Positions 1 through 47,660 of a DNA stretch of 47,660 nt are shown here, piece after piece. The DNA lies in the NCBI GenBank assembly GCA_947626145.1, contig CANQRB010000013.1, forward strand, positions 1 through 47,660. Reading direction: 5' to 3'. Origin of the DNA: an uncultured Clostridia bacterium (GTDB lineage: Bacteria; Bacillota; Clostridia; UMGS1883). The notes beneath the pieces are model-generated. The model made no database searches. It had not been told where the DNA came from and saw only the letters and a list, made by a program, of their open reading frames with translations. Position numbers and translations under genes: made by a program. Numbering within the stretch: position 1 is the stretch's first letter; every line of letters begins with the position of its first letter.

Positions 1-19
1 ATAACTATATTTTGCCATG

Positions 20-137
20 AAAAAACCGACCTCCCAATCGTTAGATTTTTGGTCTAACTTTTGGGGGTCGGTTCAGTGTGGCAGTTATTTTTCTCCCATA
101 AACATTGGCTAACCGTTTTACGGTCTTGCCTCTATCT
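20..137 (-). ncRNA. Antitoxin-like small RNA, copy 1
   Basis: On the minus strand TTGACA (167-172) and TATAAT (144-149) are separated by exactly 17 bases, predicting a start near 137. The transcribed segment GGTTAGCC plus its flanks matches the small RNAs near 5150-5190 and 47470-47500. It would end at a long hairpin at 24-72 (arms AACCGACC and GGTCGGTT, inner stem GTTAGA/TCTAAC) followed by a T-run. Only the right arm (GCAGTTAT, 81-88) of the hairpin used by the other copies remains, so this copy has a different terminator. A toxin gene, if present, would be plus-strand and left of the window. The RNA call is inference from promoter, repeat conservation and terminator. Confidence 0.55.
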
Positions 138-197
138 GTTTTTATTATACACGATTATTTTTACTTTGTCAAGTGATTTAATTAAAAATTTGTCGCC

Positions 198-791
198 TCA
201 CTGCTTAAACCGGTTGCGTATAATGTCGAAGGCTCGGCGGTATATGATGGGCGTGGCGTGCTCCTCAATAATGATCTGGGCGTTTTCGTCCAGTATACGG
301 CCATACTCGGCCAGAGTCCGCTCCATCCCCACACCGGCGGTCATATAGTACTTGACCCCCTCGGCGTAAAGAGTGCCGCCGAAATATGTAGGCGCACAGT
401 GGCACATTTCCACCACGTCGTCAAAGGAATCCAGCTCCGCCATAAAGGAGGTGCGGCCCGTCTGCTCATCCTGCTTCCGGCGGGCATTCAGTCCGGCGGT
501 CACATTCTGACGGGCGGAGATGCGGTCAAAGAGCTTCTGCTCCGCGTCGTTGTCCACCTTGGTGACATATATTGTCAGCCCGCCCTGCGACGGCATGGCC
601 TCCACCACCAGCCGCGAATTGGCGTAGACGAAGCCCACTTCCTCCTGCGCCCGGCGCAGCACAGAGAAAAACATGGCCTGCGCCTCGCCGGAATCCCGAT
701 TTATGGACTCGGCGTCCACACCGTAGGAGCTAAGCTCCTCCCGGGGAATGGTTATTTTAAGTTTATTCTGCCGTATAAGCTCAAGCTTCAT
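198..791 (-). CDS. mecA: Adaptor protein MecA
   Basis: The 197-aa product has the length and layout of MecA, the adaptor that delivers substrates such as ComK to the ClpC/ClpP protease in Bacillota. The N-terminal part (MKLELIRQNKLKITI) matches the substrate-binding domain, which typically starts with this strand followed by a Leu-Ser-x-Gly turn. The C-terminal half, from about residue 100, is the ClpC-binding region. The start is ATG at 791 with AAGGAAGTG upstream. It is a single-gene unit; the stop is only 26 bases from the promoter of a small RNA that reads the same way. No comK or clpC is in the window, so here it is probably a general proteolysis adaptor. Family assignment is by recognition of the sequence pattern. 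Confidence 0.88.
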   Translation of the reverse strand: MKLELIRQNKLKITIPREELSSYGVDAESINRDSGEAQAMFFSVLRRAQEEVGFVYANSRLVVEAMPSQGGLTIYVTKVDNDAEQKLFDRISARQNVTAGLNARRKQDEQTGRTSFMAELDSFDDVVEMCHCAPTYFGGTLYAEGVKYYMTAGVGMERTLAEYGRILDENAQIIIEEHATPIIYRRAFDIIRNRFKQ

Positions 792-912
792 TGTTTCACT
801 TCCTTAAATGATGGCTGAAGATCTTATAATACTATTCTAACACAAATCCGTCTGTTTGAGAAGAGGTAATTTCTGATTTTATACAAGTAATTTAAGGCAA
901 TATACACTTATA

Positions 913-1722
913 CTAATCAAGGCCCAGCAGTTTTTCCGCCCCGCGCTTAAGCACGTACAGCGCCCGATGCTCGGTCATGCGGCGCACGTCCCTCACCGAG
1001 TGGCGGCGGTATATGCCCACCCGGTGTATATCCATGGGGTTCGAGGCGCTGCCGTTGATAAAGCCCCGATAATCCGCGTCGGTACAGACGGCGGTGTAGT
1101 AGTCGTCGGCTATGTCCAGCAGAGTGGCGTCGACGCTGCCGTTGGGCATGGCCAGAGCGGTGACTTCGGCCCCCGAGGCCACCTCCACCAGCCGCTTGCT
1201 CTCGCCCATTTCATAGACGGCGTCCTCGTAGGTCTTGTCGCCCCAGGCCATAGGCTCGTGGGAGACAGTGTGGGACTGGACGCTGACAAGGCCGCTTTCG
1301 GTCATTTCCCTTATCTGGGCCGAGGTAAGATAGCCGGGACGGTCGATCTTGCCCGCTATCATAAAGACCGTGGCCTTTATCCCATACTTTTTCAGCAGGG
1401 GGAAGGCCTTTGTATAGTTGTCCTCATAGCCGTCGTCAAAGGTGATCGCCACCCGCCGGGGGCCTTCCTCCGGCTCGGGCTTTGTCAGGTCGGTGACGAA
1501 CAGGGTCTCGGCCCCGCTCTCGCTGAAATACCGAAGCTGGGCCTCAAAGTCCGACTCAAGGACGCTGAACTCCTCGGCGTCGGGGTTGAAGGGCACGTCG
1601 CTGACGCTGTGGTACATATACACCATGGTTCGGCCCGAGGCAAAGACGGCGTGGAACTCCGCCGCGGCCGCGGCCAGCGCGAACAGCAGCAGGGCGATGA
1701 TCATTCTTTTAAGTGTTTTCAA
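913..1722 (-). CDS. Polysaccharide deacetylase family protein (exported)
   Basis: A NodB-homology carbohydrate esterase 4 protein of 269 aa. Such enzymes remove N- or O-acetyl groups from peptidoglycan, chitin or xylan. The N-terminus has basic residues then a hydrophobic stretch (about 8-28) that serves as signal or anchor. The metal-site motif TFDDGYEDNY lies near residues 94-103 and the paired histidines SHTVSH near 150-155. I chose a TTG start: AAGGAGG is 11 bases upstream and it supplies the basic KTLKR segment that the next ATG (1704) would lose. It lies 24 bases after the GH35 gene on the same strand, suggesting a two-gene transcript. The substrate cannot be told from sequence. Confidence 0.85.
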   Translation of the reverse strand: MKTLKRMIIALLLFALAAAAAEFHAVFASGRTMVYMYHSVSDVPFNPDAEEFSVLESDFEAQLRYFSESGAETLFVTDLTKPEPEEGPRRVAITFDDGYEDNYTKAFPLLKKYGIKATVFMIAGKIDRPGYLTSAQIREMTESGLVSVQSHTVSHEPMAWGDKTYEDAVYEMGESKRLVEVASGAEVTALAMPNGSVDATLLDIADDYYTAVCTDADYRGFINGSASNPMDIHRVGIYRRHSVRDVRRMTEHRALYVLKRGAEKLLGLD

Positions 1723-1746
1723 GGCGCCGAACGCCTCCTTGTCTTT

Positions 1747-3531
1747 TTATTCCGGACGGCCGTATGGCAGCTCCAGCGGGCCGAGGTCGGGCTCGGCCAC
1801 CAGCCGGACGGTGCGGGCGTTTTTGCCCTCGGTCTCGAAAATTACGATCTCGTTGCGTCCGGGCTTGATGAGGGGGGCGGGTATGTACAGCCGCCGCTGG
1901 GGCCCTATGTTCCAGAACCGGCCCAGATTGAAGCCGTTGATGAAGGCGCAGCCCTTGCCGAAGCCCTCCAGATCCAGGAAGGTATCCATGGCCTTATAGG
2001 AGTTGAAGCTGAACTTATAGAAGGCCGCCGTGTCACGGTAGTATGGCTTGTCGAAGTCTATTTTGTCTATGTTGTCCAGAGGCAGGGGGTACATTTTCCA
2101 GCCCGTGTGGTAGTGGCCGTTGATGAGTACGCCGTCCTCGATGCCCTTACGCTGGTACTCTATCTTGTAGCTGAAGTTCACCCGGCCCATGTTCTCGGTG
2201 AGGACGTCAAAATCCCCGTCGTTCTCATAGACATAGGGGCTGCGCTTGAAGTCGTATTCCTTAAGGAGTCCCCTGTCGTAGTAGGTGCCGAAGCGCTTGC
2301 CCTCCATGAACACAATGGCCCGGTCGCTGACCTTGGCGAATGCCAGCTTGCCGATGGTCTTGCCCTTGGGGAAGCTGGTGCGGTACAGGGTGTAGCCGAA
2401 GTTCTGGCCCAGTTTTTCCATGCACATGGGGTTGTCGGCCTCGACAGGGGTGGAAATGTCCTCAAGCACGCTGTTCAGGCTCACCCTCGCCTCGCAGTCC
2501 AGAGTGCCGTAGGAGCCCTTCTCGATTTTTGTGGTGAACTCCACCTCGGGAATGGGGGCGTACTTGGCCACAACGGACTTGAAGGCCTCGTATTTGGGCG
2601 TGATGTCGCCCCACTCGGTCAGCACCGCGTCATAGTCGTAGCTGGTAACGTCGGGACTCAGCTCGTCATAGTAGTTGGAGCCGTTGGTGAAGCCGAAATT
2701 GGTGCCGCCGTGGAACATATAGATATTTATGTTGCCCATGCGCAGGGCGTCGTCGAAGTCGCGCTGATTGTTGTAAAGGTTGCTGGTGGCGTGCTTGCCG
2801 CTGCCCCAGTTGTCGAACCAGCCCACCCAGAACTCCATGCACATCAGGGGGCCGCCGTGAGTATACTGCTCCAGCACCTTGAACTGATCCTCCACATGGG
2901 AGCCGAAGTTGGCGGTGGGCAGAGCCATTTCACAGCTGCCGCAGTCAAGGGCGTCGTCCCAGGGGCCGTCGCTGGTGACAAAGGGCACCTCGGCGCCAAG
3001 ATCCCGCATCATGCGGCCCATTTCCATCAGATATTCCTTGTCGTCGTTGTAATAGCCGTACTCATTCTCGATCTGGAAGAGGATTATGGGGCCGCCCTTG
3101 GTTATCTGCAGGGGCGCCAGTATCTTGAACAGCTCGGCAAAGTAATTTCTCACATAAGTCATGTAAGGCTCGTACCGCCCGCGGAGCTTTATGTTGTCGT
3201 GGCGCAGGAGCCAGGCGGGGAGCCCGCCGAATTCCCACTCGGCGCAGATAAAGGGGCCGGGCCGGACGATGACCTTCAGGCCGAGGTCGCCGGCGGTTTC
3301 GATGAACTTCTTTATGTCGAACATTCCCTCAAAGTTGAACTGTCCGGGCTGAGGCTCGTGCATATTCCAGCACACATAGGTCTCAACGGTGTTGCAGCCC
3401 ATGGCCTTCAGCTTTTCCAGCCTGTCCCGCCAGTATTCGGGCACCACTCTGAAGTAGTGGATGCCGCCGCTGATAATCTTAAAGGGCTGTCCGTCCAGAT
3501 AAAATTGGTCGCGTATTTCAAAGGTGCTCAT
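1747..3531 (-). CDS. Glycoside hydrolase family 35 beta-galactosidase
   Basis: A 594-aa GH35 enzyme that would release terminal beta-galactose from oligosaccharides. The N-terminal TIM barrel begins with SGGIHYFRVVPEYW; the acid/base Glu sits in FQIENEYG (about 154-157) and the nucleophile Glu in LMCMEFWVGW (about 232). Beta-rich jelly-roll domains follow from about residue 330. There is no signal peptide, so it probably acts in the cytoplasm on imported sugars. It is the first gene of a likely operon with the downstream deacetylase and has its own promoter (3566-3595). The ATG start is preceded by GGGAGGT. Exact linkage specificity is not visible. Confidence 0.92.
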   Translation of the reverse strand: MSTFEIRDQFYLDGQPFKIISGGIHYFRVVPEYWRDRLEKLKAMGCNTVETYVCWNMHEPQPGQFNFEGMFDIKKFIETAGDLGLKVIVRPGPFICAEWEFGGLPAWLLRHDNIKLRGRYEPYMTYVRNYFAELFKILAPLQITKGGPIILFQIENEYGYYNDDKEYLMEMGRMMRDLGAEVPFVTSDGPWDDALDCGSCEMALPTANFGSHVEDQFKVLEQYTHGGPLMCMEFWVGWFDNWGSGKHATSNLYNNQRDFDDALRMGNINIYMFHGGTNFGFTNGSNYYDELSPDVTSYDYDAVLTEWGDITPKYEAFKSVVAKYAPIPEVEFTTKIEKGSYGTLDCEARVSLNSVLEDISTPVEADNPMCMEKLGQNFGYTLYRTSFPKGKTIGKLAFAKVSDRAIVFMEGKRFGTYYDRGLLKEYDFKRSPYVYENDGDFDVLTENMGRVNFSYKIEYQRKGIEDGVLINGHYHTGWKMYPLPLDNIDKIDFDKPYYRDTAAFYKFSFNSYKAMDTFLDLEGFGKGCAFINGFNLGRFWNIGPQRRLYIPAPLIKPGRNEIVIFETEGKNARTVRLVAEPDLGPLELPYGRPE

Positions 3532-3565
3532 AGTTATACCTCCCGTTCGGCTTATATTTATCTGT

Positions 3566-3595
3566 ATTTTATCACAAACCCTGCCATAAAGTCAA
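3566..3595 (-). promoter_or_regulatory. Sigma-A-type promoter of the GH35 gene
   Basis: Minus strand TTGACT (3590-3595) and TAAAAT (3566-3571), spacer 18. It is back to back with the acyltransferase promoter, so one intergenic region controls two divergent genes. Confidence 0.7.
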
Positions 3596-3627
3596 TACGT
3601 CAAAGTCAAATATTTTGTTAAAAGGTG

Positions 3628-3656
3628 TTGACTTGCCGCATAGACTAGAATATAAT
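3628..3656 (+). promoter_or_regulatory. Sigma-A-type promoter of the acyltransferase gene
   Basis: TTGACT (3628-3633), 17-base spacer, TATAAT (3651-3656), 22 bases upstream of the ATG at 3679. The short leader contains only the ribosome-binding site. Confidence 0.8.
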
Positions 3657-3678
3657 AGACTTATTGGAGGGGAAAATC

Positions 3679-4680
3679 ATGTCAAAGCAACGGAACACCT
3701 CGATAGACATCTTTCGCATGGCGGCGGTGGCCCTGGTCATAATCCAGCACTACCGTCTTTTCAACATGAACACGGCCGGAGCCCTGTGGACGGGGCTTTA
3801 CTGCCGGATAGCCGTACCGTTTTTCTTCATGGTCTCGGGCTATTTTTCCTGGCGGGAGGAGCCGGAGCGCCGAGCCGCCTTTCTGAAAAAGCAGATAACC
3901 ACCATAGGCGGGATCCTCGTCGGCTCGTCGGTATTCCTTTTTATATGGGATTTTGTCGTGGGCTTCAAGATCCGGTTCACCGTCCGGAACTTCATGTATC
4001 TGCTGCTGTTCAACGAGCCCAAATTCCTTTTCGGCCACGCCCATATGTGGTATATGCTGGCCCTCATCTATATTTTCGTGATCGGTCTCGGCGTGGAAAA
4101 GCTGCGCCTGCACAGGGCGGCCTATATCGCCGCGCCCGTACTGTTCGCCGCCGGAGTGGCGCTGGACCTCTGGCTCTTTTCCCACGGACACCGCTACGCC
4201 TGCTTTACCCGGAATTTCCTCTTTGACGGCCTGCCCTTCTTTTACATGGGCCAGCTCATCCACAGAAAAGAGGGCAGGATATTGGAGCTGCTGCCCAGGG
4301 GTCGGGGACTGGCGGCGCTGGCGGCCGCGGCGGCCCTTATGTGGCTGGAGGCCACTCTGATGATGAAAGCCGGTCTCAGCCTCAGCCGCACCTTCTTCCT
4401 GTCCATTCCTTTGCTCAGCTTCGCCGTGTTCGTGAATTTGCTCAACTTCCCCGCAATCGGACGGGGAACCCTGCTGGCCCGATACGCCCGGGACGCGTCC
4501 ATGATAATCTACATAATCCACCACGCCGTTGAGGACACCATAAAATTCGTGGCGGAGAGGTTCTGGGACATACAGATGTACCAACATTCCACGGTAAGGT
4601 TCATTCTTATTTTCCTGATTTCCGGAGTTATCGGCTTTTGGTACGCCTGGCTCAGCGAACGGCGGAACGGAAAAAATTAG
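3679..4680 (+). CDS. Acyltransferase family 3 membrane protein
   Basis: A 333-aa multi-spanning membrane protein with about ten hydrophobic segments, of the acyltransferase-3 family (OatA/WecH/NodX-like). Members transfer acetyl or other acyl groups onto extracytoplasmic sugars. The N-terminal motif RNTSIDIFRMAAVALVIIQH with its late histidine is typical, and FFMVSGYF follows in the next helices. I chose ATG at 3679 because GGAGGGG lies 6-7 bases upstream; an earlier TTG (3664) would overlap that site. Transcribed alone. Its stop codon abuts the heptad repeat that forms the left arm of a 46-bp inverted repeat. The acceptor could be cell wall or exopolysaccharide; the sequence does not say. 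Confidence 0.85.
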   Translation: MSKQRNTSIDIFRMAAVALVIIQHYRLFNMNTAGALWTGLYCRIAVPFFFMVSGYFSWREEPERRAAFLKKQITTIGGILVGSSVFLFIWDFVVGFKIRFTVRNFMYLLLFNEPKFLFGHAHMWYMLALIYIFVIGLGVEKLRLHRAAYIAAPVLFAAGVALDLWLFSHGHRYACFTRNFLFDGLPFFYMGQLIHRKEGRILELLPRGRGLAALAAAAALMWLEATLMMKAGLSLSRTFFLSIPLLSFAVFVNLLNFPAIGRGTLLARYARDASMIIYIIHHAVEDTIKFVAERFWDIQMYQHSTVRFILIFLISGVIGFWYAWLSERRNGKN

Positions 4681-4725
4681 GAATGAGGAGTGAGGAATGA
4701 GGAATACTGACGGAACAGTTATGGC
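4680..4725. repeat. Left arm of a 46-bp inverted repeat with heptad array
   Basis: The stretch begins with GGAATGA-type heptads, continues ATACTGACGG and ends CAGTTATGGC. It is repeated in inverted orientation at 5264-5309 with 3 mismatches in 46. Together the arms enclose a 630-bp segment holding the small toxin-antitoxin-like locus. Between this arm and 4949 I see no gene; a GC-rich stretch at 4830-4862 resembles other dispersed repeat fragments. Confidence 0.8.
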
Positions 4726-4949
4726 ATTTTGTCATTGGCGGTGCGACTGCCACAATAATTATAAATGATAAATTTATCGGAATGGCGCGACGCTGTACTT
4801 TTTAATTATCCATGCCGTAACCTTAATATCGTAGGGGCGACCATCGGCCGTCCGCCATCAAACGTTTACGGCAGCAATAATAAACGAAATTATCAATCAA
4901 ATTTCCCCGTGCAAATTTACGGTAAATCCGCACAAATATATAAAAAACC

Positions 4950-4978
4950 TTGCAAATTGCCGTAATAAGTGTTATAAT
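4950..4978 (+). promoter_or_regulatory. Promoter of the small hydrophobic peptide gene
   Basis: TTGCAA (4950-4955), 17-base spacer, TATAAT (4973-4978). Predicted start near 4985, giving a leader of about 27 bases before the ATG at 5012. Confidence 0.72.
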
Positions 4979-5011
4979 GTCCCTTGGATAGAGCGCAAGT
5001 AGTGTCACGTG

Positions 5012-5107
5012 ATGCTCGATGTGTTCACATTGTTTTTTATGCTCGCATTAGCTTGCGGCATAAACATAGCATGTTGGATCATCATTTACTACATCACAAA
5101 AAAATAA
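5012..5107 (+). CDS. Small hydrophobic peptide, putative type I (holin-like) toxin
   Basis: A 31-codon gene starting MLDVFTLFFMLALACG, hydrophobic through residues 4-29, and ending with two lysines. This is the plan of Bacillota type I membrane toxins (holin-like/TxpA-BsrG type): one transmembrane helix and a short basic tail. It has its own promoter, and its stop codon lies inside the terminator hairpin shared with a convergent small RNA, the arrangement seen in type I toxin-antitoxin pairs. The ribosome-binding site is weak (GGATAGAGC, far upstream), which fits a tightly restrained toxin. Toxicity is inferred from architecture; no homology search was made. Confidence 0.65.
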   Translation: MLDVFTLFFMLALACGINIACWIIIYYITKK

Positions 5108-5137
5108 CTGCCCCCTTGGCTAAAGGCAGTTATTTTT
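5098..5137. terminator. Bidirectional terminator between toxin mRNA and antitoxin RNA
   Basis: ATAACTGCC (5104-5112) pairs perfectly with GGCAGTTAT (5125-5133). Runs of T follow on both strands, so it can end the plus-strand toxin message and the minus-strand small RNA. The stop codon of the peptide is inside the stem. Confidence 0.8.
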
Positions 5138-5185
5138 ATAATAGCTAAAACTTTGGCTAACCGTTTTACGGGCTTGCCTCTATCT
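5098..5185 (-). ncRNA. Putative antisense antitoxin RNA, copy 2
   Basis: A promoter with perfect consensus boxes predicts a start near 5185. The RNA of about 88 bases ends at the shared hairpin and would be complementary to the 3' end of the toxin message. The segment at about 5150-5190 (containing GGTTAGCC and CAGATAGAGGC) is conserved in two other copies in the window, arguing for a functional RNA. It encodes no convincing peptide. Confidence 0.65.
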
Positions 5186-5191
5186 GTTTTT

Positions 5192-5220
5192 ATTATACAT
5201 TATTATTTTTACTTTGTCAA
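5192..5220 (-). promoter_or_regulatory. Consensus promoter of the antitoxin RNA
   Basis: Minus strand TTGACA (5215-5220), 17-base spacer, TATAAT (5192-5197). Both hexamers are exact consensus, stronger than the toxin promoter, as expected where the antitoxin RNA must be in excess. Confidence 0.85.
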
Positions 5221-5263
5221 GTGATTTAATTGAAATTTTACATTACCGGTACACACAACAAAC

Positions 5264-5315
5264 GCCATAACTGCCCCGCCAGTATTCCTCATTCCTCACT
5301 CCTCATTCCTCATTT
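5264..5315. repeat. Right arm of the inverted repeat with heptad array
   Basis: GCCATAACTGCCCCGCCAGT followed by TTCCTCA-type heptads; reverse complement of 4680-4725 with 43 of 46 positions matching (5264-5309). It ends about 12 bases from the stop codon of the DNA glycosylase gene, so both arms abut gene ends. Confidence 0.8.
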
Positions 5316-5326
5316 TCCAACATTCC

Positions 5327-5911
5327 TCATCTCGACACAAACCCATTCCCTTTTATCGTAAATCTCCACGGAAAATCGGCGGCCTCCTCCGCATAGTCGA
5401 TGTTTATCCGCGGGCCGGACGCAATCTCAAAGCCGCAAAAGCCGTCGTCCGTAAGGTACAGCTCATCACCGCACAGGTCGGCTCCGTAGAGCGACCGGTC
5501 AATATCCATGGCCATGCACAGCTTGCCGGGGCCGCCGCACAGGTTTTTTATTTTGTCGGTTTTCCGCCGCTCCATCATGGTCTTGATGCCGTCCAGCGGC
5601 TCCAAGGCGCGAATAAGGCTGACCTCGGGGATACCCTCTGCGTTGGCCACGATGTTGAAGCAGGAGTACATACCGTAGATCAGGTACACATAGGCAAAGC
5701 CTCCGGGGCCGTACTGGATATTACAGCGGCCGCCGGAGTTGTTTTTATAGCTGTGGGCGGCCTTGTCCACAGTGCCCATATAGGCCTCAGTTTCAACTAT
5801 GCGGGCGCGGGTGACGACGCCGCCTTTATCGCGCACGAGAATTTTGCCCAGCAGTTTTTTGCTGAGCTCTATCCCGTCACAGAGATAAAATTCCCGGGGC
5901 AGCTTATACAT
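5327..5911 (-). CDS. mpg: DNA-3-methyladenine glycosylase (AAG/MPG family)
   Basis: A 194-aa protein of the alkyladenine DNA glycosylase family, which starts base excision repair by removing 3-methyladenine, hypoxanthine and related lesions. The core RIVETEAYMG contains the conserved catalytic Glu, and GGRCNIQYGPGGFAYVYLIY and LCGGPGKLC are family signatures. Length fits the small bacterial forms (about 190-210 aa). I prefer ATG at 5911 (MYKLPREFY) with AGGTCAGGTG upstream; a farther ATG at 5929 would add six residues and overlap that site. It stands alone between repeats and no other repair gene is adjacent. Confidence 0.93.
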   Translation of the reverse strand: MYKLPREFYLCDGIELSKKLLGKILVRDKGGVVTRARIVETEAYMGTVDKAAHSYKNNSGGRCNIQYGPGGFAYVYLIYGMYSCFNIVANAEGIPEVSLIRALEPLDGIKTMMERRKTDKIKNLCGGPGKLCMAMDIDRSLYGADLCGDELYLTDDGFCGFEIASGPRINIDYAEEAADFPWRFTIKGNGFVSR

Positions 5912-5939
5912 AAAAACACCTGACCTCATAGAAAAATTA

Positions 5940-5966
5940 GGAATTAGGAGTGAGGAATGAGGAATA
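5940..5966. repeat. Heptad repeat array (GGAATTA/GGAATGA)
   Basis: Four imperfect heptads of the same family as 4680-4706, here upstream of the glycosylase gene. With the opposite-strand array at 6724-6757 it brackets the unknown gene at 6231-6647. Confidence 0.75.
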
Positions 5967-6230
5967 AATAGCGGTTAATGTATAGTGATGCGCAGGCCGT
6001 GCCGCTGTACCGCCTTACGGAAAAATGACAAATAACCCGGTAGGGCGCGACGACCCCGGCGCGCCGCTCATATCCGTCAATTTTTTTTGCGAGCAGCCTC
6101 TGTATATTTCAGCTCACACGCCCGTGGGGCGGACAAATACCCCCTGCAACTGTCGCACATACCTCTATCCGAGAGTATGTGGACGCTGTGGAAGGCCTTC
6201 GTTTCGTCCGTAAACGTGCTTAAATTTTGT
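5967..6230. other. Non-coding stretch with degraded repeat fragments
   Basis: No gene is supported. It contains a GC-rich fragment around 6040-6066 (GTAGGGCGCGACG) resembling one near 4829, a poly-T stretch at 6081-6088 and, at 6106-6134, a sequence starting ATTTCAGCTCACACGCCCG that loosely resembles a CRISPR repeat but occurs once. It looks like remnants of mobile repeats. Confidence 0.5.
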
Positions 6231-6647
6231 CTACGCCTCGTCTACCAGTTCTTCTGTGCCGTACACCAGCTTGTACGTTTCTTTCAAGTCCCTGAAAGCA
6301 ATGGCTTTGTCTTCGTCCAGATCAATTGTGCCTAAACTCTTTTGATAATATTTGCCAGTAAAGTCCTTGAAGTCCTCGGCCAGTTTTCCGTTAAGGTAGC
6401 TTTCATAGTACAGCCACAGCTCATTCCGCAGCGCCTCGGTCATGACGTTTTTTTCGGCGCACCACTTGATTACGGGCATAATCGCGTTGAATCGGTCAGC
6501 TTCCGAAAGCCTCGGCTCGTCAAACTCGTACAGCCAATTTGTAGCAGATTGCGCCGTCGTTGAGTGATCGCACCTCATTCGACCCAAAAAATATTTTGTG
6601 TTGAGTTGATATGATATAAAGCCCTCTTCCATCATTTTTTCGGTCAT
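6231..6647 (-). CDS. Hypothetical protein, 138 aa
   Basis: I do not recognise this protein. It is acidic, soluble and probably mostly helical, with many aromatic residues (WLYEFDEPRLSEADRF in the middle, LWLYYESYL near residue 85) and no signal peptide or membrane helix. I chose ATG at 6647 because AAGGAGG lies 8 bases upstream; an earlier ATG at 6683 would overlap that site. It is alone on its transcript and bracketed by heptad arrays (5940-5966 and 6724-6763), so it may be accessory cargo. A cytoplasmic immunity- or regulator-like role is possible, but nothing in the sequence shows it. Confidence 0.7.
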   Translation of the reverse strand: MTEKMMEEGFISYQLNTKYFLGRMRCDHSTTAQSATNWLYEFDEPRLSEADRFNAIMPVIKWCAEKNVMTEALRNELWLYYESYLNGKLAEDFKDFTGKYYQKSLGTIDLDEDKAIAFRDLKETYKLVYGTEELVDEA

Positions 6648-6723
6648 CGGCTTTTCCTCCTTTTTATCGTTTACAATTTTCATTTACATAGATTGCACCG
6701 GACGAGGTTTGGCCATAGGCCGT

Positions 6724-6763
6724 TATTCCTCATTCCTAATTCCTAATTCCTCATTCCTCATTT
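6724..6763. repeat. Heptad repeat array that supplies a gene's 3' end
   Basis: Five to six TTCCTCA/TTCCTAA heptads on the plus strand. Read on the minus strand it runs into the HPr-kinase-like gene: the last codons (GNEE) and the stop of that gene are made from repeat sequence. Confidence 0.75.
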
Positions 6764-7482
6764 CCAAACTTCCTCCCGCTCATGCCCTCGTATGCCACGA
6801 CGGCGGCCTCGTCCTCCATATTACAGCCCAGACGGTACATGGGCACGCTGCCGAGCAGGCCGTCCATTATGTCCAGCACCGCGTCAAGCTGATCCTGAGT
6901 GCGGGGACGGATGGTCTGTTCGATTATGGTATAGATCACGTTGAAGCCGTCCATGGGGGCGATGCGGTTGTCGGGGCTGCGCTCCACAAGGCACAGGGCC
7001 TTGATGGGGGCGCCCATGTTCTCGCTCCAGCCCTCCTTGCCGCACCACGGAGTGCCGTACACATAGTAGCGGCCGCCGAACTTGCGGATGAGGGGCTTGT
7101 CCCCGTTGACTATCACGGCCCGATCGCCGAAGAGCTTCTTCCAAAGGCGGATGTGAGTGCTCTTGCCCGTGCCGCTGTCGGCGGTGAAGCAGTAGGCCTC
7201 CCCGTCCACGGCGATGCAGGCGCTGTGGAGGAACATGGCCCCGTACTCAAGGGCCTTGATGCAGATCTTCCGATAAGCTTCGAGGCTCTCCAGATAGCCC
7301 GGGTCGTGGTCATAGCCCAGCTCCTCCAGTATGAGCCGGTGATCCTCCTCGATCTCGTCCTGAGTCACGTTTATCTCAAAGAGTGGCTCTCCCTCCTCCA
7401 CGATGTATTTTTGGCAGAGCCAGGGCAGATACTCATAGCGGCAGTTTATTTTTATTACCATTTCGGCGATCTTAATAAGCAT
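6751..7482 (-). CDS. HPr kinase-like P-loop protein
   Basis: A 243-aa protein with a Walker A motif ADSGTGKSTH at about residues 102-111 and downstream VIVNGDKPLIR and YVYGTPWCGK, a pattern of the C-terminal domain of HPr kinase/phosphorylase and PEP carboxykinase-like serine kinases. It lacks the N-terminal domain of true HprK and has no HPr gene nearby. Similar stand-alone proteins occur in RiPP gene clusters and as orphans. I chose ATG at 7482 with GAGGTG 6 bases upstream; a GTG at 7491 overlaps that site. Its own promoter is at 7501-7529. The C-terminus is formed by a heptad repeat array. The phosphoacceptor is unknown. Confidence 0.75.
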   Translation of the reverse strand: MLIKIAEMVIKINCRYEYLPWLCQKYIVEEGEPLFEINVTQDEIEEDHRLILEELGYDHDPGYLESLEAYRKICIKALEYGAMFLHSACIAVDGEAYCFTADSGTGKSTHIRLWKKLFGDRAVIVNGDKPLIRKFGGRYYVYGTPWCGKEGWSENMGAPIKALCLVERSPDNRIAPMDGFNVIYTIIEQTIRPRTQDQLDAVLDIMDGLLGSVPMYRLGCNMEDEAAVVAYEGMSGRKFGNEE

Positions 7483-7500
7483 TTTCAACACCTCAAATAT

Positions 7501-7529
7501 ATTATACTATATGTTTTTACATTTTGCAA
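7501..7529 (-). promoter_or_regulatory. Promoter of the HPr kinase-like gene
   Basis: Minus strand TTGCAA (7524-7529), 17-base spacer, TATAAT (7501-7506), just upstream of the GAGGTG ribosome-binding site. Confidence 0.72.
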
Positions 7530-7553
7530 GTGTTGATTTCAGCCGCGGCGGTA

Positions 7554-7582
7554 TTGACAACCTCCGTATTTTGAGTTATAAT
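7554..7582 (+). promoter_or_regulatory. Promoter of the SLH/C39 protein gene
   Basis: TTGACA (7554-7559), 17-base spacer, TATAAT (7577-7582). Start near 7589, leaving a leader of about 30 bases to the ATG at 7619. Confidence 0.8.
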
Positions 7583-7618
7583 TAATTTACTATATTACAT
7601 ATGCAGGTGATGAAACGT

Positions 7619-8791
7619 ATGAAGATGAAACTCAAGCTTTTGACGGCGATAGTATTCGCTCTGACCTTGGGCACGGCAGCCGCCGCGGCGCCCGCCGACA
7701 TACTGAACAACCCCTATGTCCACTCCATAAACACCCTCCTCGAGCAGGGCGTGACCCACGTCCGTACCGAGGGACGCTTCCGCCCTGACGCGAGCCTGAA
7801 CTACGGCGAGGCGGCGGAGCTGATAATCAACACCGCCGACCTGAGGGCCTATGGCAGCGTTACGGGTAACGCAACCCTCCTCGACGCCATAAGGCGGGCC
7901 TCGGACGCCGGTTATGTGCCGGCAGACTGGCTCAATGTGCCGGATCGCTCCATAACCCGCGGCGAGTTTGCCGCCATGCTCTATACCTATCTGGCGGTGC
8001 AGCCCGGCTTCGACAACGCCACATATTATCTCCCAGACGCTCCGGCGGACAATCCCGGCCCCGGCTACGTTCGGGCCCACGGCATAATGTACGAGTACGC
8101 CGACGGCCTTTTCCACCCCGGCGACTATATCAGCCGGGGCGAGGCCTGCTCGGCCGTCTACGCCATATCCGGCCTGCCCCTGTCCTATGTCGCCGACAGC
8201 CTGCCCGAGTCGGTGCTGATCTACACCCCTTATGTGAGCCAGCTCAGTCCGGTATACGCCGTGGTGGGCTGTGAGGGGGCCTCCCTGCTCATGGGCATGA
8301 AGGCTAAGGGCTACTGTACGGATATGGGCCTGCGGGAGTTTTTGGACAATATGCCCAAGCACTCCAGCAACCCCGCCAAGGGCTACGTGGGCTCACCGTA
8401 TGTTGCCGGCCAGTACGACCTGCGCACCACCATCTATCCCGCCCCTCTGGCCGCCTACGCCAGCCGGTATGGCAAAGTGCTGGACATCTCGGGCAGCTCG
8501 CCGAGAGAACTCCAGGCCGAGATCCTCAGCGGCAACCCCGTTGTGGCTTACGCCACCCTTTACTGGGCGCCCGCCCGTTACCGCGATTACAACATCGAGG
8601 GCCAGACCCAGTCCCTTCTCTGCAACAACCATGTGGTGCTGGTGAACGGCTATGACCGCAGGAACGGCAAGTACCACATAGCCGACCCCTACAACGAGGA
8701 CGACACCGACAAGGAGTACAGTTATTGGATAGACGGCGCCACCTTTGAGAGAATATACAATATACGCCGCCATGCGGTAGTGGTCGAGTAG
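7619..8791 (+). CDS. Exported SLH-domain and C39-like peptidase protein
   Basis: A 390-aa exported protein. The signal peptide spans about residues 1-23 (ending GTAAAAAPA). Two to three SLH-like repeats follow to about residue 190 (RFRPDASLNYGEAAELI, SITRGEFAAMLYTYL, YISRGEACSAVYAI), which bind secondary wall polymers. The C-terminal half is a C39_2-like papain-fold domain: Cys near 218 (VVGCEGASLLMGMK), His near 337 (NNHVVLVNGYD) and Asp (YHIADPY) form the expected triad. I chose ATG at 7619 because AGGTGA is 8 bases upstream; the earlier ATG at 7601 has no such site. Likely a cell-surface cysteine peptidase or amidase-like enzyme; the substrate is unknown. It precedes mutS2 by 60 bases. Confidence 0.83.
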   Translation: MKMKLKLLTAIVFALTLGTAAAAAPADILNNPYVHSINTLLEQGVTHVRTEGRFRPDASLNYGEAAELIINTADLRAYGSVTGNATLLDAIRRASDAGYVPADWLNVPDRSITRGEFAAMLYTYLAVQPGFDNATYYLPDAPADNPGPGYVRAHGIMYEYADGLFHPGDYISRGEACSAVYAISGLPLSYVADSLPESVLIYTPYVSQLSPVYAVVGCEGASLLMGMKAKGYCTDMGLREFLDNMPKHSSNPAKGYVGSPYVAGQYDLRTTIYPAPLAAYASRYGKVLDISGSSPRELQAEILSGNPVVAYATLYWAPARYRDYNIEGQTQSLLCNNHVVLVNGYDRRNGKYHIADPYNEDDTDKEYSYWIDGATFERIYNIRRHAVVVE

Positions 8792-8851
8792 CGCGAAAAG
8801 GCCGTCTTTTCCACCGAGAAATCCCGTTTTATTTATTTAGGAAGTGATACA

Positions 8852-11224
8852 ATGGAACCCAAGGCCCTCCGTGTCCTTGAATTTGACAAAATGGCCCAAC
8901 GGCTGGCTCAGGGCGCAGTTTGCGCGGGCACCCGCGACCGCTGTCTGGAGCTGAAGCCCGGCGACGACATCTACGAAGTCACCCGCCTTATCGCCCAGAC
9001 CACCGAGGCCGAGAGCCTCATAATAAAAAAGGGCGCTCCGCCCATAAGTCCCATCAAAAACGCCAGGGCCGCCGCCATGCGGGCCGCCGCCGGAGGGGTG
9101 CTTACCATGAGCGACCTCCTTTGCGTGGCTCACTGCCTACGGATAGCCCGCAGCCTTATCGGCTACCTTGAGGGCGACGCTCCGGAGGAAAATTTTCCCC
9201 AGATCTCAGTTGCCGCCGCCGGACTGGCGGAGGACAGGAAGCTTGAGCAGCTCATCTTCGGCTCCATTCTCAGCGAGGACGAGGTGGCCGACGAGGCCTC
9301 GCCGGAGCTGGGCCGCATCCGCCGACAGATAAGGAACCTGAACAACAAGGTTCGGGACGTGCTGAACGACATGATAAAGTCCCCCAAATACAGCGCCCTG
9401 CTCCAGGACGCCATCGTAACCATGAGGGGAGATCGCTTTGTCATACCCGTCAAGAGCGAGTACCGCGCCTCCGTCCCCGGCATAATCCACGACAGCTCCG
9501 CCAGCGGGGCCACCATCTTTGTGGAGCCCATGGCGGCGGTGGAGATAAACAACAAGCTGCGGGCCCTGCTGGGCGAGGAGCAGGAGGAAATAGAAAAAAT
9601 CCTCGCGGAGCTTTCCGAAAGGGTGGCCCAGGACGCCGAGCTCATCGCGGGCAGCTACGACGCCATAATGGAGCTGGACTTCATTTTTGCCAAGGGCAAG
9701 CTTTCCCGCTCCATGGACGGGAACCCGCCCCGGCTCAACAGCGATGGAAGGATAAACATCAAAAAGGCCCGCCACCCCCTGATAGACAAGGACAAGGTTG
9801 TGCCCACGGACATCTATCTGGGTGCGGACTTCGACACTCTCATCGTCACCGGCCCCAACACCGGCGGCAAGACCGTTTCGCTGAAAACCCTGGGGCTGCT
9901 TACCCTGATGGCTCAGGCCGGGCTCCACATACCCGCCTCGGAGGAGAGCGAGATAGCCGTGTTCGGTCAGGTTTTCGCCGACATCGGCGACGAGCAGTCC
10001 ATCGAGCAGTCCCTAAGCACCTTCAGCTCGCACATTGTGAACATCATCGACATACTGAAAAAGGCCGATCACCGCTCCCTTGTGCTTTTTGACGAGCTGG
10101 GCGCCGGAACCGACCCCGTGGAGGGGGCGGCCCTTGCCACCGCCATACTGGAAAGGGTGCGGAGCGTGGGGGCCCGCACCGCCGCCACCACCCATTACAG
10201 CGAGCTGAAGCTTTACGCCCTGTCCACGCCGGGAGTGGAGAACGCCGCCTGCGAATTCGACGTGGAAAGCCTGCGCCCCACCTACCGGCTCCTCATCGGC
10301 GTTCCGGGCAAGAGCAACGCCTTCGCCATTTCAAAGCGGCTTGGACTGGAAGAAGATGTCATTGACCGTGCCCGCCAGCTGGTGAACAACGACAACATAC
10401 GCTTCGAGGACGTAATTTCATCGCTGGAGGCCAGCCGCGCCGCCGCTCAGCGGGAGCTGGAGGGAGCGGAGGCGGCTCGTGCCGAGACTCTCGCCGCCCG
10501 TGACAGTGCCCTCCGTCAGCGTGAAACCGTAGAAAAGCAAAAGGAGAAGATACTCTCCGACGCCCGACGGGATGCCCGGCGCGTTTACGAACAGGCCAAG
10601 AAGGAGGCCGACGCCATTGTCCACGAGATGCAGGCTCTGCTCAAGAACGCCCGGGAGGACAACCTTAAGGCCATAGAGGAGGGGCGGCGGAAGCTGCGCC
10701 AGAACATGGGTAAAATGGAGGAGGCCATCAGCGAGGACGTGTTCAGCGCCAAGGGCGGCTCCATAGACCCGAAAAAGCTGAAGCTTGGCATGGAGGTGGA
10801 GGTCACCACCATGAACCAAAACGGCACCCTGCTCACCCTGCCCGACAAGAACGGCAACGTGCAGATACAGATGGGCATACTGAAGATTACCGCCAACGTC
10901 ACCGCCCTGCGGGAGGCGAAGGCCGAGAAGAAGAAGCGGGCCGCCGAGTACCGCCCCGGCAGCAGCGGCAGCGTGGCCGCCGTCAGGAGCGAGATAGACC
11001 TGCGGGGGCAGCTTGCGGACGAGGCCATAATGGCCGCCGACAAGTATCTGGATCAGGCGGCGATGGCCCACCTTGAGACCGTGAGCATAATCCACGGCAA
11101 GGGCACCGGGGCCCTGCGTTCCGCTATTCACGACCTGCTGCGGCACCACCCCCACGCTAAGAGCTTCCGCTTAGGCAAATACGGTGAGGGCGAGACGGGC
11201 GTCACCATCGTTGAAATAAAGTGA
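8852..11224 (+). CDS. mutS2: Endonuclease MutS2
   Basis: A 790-aa MutS2. It has the MutS core and ATPase but no mismatch-recognition domain. Walker A is GPNTGGKT (about 333-340) and Walker B is LVLFDELGAGTDPVEGAAL (about 410). A long charged coiled coil (about 510-640) follows, and the C-terminal Smr nuclease domain starts IDLRGQLADEA (about 713) with HGKGTGALR. In Bacillota MutS2 acts in recombination control and in rescue of collided ribosomes. ATG at 8852 follows AGGAAGTG. It may share a transcript with the C39-like gene; a hairpin terminator follows at 11262-11331. Complete and normal length. Confidence 0.97.
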   Translation: MEPKALRVLEFDKMAQRLAQGAVCAGTRDRCLELKPGDDIYEVTRLIAQTTEAESLIIKKGAPPISPIKNARAAAMRAAAGGVLTMSDLLCVAHCLRIARSLIGYLEGDAPEENFPQISVAAAGLAEDRKLEQLIFGSILSEDEVADEASPELGRIRRQIRNLNNKVRDVLNDMIKSPKYSALLQDAIVTMRGDRFVIPVKSEYRASVPGIIHDSSASGATIFVEPMAAVEINNKLRALLGEEQEEIEKILAELSERVAQDAELIAGSYDAIMELDFIFAKGKLSRSMDGNPPRLNSDGRINIKKARHPLIDKDKVVPTDIYLGADFDTLIVTGPNTGGKTVSLKTLGLLTLMAQAGLHIPASEESEIAVFGQVFADIGDEQSIEQSLSTFSSHIVNIIDILKKADHRSLVLFDELGAGTDPVEGAALATAILERVRSVGARTAATTHYSELKLYALSTPGVENAACEFDVESLRPTYRLLIGVPGKSNAFAISKRLGLEEDVIDRARQLVNNDNIRFEDVISSLEASRAAAQRELEGAEAARAETLAARDSALRQRETVEKQKEKILSDARRDARRVYEQAKKEADAIVHEMQALLKNAREDNLKAIEEGRRKLRQNMGKMEEAISEDVFSAKGGSIDPKKLKLGMEVEVTTMNQNGTLLTLPDKNGNVQIQMGILKITANVTALREAKAEKKKRAAEYRPGSSGSVAAVRSEIDLRGQLADEAIMAADKYLDQAAMAHLETVSIIHGKGTGALRSAIHDLLRHHPHAKSFRLGKYGEGETGVTIVEIK

Positions 11225-11261
11225 CCGGCCGACCCCAAAACAAACACTGAATAAATACGAA

Positions 11262-11331
11262 AAAATCCGCTTTTTGATATGCGTCCCAAAGGTCAAACGC
11301 CTTTAGGAGCACACATCATCGAGCGGATTTT
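11262..11331. terminator. Long-loop bidirectional terminator
   Basis: AAAATCCGCT (11262-11271) pairs with AGCGGATTTT (11322-11331); the loop carries an inner AAAGG/CCTTT stem (11288-11304). It lies between the convergent mutS2 and the 105-aa gene; the minus strand has six T after the stem. The loop is long for a terminator, so a small structured RNA is also possible. Confidence 0.55.
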
Positions 11332-11357
11332 CTGTGCTTATTCTTTCTTGCAGGCTC

Positions 11358-11675
11358 TTAATCCTTGTGGAACAGGCCCTTTATCTTGTCCACTAAGCCG
11401 CTGCCCTCTTCCTCGGCCTTTTCGAGGAGGTCGCCGGCCTCGTCCTTGATCTTGTCAAAGTCGATGTGAGAGAATTTCTCCTTAATTTTGTCGAGATAAT
11501 CGCCCTCGCCGAATTTTTCCTTGACATGGGCCACAACGGCCTTAACCTGCTCGTCGGGAAGATCGACGCCGAAGGTCTGCTCAATGGTGTGAACGGGGTC
11601 CTTCTTGAACGCCTCTTTGGTGGCTTCGTCCTTGGCCAGCTTTTCAACGGCCTCTTTGATTTCTTTTACATCCAT
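11358..11675 (-). CDS. Small acidic protein with RiPP-leader-like N-terminus
   Basis: A 105-aa, highly charged, helical protein with no cysteine. Residues about 5-55 (EAFKKDPVHTIEQTFGVDLP, then DEQVKAVVAHV) resemble the leader helices of nitrile-hydratase-like or Nif11-type precursor peptides: a DP motif, a hydrophobic helix, then a VDLP turn. The rest is Lys/Asp/Glu-rich with FSHIDFDKIKDEAGDLLEKA. Unlike a RiPP precursor it has no short Cys/Ser/Thr-rich core and no modifying enzyme beside it. ATG at 11675 is preferred: AGGAGG is 9 bases upstream, whereas it touches the ATG at 11684. It has its own promoter and is monocistronic. Function unknown. Confidence 0.75.
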   Translation of the reverse strand: MDVKEIKEAVEKLAKDEATKEAFKKDPVHTIEQTFGVDLPDEQVKAVVAHVKEKFGEGDYLDKIKEKFSHIDFDKIKDEAGDLLEKAEEEGSGLVDKIKGLFHKD

Positions 11676-11707
11676 TTTTTTCATCCTCCTATTTTTTATT
11701 TATATTA

Positions 11708-11737
11708 ATTATACCCCCAATAATGTAAAATTGTCAA
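11708..11737 (-). promoter_or_regulatory. Promoter of the 105-aa protein gene
   Basis: Minus strand TTGACA (11732-11737), 18-base spacer, TATAAT (11708-11713). Both hexamers are exact, suggesting strong expression of this small protein. Confidence 0.75.
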
Positions 11738-11790
11738 CTATTATTTGAAATTTTTTGGCAAAAATGCGATTTTTCATTTTATACTAATCC

Positions 11791-11968
11791 TTAAGGCAAT
11801 ACCGCACAAAGACCGCTTAAGGGCTTTGTACCCATCTTGCTTGCATCTTTTCCGACGTTTCTTACGAAAACTCCTTGAAATACGACAGTATTCCGGCGTC
11901 GTTTTCGTAATTCCGTCAAAAAATCTGCGGCGCAATACGGGCACAATCTCTGTGCGGCATTGCCTTAA
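11791..11968. mobile_element. MITE-like element with 18-bp terminal inverted repeats
   Basis: TTAAGGCAATACCGCACA (11791-11808) is matched in inverted orientation at 11951-11968 with one mismatch. The 178-bp interior has no open frame of note. Size, terminal repeats and lack of coding fit a non-autonomous mobile element. No clear target duplication is seen. Confidence 0.7.
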
Positions 11969-11970
11969 TT

Positions 11971-12099
11971 AAAATCAGGCACCGAGCGGCGAGAATTTTT
12001 CGTGTCAGGCAAGGAAGAGGCCGCAGGCAATACTTTATGTATTGTCAAGGCCGATGACGACGCATGGCGCGAAAAAGGCCGTCGCAAATGTCTGATTTT
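11971..12099. mobile_element. Second MITE-like palindromic element
   Basis: AAAATCAG (11971-11978) is matched by CTGATTTT (12092-12099). An imperfect inner inverted repeat pairs the region around 11983-12010 with 12060-12085 and a small hairpin (AATAC/GTATT) lies at the centre. It begins two bases after the first element and ends at the stop codon of the glutamate-cysteine ligase-like gene. The outer words ATACTAATCC (11781-11790) and GGATTAGTAT (about 12107-12116) bracket both elements, so they may be one nested unit. Confidence 0.6.
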
Positions 12100-13306
12100 A
12101 GTTGGGGATTAGTATTATATTCAACAGTCTTTCCTCGCCCTTACCCCGCCCGACAAGGGCGTCATAGGCGAGGCCGACCATGTCACTCTTGAACCGCTCC
12201 AGCTCGGCAGCAGGGGCGATAAGCTCCAAATCCCGACCCTCGCAGACAATGTTCCGCAGCTCGGTATTGGAGGCGGAGATGCCGTTGCGGCGGAAAAACT
12301 CATCGGTAAGCTTTTTCGCGCCGTCTTTGGCGCAGAGGACGCCCAGATTGAAGGCCGGCGGCCCAAAGGCCCTGTCAAAGGGCTGGGCGCAGTCGCCCCG
12401 CACCTCGAGAGTGCCCCGACAGGTCAGCTCCACCGACTTGAAGGACAGATAGCAGTCGATGTCCTCGGGGCGGGCGCCGTAGGCGGGATCTTCAAAATAC
12501 TCTTTTATGCCCACCGGCGGGAACACCTCATATTTCCCCTCCCTGATACGGTTAAACATACCCTTTTGGAGGAAGTAGTCCACAAGGTCGTCCACGGCCT
12601 TAAACTCCCCGTCCACCTTGCCGGTGATATTGGGGCAAAGACCAAAGGCGGAGCTTTCCCACAGGTGGTCGCGGAACAGCCGCCAGCCCCTACCCTCCCA
12701 GTCGGGAGAGTTGGCGAAGAGCAGGGCACGAAGGAAATCCAGCCGGGCAAACAGGGTATACGCGGCGGACAGATCGGCCAAGGCCACGTCAAGATGGGTC
12801 TGAACGGAGGACAAAAAGGCGGGGAAATCGGGATTTTCGCCGCCGGTGCGCAGGTAGTCCTGCACCATATTGTAGGTGGCGAAGGGCACATGGAACACAC
12901 TCAGGCCGGGCATATTCGGGTTGGTGCCCCGCCCCCGAAGCTCCATGCCGCCGGAGCGGAAATAGTCCTGCACCGGACCAAGATATTCCCGAAACCGTTC
13001 CTCAAGGTCGGTGAGGCTGTCGCTGTGGTTCAGAGAAAATTCAAAATTGTTGTAGGAGTTGTCGAAGCTCAGGCAGTCGCCGGCCCCGTTTTCGATAAAC
13101 AGCGGCTCGCCGCCCACTCCCCGCAGTGCCACCCGCCAGCCCCGGGCCAGAAAATGCTCCGTTATTCCGGCGGCAAAGACGGGGTCGATGTCGCCGCCGC
13201 CGATTTTTGTCAGAGGGAACTCCAGCTCGACGCCTATGCGTCCGGCAGTGGCTTTTCCCTCGAAGGGGCGGAAAAATTTGTCATATACTATTTTGCGCGC
13301 GTTCAA
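12098..13306 (-). CDS. Glutamate-cysteine ligase-like protein
   Basis: A 402-aa protein of the glutamate-cysteine ligase/carboxylate-amine ligase superfamily, which makes ATP-dependent gamma-glutamyl bonds such as gamma-glutamylcysteine. The N-terminal RIGVELEFPL supplies the ATP/metal glutamates; FSLNHSDSL, GRGTNPNMPG and LEVRGDCAQPFDRAF near residue 320 fit the active-site strands. The start is TTG at 13306 with AAAGGAG 7 bases upstream. No glutathione synthetase is adjacent, so the product could be gamma-glutamylcysteine itself or another gamma-glutamyl compound. The last codons (ILIPN) and stop lie in or at the edge of a MITE-like repeat, so the native C-terminus may have been altered by insertion. 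Confidence 0.75.
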   Translation of the reverse strand: MNARKIVYDKFFRPFEGKATAGRIGVELEFPLTKIGGGDIDPVFAAGITEHFLARGWRVALRGVGGEPLFIENGAGDCLSFDNSYNNFEFSLNHSDSLTDLEERFREYLGPVQDYFRSGGMELRGRGTNPNMPGLSVFHVPFATYNMVQDYLRTGGENPDFPAFLSSVQTHLDVALADLSAAYTLFARLDFLRALLFANSPDWEGRGWRLFRDHLWESSAFGLCPNITGKVDGEFKAVDDLVDYFLQKGMFNRIREGKYEVFPPVGIKEYFEDPAYGARPEDIDCYLSFKSVELTCRGTLEVRGDCAQPFDRAFGPPAFNLGVLCAKDGAKKLTDEFFRRNGISASNTELRNIVCEGRDLELIAPAAELERFKSDMVGLAYDALVGRGKGEERLLNIILIPN

Positions 13307-13334
13307 AATATATCTCCTTTTAGCTTACAAGACT

Positions 13335-13358
13335 GTGGGGCCGGCGAGCCGGCCCCAC
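13335..13358. terminator. Perfect GC-rich hairpin between lyase and ligase genes
   Basis: GTGGGGCCGG (13335-13344) and CCGGCCCCAC (13349-13358) form a perfect 10-bp stem with a 4-base loop just after the giant lyase gene. The minus strand has only a weak T-run after the stem, so it may attenuate rather than fully stop transcription. Confidence 0.55.
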
Positions 13359-13370
13359 TTGATTTTACTT

Positions 13371-16300
13371 TCAGAAATTAACCGATACCGATCCGGTCAC
13401 GGGTTCCATACCCTCAATGCTCTTCCAGAGGAAGGCTTCGGAACGAACCGCACCCTCGGCCTTTGTCACGGCGATCTCCGCCGTTTCGCCGGCCTTGACG
13501 GCCTTGGTCTCCACGGTGAGGAGTTTGCCGTCCTTGTCGTACTGGGCCACGGCCAGAACGCCGTCCTCGGGCGAATCGGCTGTCGCTTTCGCTCCGTCGT
13601 ATACAAGAACCTTGTTCGGCATCAGACCGGCCACATCCTGAGCGGTCATGGCGTAGTCGTAAATCTTGAACTCGTCGATGAGACCGTTGTAGAACTCGCC
13701 GTTGTCCCAGTTGGCCTTGCCTATCTGGAGCACGGACTTGCTGCCAAGAACGTCGGCCAAGGAGTAATCACTGGCCTGAGTGCCCTTGAGCTGGCCGTCC
13801 ACGTAGAGCTCGGTCTTATCCTTACTGTAAACAACGGTTACGAGCTTCCAGCCGTCGCCGGTACCTTCGACCCTGATGTTGGCGGGACGGGCGCCGCTGT
13901 TGCTGTAACGCTCAACGGTCAATCCGCCGTTGTCCAGTATGCCGATATAGTGCTCTTGCTGATATGTCTGAGCGGCGGAGCTGCTGGCGGCAAAGAAGGG
14001 CCAGCTTGCATCCGTGCCGTTCACCTGGCTATAGAAGCTGACGGTTATCTCCTCGACATTGGTCAGGAGCGGGCTGCCGTCCTCGGCCGCCGTAACGTTG
14101 AGCCAGTTGGACTCTGTGCCGTCGAGGGACAGGGCCTTGCCGGACTTGCCGTCGGCGAGGACGTTCTCGCCCTGAGGCTCCGCCTTGCCCAGTCCGCCGG
14201 CGAAGCCGGTCTCGGCGTCGTCAAAGCTCAGGTCAAGGAGTATGCCGTCATAGGCCTTGGCGTCGTAAACGATATTTACGACGGTATCCTCCGCCACGGT
14301 GCCGGTGAGGTCCTTGGTGGCCTCGGCGTTGTAGGTGTAAAGGTTCTTGTTGCCGCGGAAGCTTTCGATAACGTAAGATTTTGCGTCGTACTCGTCGCCC
14401 ACTCTGGCCTCGAAGGTCTCGGCGGTGCGGACGTCCTTACCCTCGGCGTCAACATACTTAACGGTGACAGTGGCGGACTTGACCTCAACATTATCTACCT
14501 TATAAAGGCGGAAATCGTCAAAGTACTGTCCTCCGCACCAGCGGGCGTAAACCACAGCATATTTGCTGTTTGCTCCCGCGGTGAGAGTATAAGCCAACTG
14601 ATGCCACTGATTTACCGGGAGTCCGGTCAGATTGCAGCTTACTGCGGACTTATCGCTGTTGCCCAGACCGCCGCAGCTCTCGTCAACAAAGCCGCTGTCG
14701 GGAACGGTGCCGTCAATATCATAGAAGCTGTCGCTGAGACCTGCCGTAAGGGTCAGGCTGTCGCCGCCGTAACGGCGGAAAGCAAGAATGTACTGATCGC
14801 CGGCCTTTACATCGTCGCTCAGCGGGAGCTGTCCGTAAAGGTTGCAGCCGCTGGTGCCGCCGTTGTTGTTTTTCTGCTTGTAGGAATACTCACCGTCGTA
14901 TTTCTGCTCGGAGGACTTTTCGCCGTCGCCGTTTGCCGTGACGAGATTGTTGGCGCCCACGGCATACCAGCCGTCAAGGCCATCCTCAAAGCTGCCGTTG
15001 GCAACGGGTATCTCCGTTATGTCGGCCTTGGCGAGGGCAACGTCAACAACGCTCGAGCCGTCGGCCTTTACGGTGAGGGTCGAGCCCTCGGCGTCGACAA
15101 GGTAGCCCTGTTCGTTAAAGAAGTAAACCATGTCGGGCGTGTATGTGTAGCTCGAGCCGGGCATTACAAACGCGCTTTCGGCAGTACCGACGGTCTCGCC
15201 GTTGTGGGTGAACTGTATCTTCACCTCGGCGGCGGGCACATAGTTGGCGGTGAGCTCGTAGGTGTTGCCCTCGGCTATCATTACGCTCAGATCGGAGTTG
15301 GCCTTGTCAAGGTAATAGGTCTTGCCCTCGTATTCAACGGTCTCGGGGGCGTTGTAGGTGTAGATCTTGCCGTCGGAAAGACCGGAGGTCACGGTAGCGG
15401 CGTCCCTTATTTCGTTCTTCTCATTGTCAAGGAACTTAACTGTGACCTTGGTTTCCTTCTTCTCGCCCTCGGTCTTGGACTTATAAAGAACTATAGTGGG
15501 GCCTGGAGGATTGTCTGCATCTTCTATTGACGCAAACTTAGTGCTGCCCGTTTCACTAATCATGGCAATGGTGAAATTCTTATTAAATTTAGGATTTATT
15601 TCACCGGCGCCATTAGACAGATAGCCTTTAAGAGAATCTGTTATATCAACCTCAAATACGTCTCCGGCATTCAGACCGGCAACACTTTTGTCCATACGGT
15701 ATGGGTAGCCTTTGTAGCCATTAAATTCGCCGGAAGAACTGTTGCGGGTCGGCATTCTGTTCGAATCAACTACGAAAGGAAGATTATCCCTCGTCCATGT
15801 ACCGTAATCCATCCAGTAGAAATGGATATTTCCGCCGCTTGCAGCTTCCGTTATTGTCATTTTAAGAACGGCCTTATCAAAATCGTCCGCTCCATTTTCA
15901 CCAAGGTCAAAGCCAAGGTAAGCATTTCTGGCCCAATAGTCATTTATGCTCGCTTGAACATATTTGCGATTTCCCTCTTCGGCGGCTTCGTTGTTATCGT
16001 CATTTCTCTCATAGCCGTCCTTCTCCGCCGTATACTCTTCTTCAACAACGGTGGTGACGCTGCCCACGCCAACGGCGTAAACATAGCCGTCCTCGTCCTG
16101 TTCAAATTCTACGCTTTCGCCGTTAAGATTGACGTATTCCACAGTCCCGGTGGTGCAATAGATCTTTATGGCCTGATTCTTATCAGTGGTGGGAGTCAGG
16201 TTTTCGCCGGATATGTCTATACCCGGAGTAAGAAGGCCGCTCATTTCGACGCCTATGGAGTTGAGCTCCGCGGGAGAGTCGATGAGGACCTTATCGCCCT

Positions 16301-19049
16301 GCTTAAGGGTCTTGCCCTTTACGAGGCCGAATTGGAGGGGGCCAACATGAGTATCTTCATCGGCGTCCGTGCCGTACATCACAAAGGCCGCATCGGCGTC
16401 TGTTTGGTACTCGTAGCCTGTTTTGTACTCGCCGAAGGTACCGTCGGCGTTGGCATTGTTCTTTACATATACGGTATAATCAAGATCAATGTTCCGGTCT
16501 TCATTGTTGACCCTTGAAAACGGTATTTTCATGGAAATGGCGGAGCTGTTGATGTCGGCGGCCTTATCGGTCACGACGATGTCCGCGTCCGAGGCATCCC
16601 GTCCGGCCATGTAGGGCACAATAACGGTGCCGAACTTCACGTCCTCGCCGGTCTTTTTGAAGGAGGCGTACTTGCTGGAGGCCACAAGGCCGTAGTCGGC
16701 GCTGAAATAGCCGTCCTTCACCTCGGCTGCGGCGTCGGCGTCGGCGTTGTAAAGGCCGACGTTAGCCTCGTTCGCAAAGTTGGTGTAAACGCTGTGTCCG
16801 CCCTCGCCAACGGCGGCGCCGCTGGAGGGCATGAAGTGCCAGTTCTGGCGGTAAACCTGATCGGCCTTATTGCCGTCCACATAGTCGGTCAAAAAGGTGG
16901 TTCCGCCGACGCCCAGATGCTTAAGGAACAGAACATTCCTTGTGTGCCTGGTGTTGGGATAGCCGTGCTGGGTGCTTGTGGCAAAGGTAAACACATCATT
17001 GTCCGCGTAGGTGCTTATCTTTTCGCCTTTGGCGGAATTGGAGTGGTAGTTTTCGCTGCCGCCCATGCTCACGCCCTCGGCCTCGACGGTGTTGTGGGCA
17101 CTGGCATAGCGCAGCTCGTTATAAATTGTGTTGTTGGGGTTGGAGTAGCCGTAGCGTCCGCTGTCCACAAGCAGGGGCTTGCCGTAAGCGTACATAAGCA
17201 CCTGATTGGAGTCGGGGTGAGCGTGACCGTCGGCAGGGCTGTTCACAAATGAAACATAAGTGGTATCCTGCGGATTCCAGCTGGTGCGCATATATACGGA
17301 GTTGGCGTCGTCGTAGAGGACAGACTTGGCGTCCTTGGCCGCGGCGGAGTTCTCTCCGTTTACATAGGCGTTGAGCACGGGGTCGTTAAGGTACTCGGCT
17401 ATCATCCTGAACTCCGGCATCTTATCCCGGTAGTTGGAGTCGCCCACGTTAGAGTCCCAGCCGTCGGGGAAGAAGCTCTGGGCGGCGTTGCGGGCGGCGT
17501 AGGTGAGCTTGGTCCTGAAGTCGGCGCTCATGGGGTTGCCGGACTTTTGGGCGGCTATGGCGCAGTCGGTAAAGAGCTTTACGCACCACTCCGCGTAGGA
17601 GGGGCCGGCCTCGGTGAAGCTCATATCGTCGTTGTAGAGCAGGTCAAGGGTATACTCAACGTTGTACTCCACCTTGTCACGGAATTTGTCGTGATCCTTC
17701 AGCTCGGGCAGGAACTCAACGGCCTTGAAGAAGCCGGCGTTGGCGACTATTCTCCAGTTGCTCCACCAGTAGCTGCCGTTGGTGATGTCCTTTTCATAGA
17801 GGGAATTGCAGTCGCCCCACATGAAGGAGAGGATGTTGACGAATTCGTCCGGCTTGTCGTCGAAAGCGGGGGTGCCCAGCAGGGCGTCAACGATATCAAC
17901 CCAGCGGTTCAGACGTTCGCCGGTCTCAAGGGTACGGTTATAGCCGTAACTCATCTGAGTGGCGAAGGCGTCCATCAGATCGACCAGCTTGGGGCCGAAA
18001 TCCTTGCCGGGGTACTGCTCGTGATAGGGGTGAGTTTCGTTATACTTCTCCTCGCCCATCTCGAGGTAGGACAAATACTCATAAGCCATGGGCTTGCCGT
18101 ACCAGAAGCGGGCGGTAACGTTGTGATACTCGGCGTCGGCGTTGGAGACGTTCGCGCCCCAGGTGGGATCCACGGCGTCCTCATAGGAGTAGATATTTCC
18201 CTTTATGGCGTTCCAGGTCTGCTTGTTTTCGTCCCAGGTGGTGTCGCCGATGTTGATCACCAGCACGTCCTTGGGGCCGGTGGAGCAGTCGGGAGCCAGC
18301 GCGGCGTTGACAACCAGCCTGGCGGAGGTTATCTCCTTACCTGCGGCCGCGGTGAGGGGGAAGTTCATATAGGCGCGGCGGGTGTTCGTGCCCGTGGGGT
18401 TGGAACCGGAGCCGTCCTCCTTGACTTCCAGCTGCTCGGCGGCGCCGTTGTCGGCGGTCGTATTCTGAGAGCTTATGTAGGTGTCGTTGTCGGCGACGAC
18501 GGTTTCGCTTCCGCCGTCAAACTCCACCACAAGTCTGGGGGCGACGGCTTCGCCGGCCTCCTTGGACTTGACATATACGGGGAACTGCTGCTTGTTGCCA
18601 GCCATGAGCATGAAGCTCACCGCGCCGTTGGCCAGCTCGTGGCGTATACGGTCGGTGACGTCGATCTCATAATCGGCAAAGTCGGCGTTTTCCACGGTAA
18701 ATTCCGCCTGCCAGATATCGAACTCATAGGGTCCGGTGAGGATGTTCCTCATGGGCAGCACGGCCATGCCGTAATTTTCATCGGCCTCGGTGACGCCGCT
18801 GCCGGTGATCTCGCCCTTTTCGTGGCGGGCCTTGAAGTAACTGAGCAGCTCGGCCTTGGCCGTATCGTAGTCCTTTTTGTCCACGGCGGCCTTTACCTTG
18901 TTCAGGTCGGGATTTGCGGCGTAGTCCAGCTTGGCGAAGAATGTTTCGTCAGCCATGCTCGCGGCGCTCGCCCCCATGGGGAAGGCGGCCAGCACGGTGA
19001 ACACCATCGCCAGAGTCAGGATCAGGGCCATTACTCTTGACATTTCCAT
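13371..19049 (-). CDS. Giant secreted heparinase II/III-family lyase, multidomain
   Basis: A 1892-aa exported protein. Signal peptide about 1-29 (ending MGASA). Lyase helices begin near 35 (LLSYFKARHE), are interrupted by a DNRLRE/CBM96-like beta domain (about 80-290; DNDTYISSQNTTADNG), then resume as an alpha/alpha toroid. The heparinase II/III C-terminal sheet carries DGHAHPDSNQVLMYAYGK (about 605-622). Later come a second DNRLRE-like domain (about 1000-1190), MucBP-like repeats, a carbohydrate-binding module near 1340 (VANGSFEDGLDGWYAVG) and a LamG-like domain (about 1560-1780). No SLH or LPXTG anchor is seen. ATG at 19049 has AGGAGGA 7 bases upstream. Likely cleaves an acidic polysaccharide outside the cell; which one is not clear. 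Confidence 0.85.
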   Translation of the reverse strand: MEMSRVMALILTLAMVFTVLAAFPMGASAASMADETFFAKLDYAANPDLNKVKAAVDKKDYDTAKAELLSYFKARHEKGEITGSGVTEADENYGMAVLPMRNILTGPYEFDIWQAEFTVENADFADYEIDVTDRIRHELANGAVSFMLMAGNKQQFPVYVKSKEAGEAVAPRLVVEFDGGSETVVADNDTYISSQNTTADNGAAEQLEVKEDGSGSNPTGTNTRRAYMNFPLTAAAGKEITSARLVVNAALAPDCSTGPKDVLVINIGDTTWDENKQTWNAIKGNIYSYEDAVDPTWGANVSNADAEYHNVTARFWYGKPMAYEYLSYLEMGEEKYNETHPYHEQYPGKDFGPKLVDLMDAFATQMSYGYNRTLETGERLNRWVDIVDALLGTPAFDDKPDEFVNILSFMWGDCNSLYEKDITNGSYWWSNWRIVANAGFFKAVEFLPELKDHDKFRDKVEYNVEYTLDLLYNDDMSFTEAGPSYAEWCVKLFTDCAIAAQKSGNPMSADFRTKLTYAARNAAQSFFPDGWDSNVGDSNYRDKMPEFRMIAEYLNDPVLNAYVNGENSAAAKDAKSVLYDDANSVYMRTSWNPQDTTYVSFVNSPADGHAHPDSNQVLMYAYGKPLLVDSGRYGYSNPNNTIYNELRYASAHNTVEAEGVSMGGSENYHSNSAKGEKISTYADNDVFTFATSTQHGYPNTRHTRNVLFLKHLGVGGTTFLTDYVDGNKADQVYRQNWHFMPSSGAAVGEGGHSVYTNFANEANVGLYNADADAAAEVKDGYFSADYGLVASSKYASFKKTGEDVKFGTVIVPYMAGRDASDADIVVTDKAADINSSAISMKIPFSRVNNEDRNIDLDYTVYVKNNANADGTFGEYKTGYEYQTDADAAFVMYGTDADEDTHVGPLQFGLVKGKTLKQGDKVLIDSPAELNSIGVEMSGLLTPGIDISGENLTPTTDKNQAIKIYCTTGTVEYVNLNGESVEFEQDEDGYVYAVGVGSVTTVVEEEYTAEKDGYERNDDNNEAAEEGNRKYVQASINDYWARNAYLGFDLGENGADDFDKAVLKMTITEAASGGNIHFYWMDYGTWTRDNLPFVVDSNRMPTRNSSSGEFNGYKGYPYRMDKSVAGLNAGDVFEVDITDSLKGYLSNGAGEINPKFNKNFTIAMISETGSTKFASIEDADNPPGPTIVLYKSKTEGEKKETKVTVKFLDNEKNEIRDAATVTSGLSDGKIYTYNAPETVEYEGKTYYLDKANSDLSVMIAEGNTYELTANYVPAAEVKIQFTHNGETVGTAESAFVMPGSSYTYTPDMVYFFNEQGYLVDAEGSTLTVKADGSSVVDVALAKADITEIPVANGSFEDGLDGWYAVGANNLVTANGDGEKSSEQKYDGEYSYKQKNNNGGTSGCNLYGQLPLSDDVKAGDQYILAFRRYGGDSLTLTAGLSDSFYDIDGTVPDSGFVDESCGGLGNSDKSAVSCNLTGLPVNQWHQLAYTLTAGANSKYAVVYARWCGGQYFDDFRLYKVDNVEVKSATVTVKYVDAEGKDVRTAETFEARVGDEYDAKSYVIESFRGNKNLYTYNAEATKDLTGTVAEDTVVNIVYDAKAYDGILLDLSFDDAETGFAGGLGKAEPQGENVLADGKSGKALSLDGTESNWLNVTAAEDGSPLLTNVEEITVSFYSQVNGTDASWPFFAASSSAAQTYQQEHYIGILDNGGLTVERYSNSGARPANIRVEGTGDGWKLVTVVYSKDKTELYVDGQLKGTQASDYSLADVLGSKSVLQIGKANWDNGEFYNGLIDEFKIYDYAMTAQDVAGLMPNKVLVYDGAKATADSPEDGVLAVAQYDKDGKLLTVETKAVKAGETAEIAVTKAEGAVRSEAFLWKSIEGMEPVTGSVSVNF

Positions 19050-19221
19050 TTTTCATTCCTCCTGTTTAGTGGATTTATTTGGATTTTAATTATACACGTT
19101 AAACACGTAACTGCCGCACGTTGAGGCTTCGCCTGTAAGGGATGCCTTGGGCGCATCTTATGTCAACGACAAACAAAACTAATGCACGCTTTATTCCTAA
19201 TTTTCTTTCGTCTTCCCCTGA

Positions 19222-19250
19222 ATTATACCACAAATTCAGTGCATTGTCAA
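19222..19250 (-). promoter_or_regulatory. Promoter upstream of the giant lyase, with long leader
   Basis: Minus strand TTGACA (19245-19250), 17-base spacer, TATAAT (19222-19227). The leader is about 165 bases and contains a repeat fragment (19108-19146) whose first 23 bases recur at 19457-19479. A second TATAAT-like box at 19088-19094 could give a shorter transcript. Confidence 0.7.
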
Positions 19251-19405
19251 TATTTTGCCTCAACATTTTTCAAAAATTACCAAACTATACTTTTAAAGAA
19301 TATTGGCAGCCCGTGGCGGCAACACTTGAAATATGGAAGTTTTTATAAGGATGAGTGCCGTCATAAAAAATATTTCGCTGTGCTTTTGGGTCTGGGAATC
19401 TGCAC

Positions 19406-19628
19406 CCCTTCCCCTCTAAGGGGAAGGCTTTTTTCTGTCATTGTCACCAAGGCGCATAACTGCCGCACGTTGAGGCTTCCCCTCGAGGGGAAGCTGTCAG
19501 CGTCAGCTGACTGATGAGGTGTAGCCGCTGTGCGGCGTTATTGTAAACGTACACGTATAACGGATGCTTCGCATCCTACACCTCATCCGGCCCTGCGGGC
19601 CACCTTCCCCTCTAAGGGGAAGGCTTTG
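19406..19628. repeat. Palindromic MITE-like repeat cluster
   Basis: CTTCCCCTCGAGGGGAAG (19476-19493) and CCTTCCCCTCTAAGGGGAAG (19602-19621, and again at 19407-19426) are self-palindromes. GATGAGGTGTAG (19512-19523) is inverted as CTACACCTCATC (19576-19587). The whole folds into one large hairpin with no coding potential. Fragments of the same family occur at 19108-19146 and 23985-24016. The gap 19251-19405 holds nothing I recognise. Confidence 0.75.
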
Positions 19629-19693
19629 TCCTTGTCATTGTCACCTTAGATTTATACAGTGTCGCGCCCTACTGTGGTATTTGTTACCGCCAG

Positions 19694-19730
19694 TATTCCT
19701 AATTCCTCATTCCTAATTCCTAATTTCCCA
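19694..19730. repeat. Heptad repeat array
   Basis: About five TTCCTAA/TTCCTCA heptads immediately beyond the stop of the nucleotidyltransferase gene, preceded by ACCGCCAG as in the array at 5283. Same family as 4680, 5283, 5940, 6724 and 42567. Confidence 0.75.
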
Positions 19731-20480
19731 TTATTGCTCCGGCTTATATGTGTAAATCTCCTGCACCTTCTTATAGCTCTCAAGGTCGCCGATGTCGTAG
19801 CGGCGTCCGGGCATGACATAGGCGTACACGGGAGTGTGCTCGCAGAGGTAGCACACAAAGCTGCCGGGGGCGTCGGTGCCGCAGCCGTCGGCAATTCCCT
19901 TGGCCACGTAGGGCAGATCCTCCCGCCGGTAATAGTAGAAGGGGCCGACGCACCAGTTGCTCTTGGGCTCCCGGGGCTTTTCCTCCATGGAAACTATTTT
20001 CATGTTCTCATCGGGGATCATTACGCCGCAGCGGCGGAGCTCCTCAAGGCTCTCTTCGTAGTTGACCATCACGGCGGAGGAGTTGTGCTCCTCGGCGAAC
20101 TTCACAAACTCCCTAAAGGAAAAGTCGATCAGGTTGTCGCCGGCGATTATCAGCACGTCCTCGTCGATGTTCATGCTTTCAAGGGCAAACTGTATGTCCT
20201 TCACGGCCCCGAGACGGGTCTCGTTGGAGGTGCTGCCGTCGTCAAGGACTGTCACCGGCTTCTTTACGGCGGTGTTGTCCTTCGTCCATTGAACGAAATG
20301 CTCATAATATCTGTGATTGGACACGATAATATGTCCGTCTATGTCGTCAAGCTTATCTATATCACGCAAAAGGTGATCCAATATGCTCATCCCGTTGACC
20401 TCAAGCAGAGGCTTGGGAAAATTTTCCGTCAGCGGGTAAAGCCGGGTGGCGTAGCCCGCCGCAAGAACGATACATTTCAC
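19731..20480 (-). CDS. Sugar-phosphate nucleotidyltransferase
   Basis: A 249-aa nucleotidyltransferase of the RmlA/GT-A-like NTP_transferase family, which joins a sugar-1-phosphate or choline phosphate to a nucleotide. The N-terminal signature IVLAAGYATRLYPLTENFPK binds the nucleotide; IIAGDNLIDFSF gives the metal Asp and RRYDIGDLESY is the typical C-terminal motif. GTG start at 20480 with GAGGGG 6 bases upstream. It lies 26 bases after the glycyl-tRNA synthetase gene and is probably co-transcribed. It could feed the exopolysaccharide or LicD pathway encoded nearby, but it is not in that operon and the substrate is not evident. Confidence 0.87.
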   Translation of the reverse strand: MKCIVLAAGYATRLYPLTENFPKPLLEVNGMSILDHLLRDIDKLDDIDGHIIVSNHRYYEHFVQWTKDNTAVKKPVTVLDDGSTSNETRLGAVKDIQFALESMNIDEDVLIIAGDNLIDFSFREFVKFAEEHNSSAVMVNYEESLEELRRCGVMIPDENMKIVSMEEKPREPKSNWCVGPFYYYRREDLPYVAKGIADGCGTDAPGSFVCYLCEHTPVYAYVMPGRRYDIGDLESYKKVQEIYTYKPEQ

Positions 20481-20506
20481 ATTATTCCCCTCGTTTCTTA
20501 TGTTGT

Positions 20507-21898
20507 TTAAAACTCGAGCAGCTTTTCCATATAAGCGTCAAGCTCGTCTGTCTTTATACGCTTCTGCTCCATGGTGTCGCGGTCACGGACGGTAACGCAG
20601 CCGTCCTCGGCGGTGTCAAAGTCAACTGTTATGCACACCGGCGTGCCTATCTCGTCCTGACGGCGGTAACGCTTGCCGATGGAACCGGCCTCGTCATAGT
20701 CGCAGGGATACTTCTTGATGAGCTTCTGGAACAGCTCCGTCGCCGGCTCGGAGAGCTTTTTGCTCAGGGGCAGCACGGCCGCCTTGACGGGCGCAAGGGC
20801 GGGATGGAGACGGAGCACCACGCGGGTGTCCTTTTCGTCGATGACCTCCTCGTCGTAGGCGTCGCAGAGGAAGGCCAGAGCCACACGGTCGGCGCCCAGC
20901 GAGGGCTCGATTACGTAAGGCACATAGCGCTCGTTGGTGACGGGGTCGATGTACTCCATGGACTCGCCGCTGTGGTTCTGGTGCTGGGTCAGGTCGTAGT
21001 CGGTGCGGTCGGCTATGCCCCAAAGCTCGCCCCAGCCGAAGGGGAACATGAACTCGATGTCCGTGGTGCCCTTTGAATAGAAGGACAGCTCCTCGGGGCT
21101 GTGGTCGCGGAGACGCATATTCTCCTCCTTCATACCCAGCGACAGCAGGAAGTCGCGGCAGTAGCCCCGCCAGAACTCGAACCACTCCATGTCGGTGCCG
21201 GGCTTGCAGAAGAACTCCAGCTCCATCTGCTCAAACTCACGGATGCGGAAAATGAAGTTGCCGGGAGTTATCTCGTTGCGGAAGCTTTTGCCCACCTGTC
21301 CCACGCCGAAGGGTATCTTTTTGCGGGTGGTACGGGCGATGTTCTTGAAGTTGACGAAAATTCCCTGAGCGGTCTCGGGACGGAGGTAAAGCTCGTTCTT
21401 GGCGTCCTCGGTCACGCCCTGGAAGGTCTTGAACATAAGGTTGAACTTGCGTATATCGGTGAAGCTGTGGCTGCCGCAGTCGGGGCAGGGGATGTTGTTG
21501 TCACGGATGAAGTCCAGCATTTTCTGGTTGTCCCAGCCGTCAACGACGATATTTTCCCCTCTCTCGTGGCAGAAGTCCTCGATGAGCTTGTCGGCCCGAT
21601 GGCGGGTCTTGCAGTCCTTGCAGTCCATCAGCGGATCGCTGAAGCCGCCCACGTGGCCGCTGGCCACCCAAACCTCGGGGTTCATGAGGATGGCGCTGTC
21701 AAGGCCCACATTGTAGGGGCTCTCCTGGACGAACTTTTTCCACCAGGCACGCTTCACATTATTTTTGAACTCAACGCCTAGGGGGCCGTAGTCCCAGCTG
21801 TTGGACAGGCCGCCGTATATCTCGCTGCCGGGGTAAACATAGCCCCGGCCCTTGCACAGGGCGACGATTTTATCCATGGTCTTATCTTCATTTCTCAT
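20507..21898 (-). CDS. glyQS: Glycine-tRNA ligase (single-chain, dimeric type)
   Basis: A 463-aa class II synthetase that charges tRNA-Gly. It has the single-chain layout: [20 protein letters not shown] at the N-terminus (motif 1 region), [14 protein letters not shown] and [20 protein letters not shown] (motif 2), a zinc-binding-like Cys cluster ([15 protein letters not shown]) and [11 protein letters not shown] (motif 3). The anticodon-binding domain follows from about residue 350. ATG at 21898 is kept, with AAGGA 10 bases upstream; an in-frame ATG at 21877 is an alternative. The leader is too short for a T-box riboswitch. An 11-bp inverted repeat covers its -10 region. It probably co-transcribes the downstream nucleotidyltransferase. 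Confidence 0.95.
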
Positions 21899-21915
21899 TG
21901 GCTACAAATCCTTTC

Positions 21916-21946
21916 GTGTACAATTATACTTATTTTAATTGTACAC
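21916..21946. promoter_or_regulatory. Operator-like 11-bp perfect inverted repeat over the glyQS promoter
   Basis: GTGTACAATTA (21916-21926) and TAATTGTACAC (21936-21946) are perfect inverted repeats with a 9-base spacer. A minus-strand TATAAT (21923-21928) lies inside the left arm, so a protein bound here would cover the start site. The -35 region is poor, consistent with regulated transcription. Confidence 0.55.
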
Positions 21947-21995
21947 TAAAAAAAGGAATTTGTAAAGTACTTATTAATATTTTTTTAATTTTTTC

Positions 21996-22024
21996 TTGAC
22001 AAATCTTTTGACCCCTTCTATAAT
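21996..22024 (+). promoter_or_regulatory. Promoter of the GH26 gene
   Basis: TTGACA (21996-22001), 17-base spacer, TATAAT (22019-22024). Both hexamers are consensus. The leader of about 48 bases ends with AAGGAGGA before the ATG at 22079. Confidence 0.85.
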
Positions 22025-22078
22025 ATAATTATAGGGATGTGAAATATCCAAATAAATTTGCAAGGAGGAACACAACAC

Positions 22079-23914
22079 ATGAAGAAAATCATCCCCATTA
22101 TGGCGGCGATAATCACGGTTTTTGCCGCCCACTCGGCATTTGCGATCAATGTCAGCGTCAACGGCGCGAAAGTTAATTTCACCGCCGACGACGGCTATCC
22201 CTTTGCCGAGAACGGCCATACTCTCGTACCCCTCCGCGCCACCTGCGAGGCCTTCGGCGCCCAGGTGAGCTGGGACGCGGCCAATAATCAGGCCGTCATT
22301 GTCAAGGACGGCGTGACCGTTACCGCTCCCCTCGGCGACAATCACGTTTACCGCAACGGTGAGGCCATCACCAATGAGGTAGCCACTCAGGCCCGTGACG
22401 GCCGCACCTATCTGCCCATTCGGGTGGTAATGGAGGCCTTCGACGCCCAGGTTGGCTGGGACGGCGCCAGCGAGACCGTCACCGTAAACGATCCCGACGC
22501 CATTTACATTCAGAGCCTGGACAAAAGCGTTTCCGGAAAAAATAATACCAACAAGGCCCTGGCCCTCATTGACAAAGGCCTTGCCAATATGAATTCCGGT
22601 CAATTCCATAACGCTTCCCTCTGCTATCAACGCAGCGCCGACTATTGGTGGACCGTTCCCGGACAGGAGGAAACAGCGCGTTTCTTCCAAAATCTTGCGG
22701 ACAGCGCCAACGCTGATGTAAAGCTCTTCCTCAAGACCGGTGACGCTTCTTACAACAGGTCCACATATTTCGGCGCCCCCTTTGAACCCAAGGACGCCAT
22801 ACTTCTGGGCACCACTTACAACTCTGACACCGAGGCTCTTACCGGATTCAAGCACAACCTCATCCTTCAATATTTCGACTACGGCGTGGAGTTTTCCTCT
22901 CAGGACAGCTGGTTCTTCAAGCCCCTTCGTCAGAACAACACCGTTCTCGAGGTGGCCTGGCAGCCCAAAGGCGGTCTTGACTCGGTCAACGACGCTGACT
23001 ACATAATCCGTCAGGCCCAGTATCTCCAGAACTGTGGCGTTAAGATCCTTCTCCGTTTCGCCAATGAGATGAACGATGAGACTTGCGCCTGGTACACCAC
23101 CGATTACAATAAGTATATCGAAAAGTACCGTTTCGTAGCCAATATATTCCGTCAGTACGCCCCCGATGTAGCTCTTATGTGGGCGCCCAACTTCTACCCC
23201 GCCGACACGGTTGATCTCTACTATCCCGGCGACGACGTTGTTGACTATGTGGGCCTCAGCGTTTATCAGGAATATGTGCCTAACAACGACCCCTATGACC
23301 CCCACACCACGGGCAAAGGAGTAGAGCGCGGTCGCTGGCCCGACGTCTTCAAGCGGGTATATGACACCTATGGTTGGAAAAAGCCCATCATCATGGCCGA
23401 GGGCGGCTGCAGCTACGTTAGCCCCCACACCGGTCAGGACGTGACCGACTTCTCCGTAACACAGATGGGACTGTTCTACACCTATCTGCCCATACTCTAC
23501 CCCAACGTAAAAATGGCTGTGCTCTTCAACACCATTGACTGGGGCGGAAGAATGTTCTATCTCAACCAGAGGCCCGCTCTGGCGGAAGCTTATAAGAATG
23601 GCATCAACAGCTCCGGCCGGTATATAGGCGACATTTCTCAGACACCCGCTCCGGAGTACTACTATGAGCTCCACAACAACTTTACCGTGCCCGCCGGGCC
23701 CGTCGAGCTGTGCAGCTATATCACCTCTCCCGCCATCGTCTACGATTATGTGACCTACACCATTATGGGCGTGGATTACAACTCCTACGCGATGCCCTAC
23801 ACTATACCCTTCGATTTCAGCGCGTACTCCGGCCAGACAGTTGAGGTTCGCGTTCGGGCCTTCGCTAACGGCCAGTGCTGCGCCGACGAAACCACGAAGA
23901 TCCAGGTGCAGTAA
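22079..23914 (+). CDS. Secreted GH26-like hydrolase with copper-amine-oxidase-type N-domains
   Basis: A 611-aa exported protein. Signal peptide about 1-23 (ending AHSAFA). Residues 24-135 hold two copies of the copper amine oxidase N-terminal (stalk) motif: HTLVPLRATCEAFGAQVSWD and TYLPIRVVMEAFDAQVGWD. The catalytic part resembles GH26 (beta-mannanase type): Glu near 329 in RFANEMND would be acid/base and Glu near 440 in PIIMAEGGCSY the nucleophile. A beta-sandwich tail follows. It has no sortase or SLH anchor; the stalk domains may hold it in the wall. ATG at 22079 with AAGGAGGA. Monocistronic, with strong promoter and terminator. Mannan is the likely but unproven substrate. Confidence 0.83.
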   Translation: MKKIIPIMAAIITVFAAHSAFAINVSVNGAKVNFTADDGYPFAENGHTLVPLRATCEAFGAQVSWDAANNQAVIVKDGVTVTAPLGDNHVYRNGEAITNEVATQARDGRTYLPIRVVMEAFDAQVGWDGASETVTVNDPDAIYIQSLDKSVSGKNNTNKALALIDKGLANMNSGQFHNASLCYQRSADYWWTVPGQEETARFFQNLADSANADVKLFLKTGDASYNRSTYFGAPFEPKDAILLGTTYNSDTEALTGFKHNLILQYFDYGVEFSSQDSWFFKPLRQNNTVLEVAWQPKGGLDSVNDADYIIRQAQYLQNCGVKILLRFANEMNDETCAWYTTDYNKYIEKYRFVANIFRQYAPDVALMWAPNFYPADTVDLYYPGDDVVDYVGLSVYQEYVPNNDPYDPHTTGKGVERGRWPDVFKRVYDTYGWKKPIIMAEGGCSYVSPHTGQDVTDFSVTQMGLFYTYLPILYPNVKMAVLFNTIDWGGRMFYLNQRPALAEAYKNGINSSGRYIGDISQTPAPEYYYELHNNFTVPAGPVELCSYITSPAIVYDYVTYTIMGVDYNSYAMPYTIPFDFSAYSGQTVEVRVRAFANGQCCADETTKIQVQ

Positions 23915-23936
23915 TTTTAAACGCAAAACTACTGAC

Positions 23937-23972
23937 AAAAGCCGCCATCTCTGCGATGGCGGCTTTATTTTC
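23937..23972. terminator. Bidirectional rho-independent terminator
   Basis: GCCGCCATC (23941-23949) pairs with GATGGCGGC (23955-23963), flanked by AAAA and TTTATTTT. It serves the GH26 gene and can also stop the convergent exopolysaccharide operon. Next to it, 23985-24016 is a small palindromic repeat fragment (GTTTAC/GTAAAC). Confidence 0.88.
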
Positions 23973-24033
23973 GTTATGCTTTTTGTTTACGGACGCTGCG
24001 CGGCGTTAGTGTAAACGTGTGTTTAATCTTTAA

Positions 24034-24831
24034 TCACAGGCTCACTTTCCACTCTATATCCCCGATCCTCTGCTCATGGCCCTTTTTCTGATCCTCAGGC
24101 AGGGGAGCCATATAGTCCCCGAAATTCAGCGTGAGATAGGCGTGATAATCGGCGGGCACGGGATAGAGACCGTCCTCGAATTGCAGCCGCTTTTCCCCGC
24201 CGAAGATAACCCTGCGCTCCACGATTTTCGTGCCCTTGCAGGGCAGCAGCACATAGCGGGTACCCTCGCCGTGAGCCTTCATGCGGCCGGTCACAAAGCG
24301 GTGAAAGAAATGGCGGAAGCCTATGGGCAGGAATTCCAGCGCCCGGGTAAGGGGGCCGCGCCTGCCGTCGAACCTCGTAAACTCCGCCAGCATTATCTTG
24401 TTGGCGGCCTTGAACAGAAATATCTCCAGCTTGCGCAGGGGAGCGAAGTCGCTCAAAGGGTAGATGGGGAAAAGGTCGATGCAGATGCCCCAGTTTATGG
24501 GAATGGAGGCATACTTTTTCGGCCGCGAAAGGGTGTTCACCGCCCGTATCTTGCTCCATGTCATGGGGTAATGCCGCTCAACGGAGGAGTCGGTAATCAT
24601 GTACTCCTTATTTCCCTCCCGGGGAAAGACCTCCATAAGCCGTTCAAGGTCGCGGCAGGGAACCAGCACATCTATGTCGTCGTCCCACGGAATAAAGCCG
24701 CCATACTTGGCCGCGCCCAGAAGGGTGCCCTGACCCAGAAAGTACCGGATGCCGTTGAGGCGGCAGACCCGGTCAAGCTCACGGAGCATACCGTACTCCA
24801 CATGTTGTATATCCCTAAGCAAACCGCTCAC
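24034..24831 (-). CDS. LicD family phosphotransferase
   Basis: A 265-aa LicD-type nucleotidyltransferase-fold protein. Such proteins transfer phosphocholine or similar phosphodiester groups onto cell-surface glycans. Diagnostic is LGQGTLLGAAKYGGFIPWDD with the following DID metal residues (about 30-53). It is the last gene of the exopolysaccharide operon, 25 bases after the HD-domain gene, GTG start at 24831 with AAGGGAGAG. No choline-uptake or licC gene is in the operon; the nucleotidyltransferase at 19731 is the only candidate partner in the window. Its likely job is decorating the polymer with a phospho-substituent. Confidence 0.85.
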   Translation of the reverse strand: MSGLLRDIQHVEYGMLRELDRVCRLNGIRYFLGQGTLLGAAKYGGFIPWDDDIDVLVPCRDLERLMEVFPREGNKEYMITDSSVERHYPMTWSKIRAVNTLSRPKKYASIPINWGICIDLFPIYPLSDFAPLRKLEIFLFKAANKIMLAEFTRFDGRRGPLTRALEFLPIGFRHFFHRFVTGRMKAHGEGTRYVLLPCKGTKIVERRVIFGGEKRLQFEDGLYPVPADYHAYLTLNFGDYMAPLPEDQKKGHEQRIGDIEWKVSL

Positions 24832-24856
24832 CGTGTTCTCTCCCTTCGGCTAAATA

Positions 24857-25438
24857 TCAGTCCAGTTCGACGGTGACCTTTTTCAGGTAGTCCAGCACGT
24901 CGTCACCGAATTTGCCGGAATCGCCGTGCTCTATCATCTGAAGCGCCTCGTCACAGTTGACGCCGTGGCGGTAGATGCGGTCAAAGTACAGGGCGGCGAA
25001 AACGTCGCATATGGACACCACCTGAACGTAGAGTGGTATATCCGTAATATGCTCGTAGCCGCTGCCGTCGATGCGCTCGTGGTGATAGCGGCAGATGTTC
25101 TTCACAATCTCCCGCTCGTCGTCGTCCAGCTCATCCTTTATCATCTCGTAGCCGTATTTAGCGTGGGATTTTATGTTCTGCTTTTCCTCGGGGGTGAGAG
25201 GGCCCGCCTTGGTAAGTATGAAATTCCTTATCCCCAGCTTGCCGATGTCGTGGAGCAGCGCCCCCTTGCATATCTGGGCCACCTGCTCGGGACTGTAGCT
25301 TGTATAACCCTCGCTGTTCATCTTACGTATCATCTTTGAGGTGAGCTCCTTCACATTGATGCAGTGATAATAGGTCTCGGCGCTGTTTATTCGGAGCTCT
25401 TCCATCAAATTGCGCAGTCCATCGGTCATTTTTATCAT
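24857..25438 (-). CDS. Stand-alone HD-GYP-like domain protein
   Basis: A 193-aa cytoplasmic protein made of one HD-GYP-like domain. HDIGKLGI supplies the HD pair and Lys, SHAKYGYEM the next His, and HHERIDGSGY the third motif. The terminal Pro of GYP is Glu here, so c-di-GMP hydrolysis is plausible but not certain. ATG at 25438 overlaps the stop of the glycosyltransferase gene (ATGA) and has GGAGAGG 6 bases upstream; an ATG at 25453 would overlap that site. Position inside an exopolysaccharide operon that begins with other c-di-GMP genes supports a role in local turnover or sensing of that messenger. Confidence 0.8.
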   Translation of the reverse strand: MIKMTDGLRNLMEELRINSAETYYHCINVKELTSKMIRKMNSEGYTSYSPEQVAQICKGALLHDIGKLGIRNFILTKAGPLTPEEKQNIKSHAKYGYEMIKDELDDDEREIVKNICRYHHERIDGSGYEHITDIPLYVQVVSICDVFAALYFDRIYRHGVNCDEALQMIEHGDSGKFGDDVLDYLKKVTVELD

Positions 25439-26379
25439 GATTTGCCTCTCCATCTCGCCGCGAATATCCGGCGCACAAGGGCGGCCGGCATCATAAGCAG
25501 CGCAAAATTAATTAATCTGTCCTTCACGGCCACAGAGGGCCCGGTCTCGGCGAAGGCGCGGAAGGCCTCCCTCCTCCGCCCGTCAATAATATAGTGACGG
25601 CAGCGGCGCATGGTGAACCAGTCCATTACCTTCCTGAGGTTTTCCCGCTTTTGGGCGGGAATGGTCTCGTCCGCGTACAGGGCCTTTACCCCCTCGAAAA
25701 AGCCCCAGTCGGGGTCAAAGGAGCGATCCTTTGTGGCGGTGCTGTTGACCTTCTTATAGGTGGCGGTGTTCTTTTTTGTCAGGGCCACGGGAAAATAGGC
25801 CGCCACCCGCAGATCCATCTCCAGATCCTCGCCTATTTTGCAGCCCACGGGGAAGCCGCCGGTCTTTTCCATGGCCTCACGGGTGACGCAGGTGCTGACG
25901 GGGGTAAAAATCTTCACCGTCTTATCCCTGTGATACTCACCCAAAAAGTCCTCGAGAAAAACGTCCTCTCCCGTCCGGTTCCGGAAGTAATCGTACTCCG
26001 TCTGTATCTTGCCGTTCACCATCTCCACCCGCACGGCGGAGGCGTAGAGCCCCGCTCCGGGGTATTTTTTTATCAGCTTCCGCATGGTCTCGAGGTGGTC
26101 GGCGTCCCACACGTCGTCGGCGTCCAGAAAGGCATAGTAACCGTACCTTGCCAGTGACATGGCCTTGTTCCTGGCGGCGGAAACACCGGCGTTGGGCTGG
26201 GAATAGACCCTTATCCGTCCGTCGCCCTCATATTTTTTCAGCACCCCGAGGGTGTCGTCCGTCGAACCGTCGTTGACGATGACGATTTCCCATTCCTTTT
26301 CGGTCTGGGCCAAAACGCTTTTCACCGCACCGTCAATGCAGTGTGCGCCGTTATATACCGGTATAATGACCGAGAACAA
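25435..26379 (-). CDS. Glycosyltransferase family 2
   Basis: A 314-aa GT-A-fold glycosyltransferase. The nucleotide-sugar site begins SVIIPVYNGAHCIDGAVKSV, followed by IVNDGSTDDT; the metal motif is AFLDADDVW (about 93-101). The C-terminal part is basic with hydrophobic patches, suggesting membrane association. TTG start at 26379 with GGGAGGG 7 bases upstream. Part of the exopolysaccharide operon: 16 bases after the polymerase gene and coupled by a 4-base overlap to the HD-domain gene. It would add one sugar of the repeat unit; donor and linkage are unknown. Confidence 0.88.
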   Translation of the reverse strand: MFSVIIPVYNGAHCIDGAVKSVLAQTEKEWEIVIVNDGSTDDTLGVLKKYEGDGRIRVYSQPNAGVSAARNKAMSLARYGYYAFLDADDVWDADHLETMRKLIKKYPGAGLYASAVRVEMVNGKIQTEYDYFRNRTGEDVFLEDFLGEYHRDKTVKIFTPVSTCVTREAMEKTGGFPVGCKIGEDLEMDLRVAAYFPVALTKKNTATYKKVNSTATKDRSFDPDWGFFEGVKALYADETIPAQKRENLRKVMDWFTMRRCRHYIIDGRRREAFRAFAETGPSVAVKDRLINFALLMMPAALVRRIFAARWRGKS

Positions 26380-26395
26380 GCCCGCGCCCTCCCAA

Positions 26396-27757
26396 CTAAA
26401 TAAAGTAAAGCATCATAAAGGTCCAGTCAACGAAGAAGTCCACCGACAGGCCGAAAAAGATGAACGTGAAGGGGAAAATTATCTTAAGTATCTCAAGATC
26501 CTCGTCCTCGTAGCCGGGCCTGGCCGCGAAGTGCCGCAGCAGCTTGACAAAGAACACCGCGAACAGGGGGATATAGATAAACAGCGCACCTAAAATACCG
26601 AAGTTCAAAATACTCTGGATATACGAGTTGTGGCAGGCTATTGAGAACACCGTCTTGTCTATGAAATCCACGGTTACAACGCTGCCGCCGATGATCTGAC
26701 CCCAAAGGGCCTTGTTGGAAAAGATGGCCAAGGCGGTCTCCCAAATGCCGGTGCGTCCGGTGGTGAGCAGGTCCCAGCGTCCCTGGGACATATAGGCCAG
26801 CTTTTCGTTGAAGCGTATCAGCAGGCCGGCGATGGCGTCGATCTGTCTGAACTGAGGTATGGAGAACAGGATCAGCAGCGTCACGCTTATGCCCACAAAG
26901 GCAAAGACCAGTATAAAGAAGGCCTTTTTCCTGTATTTGAGTATTATCAGCAGCACCGTCAGGGTGAGGAGGGTCAGCAGGGCGGAAAGGCTGGCCGTCT
27001 GAAGTATCATGACGCCGAACAGCCCCAAAAATGCCAGCCGCAGCAAAAGCGGGATCTTTTTCAGCGTCAGGGTACAGATTATGCACAGGCTGTAGAACAT
27101 ACCGGCGAAATTGGCGTCACTGAGGGCGCCGAAGTTACGGCTGACCTTGTGGACGCCTGCGCCCGCAACGTTGATGTTCTTGGTGAACACGTCGCTGGCC
27201 CAGCCGTAAACGCCCGAGACCACGCCTCCCAGCAGGAACACGAAGAAGAACTTCCGCAGGAGCTTCGGGTCGTTGACCATCCTGCACATGAGCACGTAAA
27301 TCAGCACGCAGTCAACTATTACGTTAAGGCCCTCTTTCACTCCAACGACGGGTATCATGGCGAAAACGCTGTGCAGGAAGAACACGAACAGGGCAGGCAG
27401 ATAGGCCACGTTGAACTTGAGCTTCGGCATATCCAGCAGGAACCTCAGTGCCAGCAGATAACGGTATATACGGAAGGCCGGAATGTCCGACGTGAGCATC
27501 AGCCTGTAGCGCAGATAGATGAACAGCGCCATATAGAGGTAAAAGTTCTCGTCGCCGAAGCTTATCACAACGCAGACCAGAACGGCCACCGAAAACCACG
27601 TGGTAAGATCGGGAAAAACGCCCGAAAGGAGACAGAAAACAAAGCCCAGCACAAAAACAACGTCGTTGAGCTTTCTGACCCAGGGCTTCTTAAGCCAGGC
27701 AAATCTTTCCTTTGTGCCAATTGGGTTTATATTCATCAGTCCGGCTTCGGCTTCCAA
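26396..27757 (-). CDS. O-antigen ligase/polymerase-like (Wzy-type) membrane protein
   Basis: A 453-aa protein with about ten to twelve membrane helices and a large extracytoplasmic loop (about 295-345, containing SQGRWDLLTTGRTGIWETAL), which is the layout of the Wzy_C/O-antigen ligase family. RTGIWETA is close to the conserved RxxxW motif of that family. It would polymerise lipid-linked repeat units outside the membrane. TTG start at 27757 with AGGAGGG 6 bases upstream. It lies between GT4 and GT2 genes in the operon. No Wzx flippase was found in the window, so the flipping step must be encoded elsewhere or done differently. Confidence 0.82.
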   Translation of the reverse strand: MEAEAGLMNINPIGTKERFAWLKKPWVRKLNDVVFVLGFVFCLLSGVFPDLTTWFSVAVLVCVVISFGDENFYLYMALFIYLRYRLMLTSDIPAFRIYRYLLALRFLLDMPKLKFNVAYLPALFVFFLHSVFAMIPVVGVKEGLNVIVDCVLIYVLMCRMVNDPKLLRKFFFVFLLGGVVSGVYGWASDVFTKNINVAGAGVHKVSRNFGALSDANFAGMFYSLCIICTLTLKKIPLLLRLAFLGLFGVMILQTASLSALLTLLTLTVLLIILKYRKKAFFILVFAFVGISVTLLILFSIPQFRQIDAIAGLLIRFNEKLAYMSQGRWDLLTTGRTGIWETALAIFSNKALWGQIIGGSVVTVDFIDKTVFSIACHNSYIQSILNFGILGALFIYIPLFAVFFVKLLRHFAARPGYEDEDLEILKIIFPFTFIFFGLSVDFFVDWTFMMLYFI

Positions 27758-27774
27758 GGCTATCCCTCCTTTTA

Positions 27775-28995
27775 TTACAGAATTTCGTCTATCATTTTGT
27801 CAAACGCGCTTATTTCCCGCTCGTTGCCATAATCTGTATTTTGCACGTTTCGTTTCAGTATATCAAGAACGCCCGGGTCCCGAAGGAGCTTTTTCAGCCC
27901 CTGATACAGGGCCTCGTCGCTGTTGTCAAACACAAGACCGTCCACCCCGTCCCGTATCTGTTCCCGGGCGGAGGCGTATTCGGTAACTATTGGCGGCAGC
28001 CCCATCATATAGCCCTCAGTAACGGCCATGGGCTTGCCCTCGTACCGTGAGGGCAGAAAAAAGGCGTCGCACTTTTTCATATAGGGAATCGGGTTGTCCC
28101 TGACCCCTATGGGGAATATGTTTTTTTCAAGACCGGCCGCGGCGATCATTTCCTTAAGCTTATCCATATCGCGGCCGCCGCCGATTATGAGCCAGCGGAC
28201 ACGGTCGGTCAGGCCCTCGCCCTTCAGGCGGGCAAAGGCGGTCACGGCCCGGTCGTGGCCCTTATGCTCAAAGCTTACGCGGGCCACGGTCACCAGCTTG
28301 AGGCAGTCCTCCCCGACGTCAAAGGGCAGCTCGGCCTCATACTCATCGCCCCGATCCCGCACATAGGCGGAGGTCAGGAGGTTTGGTATGAAAAAGCACT
28401 TTCCCCTGTGCTCGGGGTGAGCCCGCAGATGGTCGGCCATGACCTTCTCGCTGACAAAGACCATGGCGTCGGATTTGTCGAAGCACTTCCTGTCCACGCG
28501 GTAGTCCAGACCGCGCTTTTCGTACTCTATATGGTGCCAAAGCACCTTTTTGCGGGCCTTGACCCGGGTCATGATATAATTCATGCACCAGTTCAGCTCA
28601 TAGGCCACGGCCACATCGTATTCTCCGTCCAACGGACGGGAATACCGACAGCCCTGACGGGACATTATCTGTACGGCCCGGGGCTTGTTGTGGCGGACAT
28701 AGCGGTAATACACATATTGTAACCGCGCCAGGGCGTAGGAGGGCGACAGAGCCTTGCTCAGCACGTTGCCGGGGCTGTATTTTTCATGCACCATGCCCTG
28801 AGGGATAATGTTTATCTCTTCCTTTATGCCGTAGCGCCGGTTGGGGTCGCTCTCGTAGAACATCAGATCCACGTCGTAGCGGCCGGTATCAAGGGCGTTG
28901 ACAAAGTTCACCAGCGAGGTCATGGCCCCGCCTATGTGGGCCTGAACAAAGCAGATCAGGAGCCTTATTTTCTTCTCCCCGCCCGATGTATTCAT
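27775..28995 (-). CDS. Glycosyltransferase family 4 (GT-B)
   Basis: A 406-aa GT-B glycosyltransferase. The N-terminal half starts KIRLLICFVQAHIGGAMTSL (acceptor side). The C-terminal nucleotide-sugar domain has LVTVARVSFEHKGHD and FFLPSRYEGKPMAVTEGYMM, the latter containing the E-x7-E retaining motif of GT4. ATG start at 28995. Exopolysaccharide operon member, 18 bases after the GT2 gene. It would add a sugar with retention of configuration. Confidence 0.9.
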   Translation of the reverse strand: MNTSGGEKKIRLLICFVQAHIGGAMTSLVNFVNALDTGRYDVDLMFYESDPNRRYGIKEEINIIPQGMVHEKYSPGNVLSKALSPSYALARLQYVYYRYVRHNKPRAVQIMSRQGCRYSRPLDGEYDVAVAYELNWCMNYIMTRVKARKKVLWHHIEYEKRGLDYRVDRKCFDKSDAMVFVSEKVMADHLRAHPEHRGKCFFIPNLLTSAYVRDRGDEYEAELPFDVGEDCLKLVTVARVSFEHKGHDRAVTAFARLKGEGLTDRVRWLIIGGGRDMDKLKEMIAAAGLEKNIFPIGVRDNPIPYMKKCDAFFLPSRYEGKPMAVTEGYMMGLPPIVTEYASAREQIRDGVDGLVFDNSDEALYQGLKKLLRDPGVLDILKRNVQNTDYGNEREISAFDKMIDEIL

Positions 28996-29013
28996 GCTAT
29001 CGCCCCTGTTTCT

Positions 29014-30006
29014 CTATTTTCTCAATGTGAACATCCGTCCGGCTATGACCGCGCTGTACGGGACAACGTAAAACGCGGTGTACATGAGCCGCTGTTTGAG
29101 GGGCATTCCCCTGCGCAGTATCATTTTGGGGAAATTTTCCCGATATATCCTCATATACTCACCGCTGACGCAGGCCTCGTCCCGATCCTGCCGGGGGAGG
29201 TACATCTGCTCGCAGTAGCGCAGGATTATGTCCCGGCATATCTTCTCCCGGGCGCGCATGACCTGAAGCGGCCGGCCCTCCTTCTCGAAAAAGGCGGCCC
29301 GCCCCTCGTAGGCCCGCAGGTAGTCATAGCGGTGGGGATTGTTCTTCATCCGCCGGGCTATGTCGTCCATAATGCTGGAGCCGCGCTGGAAGTAGTAGTA
29401 CAGCTTTTCTGTGGTTATAGCCACCCGTCCGGCCCTGTATACCGCCCGATATGTCACGAACTCGTCCTCGTTGAGCATACCAAGCGGATAATACAGGTCG
29501 CGGAAGGTCCCCACCCGATATATTTTGGAGTGGGCCTGAGAACGCAGCTCGTACCCCAAAAGGGCGGTCTCGGCGTCCGTGACGGTGACCGCGGGCTCCG
29601 GGGCGGCGGGAGAAAATCCGCCGCCCGAGCCCTTTTCGTAGCCGCACTGAGCCACCCCGCAGGCCCGCTCCTCACAGAGGGACATGAGCCGACGGGCAAA
29701 GTCGGGGTGGACATAGTCGTCCGAGTCCACAAAGGCGATGAAGTCCGTGTCCTCCGCTTCCTCCATCACCAGCCGCAGACCGGCGTTGCGGGCGTCGGAC
29801 AGGCCGCCGTTCCTCTTGTGTATGACCCTTATTTTTTCAGATTTTTCCGCGTAACCGTCACAGATGGCCGGACAGCCGTCGGGCGAGCCGTCGTCCACGA
29901 GAACTATCTCTATGTTCTCATAGCTCTGACCCAGAACCGAATCGACGCAGCGCCGGAGGTACTCCTCCACCTTGTACACGGGTATTATGAAGTAAAGCTT
30001 TTTCAT
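29014..30006 (-). CDS. Glycosyltransferase family 2
   Basis: A 330-aa GT-A enzyme: LYFIIPVYKVEEYLRRCVDS at the N-terminus, VLVDDGSPDGCP and FIAFVDSDDYV (metal DxD). A long basic C-terminal region resembles WaaV/EpsJ-type transferases. I take ATG at 30006 because the family begins there; a GTG at 30030 overlaps the stop of the preceding gene by 4 bases and could instead be used for coupled translation. Member of the exopolysaccharide operon. Confidence 0.88.
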   Translation of the reverse strand: MKKLYFIIPVYKVEEYLRRCVDSVLGQSYENIEIVLVDDGSPDGCPAICDGYAEKSEKIRVIHKRNGGLSDARNAGLRLVMEEAEDTDFIAFVDSDDYVHPDFARRLMSLCEERACGVAQCGYEKGSGGGFSPAAPEPAVTVTDAETALLGYELRSQAHSKIYRVGTFRDLYYPLGMLNEDEFVTYRAVYRAGRVAITTEKLYYYFQRGSSIMDDIARRMKNNPHRYDYLRAYEGRAAFFEKEGRPLQVMRAREKICRDIILRYCEQMYLPRQDRDEACVSGEYMRIYRENFPKMILRRGMPLKQRLMYTAFYVVPYSAVIAGRMFTLRK

Positions 30007-30026
30007 TGTGTGTCCGTTCCGGCGGA

Positions 30027-30902
30027 TCACTCCGCCTCGAGCTTGACCAGCACCACCTCGGGCGGGTTGAGGAACCGCACCTTGTCGGTGTTCTGATCAC
30101 AGCCGCCGCTGACTATCATGGCCGCGCCGTCTCCCTCTTTGAAATAACCGTAGTCATACTTGGGGAAGTAGGTGTTTTTTCCCGCCTCGCCCGTGTCCTG
30201 ACCTATCAATCCGCCCACAAAGGGCAGCCGCACCACGCCGCCGTGGAGGTGGCCGGCCAGTATCAGGTCGCCGCCGCAGTCCTTGATGTTGGGGTAAAGG
30301 TCGGCCCGGTGATTGAGCACCACTGTAAAGACGGACGGGTCGGTTATCTCCTCGGAGATCTCCTCCCTGACCTTGTCTATCTGCTCCTGAGAGAGGACGT
30401 CGGACTTGGGATCCTTCGCGCCCACCAGCTGGATGGACTCGCCGTTCTTTTCGATAGTGACGCTGTCGTTCTCAAGGGGAATGGCCCCGTTGCCCCAAAG
30501 GCGGCCCATGATGTTATCATAATCCTGATTCTGGCTTTCGTGGTTGCCGGAGACCGCGTACAGGGACGTCATGTTCCGCACCGCCTTGGTTATCTTCGAG
30601 GCCTCGTCCACGTTGTAGTAGGGGAGCTGAACCATGTCGCCGGTAAAGACCACAAGATCCGGCTCCTGATTTCTTATGTGCTCGATTATCTGATCCGAAA
30701 AGGGGGCGTTGTGCAGGTCGGATATAACCATTATCCTGTAGCCGTCAAAGCTCTGAGGTATCTCGGGATGGCTGAACGTATATTCCGTCAGTCTGACCGT
30801 GTCGTTCATTCTGTCGTTGACGGTAAGAATGACGACGCAGATCAGAATCAGAGCGCAGACAACTATCAAAAGCCACTTCACGATGTTCAAAAAAACCCTC
30901 AC
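30027..30902 (-). CDS. Membrane-anchored metallophosphoesterase
   Basis: A 291-aa calcineurin-like phosphoesterase with one N-terminal membrane helix (about 7-28). Metal motifs appear in order: VISDLHNAPF, VFTGDMVQ, AVSGNHES and LAGHLHGGV. It belongs with the YkuE/YaeI-type group, some of which act on lipid-phosphate substrates. GTG start at 30902 with GGGAGGAG. It sits between the Wzz-EAL gene and a glycosyltransferase gene; a role in recycling the polyprenyl phosphate carrier or trimming phosphodiester-linked groups is an inference from position. Confidence 0.85.
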   Translation of the reverse strand: MRVFLNIVKWLLIVVCALILICVVILTVNDRMNDTVRLTEYTFSHPEIPQSFDGYRIMVISDLHNAPFSDQIIEHIRNQEPDLVVFTGDMVQLPYYNVDEASKITKAVRNMTSLYAVSGNHESQNQDYDNIMGRLWGNGAIPLENDSVTIEKNGESIQLVGAKDPKSDVLSQEQIDKVREEISEEITDPSVFTVVLNHRADLYPNIKDCGGDLILAGHLHGGVVRLPFVGGLIGQDTGEAGKNTYFPKYDYGYFKEGDGAAMIVSGGCDQNTDKVRFLNPPEVVLVKLEAE

Positions 30903-30921
30903 GCCGTCTCCTCCCTGTCAA

Positions 30922-33117
30922 TTAAATTTTTTCAGGCTTGCCGTAATAGTAGCCCTGCTTGTAATCGAAGCCCGTCTTGGCGACAATATTGTCCTGAGAC
31001 CGCTTCTCTATGCCGCAGATACAGGTCTTGATGCCGTTCTTGTGGCACTTGTCGATAATATCCGAGAAGTAACCCAGCATATTCATGGTGGCCTCCACCA
31101 CGTCCTCGTCGGAGGTGGCGTACATATCGGAGTTCAGTATGTCCAAACTCATCTTTATGTAGCCGGGCTTTACGACATTGATGATCTCCTGCTCCTCGTT
31201 GGAGTTCTCGAACCGGTCGATGCAGATGCCGATGCCCATCTCGTCCAGAAGCATGATGTCGTCCAGAGACTCGGCTATATCCTTACCGGTGAGCTCAAGG
31301 CAGATATTCTTGGCGGGAATATCATTGTCGGTAATGTGCTTGAGAATTATGTCATTGAGAGCGAAGTCATTGACCTGAGAGTAGGGGCAGTTGATGTGTA
31401 CCACGGGCATGGGCTTATGCTGCTTACGCAGGGCGGCCAGATCCTCGCAGACGCTCTTGATTATCCAGTCGTTAAGCTGGCGGTAAATGCCGAAGTCGCC
31501 CACGCACTCAAAGATCTTACCGGGCGAAACAAGGCCCAAAGTGGGGCTCTGCCACCGGATGAAGGCCTCGCTGTGAGGCTCGTCGCCGGGCTTGCAGGGC
31601 ACCATTTTCTGGTACACAAGGAAGAACTCGCTGAAGCCCTTGCGGAACTGATCGTAGAGCAGATGATGGGTCTCGTCCAGCTCCTCGCTGTCGCCCGATT
31701 CCTCCTCCTCGCCGTTGAGGGCAGCCCTCTTGGCGGCAAGGCGGCGGGTTATCTCGGCGATAACAACGGCCACGATGGCGATGCCCATGGCCAGCACAAA
31801 CAGGAAAATGGCCACGATGGAAACGGGGATGTCGGCCTTTACCTCGGGAAGGATAAGGTACTGGAGGTCGGTGTTGACAAGAGAGTCATAGAACTCATCG
31901 ATGGAGGTGTTGGCTATTTTGCTGTACTCCTTGGAAAGATCGACTATCTCCTTGAGTATGCTCTCGTTCTTCTTGATCAGGGTGTTTTTCACGTCCTGAG
32001 GAACGGTGTCGTTGACATAGGAGTCAATGATCATGTTATAGTTGTCGATCTCACGGACAGCATTGGAGGCGTTGCTGGCGTAGTCGGTATAGCTGAGGAT
32101 AATGTCGTCGTAGGTGTTGGTGTAATCCTCAAGATCCTTGTCCTCGATAACGTCCTGATCGCGGTTGTTGGAGGAGTCCACGTTCCTCTGCACCTGCTCG
32201 GCCTGACGGTAAAGTCCGGCGGCCTTGTAGGAGTCGTAGAAGGTGGTTATCTCTTCGCGGTAGTTCTCGGAAACGGGGTAGTCAACGCTCCAGTCCTGCC
32301 AGAGCTCATTGACCCGGGCGCGGTAGCTCTTTATGACCATTTCCCTATCCTTGGCCAGATTGCCGGCCCGAATGTTGCCGTAGTACTTGGCGTACTGGAT
32401 GTCCCGCAGATCCTCATACATATCGGACAGCTCGGAGAAGGTGTAGCCCGTCTTGCCGGAGCGGAAGTCCGGATAAGTGCCCGCGAGGGTGTCCAGATTT
32501 TCGATTATGCTGTCAAGGCTGTTGCTGAGCTTGTCGGCCACAACTATGTACTCGGCGTCCACGTCCTCAATGACCTTGGCAAAGTCCTCCACGTTTTTCT
32601 TGTTGTAATACTTGGAAAGAAGGTACTCGTCGTACTCGTTTACGATATTGCTGAATATACGGGCGCCGAACTCGTCGCCGAGGGAAGCCTTGTAGGTGAG
32701 CTTCATCTCGTATTCGGTGGCGGCCACGTCATACTTTTCGCCCAGCATGGCCGCGGACTCGGAAACCTCCTGATCCAGATCGGTCACTACCTTGTTGATG
32801 GCGATATTCTGACGGATGCCCTTAACCGCGTCGGCGTTGCTGTTGAGGCCCATATCCTTCAGGGCCGCCTGAATGACGACGGGGTTCTGGATCTCATAGG
32901 GGTCCAGCTTGCTGACGCCGTCGGGGGCAAGGCCGGTGGCGGCGCCTTCGTGGTTGTACTTGAAGCCCAGAGTACAGGTATAGGTCTGCACCATGGACGC
33001 AACCAGCACGCCCACCAGCGCCACGGCGATGGAAAGCGCCAAAATCTGGAGGAAATGCTTGCGGACGATTTTGGCCATGTCGCTTATACTGAGAAATCCC
33101 AATTCAATAAGTCCCAT
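30922..33117 (-). CDS. Wzz-like chain-length protein fused to a degenerate EAL domain
   Basis: A 731-aa fusion. TM1 is about residues 24-46; a periplasm-facing helical region (about 47-425) resembles Wzz/Wzc-type polysaccharide co-polymerases; TM2 is about 430-455 (SIVAIFLFVLAMGIAIVAVV). An acidic linker leads to an EAL-like domain (about 495-731). EAL motifs are altered: EAF for EAL (about 516), the Asn of INCP and Glu of LELTGKD are kept, DDFG is DRFE (about 633), the K-x-D Asp is Ser in IKMSL (about 653), AEGVE is CICGIE (about 700), and QGYYYGKP is kept. Loss of metal ligands suggests a c-di-GMP receptor, not an enzyme. ATG with GAGGGGG; 3 bases after the second Wzz-like gene. Confidence 0.82.
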   Translation of the reverse strand: MGLIELGFLSISDMAKIVRKHFLQILALSIAVALVGVLVASMVQTYTCTLGFKYNHEGAATGLAPDGVSKLDPYEIQNPVVIQAALKDMGLNSNADAVKGIRQNIAINKVVTDLDQEVSESAAMLGEKYDVAATEYEMKLTYKASLGDEFGARIFSNIVNEYDEYLLSKYYNKKNVEDFAKVIEDVDAEYIVVADKLSNSLDSIIENLDTLAGTYPDFRSGKTGYTFSELSDMYEDLRDIQYAKYYGNIRAGNLAKDREMVIKSYRARVNELWQDWSVDYPVSENYREEITTFYDSYKAAGLYRQAEQVQRNVDSSNNRDQDVIEDKDLEDYTNTYDDIILSYTDYASNASNAVREIDNYNMIIDSYVNDTVPQDVKNTLIKKNESILKEIVDLSKEYSKIANTSIDEFYDSLVNTDLQYLILPEVKADIPVSIVAIFLFVLAMGIAIVAVVIAEITRRLAAKRAALNGEEEESGDSEELDETHHLLYDQFRKGFSEFFLVYQKMVPCKPGDEPHSEAFIRWQSPTLGLVSPGKIFECVGDFGIYRQLNDWIIKSVCEDLAALRKQHKPMPVVHINCPYSQVNDFALNDIILKHITDNDIPAKNICLELTGKDIAESLDDIMLLDEMGIGICIDRFENSNEEQEIINVVKPGYIKMSLDILNSDMYATSDEDVVEATMNMLGYFSDIIDKCHKNGIKTCICGIEKRSQDNIVAKTGFDYKQGYYYGKPEKI

Positions 33118-33120
33118 TTT

Positions 33121-34566
33121 TTACGCCCCCTCTTTACTCATGGTTTCTTTTATGTCGTCAATGAGCTTCTTCTTGCGTCTGAGCTTCCGGCTGTCGGAAA
33201 CGGAGCTGATGAATACCGCGGCGATGAAGGCCAGCACCGCGCCAAGAGCGAACACCAGACCCAGCCTTATGAGAAGGGCGGGGGTGATCAGGTTCATTCT
33301 GGATATTTTGGCGGTGAGGTATTCCTCGTTGACGCTGTTGAAGTACTCCTCGACCACCACGCGGGCGGTGCGGGTGAGCTCCTTATACTCGTCCTCGAAC
33401 TCGTCGATAAGCTCGTCGCACTTCGCGTTGAGCCGGCTGAGCTCCTCGGGAGTCTGCTCAGCGTTGGTGTAGGACTGGAGCTCCGTCTGGAACTGGCTGA
33501 TCCTGGCGGCGTGCTCGGCAAGGCTGGTGTCGGCCTTGTGCTTCTGCTCAACAACGGTGTCGAAGGCGGTCTTGGGACGTGCCTGATAGAGGCCGTAGGT
33601 CTCGTTCTGGATAACGTTTATCAGGTTCTCGGTAAAGGTCTGGTCGTAGTTGTTCATGGCGAACTGGTTTATCTGAGACCGATCCGCGTACTTGTTGCTC
33701 CTGAGGGAGTAGTTCTCGATATTGACCTTGAGCTTGTTGGAGGCCTGATCCACGTCCTTGGATATGCCGGAGGACTCAATAAAGTCGGAGATGCCGTCTA
33801 TCCTGTTGGAAACAAGGAAGTCATACTTGCCCTCGATGTCCTTAAGGGTGTAGTTGTCAAAGGACACAAAGTCGGGGGATTTTTTGCTGAGATAGTCCAG
33901 ATAGAAGGAGATAATCCTTATTTTTGTTCTGTAAACCCTCAGCTTCTCGCTGTAGTCATAGTTGTCGGCGCCCTTGATCTCGGTCAGGTTCTTAAAGCCG
34001 TCGATGCCGCCCTGCTCCTCCGCCAGACGTACGCGGTTGACCTCGAGGAGAGCCCGCAGGAAGTCGCGGCTATAGTCCTTGCTCAGGAACTTGCGGATAA
34101 AGTTGCTGTCCTTGTAGTCGTGGGGCTGGGTGAATGTTATGCGGTACTCGTTGGCCACATAGCTGAAGTCGTTGCCCTCGCTGCGGACGGAGGACACGGT
34201 GTCGCCGGCGGAATTTTCCAGATAGCTGGAAATGTCAAAGCTGTTCCGCAGGTCGGCAACGGTGAAGTTCTTGTACTTGTCGTTGCTGTTCATGATGTCG
34301 AGGGCCGCCGCGATATTCTCGTCGCTGATCAGATCGTAATAGGTGAAGCGGCTGCCGTCGGGCCGTCTGGACTGGGCAATTTCGGGATAATTCAGCACAA
34401 CGTCGGCTTTGGCCGCGGCGTAGCCGTTATACGCGTAGTACAGAAAGTAGCCCAGGGCGGATATCAGGCCCACAACGGCCATCAGCAAAATGAAGCCGCG
34501 GAATTTGGTGGCCCGGCCTTTGTAGATGACCCTTTTGAGGTTCTTTACCCCTTTCATTTTCTTCAT
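33121..34566 (-). CDS. Wzz-like polysaccharide co-polymerase
   Basis: A 481-aa protein with TM1 at about 25-46 (FILLMAVVGLISALGYFLYY), a long extracytoplasmic helical domain with coiled-coil stretches (about 310-400) and TM2 at about 430-453, then a short basic tail. This is the layout of chain-length determinants. It lacks the Pro-rich TM2 motif of classical Wzz and a BY-kinase domain. Its start overlaps the stop of the glycosylphosphotransferase gene (ATGA), and it is followed 3 bases later by the Wzz-EAL gene, so the two are probably made in equal amounts and may form a mixed complex. Confidence 0.75.
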   Translation of the reverse strand: MKKMKGVKNLKRVIYKGRATKFRGFILLMAVVGLISALGYFLYYAYNGYAAAKADVVLNYPEIAQSRRPDGSRFTYYDLISDENIAAALDIMNSNDKYKNFTVADLRNSFDISSYLENSAGDTVSSVRSEGNDFSYVANEYRITFTQPHDYKDSNFIRKFLSKDYSRDFLRALLEVNRVRLAEEQGGIDGFKNLTEIKGADNYDYSEKLRVYRTKIRIISFYLDYLSKKSPDFVSFDNYTLKDIEGKYDFLVSNRIDGISDFIESSGISKDVDQASNKLKVNIENYSLRSNKYADRSQINQFAMNNYDQTFTENLINVIQNETYGLYQARPKTAFDTVVEQKHKADTSLAEHAARISQFQTELQSYTNAEQTPEELSRLNAKCDELIDEFEDEYKELTRTARVVVEEYFNSVNEEYLTAKISRMNLITPALLIRLGLVFALGAVLAFIAAVFISSVSDSRKLRRKKKLIDDIKETMSKEGA

Positions 34567-35966
34567 TGTTTTACTTCCTCCTTTGCGGCCTTTGCCACAG
34601 TTTTTTTCTTGAAATCGTCCTCGCCCTCGGACGCCGCTTTCAGGAACATGGTCTTTGTGGTGAGAAGGATTATTTTAAAATCAAGAAGCAGAGAATAGTG
34701 GGTTATATAGAACAGGTCGTAATATGTCCTGTCATATATGTAGGTGGAGTACCGTCCGTACACGTGGGAGAGGCCCGTGAGCCCCGCCTTTACCTCAAAG
34801 CGGTAGTCGTAATATTCGATCTCTTTTTCAAACTGCTCCACGAACACCGGACGCTCGGGCCGGGGGCCCACAACGCTCATGTCGCCCTTGAGGATATTGA
34901 TTATCTGGGGCAGCTCATCCAGCCGGCAGGCCCGCAGGAGCTTACCGATAGGTGTGATGCGGGGGTCGTGCTTTTCGGCGAATTTTGGCCCGCTGAGCTT
35001 CTCGGCGTCCGGTATCATGGTGCGGAACTTGTATATCTCAAATTCCTTTTTGTGCCGCGTCAGCCGCACCTGCTTGTAAAACACCGGCCCGGGGGAGGTT
35101 ATCTTGATGGCCAGGGCGATGACCGCCATGGGTATCGCCGCCAGCACCAGCCCGACGGAGGCGATGATTATATCCATGACCCGCTTCAGGAACAGATCCA
35201 CCTTGTTAAGGGATCTTTTCGGCATATACAGGGTGAGTATGTCGTCAAAGAGAACTATTCTGGCGTTGGTCCTGCCCGCGTCGATAATCTTCGGCACGAT
35301 GAACAGATCCTTGTTCAGCTCCGTGGCCGCCGCCACCGCCGCGTCGTTGTCCTTGTCGGGCAGGTCGGTGAAGATGCAGATGGCGTCAAAAAGGGGAAAG
35401 CTGTCCTTGATGAAGCGGTTCAGCTCCTCGGAGGTCATATCCGCCACGTCCTCGTACCAGGCGTCGTAATTGTTCAGCACGCCGTACTTTATCTTCTTCA
35501 TCCGGGGGAAATTCTTTTCACCGGAGTCGATTATGAGCAGGCTGGGCTTTTTGTACCTGGTCTCGTCGTCAAAGTGCCTCATCATCAGTACGTCGGAGGC
35601 AAACACCGCCGCCACTTTGACGAACAAAAGCACCAGATCCGCCAGGAACTGATCCAGAGACATGAAGAAGATCAGGTTCACAATTCCCATTATGAAGAAG
35701 GTGTACACCGCGGCCAGGGCCGTCATTACGAATTTTTCGTACAGGCCCGAAACCACCAGCATATACTTCTCCAGCAGGTACATGAAAATCATCATGCCTC
35801 CGCAGTCGGCTATGTACAGCAGCGCCACCGCGCGGCTGCCAATGGAGGCGCTGTCCGACCGGATAATAAAGGCCAGTACCAGAACCGCCAGCAAAACCAC
35901 GGCGTTGCAGAAAAGCTCGTACCTGCACTCGTTGCGGGGATTGCGCACCTTGAGTCCGTTATGCAT
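34563..35966 (-). CDS. Polyprenyl glycosylphosphotransferase (priming enzyme)
   Basis: A 467-aa WcaJ/PssY-like initiating sugar-phosphate transferase, which loads the first sugar phosphate onto undecaprenyl phosphate. Four to five N-terminal membrane helices (about 18-140) precede a CoA-binding-like cytoplasmic region. The catalytic domain begins near 265: KRVMDIIIASVGLVLAAIP, ITSPGPVFYKQVRL, FEIYKFRTM and the signature GDMSVVGPRPERP. ATG at 35966 with GGAAAGAG. It is 4 bases after a GT2 gene and coupled to the first Wzz-like gene. This gene marks the operon as exopolysaccharide or capsule synthesis. Confidence 0.93.
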   Translation of the reverse strand: MHNGLKVRNPRNECRYELFCNAVVLLAVLVLAFIIRSDSASIGSRAVALLYIADCGGMMIFMYLLEKYMLVVSGLYEKFVMTALAAVYTFFIMGIVNLIFFMSLDQFLADLVLLFVKVAAVFASDVLMMRHFDDETRYKKPSLLIIDSGEKNFPRMKKIKYGVLNNYDAWYEDVADMTSEELNRFIKDSFPLFDAICIFTDLPDKDNDAAVAAATELNKDLFIVPKIIDAGRTNARIVLFDDILTLYMPKRSLNKVDLFLKRVMDIIIASVGLVLAAIPMAVIALAIKITSPGPVFYKQVRLTRHKKEFEIYKFRTMIPDAEKLSGPKFAEKHDPRITPIGKLLRACRLDELPQIINILKGDMSVVGPRPERPVFVEQFEKEIEYYDYRFEVKAGLTGLSHVYGRYSTYIYDRTYYDLFYITHYSLLLDFKIILLTTKTMFLKAASEGEDDFKKKTVAKAAKEEVKQ

Positions 35967-35970
35967 AAAA

Positions 35971-36819
35971 TCACTCTTTCCGTAGCAGCTTTTCCTGAAG
36001 CATGCGAAAAACCTTGGAAAAAATTATTATATAGGGCCTCATACGTGTCAGAAGCCTGTAAAAGGGAGTGTCGATCCCCCAGCCGGGCAAAGCCTCGGCC
36101 ATATAGCGGGCCACGCTGCGGTTGGCCGCCAGCTTCTCTCTGAAGCCCAGGCCGCTGCCGGTCAGCGAGGTCTCGCCCCTGACATAGTGATAAAGCACCT
36201 TATCCACGAAGCAAAAGCTTTGGACGTTTTTAAAGACGCCCACGGAAAACTTCAGATCCTCCGCCGTCCTGAGGCCGGTGTCAAACTTAAGTCCTCCGAT
36301 AACCGAATTTTTGATGAGCTTCATGCAAACATGGTTCATGTTGATGCCCGTCATCATTTTTATGTACACCTTTTTCAGCTCCGGCCCCCGAAGCACCGCG
36401 CCGCCGGGGAAAACTCCCCTTGGGGCGAAGGATCTTCCGCCGGGGAAGTCGAAAACATACCGGCACTGGATCACGTCGCAGTCCGTTTCCCGGGCCCGGG
36501 TGATCAGGGTCTCGAGCATATCTGCCTCCCAAAAGTCGTCCGAGTCCAGAAAGGCCGCGTACTCCGCCGTCAGCCGCTCGAGGGCAGCGTTACGGGCGCC
36601 GGCGGCGCCGGAATTGATCTCCCGCTCGATACACACGAAGCGGGGATCCGAGCGGGCGTACTCCCGCATTATTTCAAGGCTGCCGTCGGGTGAGGCGTCG
36701 TCCACCATCAGGGCCTCCCAATTTGTAAAGGTCTGGGCCTTCAGGCTGTCGAGACACTTCCGCAGCCCTTTTTCGGCCTTATACACAGGTATTATGACCT
36801 GTACCTCCGCTCCTGACAC
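35971..36819 (-). CDS. Glycosyltransferase family 2
   Basis: A 282-aa GT-A enzyme: VQVIIPVYKAEKGLRKCLDS, MVDDASPDGSLE and AAFLDSDDFWEA (DxD). GTG start at 36819 close behind GAGG. It is the first polymer-synthesis gene of the operon, 29 bases after the sensor kinase gene, with no promoter visible between them, so signalling and synthesis genes appear to share one transcript. Confidence 0.88.
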   Translation of the reverse strand: MSGAEVQVIIPVYKAEKGLRKCLDSLKAQTFTNWEALMVDDASPDGSLEIMREYARSDPRFVCIEREINSGAAGARNAALERLTAEYAAFLDSDDFWEADMLETLITRARETDCDVIQCRYVFDFPGGRSFAPRGVFPGGAVLRGPELKKVYIKMMTGINMNHVCMKLIKNSVIGGLKFDTGLRTAEDLKFSVGVFKNVQSFCFVDKVLYHYVRGETSLTGSGLGFREKLAANRSVARYMAEALPGWGIDTPFYRLLTRMRPYIIIFSKVFRMLQEKLLRKE

Positions 36820-36848
36820 AACCTCGCCCCCCGTTCGGCTTATTCTTC

Positions 36849-39398
36849 TTATTCCTTAAGTATGTTCTGTATGGTTTCCATGAGCACCCGCACATTGATC
36901 GGCTTGGAAATATGGCCGTTCATGCCGCTTTCCAGAGCCTTTTTCCTGTCCTCGTCAAAGGCGTTGGCGGTCATGGCGAGAATGGGTACCGACGACAGGG
37001 CCGGATCGTCCAGGGCCCTGATGGCCCTCGCGGCGGCGTAGCCGTCCATCACCGGCATCTGTATATCCATGAGTATGAGCTCGTAATATCCCGGCGCCGA
37101 AGCGGAGACCTTTTCCACCGCCTCGGAACCGTCGGCGGCAGACTCCACCGCGAAGCCGCTTTCGGTCAGCAGCTCCTCGGCTATTTCCCGATTAAGCTCG
37201 TTGTCCTCCACAAGGAGTATGCGCTTGCCCTTCACCTCGTCGGAGACCTCCGGAGTCGAAGGCTCATCCTTCCTGCCGGAGGCGGACACCGCGTCCACAA
37301 GGGTGTCTCTCAGCTCCGAGATGAACAGGGGCTTGCTGCAAAAGGCGGTCACACCGGCCTCTCTGGCCTCATCCTCAAAAGAGCTCCAGTCATAAGCGGT
37401 GAGGATAATGATGGGCACATCCGGGCCCACTATCCTCCGGAGCCTGCGCACAACCTCGATGCCGCTCAGATCGGGCAGGGACCAGTCCACCACAAAGATG
37501 CGGAACCGGTCGTCCATCTCCACGGCCTGTTTGGCCCGCAGCACCGCCTCGAGACCGTGAAGGGTCCATTCGGCGCGGAGGCCTATGCGCATGAGCATTT
37601 TGGAAACGCTGTCGCAGGTTTCGTAGCTGTCGTCCACCACAAGGGCTCTCTGGCCCTCCAGCTCCTTGATAATGTCCACCTGTCTGGGGTGGTTCACAAG
37701 GCGGAACTGAAGGTTGATTATGAACTCGGTGCCCTTGCCCTGCTCGCTCTCGACCTTGATCATGCCGCCCATGGCGTCCACGATGTTCTTGGCGATGGGC
37801 AGGCCCAGTCCGGTGCCCTGTATACCGCTGACGGTGGAGGTCCGTTCCCGTTCAAAGGGCTCAAAGACCTTTTCCAGGAATTCCGGAGCCATGCCTATGC
37901 CGGTGTCCTTTATCCTGATCTCATACGAGCCGTAGCCCTTGGGCGCCGAGCGCCCCTGCCTTATGGTGAGGGACACGGAGCCGCCTGAGGGGGTAAATTT
38001 GATGGCGTTGCTCAGTATATTCAGCAGCACCTGATTCAGATGCAGCTTGTCACAGTAAATATCCTCGTCCACGACGTCTATGGTGTCCATGAAAAAGCTG
38101 AGCTGCTTGGTGTGCATCTGGGACTGGATTATGTTGCGCATATCCCGGAAGATGTCGGAGATATTGCACTCCTTTTCCTCGATGTGGAGCTTACCGCTCT
38201 CGATGCGGCTCATGTCCAGCACGTCGTTGATAAGGCTCAGCAAATGCTCGCTGGAGGAAAGTATCTTGGTGAGGTATTCCTGCACCCGATCCCGATTGTC
38301 GATATTGCTGCGGGCCAGGGTGGTAAAGCCGACGATGGCGTTCATGGGCGTCCGTATGTCGTGGGACATATTGGAGAGAAACATGGTCTTGGCGCGCTCG
38401 GCCGCCTCGGCCTTTTTCAGCCTTTCTGAAAGGACAGCCTGTTCGACGGCGCTGTTCATGACCTTGCGCGAGTTGCCCAGCACCCACAGATAGTAGGCGG
38501 CCACGGCGATGGCGATGAGGGCGGCCACGATGAGCAGCACTCTCTGTACGTCATAAAGATTGGCCAGAGCCACCTTCCTTGGCACCGAAACGGCGATCTC
38601 CCAGTTGTTCACATCCGAGGGGGCGTAGTAAAGGTACAGCCAGTCCCCCTTGTCTATCGGCTCAAACAGGCAGTAGCCCGTGCCGCCGGAGAGGAGGGAA
38701 TCGACCATTTTTTCCCACGGGCCGCCGACCTTGACCCGGCGCGGAGCCATATCGCTTATGTTGGTCAGCTCCTCATGCCAGGTGTCCATGATAAAGTCGC
38801 CGCTGGCCCGGTCAATTATGTATATGCTGGCGCTGGCGTTATATATGTTGTCTATGTTCATGGTCTTGGGCAGCTCGGAGAGAACGGTGACCCCGTAGAG
38901 CAGCGCCGCGACCCTGCCGTCCTGTTCAATAGGCACAAAATGGCGCAGCACCTCGGTTCCGCTGCCGGTAATGCTCCGGGAACGGCCGGTAATATGCTCG
39001 CCAAGCTTGACCTCCTCGTCGAAGGACAGGTCGGATTCTATTTCATCTATTTTTTCTCCGTCGGGAGATATGACCGTATTGTCCGGCAGCAAAATATGTA
39101 TGCGGCTGGTGGTCATAAGGGGCGAGACGGCGCTCACCATACTTTTAAGGGCGTCCTGATCGAAGTCGTCCACGGTGGAAAGGAAATCCTTGGTGGCGTT
39201 CAAAATACGGCTGTCGCGGCTGAGCTTGTTGCCCAGCTCCTCCACGGCGGTCCTTGCGCCCTCCTCCATACGTTCTATGCAGCGCTGCTCCATCAGGATG
39301 CTTATCTGAACATAACCATAGGAAAAGATGATCGCGATAACAAGGATTATCACGACCGTGGCAACAAGGCTTGCGTCATGTCTGCGCGCCCTCTTCAT
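36849..39398 (-). CDS. Hybrid sensor histidine kinase with two receiver domains
   Basis: An 849-aa membrane kinase. TM1 about 12-35, an extracellular sensor of about 250 residues resembling a double Cache domain (YIIDRASGDFIMDTWHE), TM2 about 290-312. HisKA has the phospho-His near 346 (FLSNMSHDIRTPMNAIVGF); HATPase has NILSNAIKFTP, DTGIGM and GTGLGLPIAK. Two receivers follow: Asp near 637 (VVDWSLPDLSG) and near 778 (LILMDIQMPVMDG). No HAMP domain. ATG at 39398 has GGGGAG 8 bases upstream. With the nearby free Hpt and REC-HD-GYP genes it forms a complete His-Asp-His-Asp relay. The signal is unknown; Cache domains usually bind small molecules. Confidence 0.93.
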   Translation of the reverse strand: MKRARRHDASLVATVVIILVIAIIFSYGYVQISILMEQRCIERMEEGARTAVEELGNKLSRDSRILNATKDFLSTVDDFDQDALKSMVSAVSPLMTTSRIHILLPDNTVISPDGEKIDEIESDLSFDEEVKLGEHITGRSRSITGSGTEVLRHFVPIEQDGRVAALLYGVTVLSELPKTMNIDNIYNASASIYIIDRASGDFIMDTWHEELTNISDMAPRRVKVGGPWEKMVDSLLSGGTGYCLFEPIDKGDWLYLYYAPSDVNNWEIAVSVPRKVALANLYDVQRVLLIVAALIAIAVAAYYLWVLGNSRKVMNSAVEQAVLSERLKKAEAAERAKTMFLSNMSHDIRTPMNAIVGFTTLARSNIDNRDRVQEYLTKILSSSEHLLSLINDVLDMSRIESGKLHIEEKECNISDIFRDMRNIIQSQMHTKQLSFFMDTIDVVDEDIYCDKLHLNQVLLNILSNAIKFTPSGGSVSLTIRQGRSAPKGYGSYEIRIKDTGIGMAPEFLEKVFEPFERERTSTVSGIQGTGLGLPIAKNIVDAMGGMIKVESEQGKGTEFIINLQFRLVNHPRQVDIIKELEGQRALVVDDSYETCDSVSKMLMRIGLRAEWTLHGLEAVLRAKQAVEMDDRFRIFVVDWSLPDLSGIEVVRRLRRIVGPDVPIIILTAYDWSSFEDEAREAGVTAFCSKPLFISELRDTLVDAVSASGRKDEPSTPEVSDEVKGKRILLVEDNELNREIAEELLTESGFAVESAADGSEAVEKVSASAPGYYELILMDIQMPVMDGYAAARAIRALDDPALSSVPILAMTANAFDEDRKKALESGMNGHISKPINVRVLMETIQNILKE

Positions 39399-39449
39399 CA
39401 AGCCAACTCCCCTTTTCCTTTAAATATGTCATGTATGCCGTCGTCCCGC

Positions 39450-40580
39450 CTATACATCCGAGAACACCTTGGCGCCCTCTTTATAGCGGTTGAGGGACAA
39501 ATTGTGCTTGCCGTTGCGCTTGGCCTCGTAAAGAGCCGCGTCGGCCTGACAGAATATGGCGTCGAAGCCCTCCACCTTCTGATCCTTGATCAGCAGGGCG
39601 CCCACGGAGCAGCCCACCTGTACGTCGAGCTTTTCCTTCGACTCCCGGGCTATGGTGCGTCCGGTGTCAAGGCACCTCTCACGCAGCTCCGACTCGCCGA
39701 TGGCCCTCGGAATAAAGACCATAAATTCGTCGCCGCCGAAGCGGGCGACCACGCCCATGGAACCGAAAACGCTCTTCATGGCGTCGCCCACGCACTGGAG
39801 AACCAGATCCCCCTTGTGGTGGCCGTAGGTGTCGTTTATCAGCTTGAAATCGTCCAGATCAAGGATGATCAGGGCGGCGGAAACCTTGGGGTTGTTCTGG
39901 GCCAGATGCTTTGATATCTGCTGCTGACAGCTCAGCTTATTGTAAAGATCAGGCAGCAGGGGATCGCGGCTGCTCATGAGCTCGTACCTCACCCGGCGGT
40001 CATACTCCTGTATGCGCAGGGACATGACTATGTGCCAGAGGGTGAAGGAAAAGCCCAGAGCGCACAGCGCCCTGAAAACATCGTGCTGCTTGATTATGAT
40101 GTCGTTCTTGAACAACAGAACCCCTATAATATAAATGACCTCATAGGAGCACACGATGCCGTAGGATATGTAAGTCTTAAGAACGAAGCACGACGGAAAA
40201 ATCACACATAGCAGCGCCATAAAGCTGGACGGCGCGTTCCTGTCGCTGAGCACGTCGATCAGCACAATGAAGGTAAAGACGATTATGCCGAAAGCGATGC
40301 ACAGCCCCGTGGCCAGCCTCGGACTGGGCTCGTTTTTCTTGCCGCATAAGGCCAGCACAACGCGGAAGGCCAAAATCACGGGCAAAAAGAGCACATGCCA
40401 GATAGAGGGCCTCCAGCCGTTTATGATGAACGGCGTCACCACAAGAAACATTACCAGAAGAACGATGGTCGCCGTGCAGCCCTGCTGGAGCGAGCGAATA
40501 TTATTTTTCGCGTTGTCCTTGGCCGCGGCCTTAAAGTATTCTTTTTTCCGGACCATATCGTTCCTGATGAAATCTATCAC
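39450..40580 (-). CDS. Membrane GGDEF diguanylate cyclase
   Basis: A 376-aa protein with five to six N-terminal membrane helices (about 32-205) and a C-terminal GGDEF domain that makes c-di-GMP from two GTP. The active-site loop is intact, ARFGGDEFMVFIP near 278-290, as are the DLDDFKLINDTYGH metal and GTP residues. The product-inhibition RxxD site is absent: FGSMGVVA stands where it should be, so no feedback inhibition is expected at that site. GTG start at 40580. It lies between the Hpt and sensor kinase genes. The membrane part is an unnamed sensor type. Confidence 0.92.
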   Translation of the reverse strand: MIDFIRNDMVRKKEYFKAAAKDNAKNNIRSLQQGCTATIVLLVMFLVVTPFIINGWRPSIWHVLFLPVILAFRVVLALCGKKNEPSPRLATGLCIAFGIIVFTFIVLIDVLSDRNAPSSFMALLCVIFPSCFVLKTYISYGIVCSYEVIYIIGVLLFKNDIIIKQHDVFRALCALGFSFTLWHIVMSLRIQEYDRRVRYELMSSRDPLLPDLYNKLSCQQQISKHLAQNNPKVSAALIILDLDDFKLINDTYGHHKGDLVLQCVGDAMKSVFGSMGVVARFGGDEFMVFIPRAIGESELRERCLDTGRTIARESKEKLDVQVGCSVGALLIKDQKVEGFDAIFCQADAALYEAKRNGKHNLSLNRYKEGAKVFSDV

Positions 40581-40619
40581 GGCGTTCCTGTCCTCCTCCC
40601 AAATATTTTATCCGAAATT

Positions 40620-41000
40620 TTACTGACAGTTGCTCTCAATGGCGCTGATTACCTTCTCATATTCCGGAGCGATGCGCTCCATAAACTCTCCGGCGCCCTT
40701 AAGATCGCCGTTGCGGATCATGCCGAGCTGCTCGGTAAAAAGATTGCCGAGTCTGGTTATCGACAGATTCAGACAAACTCCCTTGAGGGAGTGGCAGTTA
40801 AACTCGATGGCCTTTTTCGTCTCCTCGTCGGAGGCTCCCCCCTCGAGATCCTTTTGCAGCTCCGTATAATAGCTGACGCTGTTGCTGGGGAACTTTTTCA
40901 GAACCTTCGCCATCAGCCGTTCATTCCCCAGGAGCCTCTCCAGCGCCTCATCGACGTTGATGCCGGCATCCTCAAGGTTTTTCTTCATTGTCGCGTCCAT
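40620..41000 (-). CDS. Free-standing Hpt phosphotransfer protein
   Basis: A 126-aa helical protein with the Hpt signature FNCHSLKGVCLNLSITRLG; the phospho-accepting His is near residue 70. It would shuttle phosphate between the hybrid kinase's receivers and the REC-HD-GYP regulator. ATG at 41000 is preferred, with GGGAGGA 6 bases upstream; a TTG at 41006 is less likely. It is 17 bases after the regulator gene and 39 before the cyclase gene. Confidence 0.85.
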   Translation of the reverse strand: MDATMKKNLEDAGINVDEALERLLGNERLMAKVLKKFPSNSVSYYTELQKDLEGGASDEETKKAIEFNCHSLKGVCLNLSITRLGNLFTEQLGMIRNGDLKGAGEFMERIAPEYEKVISAIESNCQ

Positions 41001-41023
41001 AGTCAATCCTCCCTCAATCTAAC

Positions 41024-42115
41024 TCATTCCGGAACGTACATCCGGCTCAGTTCATCTTCAATTTTCATAAATCTGTCCAGCAGAACGGGGTTGAACACTC
41101 CGCACTCCCCGCCGGTTATCATGGCGATTACCTTTTCCCGGGGATAGGCGTCCTTGTAGACCCGCTTGCTGCTCAGGGCGTCATACACGTCCGCCAGCGA
41201 GACAATCTGGGCCCAGACGGAGATTTCGTCCCCCTTAAGGCCGTCGGGATAGCCCCGGCCGTCCCAGCGCTCGTGGTGGTGGCGGGCGATATCGCAGGCG
41301 TAGCCGAACACCTTGTTTTCCCGCAGCTGGGGGATGGTTTCCAGCAGGGCCTCGCCCCTGACGGTATGGGTCTTTATAACCTCGAACTCCTCCTTTGTCA
41401 GGCGGCCGGGCTTGTTAAGAATATCGTCGGGTATGGCGATCTTGCCCACGTCGTGCATTACGGCGGCCAGCGCGATATTGTCCATATCCTCCTCGGAGAG
41501 GCCGTCGCCCAGATCGGTCTTTTCCAGCATGAGCATCGTTATGTCGTGTATACGGCGGACGTGCTCGCCGCTTTCGCCGTTGCGAAATTCTATCGCGGCG
41601 GCCAGCGCCTCAAACAGGCCCCTGTTGAGGTCGGCTATTCTGTGCTCCTTCTCGATAAGCTCGGAGCTCTGTATCTCCACCCGGCTGCTCAGCTGTTTTC
41701 TCGCCCGGAAAAGCTCCATAACGGAGTTGACCCGCCTCAGCACCACGTAGGGCACGATGGGTTTGCTGATAACGTCCATTACCTCCAGCCGGTAAGCCTC
41801 GCGCATAACGCTGTCGCTGGCGTCGGCCGTTATAAGGAACACCGGTATTTTGCCGTTGAGTCCGGCCTCCTTCATGTGCCGCAGCACCTCAAGGCCGTCC
41901 ATTTCCGGCATTTTAGCGTCCAACAGTATGGCGCTGAACTTCTCGGGATTTCCCAGAATTTTCTCCAGACCTATCCTTCCGTTCTCCGCCTCATCGGTAG
42001 CGTACATGCCGGAAAAAAGATTGTCAAGAATGGCGCGGTTAATCTCATCATCGTCGATGATGAGAATTTCCTCGTTCATCTGAGCGCCTTCCTCAATATC
42101 CAAAGTTGCTGCCAT
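41024..42115 (-). CDS. Response regulator with HD-GYP output domain
   Basis: A 363-aa two-domain protein. The receiver (about 15-130) has IIDDDEINR and the phospho-Asp near 66 (LLDAKMPEMDG). The HD-GYP domain (about 175-345) is canonical: VMHDVGKIAIPDDIL, then HHERWDGRGYPDGLKG, so c-di-GMP hydrolysis is expected. It heads the 18-kb operon. ATG at 42115 has GGAG 9 bases upstream; another ATG at 42079 has a better AGGAAGG site 7 bases upstream and would remove twelve residues without harming the receiver. Phosphorylation through the Hpt protein would set its activity and thereby c-di-GMP level. Confidence 0.93.
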   Translation of the reverse strand: MAATLDIEEGAQMNEEILIIDDDEINRAILDNLFSGMYATDEAENGRIGLEKILGNPEKFSAILLDAKMPEMDGLEVLRHMKEAGLNGKIPVFLITADASDSVMREAYRLEVMDVISKPIVPYVVLRRVNSVMELFRARKQLSSRVEIQSSELIEKEHRIADLNRGLFEALAAAIEFRNGESGEHVRRIHDITMLMLEKTDLGDGLSEEDMDNIALAAVMHDVGKIAIPDDILNKPGRLTKEEFEVIKTHTVRGEALLETIPQLRENKVFGYACDIARHHHERWDGRGYPDGLKGDEISVWAQIVSLADVYDALSSKRVYKDAYPREKVIAMITGGECGVFNPVLLDRFMKIEDELSRMYVPE

Positions 42116-42300
42116 AACTCTTTTCTCCTCACTCTAAAGTGTATAAATCGCCTGCCGACAACACCGCCGAATTTGCCGCCGCTCCCCGCCCTTTTCCCCG
42201 GAGCCGTCACCCCGGAGGGCCCCCGGCCCCGCCGCAGGCCAAAAAGCGGAAAAGTACGACAAATTAAACCGCAATACGATAAGAATCCACATTAAATTCA
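42116..42300 (-). other. GC-rich structured leader of the signalling/EPS operon
   Basis: About 185 transcribed bases between the promoter and the first start codon. The central part (42181-42240) is very GC-rich with several self-complementary words (CCGGGGGCCC, TCCGGGG). I could not match it to a c-di-GMP-I or c-di-GMP-II riboswitch or another known class. It may be a regulatory leader or simply a folded spacer. Confidence 0.4.
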
Positions 42301-42307
42301 TATGTTT

Positions 42308-42336
42308 ATTTTACCACGTTCTCACCTTTATGTCAA
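42308..42336 (-). promoter_or_regulatory. Promoter of the 18-kb signalling/exopolysaccharide operon
   Basis: Minus strand TTGACA (42331-42336), 17-base spacer, TAAAAT (42308-42313). It is the only strong promoter I found for the fifteen leftward genes. Between 42337 and 42566 the sequence is AT-rich and holds nothing else I recognise. Confidence 0.8.
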
Positions 42337-42566
42337 TATTTTTTTTGGTTTTTTTAGCGCGGAATATCGTGTTTTGTCGTACATAATTTCGATATTTTCC
42401 CGCAAAATTGAAACCATACCACATATAGTATATGTGATAACATTCATATCTAATCCTTGTCAGACAATATTATACAAAATTTCAGCGGCGCGCCCGAACG
42501 TACCAAAACAAAATTACGGTCCCAAGACTGCGTTATAAATAACAAATGAATTAACTGCCGCATAAT

Positions 42567-42600
42567 TATTCCTCATTCCTCATTCCTAATTCCTCATTTC
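42567..42600. repeat. Heptad repeat array
   Basis: TTCCTCA/TTCCTAA heptads preceded by AACTGCCGC, as in the other arrays, immediately beyond the terminator of the small peptide gene. Confidence 0.75.
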
Positions 42601-42610
42601 TTTACCACGC

Positions 42611-42641
42611 AAAAGGGCGTCCCTTTCGGGACGCCCTCGCT
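42611..42641 (-). terminator. Rho-independent terminator
   Basis: Minus strand AGGGCGTCCC, loop GAAA, GGGACGCCCT, then TTT. It ends the transcript of the LamG protein and small peptide genes and insulates the EPS operon promoter. Confidence 0.9.
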
Positions 42642-42662
42642 TTTGTGTATTGCGCGGTCAAA

Positions 42663-42845
42663 TCACTTGCCGGACCAATATTTCTGTTTGTTAGCCTCGG
42701 TGCGTTCAGCGTCGACAACACTGTAATTGATCTTCTTCTCTCCGGAGTTATTAACACCGGGCTGAACCAGCATATTGGAGTCCATTATGGCCTCAACAGC
42801 GTTAAGCTCAACGGAATTGATCACGGGTGTATTGAATTTTTTCAT
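42663..42845 (-). CDS. Small peptide, possible precursor peptide, 60 aa
   Basis: A 60-codon gene starting MKKFNTPVINSVELNAVEAI. AAGGAGGT lies 9 bases from ATG 42845 and only 3 from ATG 42851, so the former is chosen. The Lys-Lys then Pro-x-Val/Ile start with an acidic amphipathic stretch resembles the N-termini of small peptides that accompany RiPP or export systems in Clostridia; the second half is polar (VNNSGEKKINYSVVDAE) and has no cysteine. There is no modifying enzyme or transporter beside it. It follows the 1423-aa secreted protein by about 19 bases and precedes a strong terminator, so it is the last gene of that transcript. Function unknown. Confidence 0.7.
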   Translation of the reverse strand: MKKFNTPVINSVELNAVEAIMDSNMLVQPGVNNSGEKKINYSVVDAERTEANKQKYWSGK

Positions 42846-42864
42846 TGTCATCCTACCTCCTTAA

Positions 42865-45800
42865 TTAAAGCTCGGGGATGAAATCCTGAACGGCGTCGGC
42901 GTCGTCATCGGCGGCGTCGGCCATCTCGGTGGGAACAAACTCAAGGTATACGGACTCAAGGGAAAGAACCATAGCCTCAGCGGCGGCAGCGTCGGGCAGA
43001 GTAATGCTCTTGCCGTCGGGGTTTACGGTAGCGGCAGTGGGATCCTTCGTGGCATCCTCACCGGAACCGATGCCCTGAGTGAACCTGAGTCCAAGGTTAA
43101 AGGCCTGATCGGTAAGAGTGATAGTATTCTTATCTTCGCTTATGGTCATAACCTGTTTGGCTGCGTCGGTGAGTTCACCGTTGGTAAGAAGGATGTTACC
43201 ATTCTTAAGAACATCGTTCACAACTGTAAGCTGCTCATTGCTGATAGTGCCGGTAATCTTGCTGGCTTTTATAGCGTCCATAACAAGACCGTAGATACCG
43301 GCCTTAACGGGGGTCGCAGCCTTAAATACCAAATCACCAACAGTAACGGTGGAAATAGCGGAGTAAACATCGTTGGTGTCCTTGGGAACGATACCAACAC
43401 CGGCGTCCTTAGCGGGATCATACTCGCCGCCGGTTATACCGTCAACAGAAGCGGTAACCTCTACGGCATAGGTCGCACCCTCAATGGGAGTGATCGCGGC
43501 TGTGGGAACATAGTCAATAGTGAAAGCCTTAGCTGCATCATCCCAACCAAGTTTAGCCTCAATAGCGGGAGCCTCATTGATGCCTCTGTGTTGAACATTA
43601 AATGTTCTGAATACATCAGCAGAACCAGCGTTATTATCATAAGCAACCAAACCGTCAATTTCAGTAACGGCGTCTCTGTATGTTACACCGGTAGCAGAAG
43701 CAAGTACATCACCACCGTCAACAGCGGTAATCACAACGTCATAGGTCATTTTCTTGATATCGGTCGTGACCTTTACATGATATGCCTTTGTTGCATCTGG
43801 CTTAATTTTTTCAAACTTTACTGTCTCTGCTCCATCTTTGCCGTCTTCTTTTCCGCCGGCGGGATCCCATGATCTAACTCTTATTCCGTCACCGTTGGTC
43901 TGAATGGAGATTGCATCTCCACCGCCACCGAACGCACCATTACCATTTGCAACCTTACCAATAGTAACAGTACCATTTATAAGTTTCTTGAACACTATGT
44001 CAAATTCAACTTCAGCATATCCGGTATAGTTAGTACCGAAGCTGAAAACGGCTTTACTTCCCTGATCGCCAGAAATCTTTGTATCAGCAGGATAGAGATA
44101 AATTTTGCCTTGAGCAGTCTTGTCTGTTCCCTCTATTGTACCAACAACGTCAATTACAGTAAGAGCGTGCGGGTCTTCTGTGGGAATGGTATACTCACCC
44201 CATGTAACGGCTACATCAGCAGTTGTTTCATTATCAAATGTAACCTTTACCTTTTCGGGAAGTTTCAATTCTTTTCCAAAAATAACATCGACCGCTGTAT
44301 CAGCCACAGATTTAACTCCTACTGTAGAAGCTGTTAAAGGTACATCTACTGTAAGTTCTGCGGGATCAATCGTCAAAGTAGTGTCAGTAACGTCATAAAC
44401 TATAGCCTCTTTATTTACAGTTGCGGGGAGTGCAAATTCTTGACCCTTGAAGCCGTTAAATTTCTGAGAAGCGATTTCTTCACCATCCAGAGTGTATTTT
44501 ACGGTAACATCATATTTTGTACCTTCAAGAGCAACTTCCGCAGGAGTAAGCGCAACACTGTAAATCTTAAAATCATCAATCATGCCGGTGAATCTCGGGT
44601 CATTCCAGTGAGAAGCGCCTATGTAATAACTTATACCTTCTTTAGCTGACAACGTGGTAAAATCAGCAAAGGTTTCGCTGGTTACAGTTTCTGTACCGAC
44701 CTGAACGCCATCCTGATATGCTGTGGCAGTCCAAGAATTATCACCAGTCTTTTCAAGGGTATATGCGATATGATGCCATTCGTTTGCAGGTATTGCGGGA
44801 ACTCCATCATTTCCATCCAATGTCATGCTTCCCTCTACTTTGAAGCTGTTATTACCAGCGGAATAGAATAATGTGCCTGCTTCGCCGTTTCCTTTGGAAT
44901 CAGTGGTACCGAAGTCAAAAAGTCTATCCCAGTCGGAAGACGTTCTGTTTACAAAAGCAGAAATTGTAATGGCTTTAGAAGCAAAGCGCGTATCAGAAAG
45001 AGGATCGTCATTAATCAACATATCCTTAGTGTTGTCAAAGCCACTACCTGTTCCGGCAAATTTTGCAGCCTGTCCATGAATACCCTCATCAACAAAGGTT
45101 ATATTTGTACCATATGTTGCATTATATTTGTTGTTATCAGCCGCATTTGTACCGTTACCGTCAAAAGCGTAATTTACAACTGTATATCCGTCAAGCGTTT
45201 CAACTGTCACAGTGGCTGTAACAGTTACCGTATCAGTTACTTTACCAGTCACAGTCACTGAACCGGCCTTTGCAAACTGATCAATCGTAAGTTTGCCCCA
45301 GTCAACGTCTGCATCAATTGTTTCACCACTTTCAAGCTTAGCTTTAACAGTAGCGGGAAGTGCAGGAATAACGCTCTCACGAGTAGTAACAGTAGCAGGA
45401 TCATCAGCACTTATAATTTTGTCTTCTTTGTATACAGCGTTAACGGTGGTTCCTGCCTTAACAAAGTCAACAACAGCCTTGTTTCCCTGTTCAGCAGAAC
45501 GGACATATGTTTCCTTGTTCTTTCCGACAAGAGTCATGGGCAGATCGTACTCAAACTTTGCACCGACAAATGTATCAACAACAACAGGGTCAATATTGAT
45601 AGCAGCGCCGCTCTCGTCAACAAATTTAACTGTAACGTCTGCGGGAATATCCTCTACCTCATAGAATTTAACGTTATCTATCTTACTGCCGGGACAGTCA
45701 TGCATATAATATACGTCAAATTCAAACATCTTATCAGCTTCAGTTGCTTCAACGATTCCACTAATTGTGTACCACTTATTTTCGTTGCCAGCTGTAAGCT

Positions 45801-47136
45801 GAGTTCCAGTAGCTGTACCGTTTGCGGATATATTAGTCTGAGTTCCTTCAGAGGCATCAACTTGCTCGTTATATTTAAGAGTTCCAGATTTAAAAGGTTC
45901 CGTCGTTTTGTTAAATACAAAACTCGACCAAAGTCCAGCAGCTTTAGTGCTGTAAATATCTATTGAATAGAAATATTTTTTCCCAGCATCAACGGGCACA
46001 GTTGTTTGGAAAGAACGCGTATATCCAAGTCCGGCTTGGTCTTCACTTGACCATGCTGTATTATTAATGTTTTCTAAGGTATTTTCGTTTGTGACTTTAA
46101 AGTATGTTAAGTTATGTCCAAGCGTGCCGTTCTTTTCGTTAAACTCGCCGCCCGGCACTAAATTATCTCCCTTAACATTTTTAACCTTATCTAAGACCTT
46201 TACTTCTTCCTCAACAGCAGCATCATTCACAGTAATTTCCCTTTGATTTTCATTACTGTTTGCAAGTTGATAAATTGATCCATCATTTGCCAAGCGATAC
46301 TTACCGAGGCTGAGAGTATACTTTTCCCCTTGATAATATGGGATCTCTTCGGTGCCGATCTCTTTGCCGTTATCAGTATATTTTACAGTGATAGTGGCGT
46401 TGGTTGCAACAGGCGCAACCTCATAAAGACCCATTTGAGCAAAGTCATGAACCTGCACGTCGTTATTATCCATCCAAGCGTCATTGAAGAAGAAATAGTC
46501 AGCATCAGCACCCGGTTTTATGATGCTTGTCTCATCAGTCCAAGTTGTACATCCGGGCAAAGTTGAACCGGATGTATGTGATTCGGTATTATTTCTATAA
46601 CCTGTACCGCTAAATGTGATTTTGCCATCCACTCCACCTGCGTCAGTATATGTAGCTTCGTTAATTGCACCATAGCGAACATACATATTCGTCGTGGTCT
46701 TATTCTTATATTTCATAGTGAAATAATAAGTTTTTGATGGGTCTATGCCCACAAAGATCATAGGTGCACGCTTCATGTTCCAGCCGCAATTGTCTGACAA
46801 TCCAAATGGCTCTTCAATATACTGGCCTACAGTATCATCATTTTTAAGCCCCCACTGATCGCCACTTGGATTACTGGAAGGCGGATTTTTACCAACTGTA
46901 CTATGGTTAGGGATATCATTTGACCCGTTGCCCCAACTGCCGGTACCTGTACCAAAGGTCCATTCTTCAAAAGCTGGGAACATATTTGCGCTTTTGACTT
47001 CATATTTTATTCCGTCGATCATGACAGTACTGCCAATTTCCAAATCCGCCGCGCTTGCAACCAGCCCGAACGTGGGAACCACTGTCAATACCATAGCCAG
47101 AACTACGGCAAGTGACAGAATTTTTTTAACGTTCAT
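42865..47136 (-). CDS. Giant secreted protein with LamG and Ig-like domains, 1423 aa
   Basis: Signal peptide about 1-30 (ending LVASAA). Residues 40-250 look like a carbohydrate-binding beta-sandwich (WTFGTGTGSWGNG); a MucBP-like repeat (about 253-300) and a second binding module (about 325-490) follow; a Big_4-like Ig domain lies near 580-640 (AKLESGETIDADVDWGKL) and a LamG domain near 655-865 (HHIAYTLEKTGDNSW, GMIDDFKIYSVALTPAEV). More Ig-like and LamG-like regions extend to 1200, and the C-terminus is acidic (DAADDDADAVQDF). I see no catalytic domain, SLH domain or sortase signal. ATG with AAGGAGG. Base use is notably more AT-rich over about 43.6-47.0 kb than in neighbouring genes. Likely a glycan-binding surface or matrix protein. 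Confidence 0.85.
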   Translation of the reverse strand: MNVKKILSLAVVLAMVLTVVPTFGLVASAADLEIGSTVMIDGIKYEVKSANMFPAFEEWTFGTGTGSWGNGSNDIPNHSTVGKNPPSSNPSGDQWGLKNDDTVGQYIEEPFGLSDNCGWNMKRAPMIFVGIDPSKTYYFTMKYKNKTTTNMYVRYGAINEATYTDAGGVDGKITFSGTGYRNNTESHTSGSTLPGCTTWTDETSIIKPGADADYFFFNDAWMDNNDVQVHDFAQMGLYEVAPVATNATITVKYTDNGKEIGTEEIPYYQGEKYTLSLGKYRLANDGSIYQLANSNENQREITVNDAAVEEEVKVLDKVKNVKGDNLVPGGEFNEKNGTLGHNLTYFKVTNENTLENINNTAWSSEDQAGLGYTRSFQTTVPVDAGKKYFYSIDIYSTKAAGLWSSFVFNKTTEPFKSGTLKYNEQVDASEGTQTNISANGTATGTQLTAGNENKWYTISGIVEATEADKMFEFDVYYMHDCPGSKIDNVKFYEVEDIPADVTVKFVDESGAAINIDPVVVDTFVGAKFEYDLPMTLVGKNKETYVRSAEQGNKAVVDFVKAGTTVNAVYKEDKIISADDPATVTTRESVIPALPATVKAKLESGETIDADVDWGKLTIDQFAKAGSVTVTGKVTDTVTVTATVTVETLDGYTVVNYAFDGNGTNAADNNKYNATYGTNITFVDEGIHGQAAKFAGTGSGFDNTKDMLINDDPLSDTRFASKAITISAFVNRTSSDWDRLFDFGTTDSKGNGEAGTLFYSAGNNSFKVEGSMTLDGNDGVPAIPANEWHHIAYTLEKTGDNSWTATAYQDGVQVGTETVTSETFADFTTLSAKEGISYYIGASHWNDPRFTGMIDDFKIYSVALTPAEVALEGTKYDVTVKYTLDGEEIASQKFNGFKGQEFALPATVNKEAIVYDVTDTTLTIDPAELTVDVPLTASTVGVKSVADTAVDVIFGKELKLPEKVKVTFDNETTADVAVTWGEYTIPTEDPHALTVIDVVGTIEGTDKTAQGKIYLYPADTKISGDQGSKAVFSFGTNYTGYAEVEFDIVFKKLINGTVTIGKVANGNGAFGGGGDAISIQTNGDGIRVRSWDPAGGKEDGKDGAETVKFEKIKPDATKAYHVKVTTDIKKMTYDVVITAVDGGDVLASATGVTYRDAVTEIDGLVAYDNNAGSADVFRTFNVQHRGINEAPAIEAKLGWDDAAKAFTIDYVPTAAITPIEGATYAVEVTASVDGITGGEYDPAKDAGVGIVPKDTNDVYSAISTVTVGDLVFKAATPVKAGIYGLVMDAIKASKITGTISNEQLTVVNDVLKNGNILLTNGELTDAAKQVMTISEDKNTITLTDQAFNLGLRFTQGIGSGEDATKDPTAATVNPDGKSITLPDAAAAEAMVLSLESVYLEFVPTEMADAADDDADAVQDFIPEL

Positions 47137-47294
47137 AATTGTTTCCTCCTTGAAAATTTTTAATTTTTTTGTCTACTTTGTCGTGCGGCCGGTCAGGTTG
47201 GGGGCGGGCGCCGGGGTTTCGGTCGACCTTCCGGCTTGCCGGGGCCGCGCTTGCCTCGCCGGGACAAGCCGCATAACACAAATATACATTCTTT

Positions 47295-47323
47295 ATTTTA
47301 GCACTTTAAAACAAATTTGTCAA
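47295..47323 (-). promoter_or_regulatory. Promoter of the 1423-aa protein, with GC-rich leader
   Basis: Minus strand TTGACA (47318-47323), 17-base spacer, TAAAAT (47295-47300). The leader to 47137 is about 150 bases with a GC-rich hairpin-prone centre (for example CCGGC-AA-GCCGG), similar in style to the EPS operon leader. No known riboswitch recognised. Confidence 0.78.
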
Positions 47324-47409
47324 CGAAATTGTACCCCCCCCCGAAATTTTTTCCACCAAATTTTGCACAATTTTTTTGTGCAATTTATACAAAACACCTG
47401 TCGCCGCGC

Positions 47410-47503
47410 AAAAAAATAACTGCCGCTTTGGCTAAAGCTGAGCAGTTATCTTTTAAAATAAAAACTCATTTTGGCTAACCGTTTTACGGCCTCGCCCCTG
47501 TCT
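47410..47503 (-). ncRNA. Antitoxin-like small RNA, copy 3 (orphan)
   Basis: Minus strand TTGACA (47533-47538), 17-base spacer and CATAAT (47510-47515) predict a start near 47503. The conserved GGTTAGCC segment follows, then a hairpin (ATAACTGC 47416-47423 with GCAGTTAT 47442-47449) and a T-run. The plus strand upstream has no hydrophobic peptide with a start and ribosome-binding site, only a polar frame that ends in the hairpin, so the toxin gene appears lost. Confidence 0.6.
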
Positions 47504-47577
47504 GCTTATATTATGCACGATTTTTCTTCCCCTGTCAAGCGTTTTTTGAGAAAATGCGGGGTAATTTATCATACGCG

Positions 47578-47612
47578 CAAAAAAATAACCGACCCTTGCG
47601 GATCGGTTATTC
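47578..47612 (-). terminator. Terminator of the rRNA operon
   Basis: Minus strand AATAACCGATCC, short GCAA loop, GGGTCGGTTATT, then a run of T. It lies directly after the 5S rRNA end. Confidence 0.9.
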
Positions 47613-47617
47613 TTTCC

Positions 47618-47660
47618 AGCCGGCAGCTTCCTACTTTCCCGGGCAGTCGCCCGCCAAGTA
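47618..47660 (-). rRNA. rrf: 5S ribosomal RNA, 3' part
   Basis: Read on the minus strand the last 43 bases begin TACTTGGCGGGCGACTGCCC and continue with GGGAAAGTAGG and GCTGCCGGCTG, the conserved 3' third of bacterial 5S rRNA (helices IV and I). The gene is cut by the window edge. The exact 3' end is set a few bases before the terminator stem. Confidence 0.9.

Follow-up and report, generated by a model that had tools for sequence, protein, structure and literature searches.

The locus considered here raises the question of why a polysaccharide co-polymerase (PCP) should carry, at its cytoplasmic end, an EAL domain that has lost catalytic residues. The gene lies in the window, by which we mean the whole 47,660-nt stretch of Clostridia DNA that was analysed, and its product, PCP-EAL, had been proposed from the sequence to be a two-helix Wzz-like protein bearing a receptor-type EAL domain in place of a tyrosine kinase. 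Our computational analysis makes it fairly likely that PCP-EAL is a Wzc-type co-polymerase of a Wzy-dependent operon, in which a dead EAL domain replaces the kinase as a c-di-GMP receptor that switches assembly. The gene and its two parts are as follows.

30922..33117, minus strand: PCP-EAL, polysaccharide co-polymerase with a C-terminal degenerate EAL domain, 731 aa (open reading frame, Pfam EAL match, AF2 model and fold comparison)
31723..33117, minus strand: Wzc/Wzz-type N-terminal part, residues 1-465 (hydropathy, fold, Pfam Wzz matches in the family)
30925..31665, minus strand: degenerate EAL domain, residues 485-731, M1 ligands present and M2 ligands absent (Pfam, alignment, fold)

The reading frame has an ATG start and a good ribosome-binding site. 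Hydropathy and the AF2 model place transmembrane helices at about residues 22-42 and 432-461, enclosing a large extracytoplasmic domain as in PCP-2 proteins, and the EAL domain is predicted to be cytoplasmic because of these two helices and the basic stretch that follows the second. Residues 497-728 match the EAL profile PF00563 with E = 1.2e-31 (score 110 bits, cut-off 31), and the top NCBIfam matches and all PDB sequence matches of the protein are EAL proteins, MorA being the best PDB match. The AF2 model, which was built with eight sequences, contains an EAL barrel at 482-731, with pLDDT values in this block mostly between 70 and 94 and a dip at about 660-680. Fold comparison of the barrel gives Z values of 26.6 with c-di-GMP-bound MorA, about 25-26 with FimX, and 22.3 with c-di-GMP-bound LapD. 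Comparison of a predicted structure with EAL domains had been suggested as a check on the original prediction, and the domain is found to have both an above-threshold profile match to PF00563 and the TIM-barrel fold.

Evidence on the N-terminal part is of several kinds. The window protein itself has no match to Pfam Wzz, which is matched by 19 of 50 members of the PCP family (best E 9.6e-7), some of these being EAL or GGDEF fusions with the match on the same chain. When the N-terminal model, for which confidence is modest (pLDDT 68), was submitted alone to Foldseek, ranks 1 to 10 were all Wzc (E 1.5e-6) and WzzE was at rank 12; its comparison with VIA gives Z 11.0 over residues 10-460, where values below 13 are weak for helical proteins. 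A PDB sequence search with the N-terminal profile returned coiled-coil noise only. The relationship to Wzz/Wzc that is expected of a PCP-2 protein is therefore found by family profile and by fold. Neither the BY-kinase domain of PCP-2a proteins nor the cognate kinase gene of PCP-2b systems is found, PCP-EAL having no such domain and none of 49 loci having a tyrosine kinase in a search that detected four of four positive controls. PCP-EAL is thus best described as PCP-2-like but without a kinase, and not as an ordinary PCP-2a or PCP-2b, and its EAL domain occupies the position of the Wzc tyrosine kinase, as had been proposed.

Whether this domain acts as an enzyme or as a receptor turns on the residues of its pocket. 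In the PA3825 EAL structure, metal M1 is held by Glu39, Asn98, Asp130, and Asp160, and metal M2 by Asp161 and Asp183, with Glu217 in addition in the calcium form (PMC5301497). We compared 11 distinct orthologues (the window protein, L051/L002, L013, L014, L015, L016, L017, L052/L008, L088, L090, and L091), whose identity to the window protein, for those measured, is 55-90%. Eight residues of the M1 site and the phosphate contacts, E517, R521, N576, E608, D634, K655, E704, and Q721, are invariant in all 11. In the same sequences the canonical aspartate at position 635 has given way to R, K, or Q, the aspartate of KxD is serine (657), and the first glutamate of EGVE is cysteine (701); the changes read from the window sequence at the outset (DDFG to DRFE, AEGVE to CICGIE, and the K-x-D aspartate to serine) are thus correct and fixed in 11 of 11. 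Judged by motif, what has been lost is precisely the set of three M2 ligands, and M1 is intact. By our own arithmetic, random loss of three of the 11 canonical positions, kept and lost taken together, gives this very set once in 165. The c-di-GMP contacts Arg479 and Glu654 of FimX correspond by motif to R521 and E704. The ExLxR motif is ExFxR in 10 of the 11 orthologues, QAFLR being known from Xanthomonas FimX-like c-di-GMP receptors (PMC5567048), and the loop after DDFG is replaced in PCP-EAL; both changes count against the receptor reading. Degenerate EAL receptors characteristically lose catalytic residues and keep contact residues, as PCP-EAL does, and to this extent the suggested likeness to LapD and FimX holds; it does not extend to detail, since here M1 is present, M2 is gone, and the motif is mostly ExFxR. 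We consider that PCP-EAL probably binds c-di-GMP.

Relatives of the N-terminal part were found by profile in 51 of the 391 genomes sampled from the class and, in a phylum sample, in 5 of 398 genomes, that of the window among them. In a tree of 50 sequences, which like the alignment is limited to the sampled class genomes, 14 EAL fusions form one clade (100/99), 20 GGDEF fusions form another (100/99), and 16 members are unfused, so that c-di-GMP turnover domains appear, most simply, to have joined this family twice, separately for EAL and GGDEF. The domain-architecture search that had been called for therefore yields 14 full-length Wzz-type EAL fusions, 11 of them with the full pattern, and this recurrence together with the EAL E value (1e-31) rules out a chance motif match. 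Three EAL fusions lie outside the 11-member window clade, which has a long stem and complete loss of M2: L093 (8174-10477, plus strand) has fully canonical motifs, L092 (6798-9014, minus) has DNFG, and L045 (5776-7983, minus) has DNFG and KxS. Read from their motifs, L093, then L092 and L045, then the window clade may be a series, by way of half-degraded forms, from enzyme to presumed receptor on one scaffold. Stand-alone EAL proteins of 499 aa, beside an unfused co-polymerase pair, are encoded in L117 (13971-15467, minus) and L119 (10559-12055, minus); they have the motifs EVLTR, K for the M1 Asn, DNFG, and SGIE, and could represent a version of the fusion that is split into two proteins.

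The sister clade of GGDEF fusions comprises L046 (8529-10310, minus), L050 (8373-10274, plus), and L094-L111. In each of its 20 fused GGDEF domains the signature is degenerate (YNGNGSF, YNGVGQF, YNGSDQF, and similar) and RxxD is missing, so that, in this clade at least, the pseudo-enzyme attached to the co-polymerase may not take up c-di-GMP in the usual way. The free GGDEF proteins listed from the same loci are intact in seven of seven cases, two of which are copies of one contig, and a free EAL protein with canonical motifs is present in 12 of the 20 loci. Further c-di-GMP proteins occur in 28 of 47 classified loci of the family. Weighing against the receptor reading, only three of the 14 EAL-type loci show a GGDEF gene within the stretches sampled, although these may be too short.

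For the window protein and its 90%-identical orthologue L002, dN/dS is 0.076 in the EAL domain and 0.130 in the co-polymerase part, this being the one pair with a usable EAL value because dS is saturated for most others. The low value indicates that the degenerate EAL domain is under strong purifying selection, and a decaying relic is thereby ruled out.

The main rival to the receptor reading is that the EAL domain is a ligand-free scaffold to which partners (the operon's cyclase, HD proteins, or transferases) dock and which steers assembly of the co-polymerase through protein contacts, on the lines proposed for EcpK-EpsV. EcpK provides a precedent for a PCP-2 system that is independent of phosphorylation (PMC12004946), and the uniform degeneracy of the fused sister-clade GGDEF domains, with RxxD missing from each, is as expected of docking modules. 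A pure scaffold needs no pocket, however, and in the EAL clade the M1 and phosphate-contact residues are invariant in 11 sequences with only the M2 ligands lost. We therefore regard this explanation as unlikely, if still to be taken seriously.

A second alternative starts from a set of histidine and cysteine residues. All 11 window-clade sequences have H515, H574, C606, C632, and C699, each of which lies two residues before a catalytic strand-end residue, for which reason all five are expected to point into the barrel; C701, C577, and C691 are likewise invariant. The free EAL domains of related loci differ at these eight positions, except for Cys at 632 in L117 and L119. The set (residues 515-701; 31013-31575, minus strand) may be a metal/thiol or redox site or may merely reflect packing. 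As a rival, this would mean that the pocket has been remodeled to respond to metal or to redox conditions in place of, or along with, c-di-GMP, and the invariance of the residues and the expected inward position of five of them are in its favor. Packing alone could nevertheless explain the set, C699 is also present in less degenerate fusions, and M1 and the phosphate contacts are retained too; we judge this rebuilding improbable.

It is more improbable still that PCP-EAL remains a c-di-GMP phosphodiesterase that lowers the local pool. The M1 site is complete and the relative L093 has a fully canonical EAL domain on the same co-polymerase, but an active EAL enzyme has both metal sites (the Glu of EAL, N, E/D, DD, KxD, and EGVE), positions 635, 657, and 701 are changed throughout the clade, and two-metal catalysis has been proposed for EAL enzymes from paired-ion structures (PMC5301497). 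With all of the M2 ligands gone, we rejected this candidate. Finally, the host genome is in 23 contigs and two genes might have been joined in a metagenome bin, an explanation of negligible probability that is refuted, since at least 11 distinct sequences, drawn from different genomes, carry the fusion at full length and in a shared gene order.

The surrounding genes also bear on the receptor reading; they are listed in the order in which the minus strand is read.

42308..42336, minus strand: promoter-like TTGACA-17-TAAAAT with TG extension, 11/12, upstream of the HD-GYP gene (consensus match only)
41024..42115, minus strand: response regulator with intact HD-GYP, likely a c-di-GMP phosphodiesterase (PF00072; PF13487 5.7e-30; HD...HHERWDGRGYP)
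40620..41000, minus strand: HPt-domain protein, 126 aa, HSLKG motif (PF01627 E 4e-4, just under the Pfam cut-off)
39450..40580, minus strand: membrane diguanylate cyclase, RFGGDEF intact (PF00990 3.2e-32; sequence)
36849..39401, minus strand: hybrid histidine kinase with HisKA, HATPase, and two receiver domains (domain matches)
35971..36819, minus strand: glycosyltransferase family 2 (PF00535 1.9e-35)
34563..35966, minus strand: priming polyprenyl-phosphate sugar transferase (PGT) (PF02397 9.7e-64; TIGR03025 8.1e-94)
33121..34566, minus strand: unfused Wzz-like co-polymerase paralogue, 481 aa (weak PCP family profile match, E 4.4e-7; synteny)
30027..30902, minus strand: membrane-anchored metallophosphoesterase, conserved beside PCP-EAL (PF00149 1.1e-12; synteny)
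29014..30030, minus strand: glycosyltransferase family 2 (PF00535 3.2e-33)
27775..28995, minus strand: glycosyltransferase family 4 (PF00534 5e-29)
26396..27757, minus strand: Wzy-like polymerase / O-antigen ligase family (PF04932 7.8e-8, just over the cut-off)
25435..26379, minus strand: glycosyltransferase family 2 (PF00535 3.3e-34)
24857..25453, minus strand: small HD-domain protein, HD intact, GYP degenerate (GYE) (PF01966 2.1e-20; PF13487 2.1e-14)
24034..24831, minus strand: LicD-family protein, final gene of the run (PF04991 1.1e-26)
23938..23966, no strand assigned: GC-rich terminator-like hairpin just after the LicD gene (pattern match only)

With PCP-EAL between the unfused paralogue and the metallophosphoesterase, these genes form an uninterrupted minus-strand run from the HD-GYP regulator (42115) to LicD (24034) with gaps of at most 48 bases, a spacing that suggests a single transcript. 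The unfused paralogue adjoins PCP-EAL in orthologous loci as well, and the order of the block from the family 2 glycosyltransferase to the small HD protein is conserved in most of them. The PGT, glycosyltransferases, Wzy, and PCP of a Wzx/Wzy-dependent pathway are present in one operon, the Wzy match being barely above the cut-off. No Wzx/MOP-type flippase gene was found within the window, and a MOP-type gene lies beside the operon in L013, L015, L016, L017, and L052. An Rfam scan of the window gave nothing at gathering thresholds, and hence no known c-di-GMP riboswitch upstream. The metallophosphoesterase gene adjoins the PCP family in all three architectures and its product is perhaps a lipid-linked phosphatase; the small HD protein, which is conserved in the operon, is possibly another degenerate c-di-GMP protein. 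Two very large, secreted-looking open reading frames with signal-peptide-like N-termini, of 1892 aa (13371-19049, minus) and 1423 aa (42865-47136, minus), flank the operon.

The host genome, which is 95% complete, was searched family by family. Its one EAL domain is that of PCP-EAL, of its two GGDEF proteins one is encoded in this operon, as are two of its three HD_5 matches, and no PilZ domain was found in it. Conventional tyrosine-kinase genes are present elsewhere in the genome, at least one of them beside an ordinary short co-polymerase, so that the cell would have both kinds of co-polymerase control side by side. The receptor reading gains indirect support from the lone EAL domain in a genome without PilZ, from the cyclase and HD-GYP genes of the operon, from the purifying selection, from the lack of a tyrosine kinase at these loci, and from the separate fusion to GGDEF.

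If PCP-EAL is a c-di-GMP receptor, its action might be envisaged as follows. The operon's own cyclase would raise c-di-GMP under the control of the hybrid kinase and HPt phosphorelay, opposed by the HD-GYP regulator, and the nucleotide would occupy the EAL pocket with the M1 metal or with none. Without an M2 site the bound c-di-GMP would escape cleavage, and the R or K at 635 may substitute for the M2 cation against the phosphate. Wzc-type co-polymerases undergo cycles of assembly and disassembly that are driven by tyrosine phosphorylation (PMC12220298, PMC12004946). EAL domains dimerize, and in LapD dimerization and ligand binding depend on each other; by analogy, ligand-driven EAL contacts could drive the co-polymerase cycle. 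Binding might then alter EAL-EAL contacts below the membrane and with them the assembly state of the co-polymerase ring, formed together with the paralogue at 33121-34566, and this state would set polymerization by Wzy or release. We infer both the coupling of c-di-GMP binding to co-polymerase assembly and the direction of the effect, and the balance tips slightly toward c-di-GMP acting on chain length through PCP-EAL. A broader proposition is that, in a branch of the Clostridia, direct control of the co-polymerase cycle in Wzy-dependent export passed from tyrosine phosphorylation to c-di-GMP. One operon would then encode the writer and the eraser, the phosphorelay, and also the reader, a fused, once-active EAL domain from which the second metal site was removed, and the sister branch would offer a parallel with GGDEF. 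We advance this tentatively, judging it a little likelier to be wrong than right.

How Wzx/Wzy pathways are controlled after translation is, by one account, only partly understood (PMC12802240), and tyrosine phosphorylation of the co-polymerase is credited with most of this control (PMC12220298). If the reading is true, a c-di-GMP receptor built into the co-polymerase would connect these pathways with the direct c-di-GMP control known from synthase-dependent polysaccharides and make the question directly testable in one protein. PCP-EAL would then be a direct switch between a common bacterial signal and a very common type of polysaccharide assembly line, and in gut Clostridia c-di-GMP could determine surface polysaccharide with no need of PilZ proteins. 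L093, L092/L045, and the window clade would, in addition, document in nature how the loss of a single metal site turns an enzyme into a presumed receptor. The original prediction knew of no standard family with this architecture, and in full-text searches of a literature collection that leaves out preprints and most subscription journals we likewise found no description of Wzz-EAL, of Wzz-GGDEF, or of a co-polymerase combined with c-di-GMP. Each half is known; the combination of EAL domain and co-polymerase, and the control proposed for it, are new as far as could be checked.

Direct control by c-di-GMP is well established for synthase-dependent polysaccharides. In BcsA-PilZ and Alg44 the nucleotide acts directly on the polysaccharide machine, as we propose for PCP-EAL, although there it does so through a PilZ domain and in synthase-dependent pathways. 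PssE of Listeria and PelD are alike in having a degenerate c-di-GMP-turnover domain that serves as a receptor in an exopolysaccharide operon, but they use the I-site of a degenerate GGDEF domain, and neither is a Wzy-pathway co-polymerase; the Pel pathway depends on a synthase and Listeria Pss has itself been described as one, whereas the PCP-EAL operon is of the Wzy type. With LapD and FimX, PCP-EAL shares the EAL fold, the loss of catalysis-critical residues and, putatively, the receptor role, and like LapD, which signals outward, it is a membrane protein. It differs from both in having a Wzc-like N-terminal part and no GGDEF domain, and in its output, which is a co-polymerase rather than a protease trap or a pilus motor. 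Membership of the LapD family, defined by HAMP and a degenerate GGDEF before the EAL domain and by a LapG-binding periplasmic domain, does not apply, as PCP-EAL has no GGDEF or HAMP match. The route of degeneration also differs, in that LapD lost the Glu of EAL (KVL), an M1 ligand, whereas PCP-EAL retains M1 and lost M2. EcpK-EpsV of Myxococcus, a BY pseudokinase with its PCP, likewise pairs a PCP-2 protein with a dead enzyme and not with an active kinase; EcpK, however, is a kinase homologue on a separate chain, and no nucleotide signal has been proposed for it. Wzc and the CapA-CapB and CpsC-CpsD pairs (PCP-2a/2b) have the same two transmembrane helices around a long extracytoplasmic domain, the same placing of a cytoplasmic regulatory domain right after the second helix, and PGT, glycosyltransferase, and Wzy genes as neighbors, in keeping with the match of the PCP-EAL fold to Wzc. 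What distinguishes PCP-EAL from them is that its regulatory domain is a degenerate EAL domain and not a kinase, in an operon that has no kinase gene of this type.

Follow-up and report, generated by a model that had tools for sequence, protein, structure and literature searches.

The two adjacent genes at 30922..34566 of the window, which is the whole 47,660-nucleotide stretch of Clostridia DNA analysed here, encode proteins that look like divergent polysaccharide co-polymerases (PCP/Wzz), here called PCP-A and PCP-B, and the family-wide comparison supports the pair being kinase-free at the level of the family. PCP-B has in addition a C-terminal EAL domain that is under purifying selection; this is a probable pseudo-phosphodiesterase that could plausibly serve as a c-di-GMP receptor. 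The preferred reading, in which about even confidence is placed, is that of a heteromeric PCP that has no kinase and is gated through the tail of PCP-B by c-di-GMP, with the extracellular polymer that this bacterium appears to make being steered, it may be, by this messenger and not by phosphorylation. Hetero-oligomerisation, c-di-GMP binding and polymerase gating are the parts of this reading that we infer. The features concerned are given in Table 1.

Table 1. Features of the A/B pair and its gene run; all positions are those of the window.
Feature	Position	Strand	Remarks
LicD-family protein	24034..24831	-	
Small HD/HD-GYP-like protein	24857..25453	-	Conserved in EAL-tail operons of the window clade
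GT2 glycosyltransferase	25435..26379	-	
Wzy_C/O-antigen ligase-like membrane protein, candidate polymerase	26396..27757	-	PF04932, 32.7 bits vs cut-off 31.7
GT4-type glycosyltransferase	27775..28995	-	
GT2 glycosyltransferase	29014..30030	-	
Membrane-anchored calcineurin-like metallophosphoesterase	30027..30902	-	291 aa; PF00149 1.1e-12; one TM
PCP-B, whole ORF	30922..33117	-	731 aa
PCP-B C-terminal EAL domain, residues ~479-731	30922..31683	-	PF00563 E 1.2e-31; predicted catalytically inactive
PCP-B N-terminal region, residues 1-470	31708..33117	-	Divergent Wzz/PCP-like membrane part
Gap, PCP-A stop to PCP-B start	33118..33120	-	3 bases
PCP-A	33121..34566	-	481 aa; divergent Wzz/PCP-like membrane protein without C-terminal domain (ORF, hydropathy, model, homology to PCP-B)
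Polyprenyl glycosylphosphotransferase (initiating sugar transferase)	34563..35966	-	PF02397; TIGR03025 over cut-off
GT2 glycosyltransferase	35971..36819	-	
Hybrid sensor histidine kinase	36849..39401	-	HisKA-HATPase-2 receivers
Membrane GGDEF protein, probable diguanylate cyclase	39450..40580	-	Intact GGDEF motif
Hpt-like protein	40620..41006	-	20.9 bits, below Pfam cut-off 24.6
HD-GYP-type response regulator, probable c-di-GMP phosphodiesterase	41024..42115	-	
Promoter-like site TTGACA-17-TAAAAT, 11/12	42308..42336	-	Upstream of all genes in the minus-strand run; consensus match only

An earlier note on this DNA had described two Wzz-like proteins 3 bases apart, and both open reading frames are indeed found, with a spacing of exactly 3 bases (33118-33120) and a ribosome-site-like G-rich run inside the 3' end of PCP-A. 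The tandem pair is a recurrent arrangement, above chance, and is no oddity of one genome. It is present at 48 deduplicated loci (L012, L014, and L015, on contigs identical to those of L115, L119, and L116, respectively, were removed before counting), always with the two genes co-directional, in the order A then B in 47 of the 48, and with gaps of -95 to +32 bp, the single reversed pair excepted. There is no A/B pair in genome G045 (locus L111), the class-level matches in G174, G220, and G261 are weak (E 3e-4 to 1e-3), and a phylum-wide draw gave matches in 7 of 398 genomes.

The metallophosphoesterase gene lies within 150 bp of the pair at 38 of the 48 loci; its product had no match among the PDB sequences. 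At locus L095 this gene directly follows the pair, having been counted as distant through an extended ORF start. Promoter-like sites in the region number 14, against 8.3 expected, and a scan of the window with Rfam gave no matches.

The description of the two proteins as Wzz-like is right, although this is not obvious at once. Hydropathy places transmembrane segments at residues ~24-42 and ~435-453 of PCP-A and ~27-45 and ~434-452 of PCP-B, in each case bracketing a stretch of ~380-400 residues, and with the models it gives both proteins the PCP feature of two transmembrane helices around a large extracytoplasmic helical domain. The two are homologous to one another (hhalign 100%, E 2.3e-43). 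The Pfam Wzz family PF02706 matches neither window protein, but at E<=0.001 it recognises 7 of the 54 B-type proteins, while comparison of classical Wzz with the two families by hhalign is weak (27% with B, 16% with A). For the AlphaFold model of PCP-A the 9 best Foldseek matches in the PDB are all PCPs (best E 1.7e-5, TM-scores 0.16-0.25); VIA-align of this model returned Z values of ~10, which are not decisive for long helices, in a list that mixes helical hairpins with Wzc. The match list for the PCP-B model is filled by its EAL part, and the confidence of both models, made from 6-row alignments, is modest (pLDDT 73 for A, 66 for B). Only chance coiled-coil matches were found for a PCP-B profile among the PDB sequences, and Pfam gave no convincing family for PCP-A and its relatives, the best being LapA_dom in 6 of 13 members, over the TM2 region in the window protein. 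An iterated profile of classical Wzz took in nearly all A and B proteins, but it is not counted as proof because iteration can drift. With moderate confidence, the fold class of the pair is taken to be PCP.

The EAL tail is located where Wzc has its kinase, and in structure comparison the model of this part matches the EAL domains of MorA and FimX. In the window protein DDFG has become DRFE, AEGVE has become ICGIE, and the position of ExLxR reads EAFIR. The second Asp of DDFG is R, K, or Q and the Glu of AEGVE is Cys in all 11 tails of the window clade, and it is from the replacement of these two catalytic positions that the domain is predicted to have lost its activity. The clade has kept the residues E, N, E, D1, K, and Q. 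The tail has a dN/dS of 0.076, against 0.132 for the PCP part of PCP-B, with mean clade identities of 59% and 63%, respectively.

A dead EAL domain of this kind might instead have lost c-di-GMP binding and serve for docking or dimerisation, simply bringing a partner to the PCP ring, such as the transporter complex of the metallophosphoesterase, the polymerase, or another regulator. The ExLxR motif is credited with c-di-GMP binding in FimX and LapD (PMC12564702), and ExFxR in its place in 10 of the 11 clade members (the other has ETLIR), together with the two lost catalytic positions, would fit such a module, as would a sister lineage in which a GGDEF tail is without catalytic and I-site motifs; the strong constraint on the tail equally fits an interaction surface. 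Most of the other active-site residues are retained, however, and two HD-GYP-like genes are present in the same gene run along with that of a GGDEF protein; the docking module is considered unlikely, though a serious alternative. The small c-di-GMP inventory of the genome, amounting to 1 EAL match (the tail of PCP-B), 2 GGDEF matches, and 3 HD_5 matches, clusters in the window, where the sole EAL, one of the GGDEF, and two of the HD_5 (HD-GYP-like) are found. There is no PilZ match in the genome. The c-di-GMP-I riboswitch had no match here or in any of 14 control genomes, which makes this search uninformative.

Across the 48 pairs, the tree indicates a single gain of the EAL tail (14 rows, SH-aLRT 99) and, in the sister lineage, a single gain of a degenerate GGDEF tail (20 rows, SH-aLRT 100). 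Neither a GG[DE]EF motif nor an upstream RxxD I-site was seen in any of the 20 GGDEF tails, and therefore c-di-GMP sensing cannot be assumed for them. Intact stand-alone EAL genes are present within 11 of these 20 loci, all from one 13-member subclade. No tail is seen in 14 of the 48 pairs, one of which (L114) ends at a contig edge, and the tail is thus not essential to the pair. These tail-less loci would suit an ordinary PCP-1-like chain-length regulator with no cytoplasmic control, the tail being a lineage-specific accessory of little consequence, but this is improbable for a tail that is as constrained as the remainder of the operon and that every one of the 14 clade members possesses.

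The earlier note had also stated that neither a BY-kinase nor a PHP/Wzb phosphatase is present. Neither was found in the EPS operon of the window; the statement is not true of the genome because classical Wzz-kinase pairs occur elsewhere in it. A search of the rest of the genome for BY-kinases, as the note had proposed, did find kinases of the wzd/wze type: 2 score above the cut-off of TIGR01007, and a fusion of Wzz with a kinase falls below it (93 bits) and adjoins a Cps4B-like PHP phosphatase. The genome also has 4 matches to PF02706 Wzz. As an internal control, 3 of these 4 classical Wzz matches are accompanied by a kinase. Among the 46 pair-bearing genomes none has an over-cut-off BY-kinase on the contig of the pair. 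The pair could conceivably act as a PCP-2b-like adaptor, with one of the unlinked kinases of this genome (contigs C6 and C3) and its PHP phosphatase being borrowed, yet each of these kinases has a classical Wzz of its own, adjacent or in fusion, and 10 of the 46 genomes, including G273 with its EAL tail, have no over-cut-off BY-kinase at all; borrowing was rejected as the main reading and has little probability. Least probable is an active phosphodiesterase lowering c-di-GMP locally at the EPS machine, which, despite the clear EAL fold and Pfam score and the DDFG and AEGIE residues kept by the early-branching relative L090, was rejected because all 11 tails of the window clade have lost both catalytic positions.

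These results qualify the proposal that the EAL fusion may replace phosphotyrosine control by nucleotide control. The position of the tail, its selection, and the linked c-di-GMP genes speak for it. There is no simple swap of kinase for EAL, since kinase-free pairs also exist tail-less and GGDEF-tailed (14 and 20 of the 48), and with an EAL domain predicted to have no phosphodiesterase activity, 'nucleotide control' would mean sensing, not turnover.

In the preferred reading of a c-di-GMP-gated heteromer, PCP-A and PCP-B would be paralogous co-polymerase subunits that jointly build a single scaffold in the membrane for an exopolysaccharide polymerase of the Wzy type, and the cytoplasmic tail of PCP-B would most likely bind c-di-GMP. 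Within the gene run, the GGDEF protein would supply this messenger and the HD-GYP proteins would clear it, under a histidine-kinase phosphorelay. Once bound, c-di-GMP would change how the tails pack beneath the ring, and polymerisation or chain length would thereby be switched or tuned.

Alg44 is not known to have a Wzz-type fold. Like PCP-B as read here, it is called a co-polymerase and is controlled by c-di-GMP, but it has a PilZ domain and belongs to the alginate system (PMC8461298). PCP-2a/2b systems (E. coli Wzc; S. pneumoniae CpsC-CpsD; S. aureus CapA-CapB) resemble the A/B pair in their two transmembrane helices around an extracytoplasmic helical domain, in a regulatory domain that is cytoplasmic, and in being encoded with Wzy-type EPS genes. 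The pair departs from them in having no linked tyrosine kinase or PHP/PTP partner (PCP-2 as defined in PMC12220298), two paralogous subunits, and a probable EAL pseudo-enzyme at the kinase position. FimX and LapD (PMC12564702) are like PCP-B in that an EAL domain with a degenerate catalytic site is attached to a membrane or assembly machine, whereas that of PCP-B is fused to a co-polymerase, has ExFxR rather than ExLxR in most members, and is a candidate receptor. Listeria PssE and Pseudomonas PelD are degenerate GGDEF receptors of c-di-GMP with an RxxD I-site (PMC4125290 and PMC8461298), are encoded inside the EPS operon and exert post-translational control of EPS, as the candidate PCP-B receptor would; in the present case the co-polymerase itself includes the candidate, and RxxD is lacking in the GGDEF tail of the sister lineage.

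The PCP-2 model of phospho-cycling does not account for kinase-free control of Wzy-dependent polymer length. The pair could, tentatively and at somewhat less than even confidence, represent a distinct class of co-polymerase: an A/B heteromer that is obligate and has had no kinase from the origin of the pair onward, which has twice acquired c-di-GMP-related pseudo-enzyme domains (EAL and GGDEF) in the place taken in PCP-2 proteins by a built-in or recruited tyrosine kinase, and in which a second messenger instead of a phosphotyrosine cycle gates Wzy-dependent polymerisation. If a c-di-GMP-type domain has indeed taken over the position of the kinase, the cytoplasmic module would be a replaceable control input. 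It would also mean that a Wzy pathway in Clostridia is under direct post-translational control by c-di-GMP, of which no description was found in the open-licence PMC literature.

The genes for A (PCP-A) and B (PCP-B) had been described in the earlier note as two Wzz-like genes 3 bases apart, and the open reading frame coordinates bear this out, with A first. Hydropathy places transmembrane segments at both ends of a long, probably extracytoplasmic stretch in each protein, and B, unlike A, has a C-terminal EAL domain (PF00563, E 1.2e-31, residues 497-728). Around the pair is an exopolysaccharide (EPS) gene set with an initiating sugar transferase, three GT2, one GT4, a Wzy_C-like membrane protein, LicD and a metallophosphoesterase. 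Between 42115 and 24034 every gene is on the same strand, with intergenic gaps of at most 48 bp; the region's best promoter-like site, a consensus match only, is ahead of this run.

Features of the window and of two surveyed loci
Feature	Position	Strand	Description
A (PCP-A)	33121-34566	minus	481 aa ORF
B (PCP-B)	30922-33117	minus	731 aa ORF
Membrane-anchored calcineurin-like metallophosphoesterase	30027-30902	minus	near-constant neighbour of the PCP pair
GH26-like glycoside hydrolase with copper amine oxidase N-terminal-type domain	22058-23914	plus	adjoins the EPS genes on the opposite strand
HK, Hpt-like, GGDEF and HD-GYP response-regulator genes	36849-42115	minus	ahead of the EPS genes, same strand
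Promoter-like site	42336-42308
B protein, genome G173	L092:8678-11320		880 aa
A subunit, genome G214	L102:10136-12541		801 aa ORF

No Wzx-like flippase gene was found in the window operon (near 24034-26379) or in the close relative L118; relatives such as L012, L117 and L122 have one beside HD and LicD.

Neither A nor B of the window reaches a match to PF02706 (Pfam Wzz), so that the description of both as Wzz-like stands by an indirect route and not by direct profile match. The two proteins are homologous across 391 columns (hhalign 100%, E 2.3e-43), and 7 of the 54 B-type proteins surveyed match PF02706 at E<=0.001. The nine best PDB matches of the predicted structure of A (pLDDT 73, from 6 alignment rows) are Wzc and other PCP structures (best E 1.7e-5; TM-scores 0.16-0.25). 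VIA-align of this model with Wzc gives Z about 10 across 200-310 residues, with rmsd mostly large and unrelated helical hairpins listed alongside, and alignment of the four classical Wzz proteins of the same genome with the B and A families is weak (27% and 16%). On this indirect evidence, A and B are divergent PCPs.

No BY-kinase was found in the window operon, as had been claimed, but the claim does not extend to the genome. The proposed search of the rest of the genome found four PF02706 matches, two BY-kinases that exceed the TIGR01007 cut-off and, adjoining a Cps4B-like PHP phosphatase, a Wzz-kinase fusion; at 93 bits, this fusion is below the cut-off of 108, which is therefore imperfect. 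Three of these four PF02706 matches have a kinase beside them or fused with them, which means that this genome does have the usual Bacillota pairing, though not at the A/B operon.

The family was surveyed to ask whether a distant kinase is needed. Of 391 genomes of the class, 54 match a profile of the B membrane part, as do 7 of the 398 in the phylum draw. The neighbourhoods of 52 places, the window and five further loci, less three duplicate contigs and one matchless locus, gave 54 B-type and 48 A-type proteins; 6 of the B-type proteins stand alone, and the rest form 48 tandem pairs with an A-type protein. All 48 pairs are co-directional, 47 of them in the order A>B. The TIGR01007 search covered 52 genomes, 46 pair-bearing and 6 with a single B-type protein, the pairs of L013 and L016 being outside it, and 41 have a kinase over the cut-off. 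In none of the 46 pair-bearing genomes is such a kinase on the contig of the pair, as read from the lists and within the limits that fragmented assemblies set on a contig test. Ten pair-bearing genomes have none above the cut-off anywhere (G273, G096, G173, G203, G087, G055, G354, G073, G214, G350), and G173 and G350 are single-contig assemblies. The single B-type PCPs of L107 and L108 have a CpsB-like PHP phosphatase gene nearby and, on the same contig at a distance of roughly 24-26 kb, a BY-kinase; they may be nearer to the classical arrangement with a linked kinase. In L102, the A subunit also matches a GT2 glycosyltransferase profile and is a possible glycosyltransferase-PCP fusion.

In 38 of 48 loci, no more than 150 bp separate the metallophosphoesterase from the pair, and this holds for EAL-tail, GGDEF-tail and tail-less loci alike, so it is probably part of the core machine. 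It lies downstream of B in EAL loci and in most of those without a tail; in the GGDEF lineage its usual place is upstream of A. Its single N-terminal transmembrane segment suggests an extracytoplasmic enzyme, perhaps, as a guess, acting on a lipid-linked (pyro)phosphate; no PDB relative was found by sequence.

By Pfam, the 54 B proteins have an EAL tail (14), a GGDEF tail (20) or neither (20, of which 14 are in pairs and 6 single, with one, L114, cut by a contig end). In a quick-method LG+G4 tree, echoed by that of A, one gain suffices for each tail type (SH-aLRT EAL 99, GGDEF 100). The EAL active site is worn to differing degrees: L090 keeps DDFG and AEGIE, L088 and L112 have DNFG, and the 11-member window clade has D-R/K/Q-F in place of DDFG and the AEGVE glutamate replaced by Cys; 10 of these 11 members carry ExFxR. 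The EAL glutamate and its arginine, N, the ELTE glutamate, the first DDFG aspartate, K and Q are retained. Between the window and its closest relative, L118, dN/dS is 0.076 for the tail, against 0.132 for the B membrane part and 0.079 for A: the tail is not a relic. GG[DE]EF and RxxD are missing from all 20 GGDEF-lineage tails. Intact stand-alone EAL genes (DDFG + CEG[IV]E) are present in 11 of these 20 loci, all inside one 13-member subclade, and G022, a further member, has EAL matches just past the stretch examined. In L092, B continues past its degenerate GGDEF into a long stretch that is polar and probably disordered.

The window genome (95% complete) has one EAL, the B tail, two GGDEF and three HD_5 domains, and no PilZ was found. 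Besides the EAL, the window encodes an HD-GYP response regulator, a small HD-GYP-like protein and one of the GGDEF proteins, whose motif is intact, so that most detectable c-di-GMP genes are in the A/B gene run. Among the domains searched, the B tail is the sole candidate receptor; receptors of other kinds, or riboswitches, may also be present. Upstream in relatives there are HK and GGDEF genes in L115, HK in L118 and GGDEF in L121, but not in most.

Most likely, A and B would form a mixed, membrane-embedded PCP scaffold that works with the Wzy-like protein, and the neighbouring GGDEF and HD-GYP proteins would set the c-di-GMP level. We infer that A and B may hetero-oligomerise, that the pseudo-EAL tail beneath the membrane may bind and so read c-di-GMP, and that this reading may gate the scaffold by altering ring packing. 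In the model treated in one review, phosphorylation of the Wzc tail alters ring packing (PMC12220298), and c-di-GMP at the B tail is proposed to act in much the same way. No description of a PCP/Wzz-EAL or Wzz-GGDEF fusion was recognised in a full-text search of open-licence PMC papers. The parts of this machine are of known kinds, and their combination looks new.
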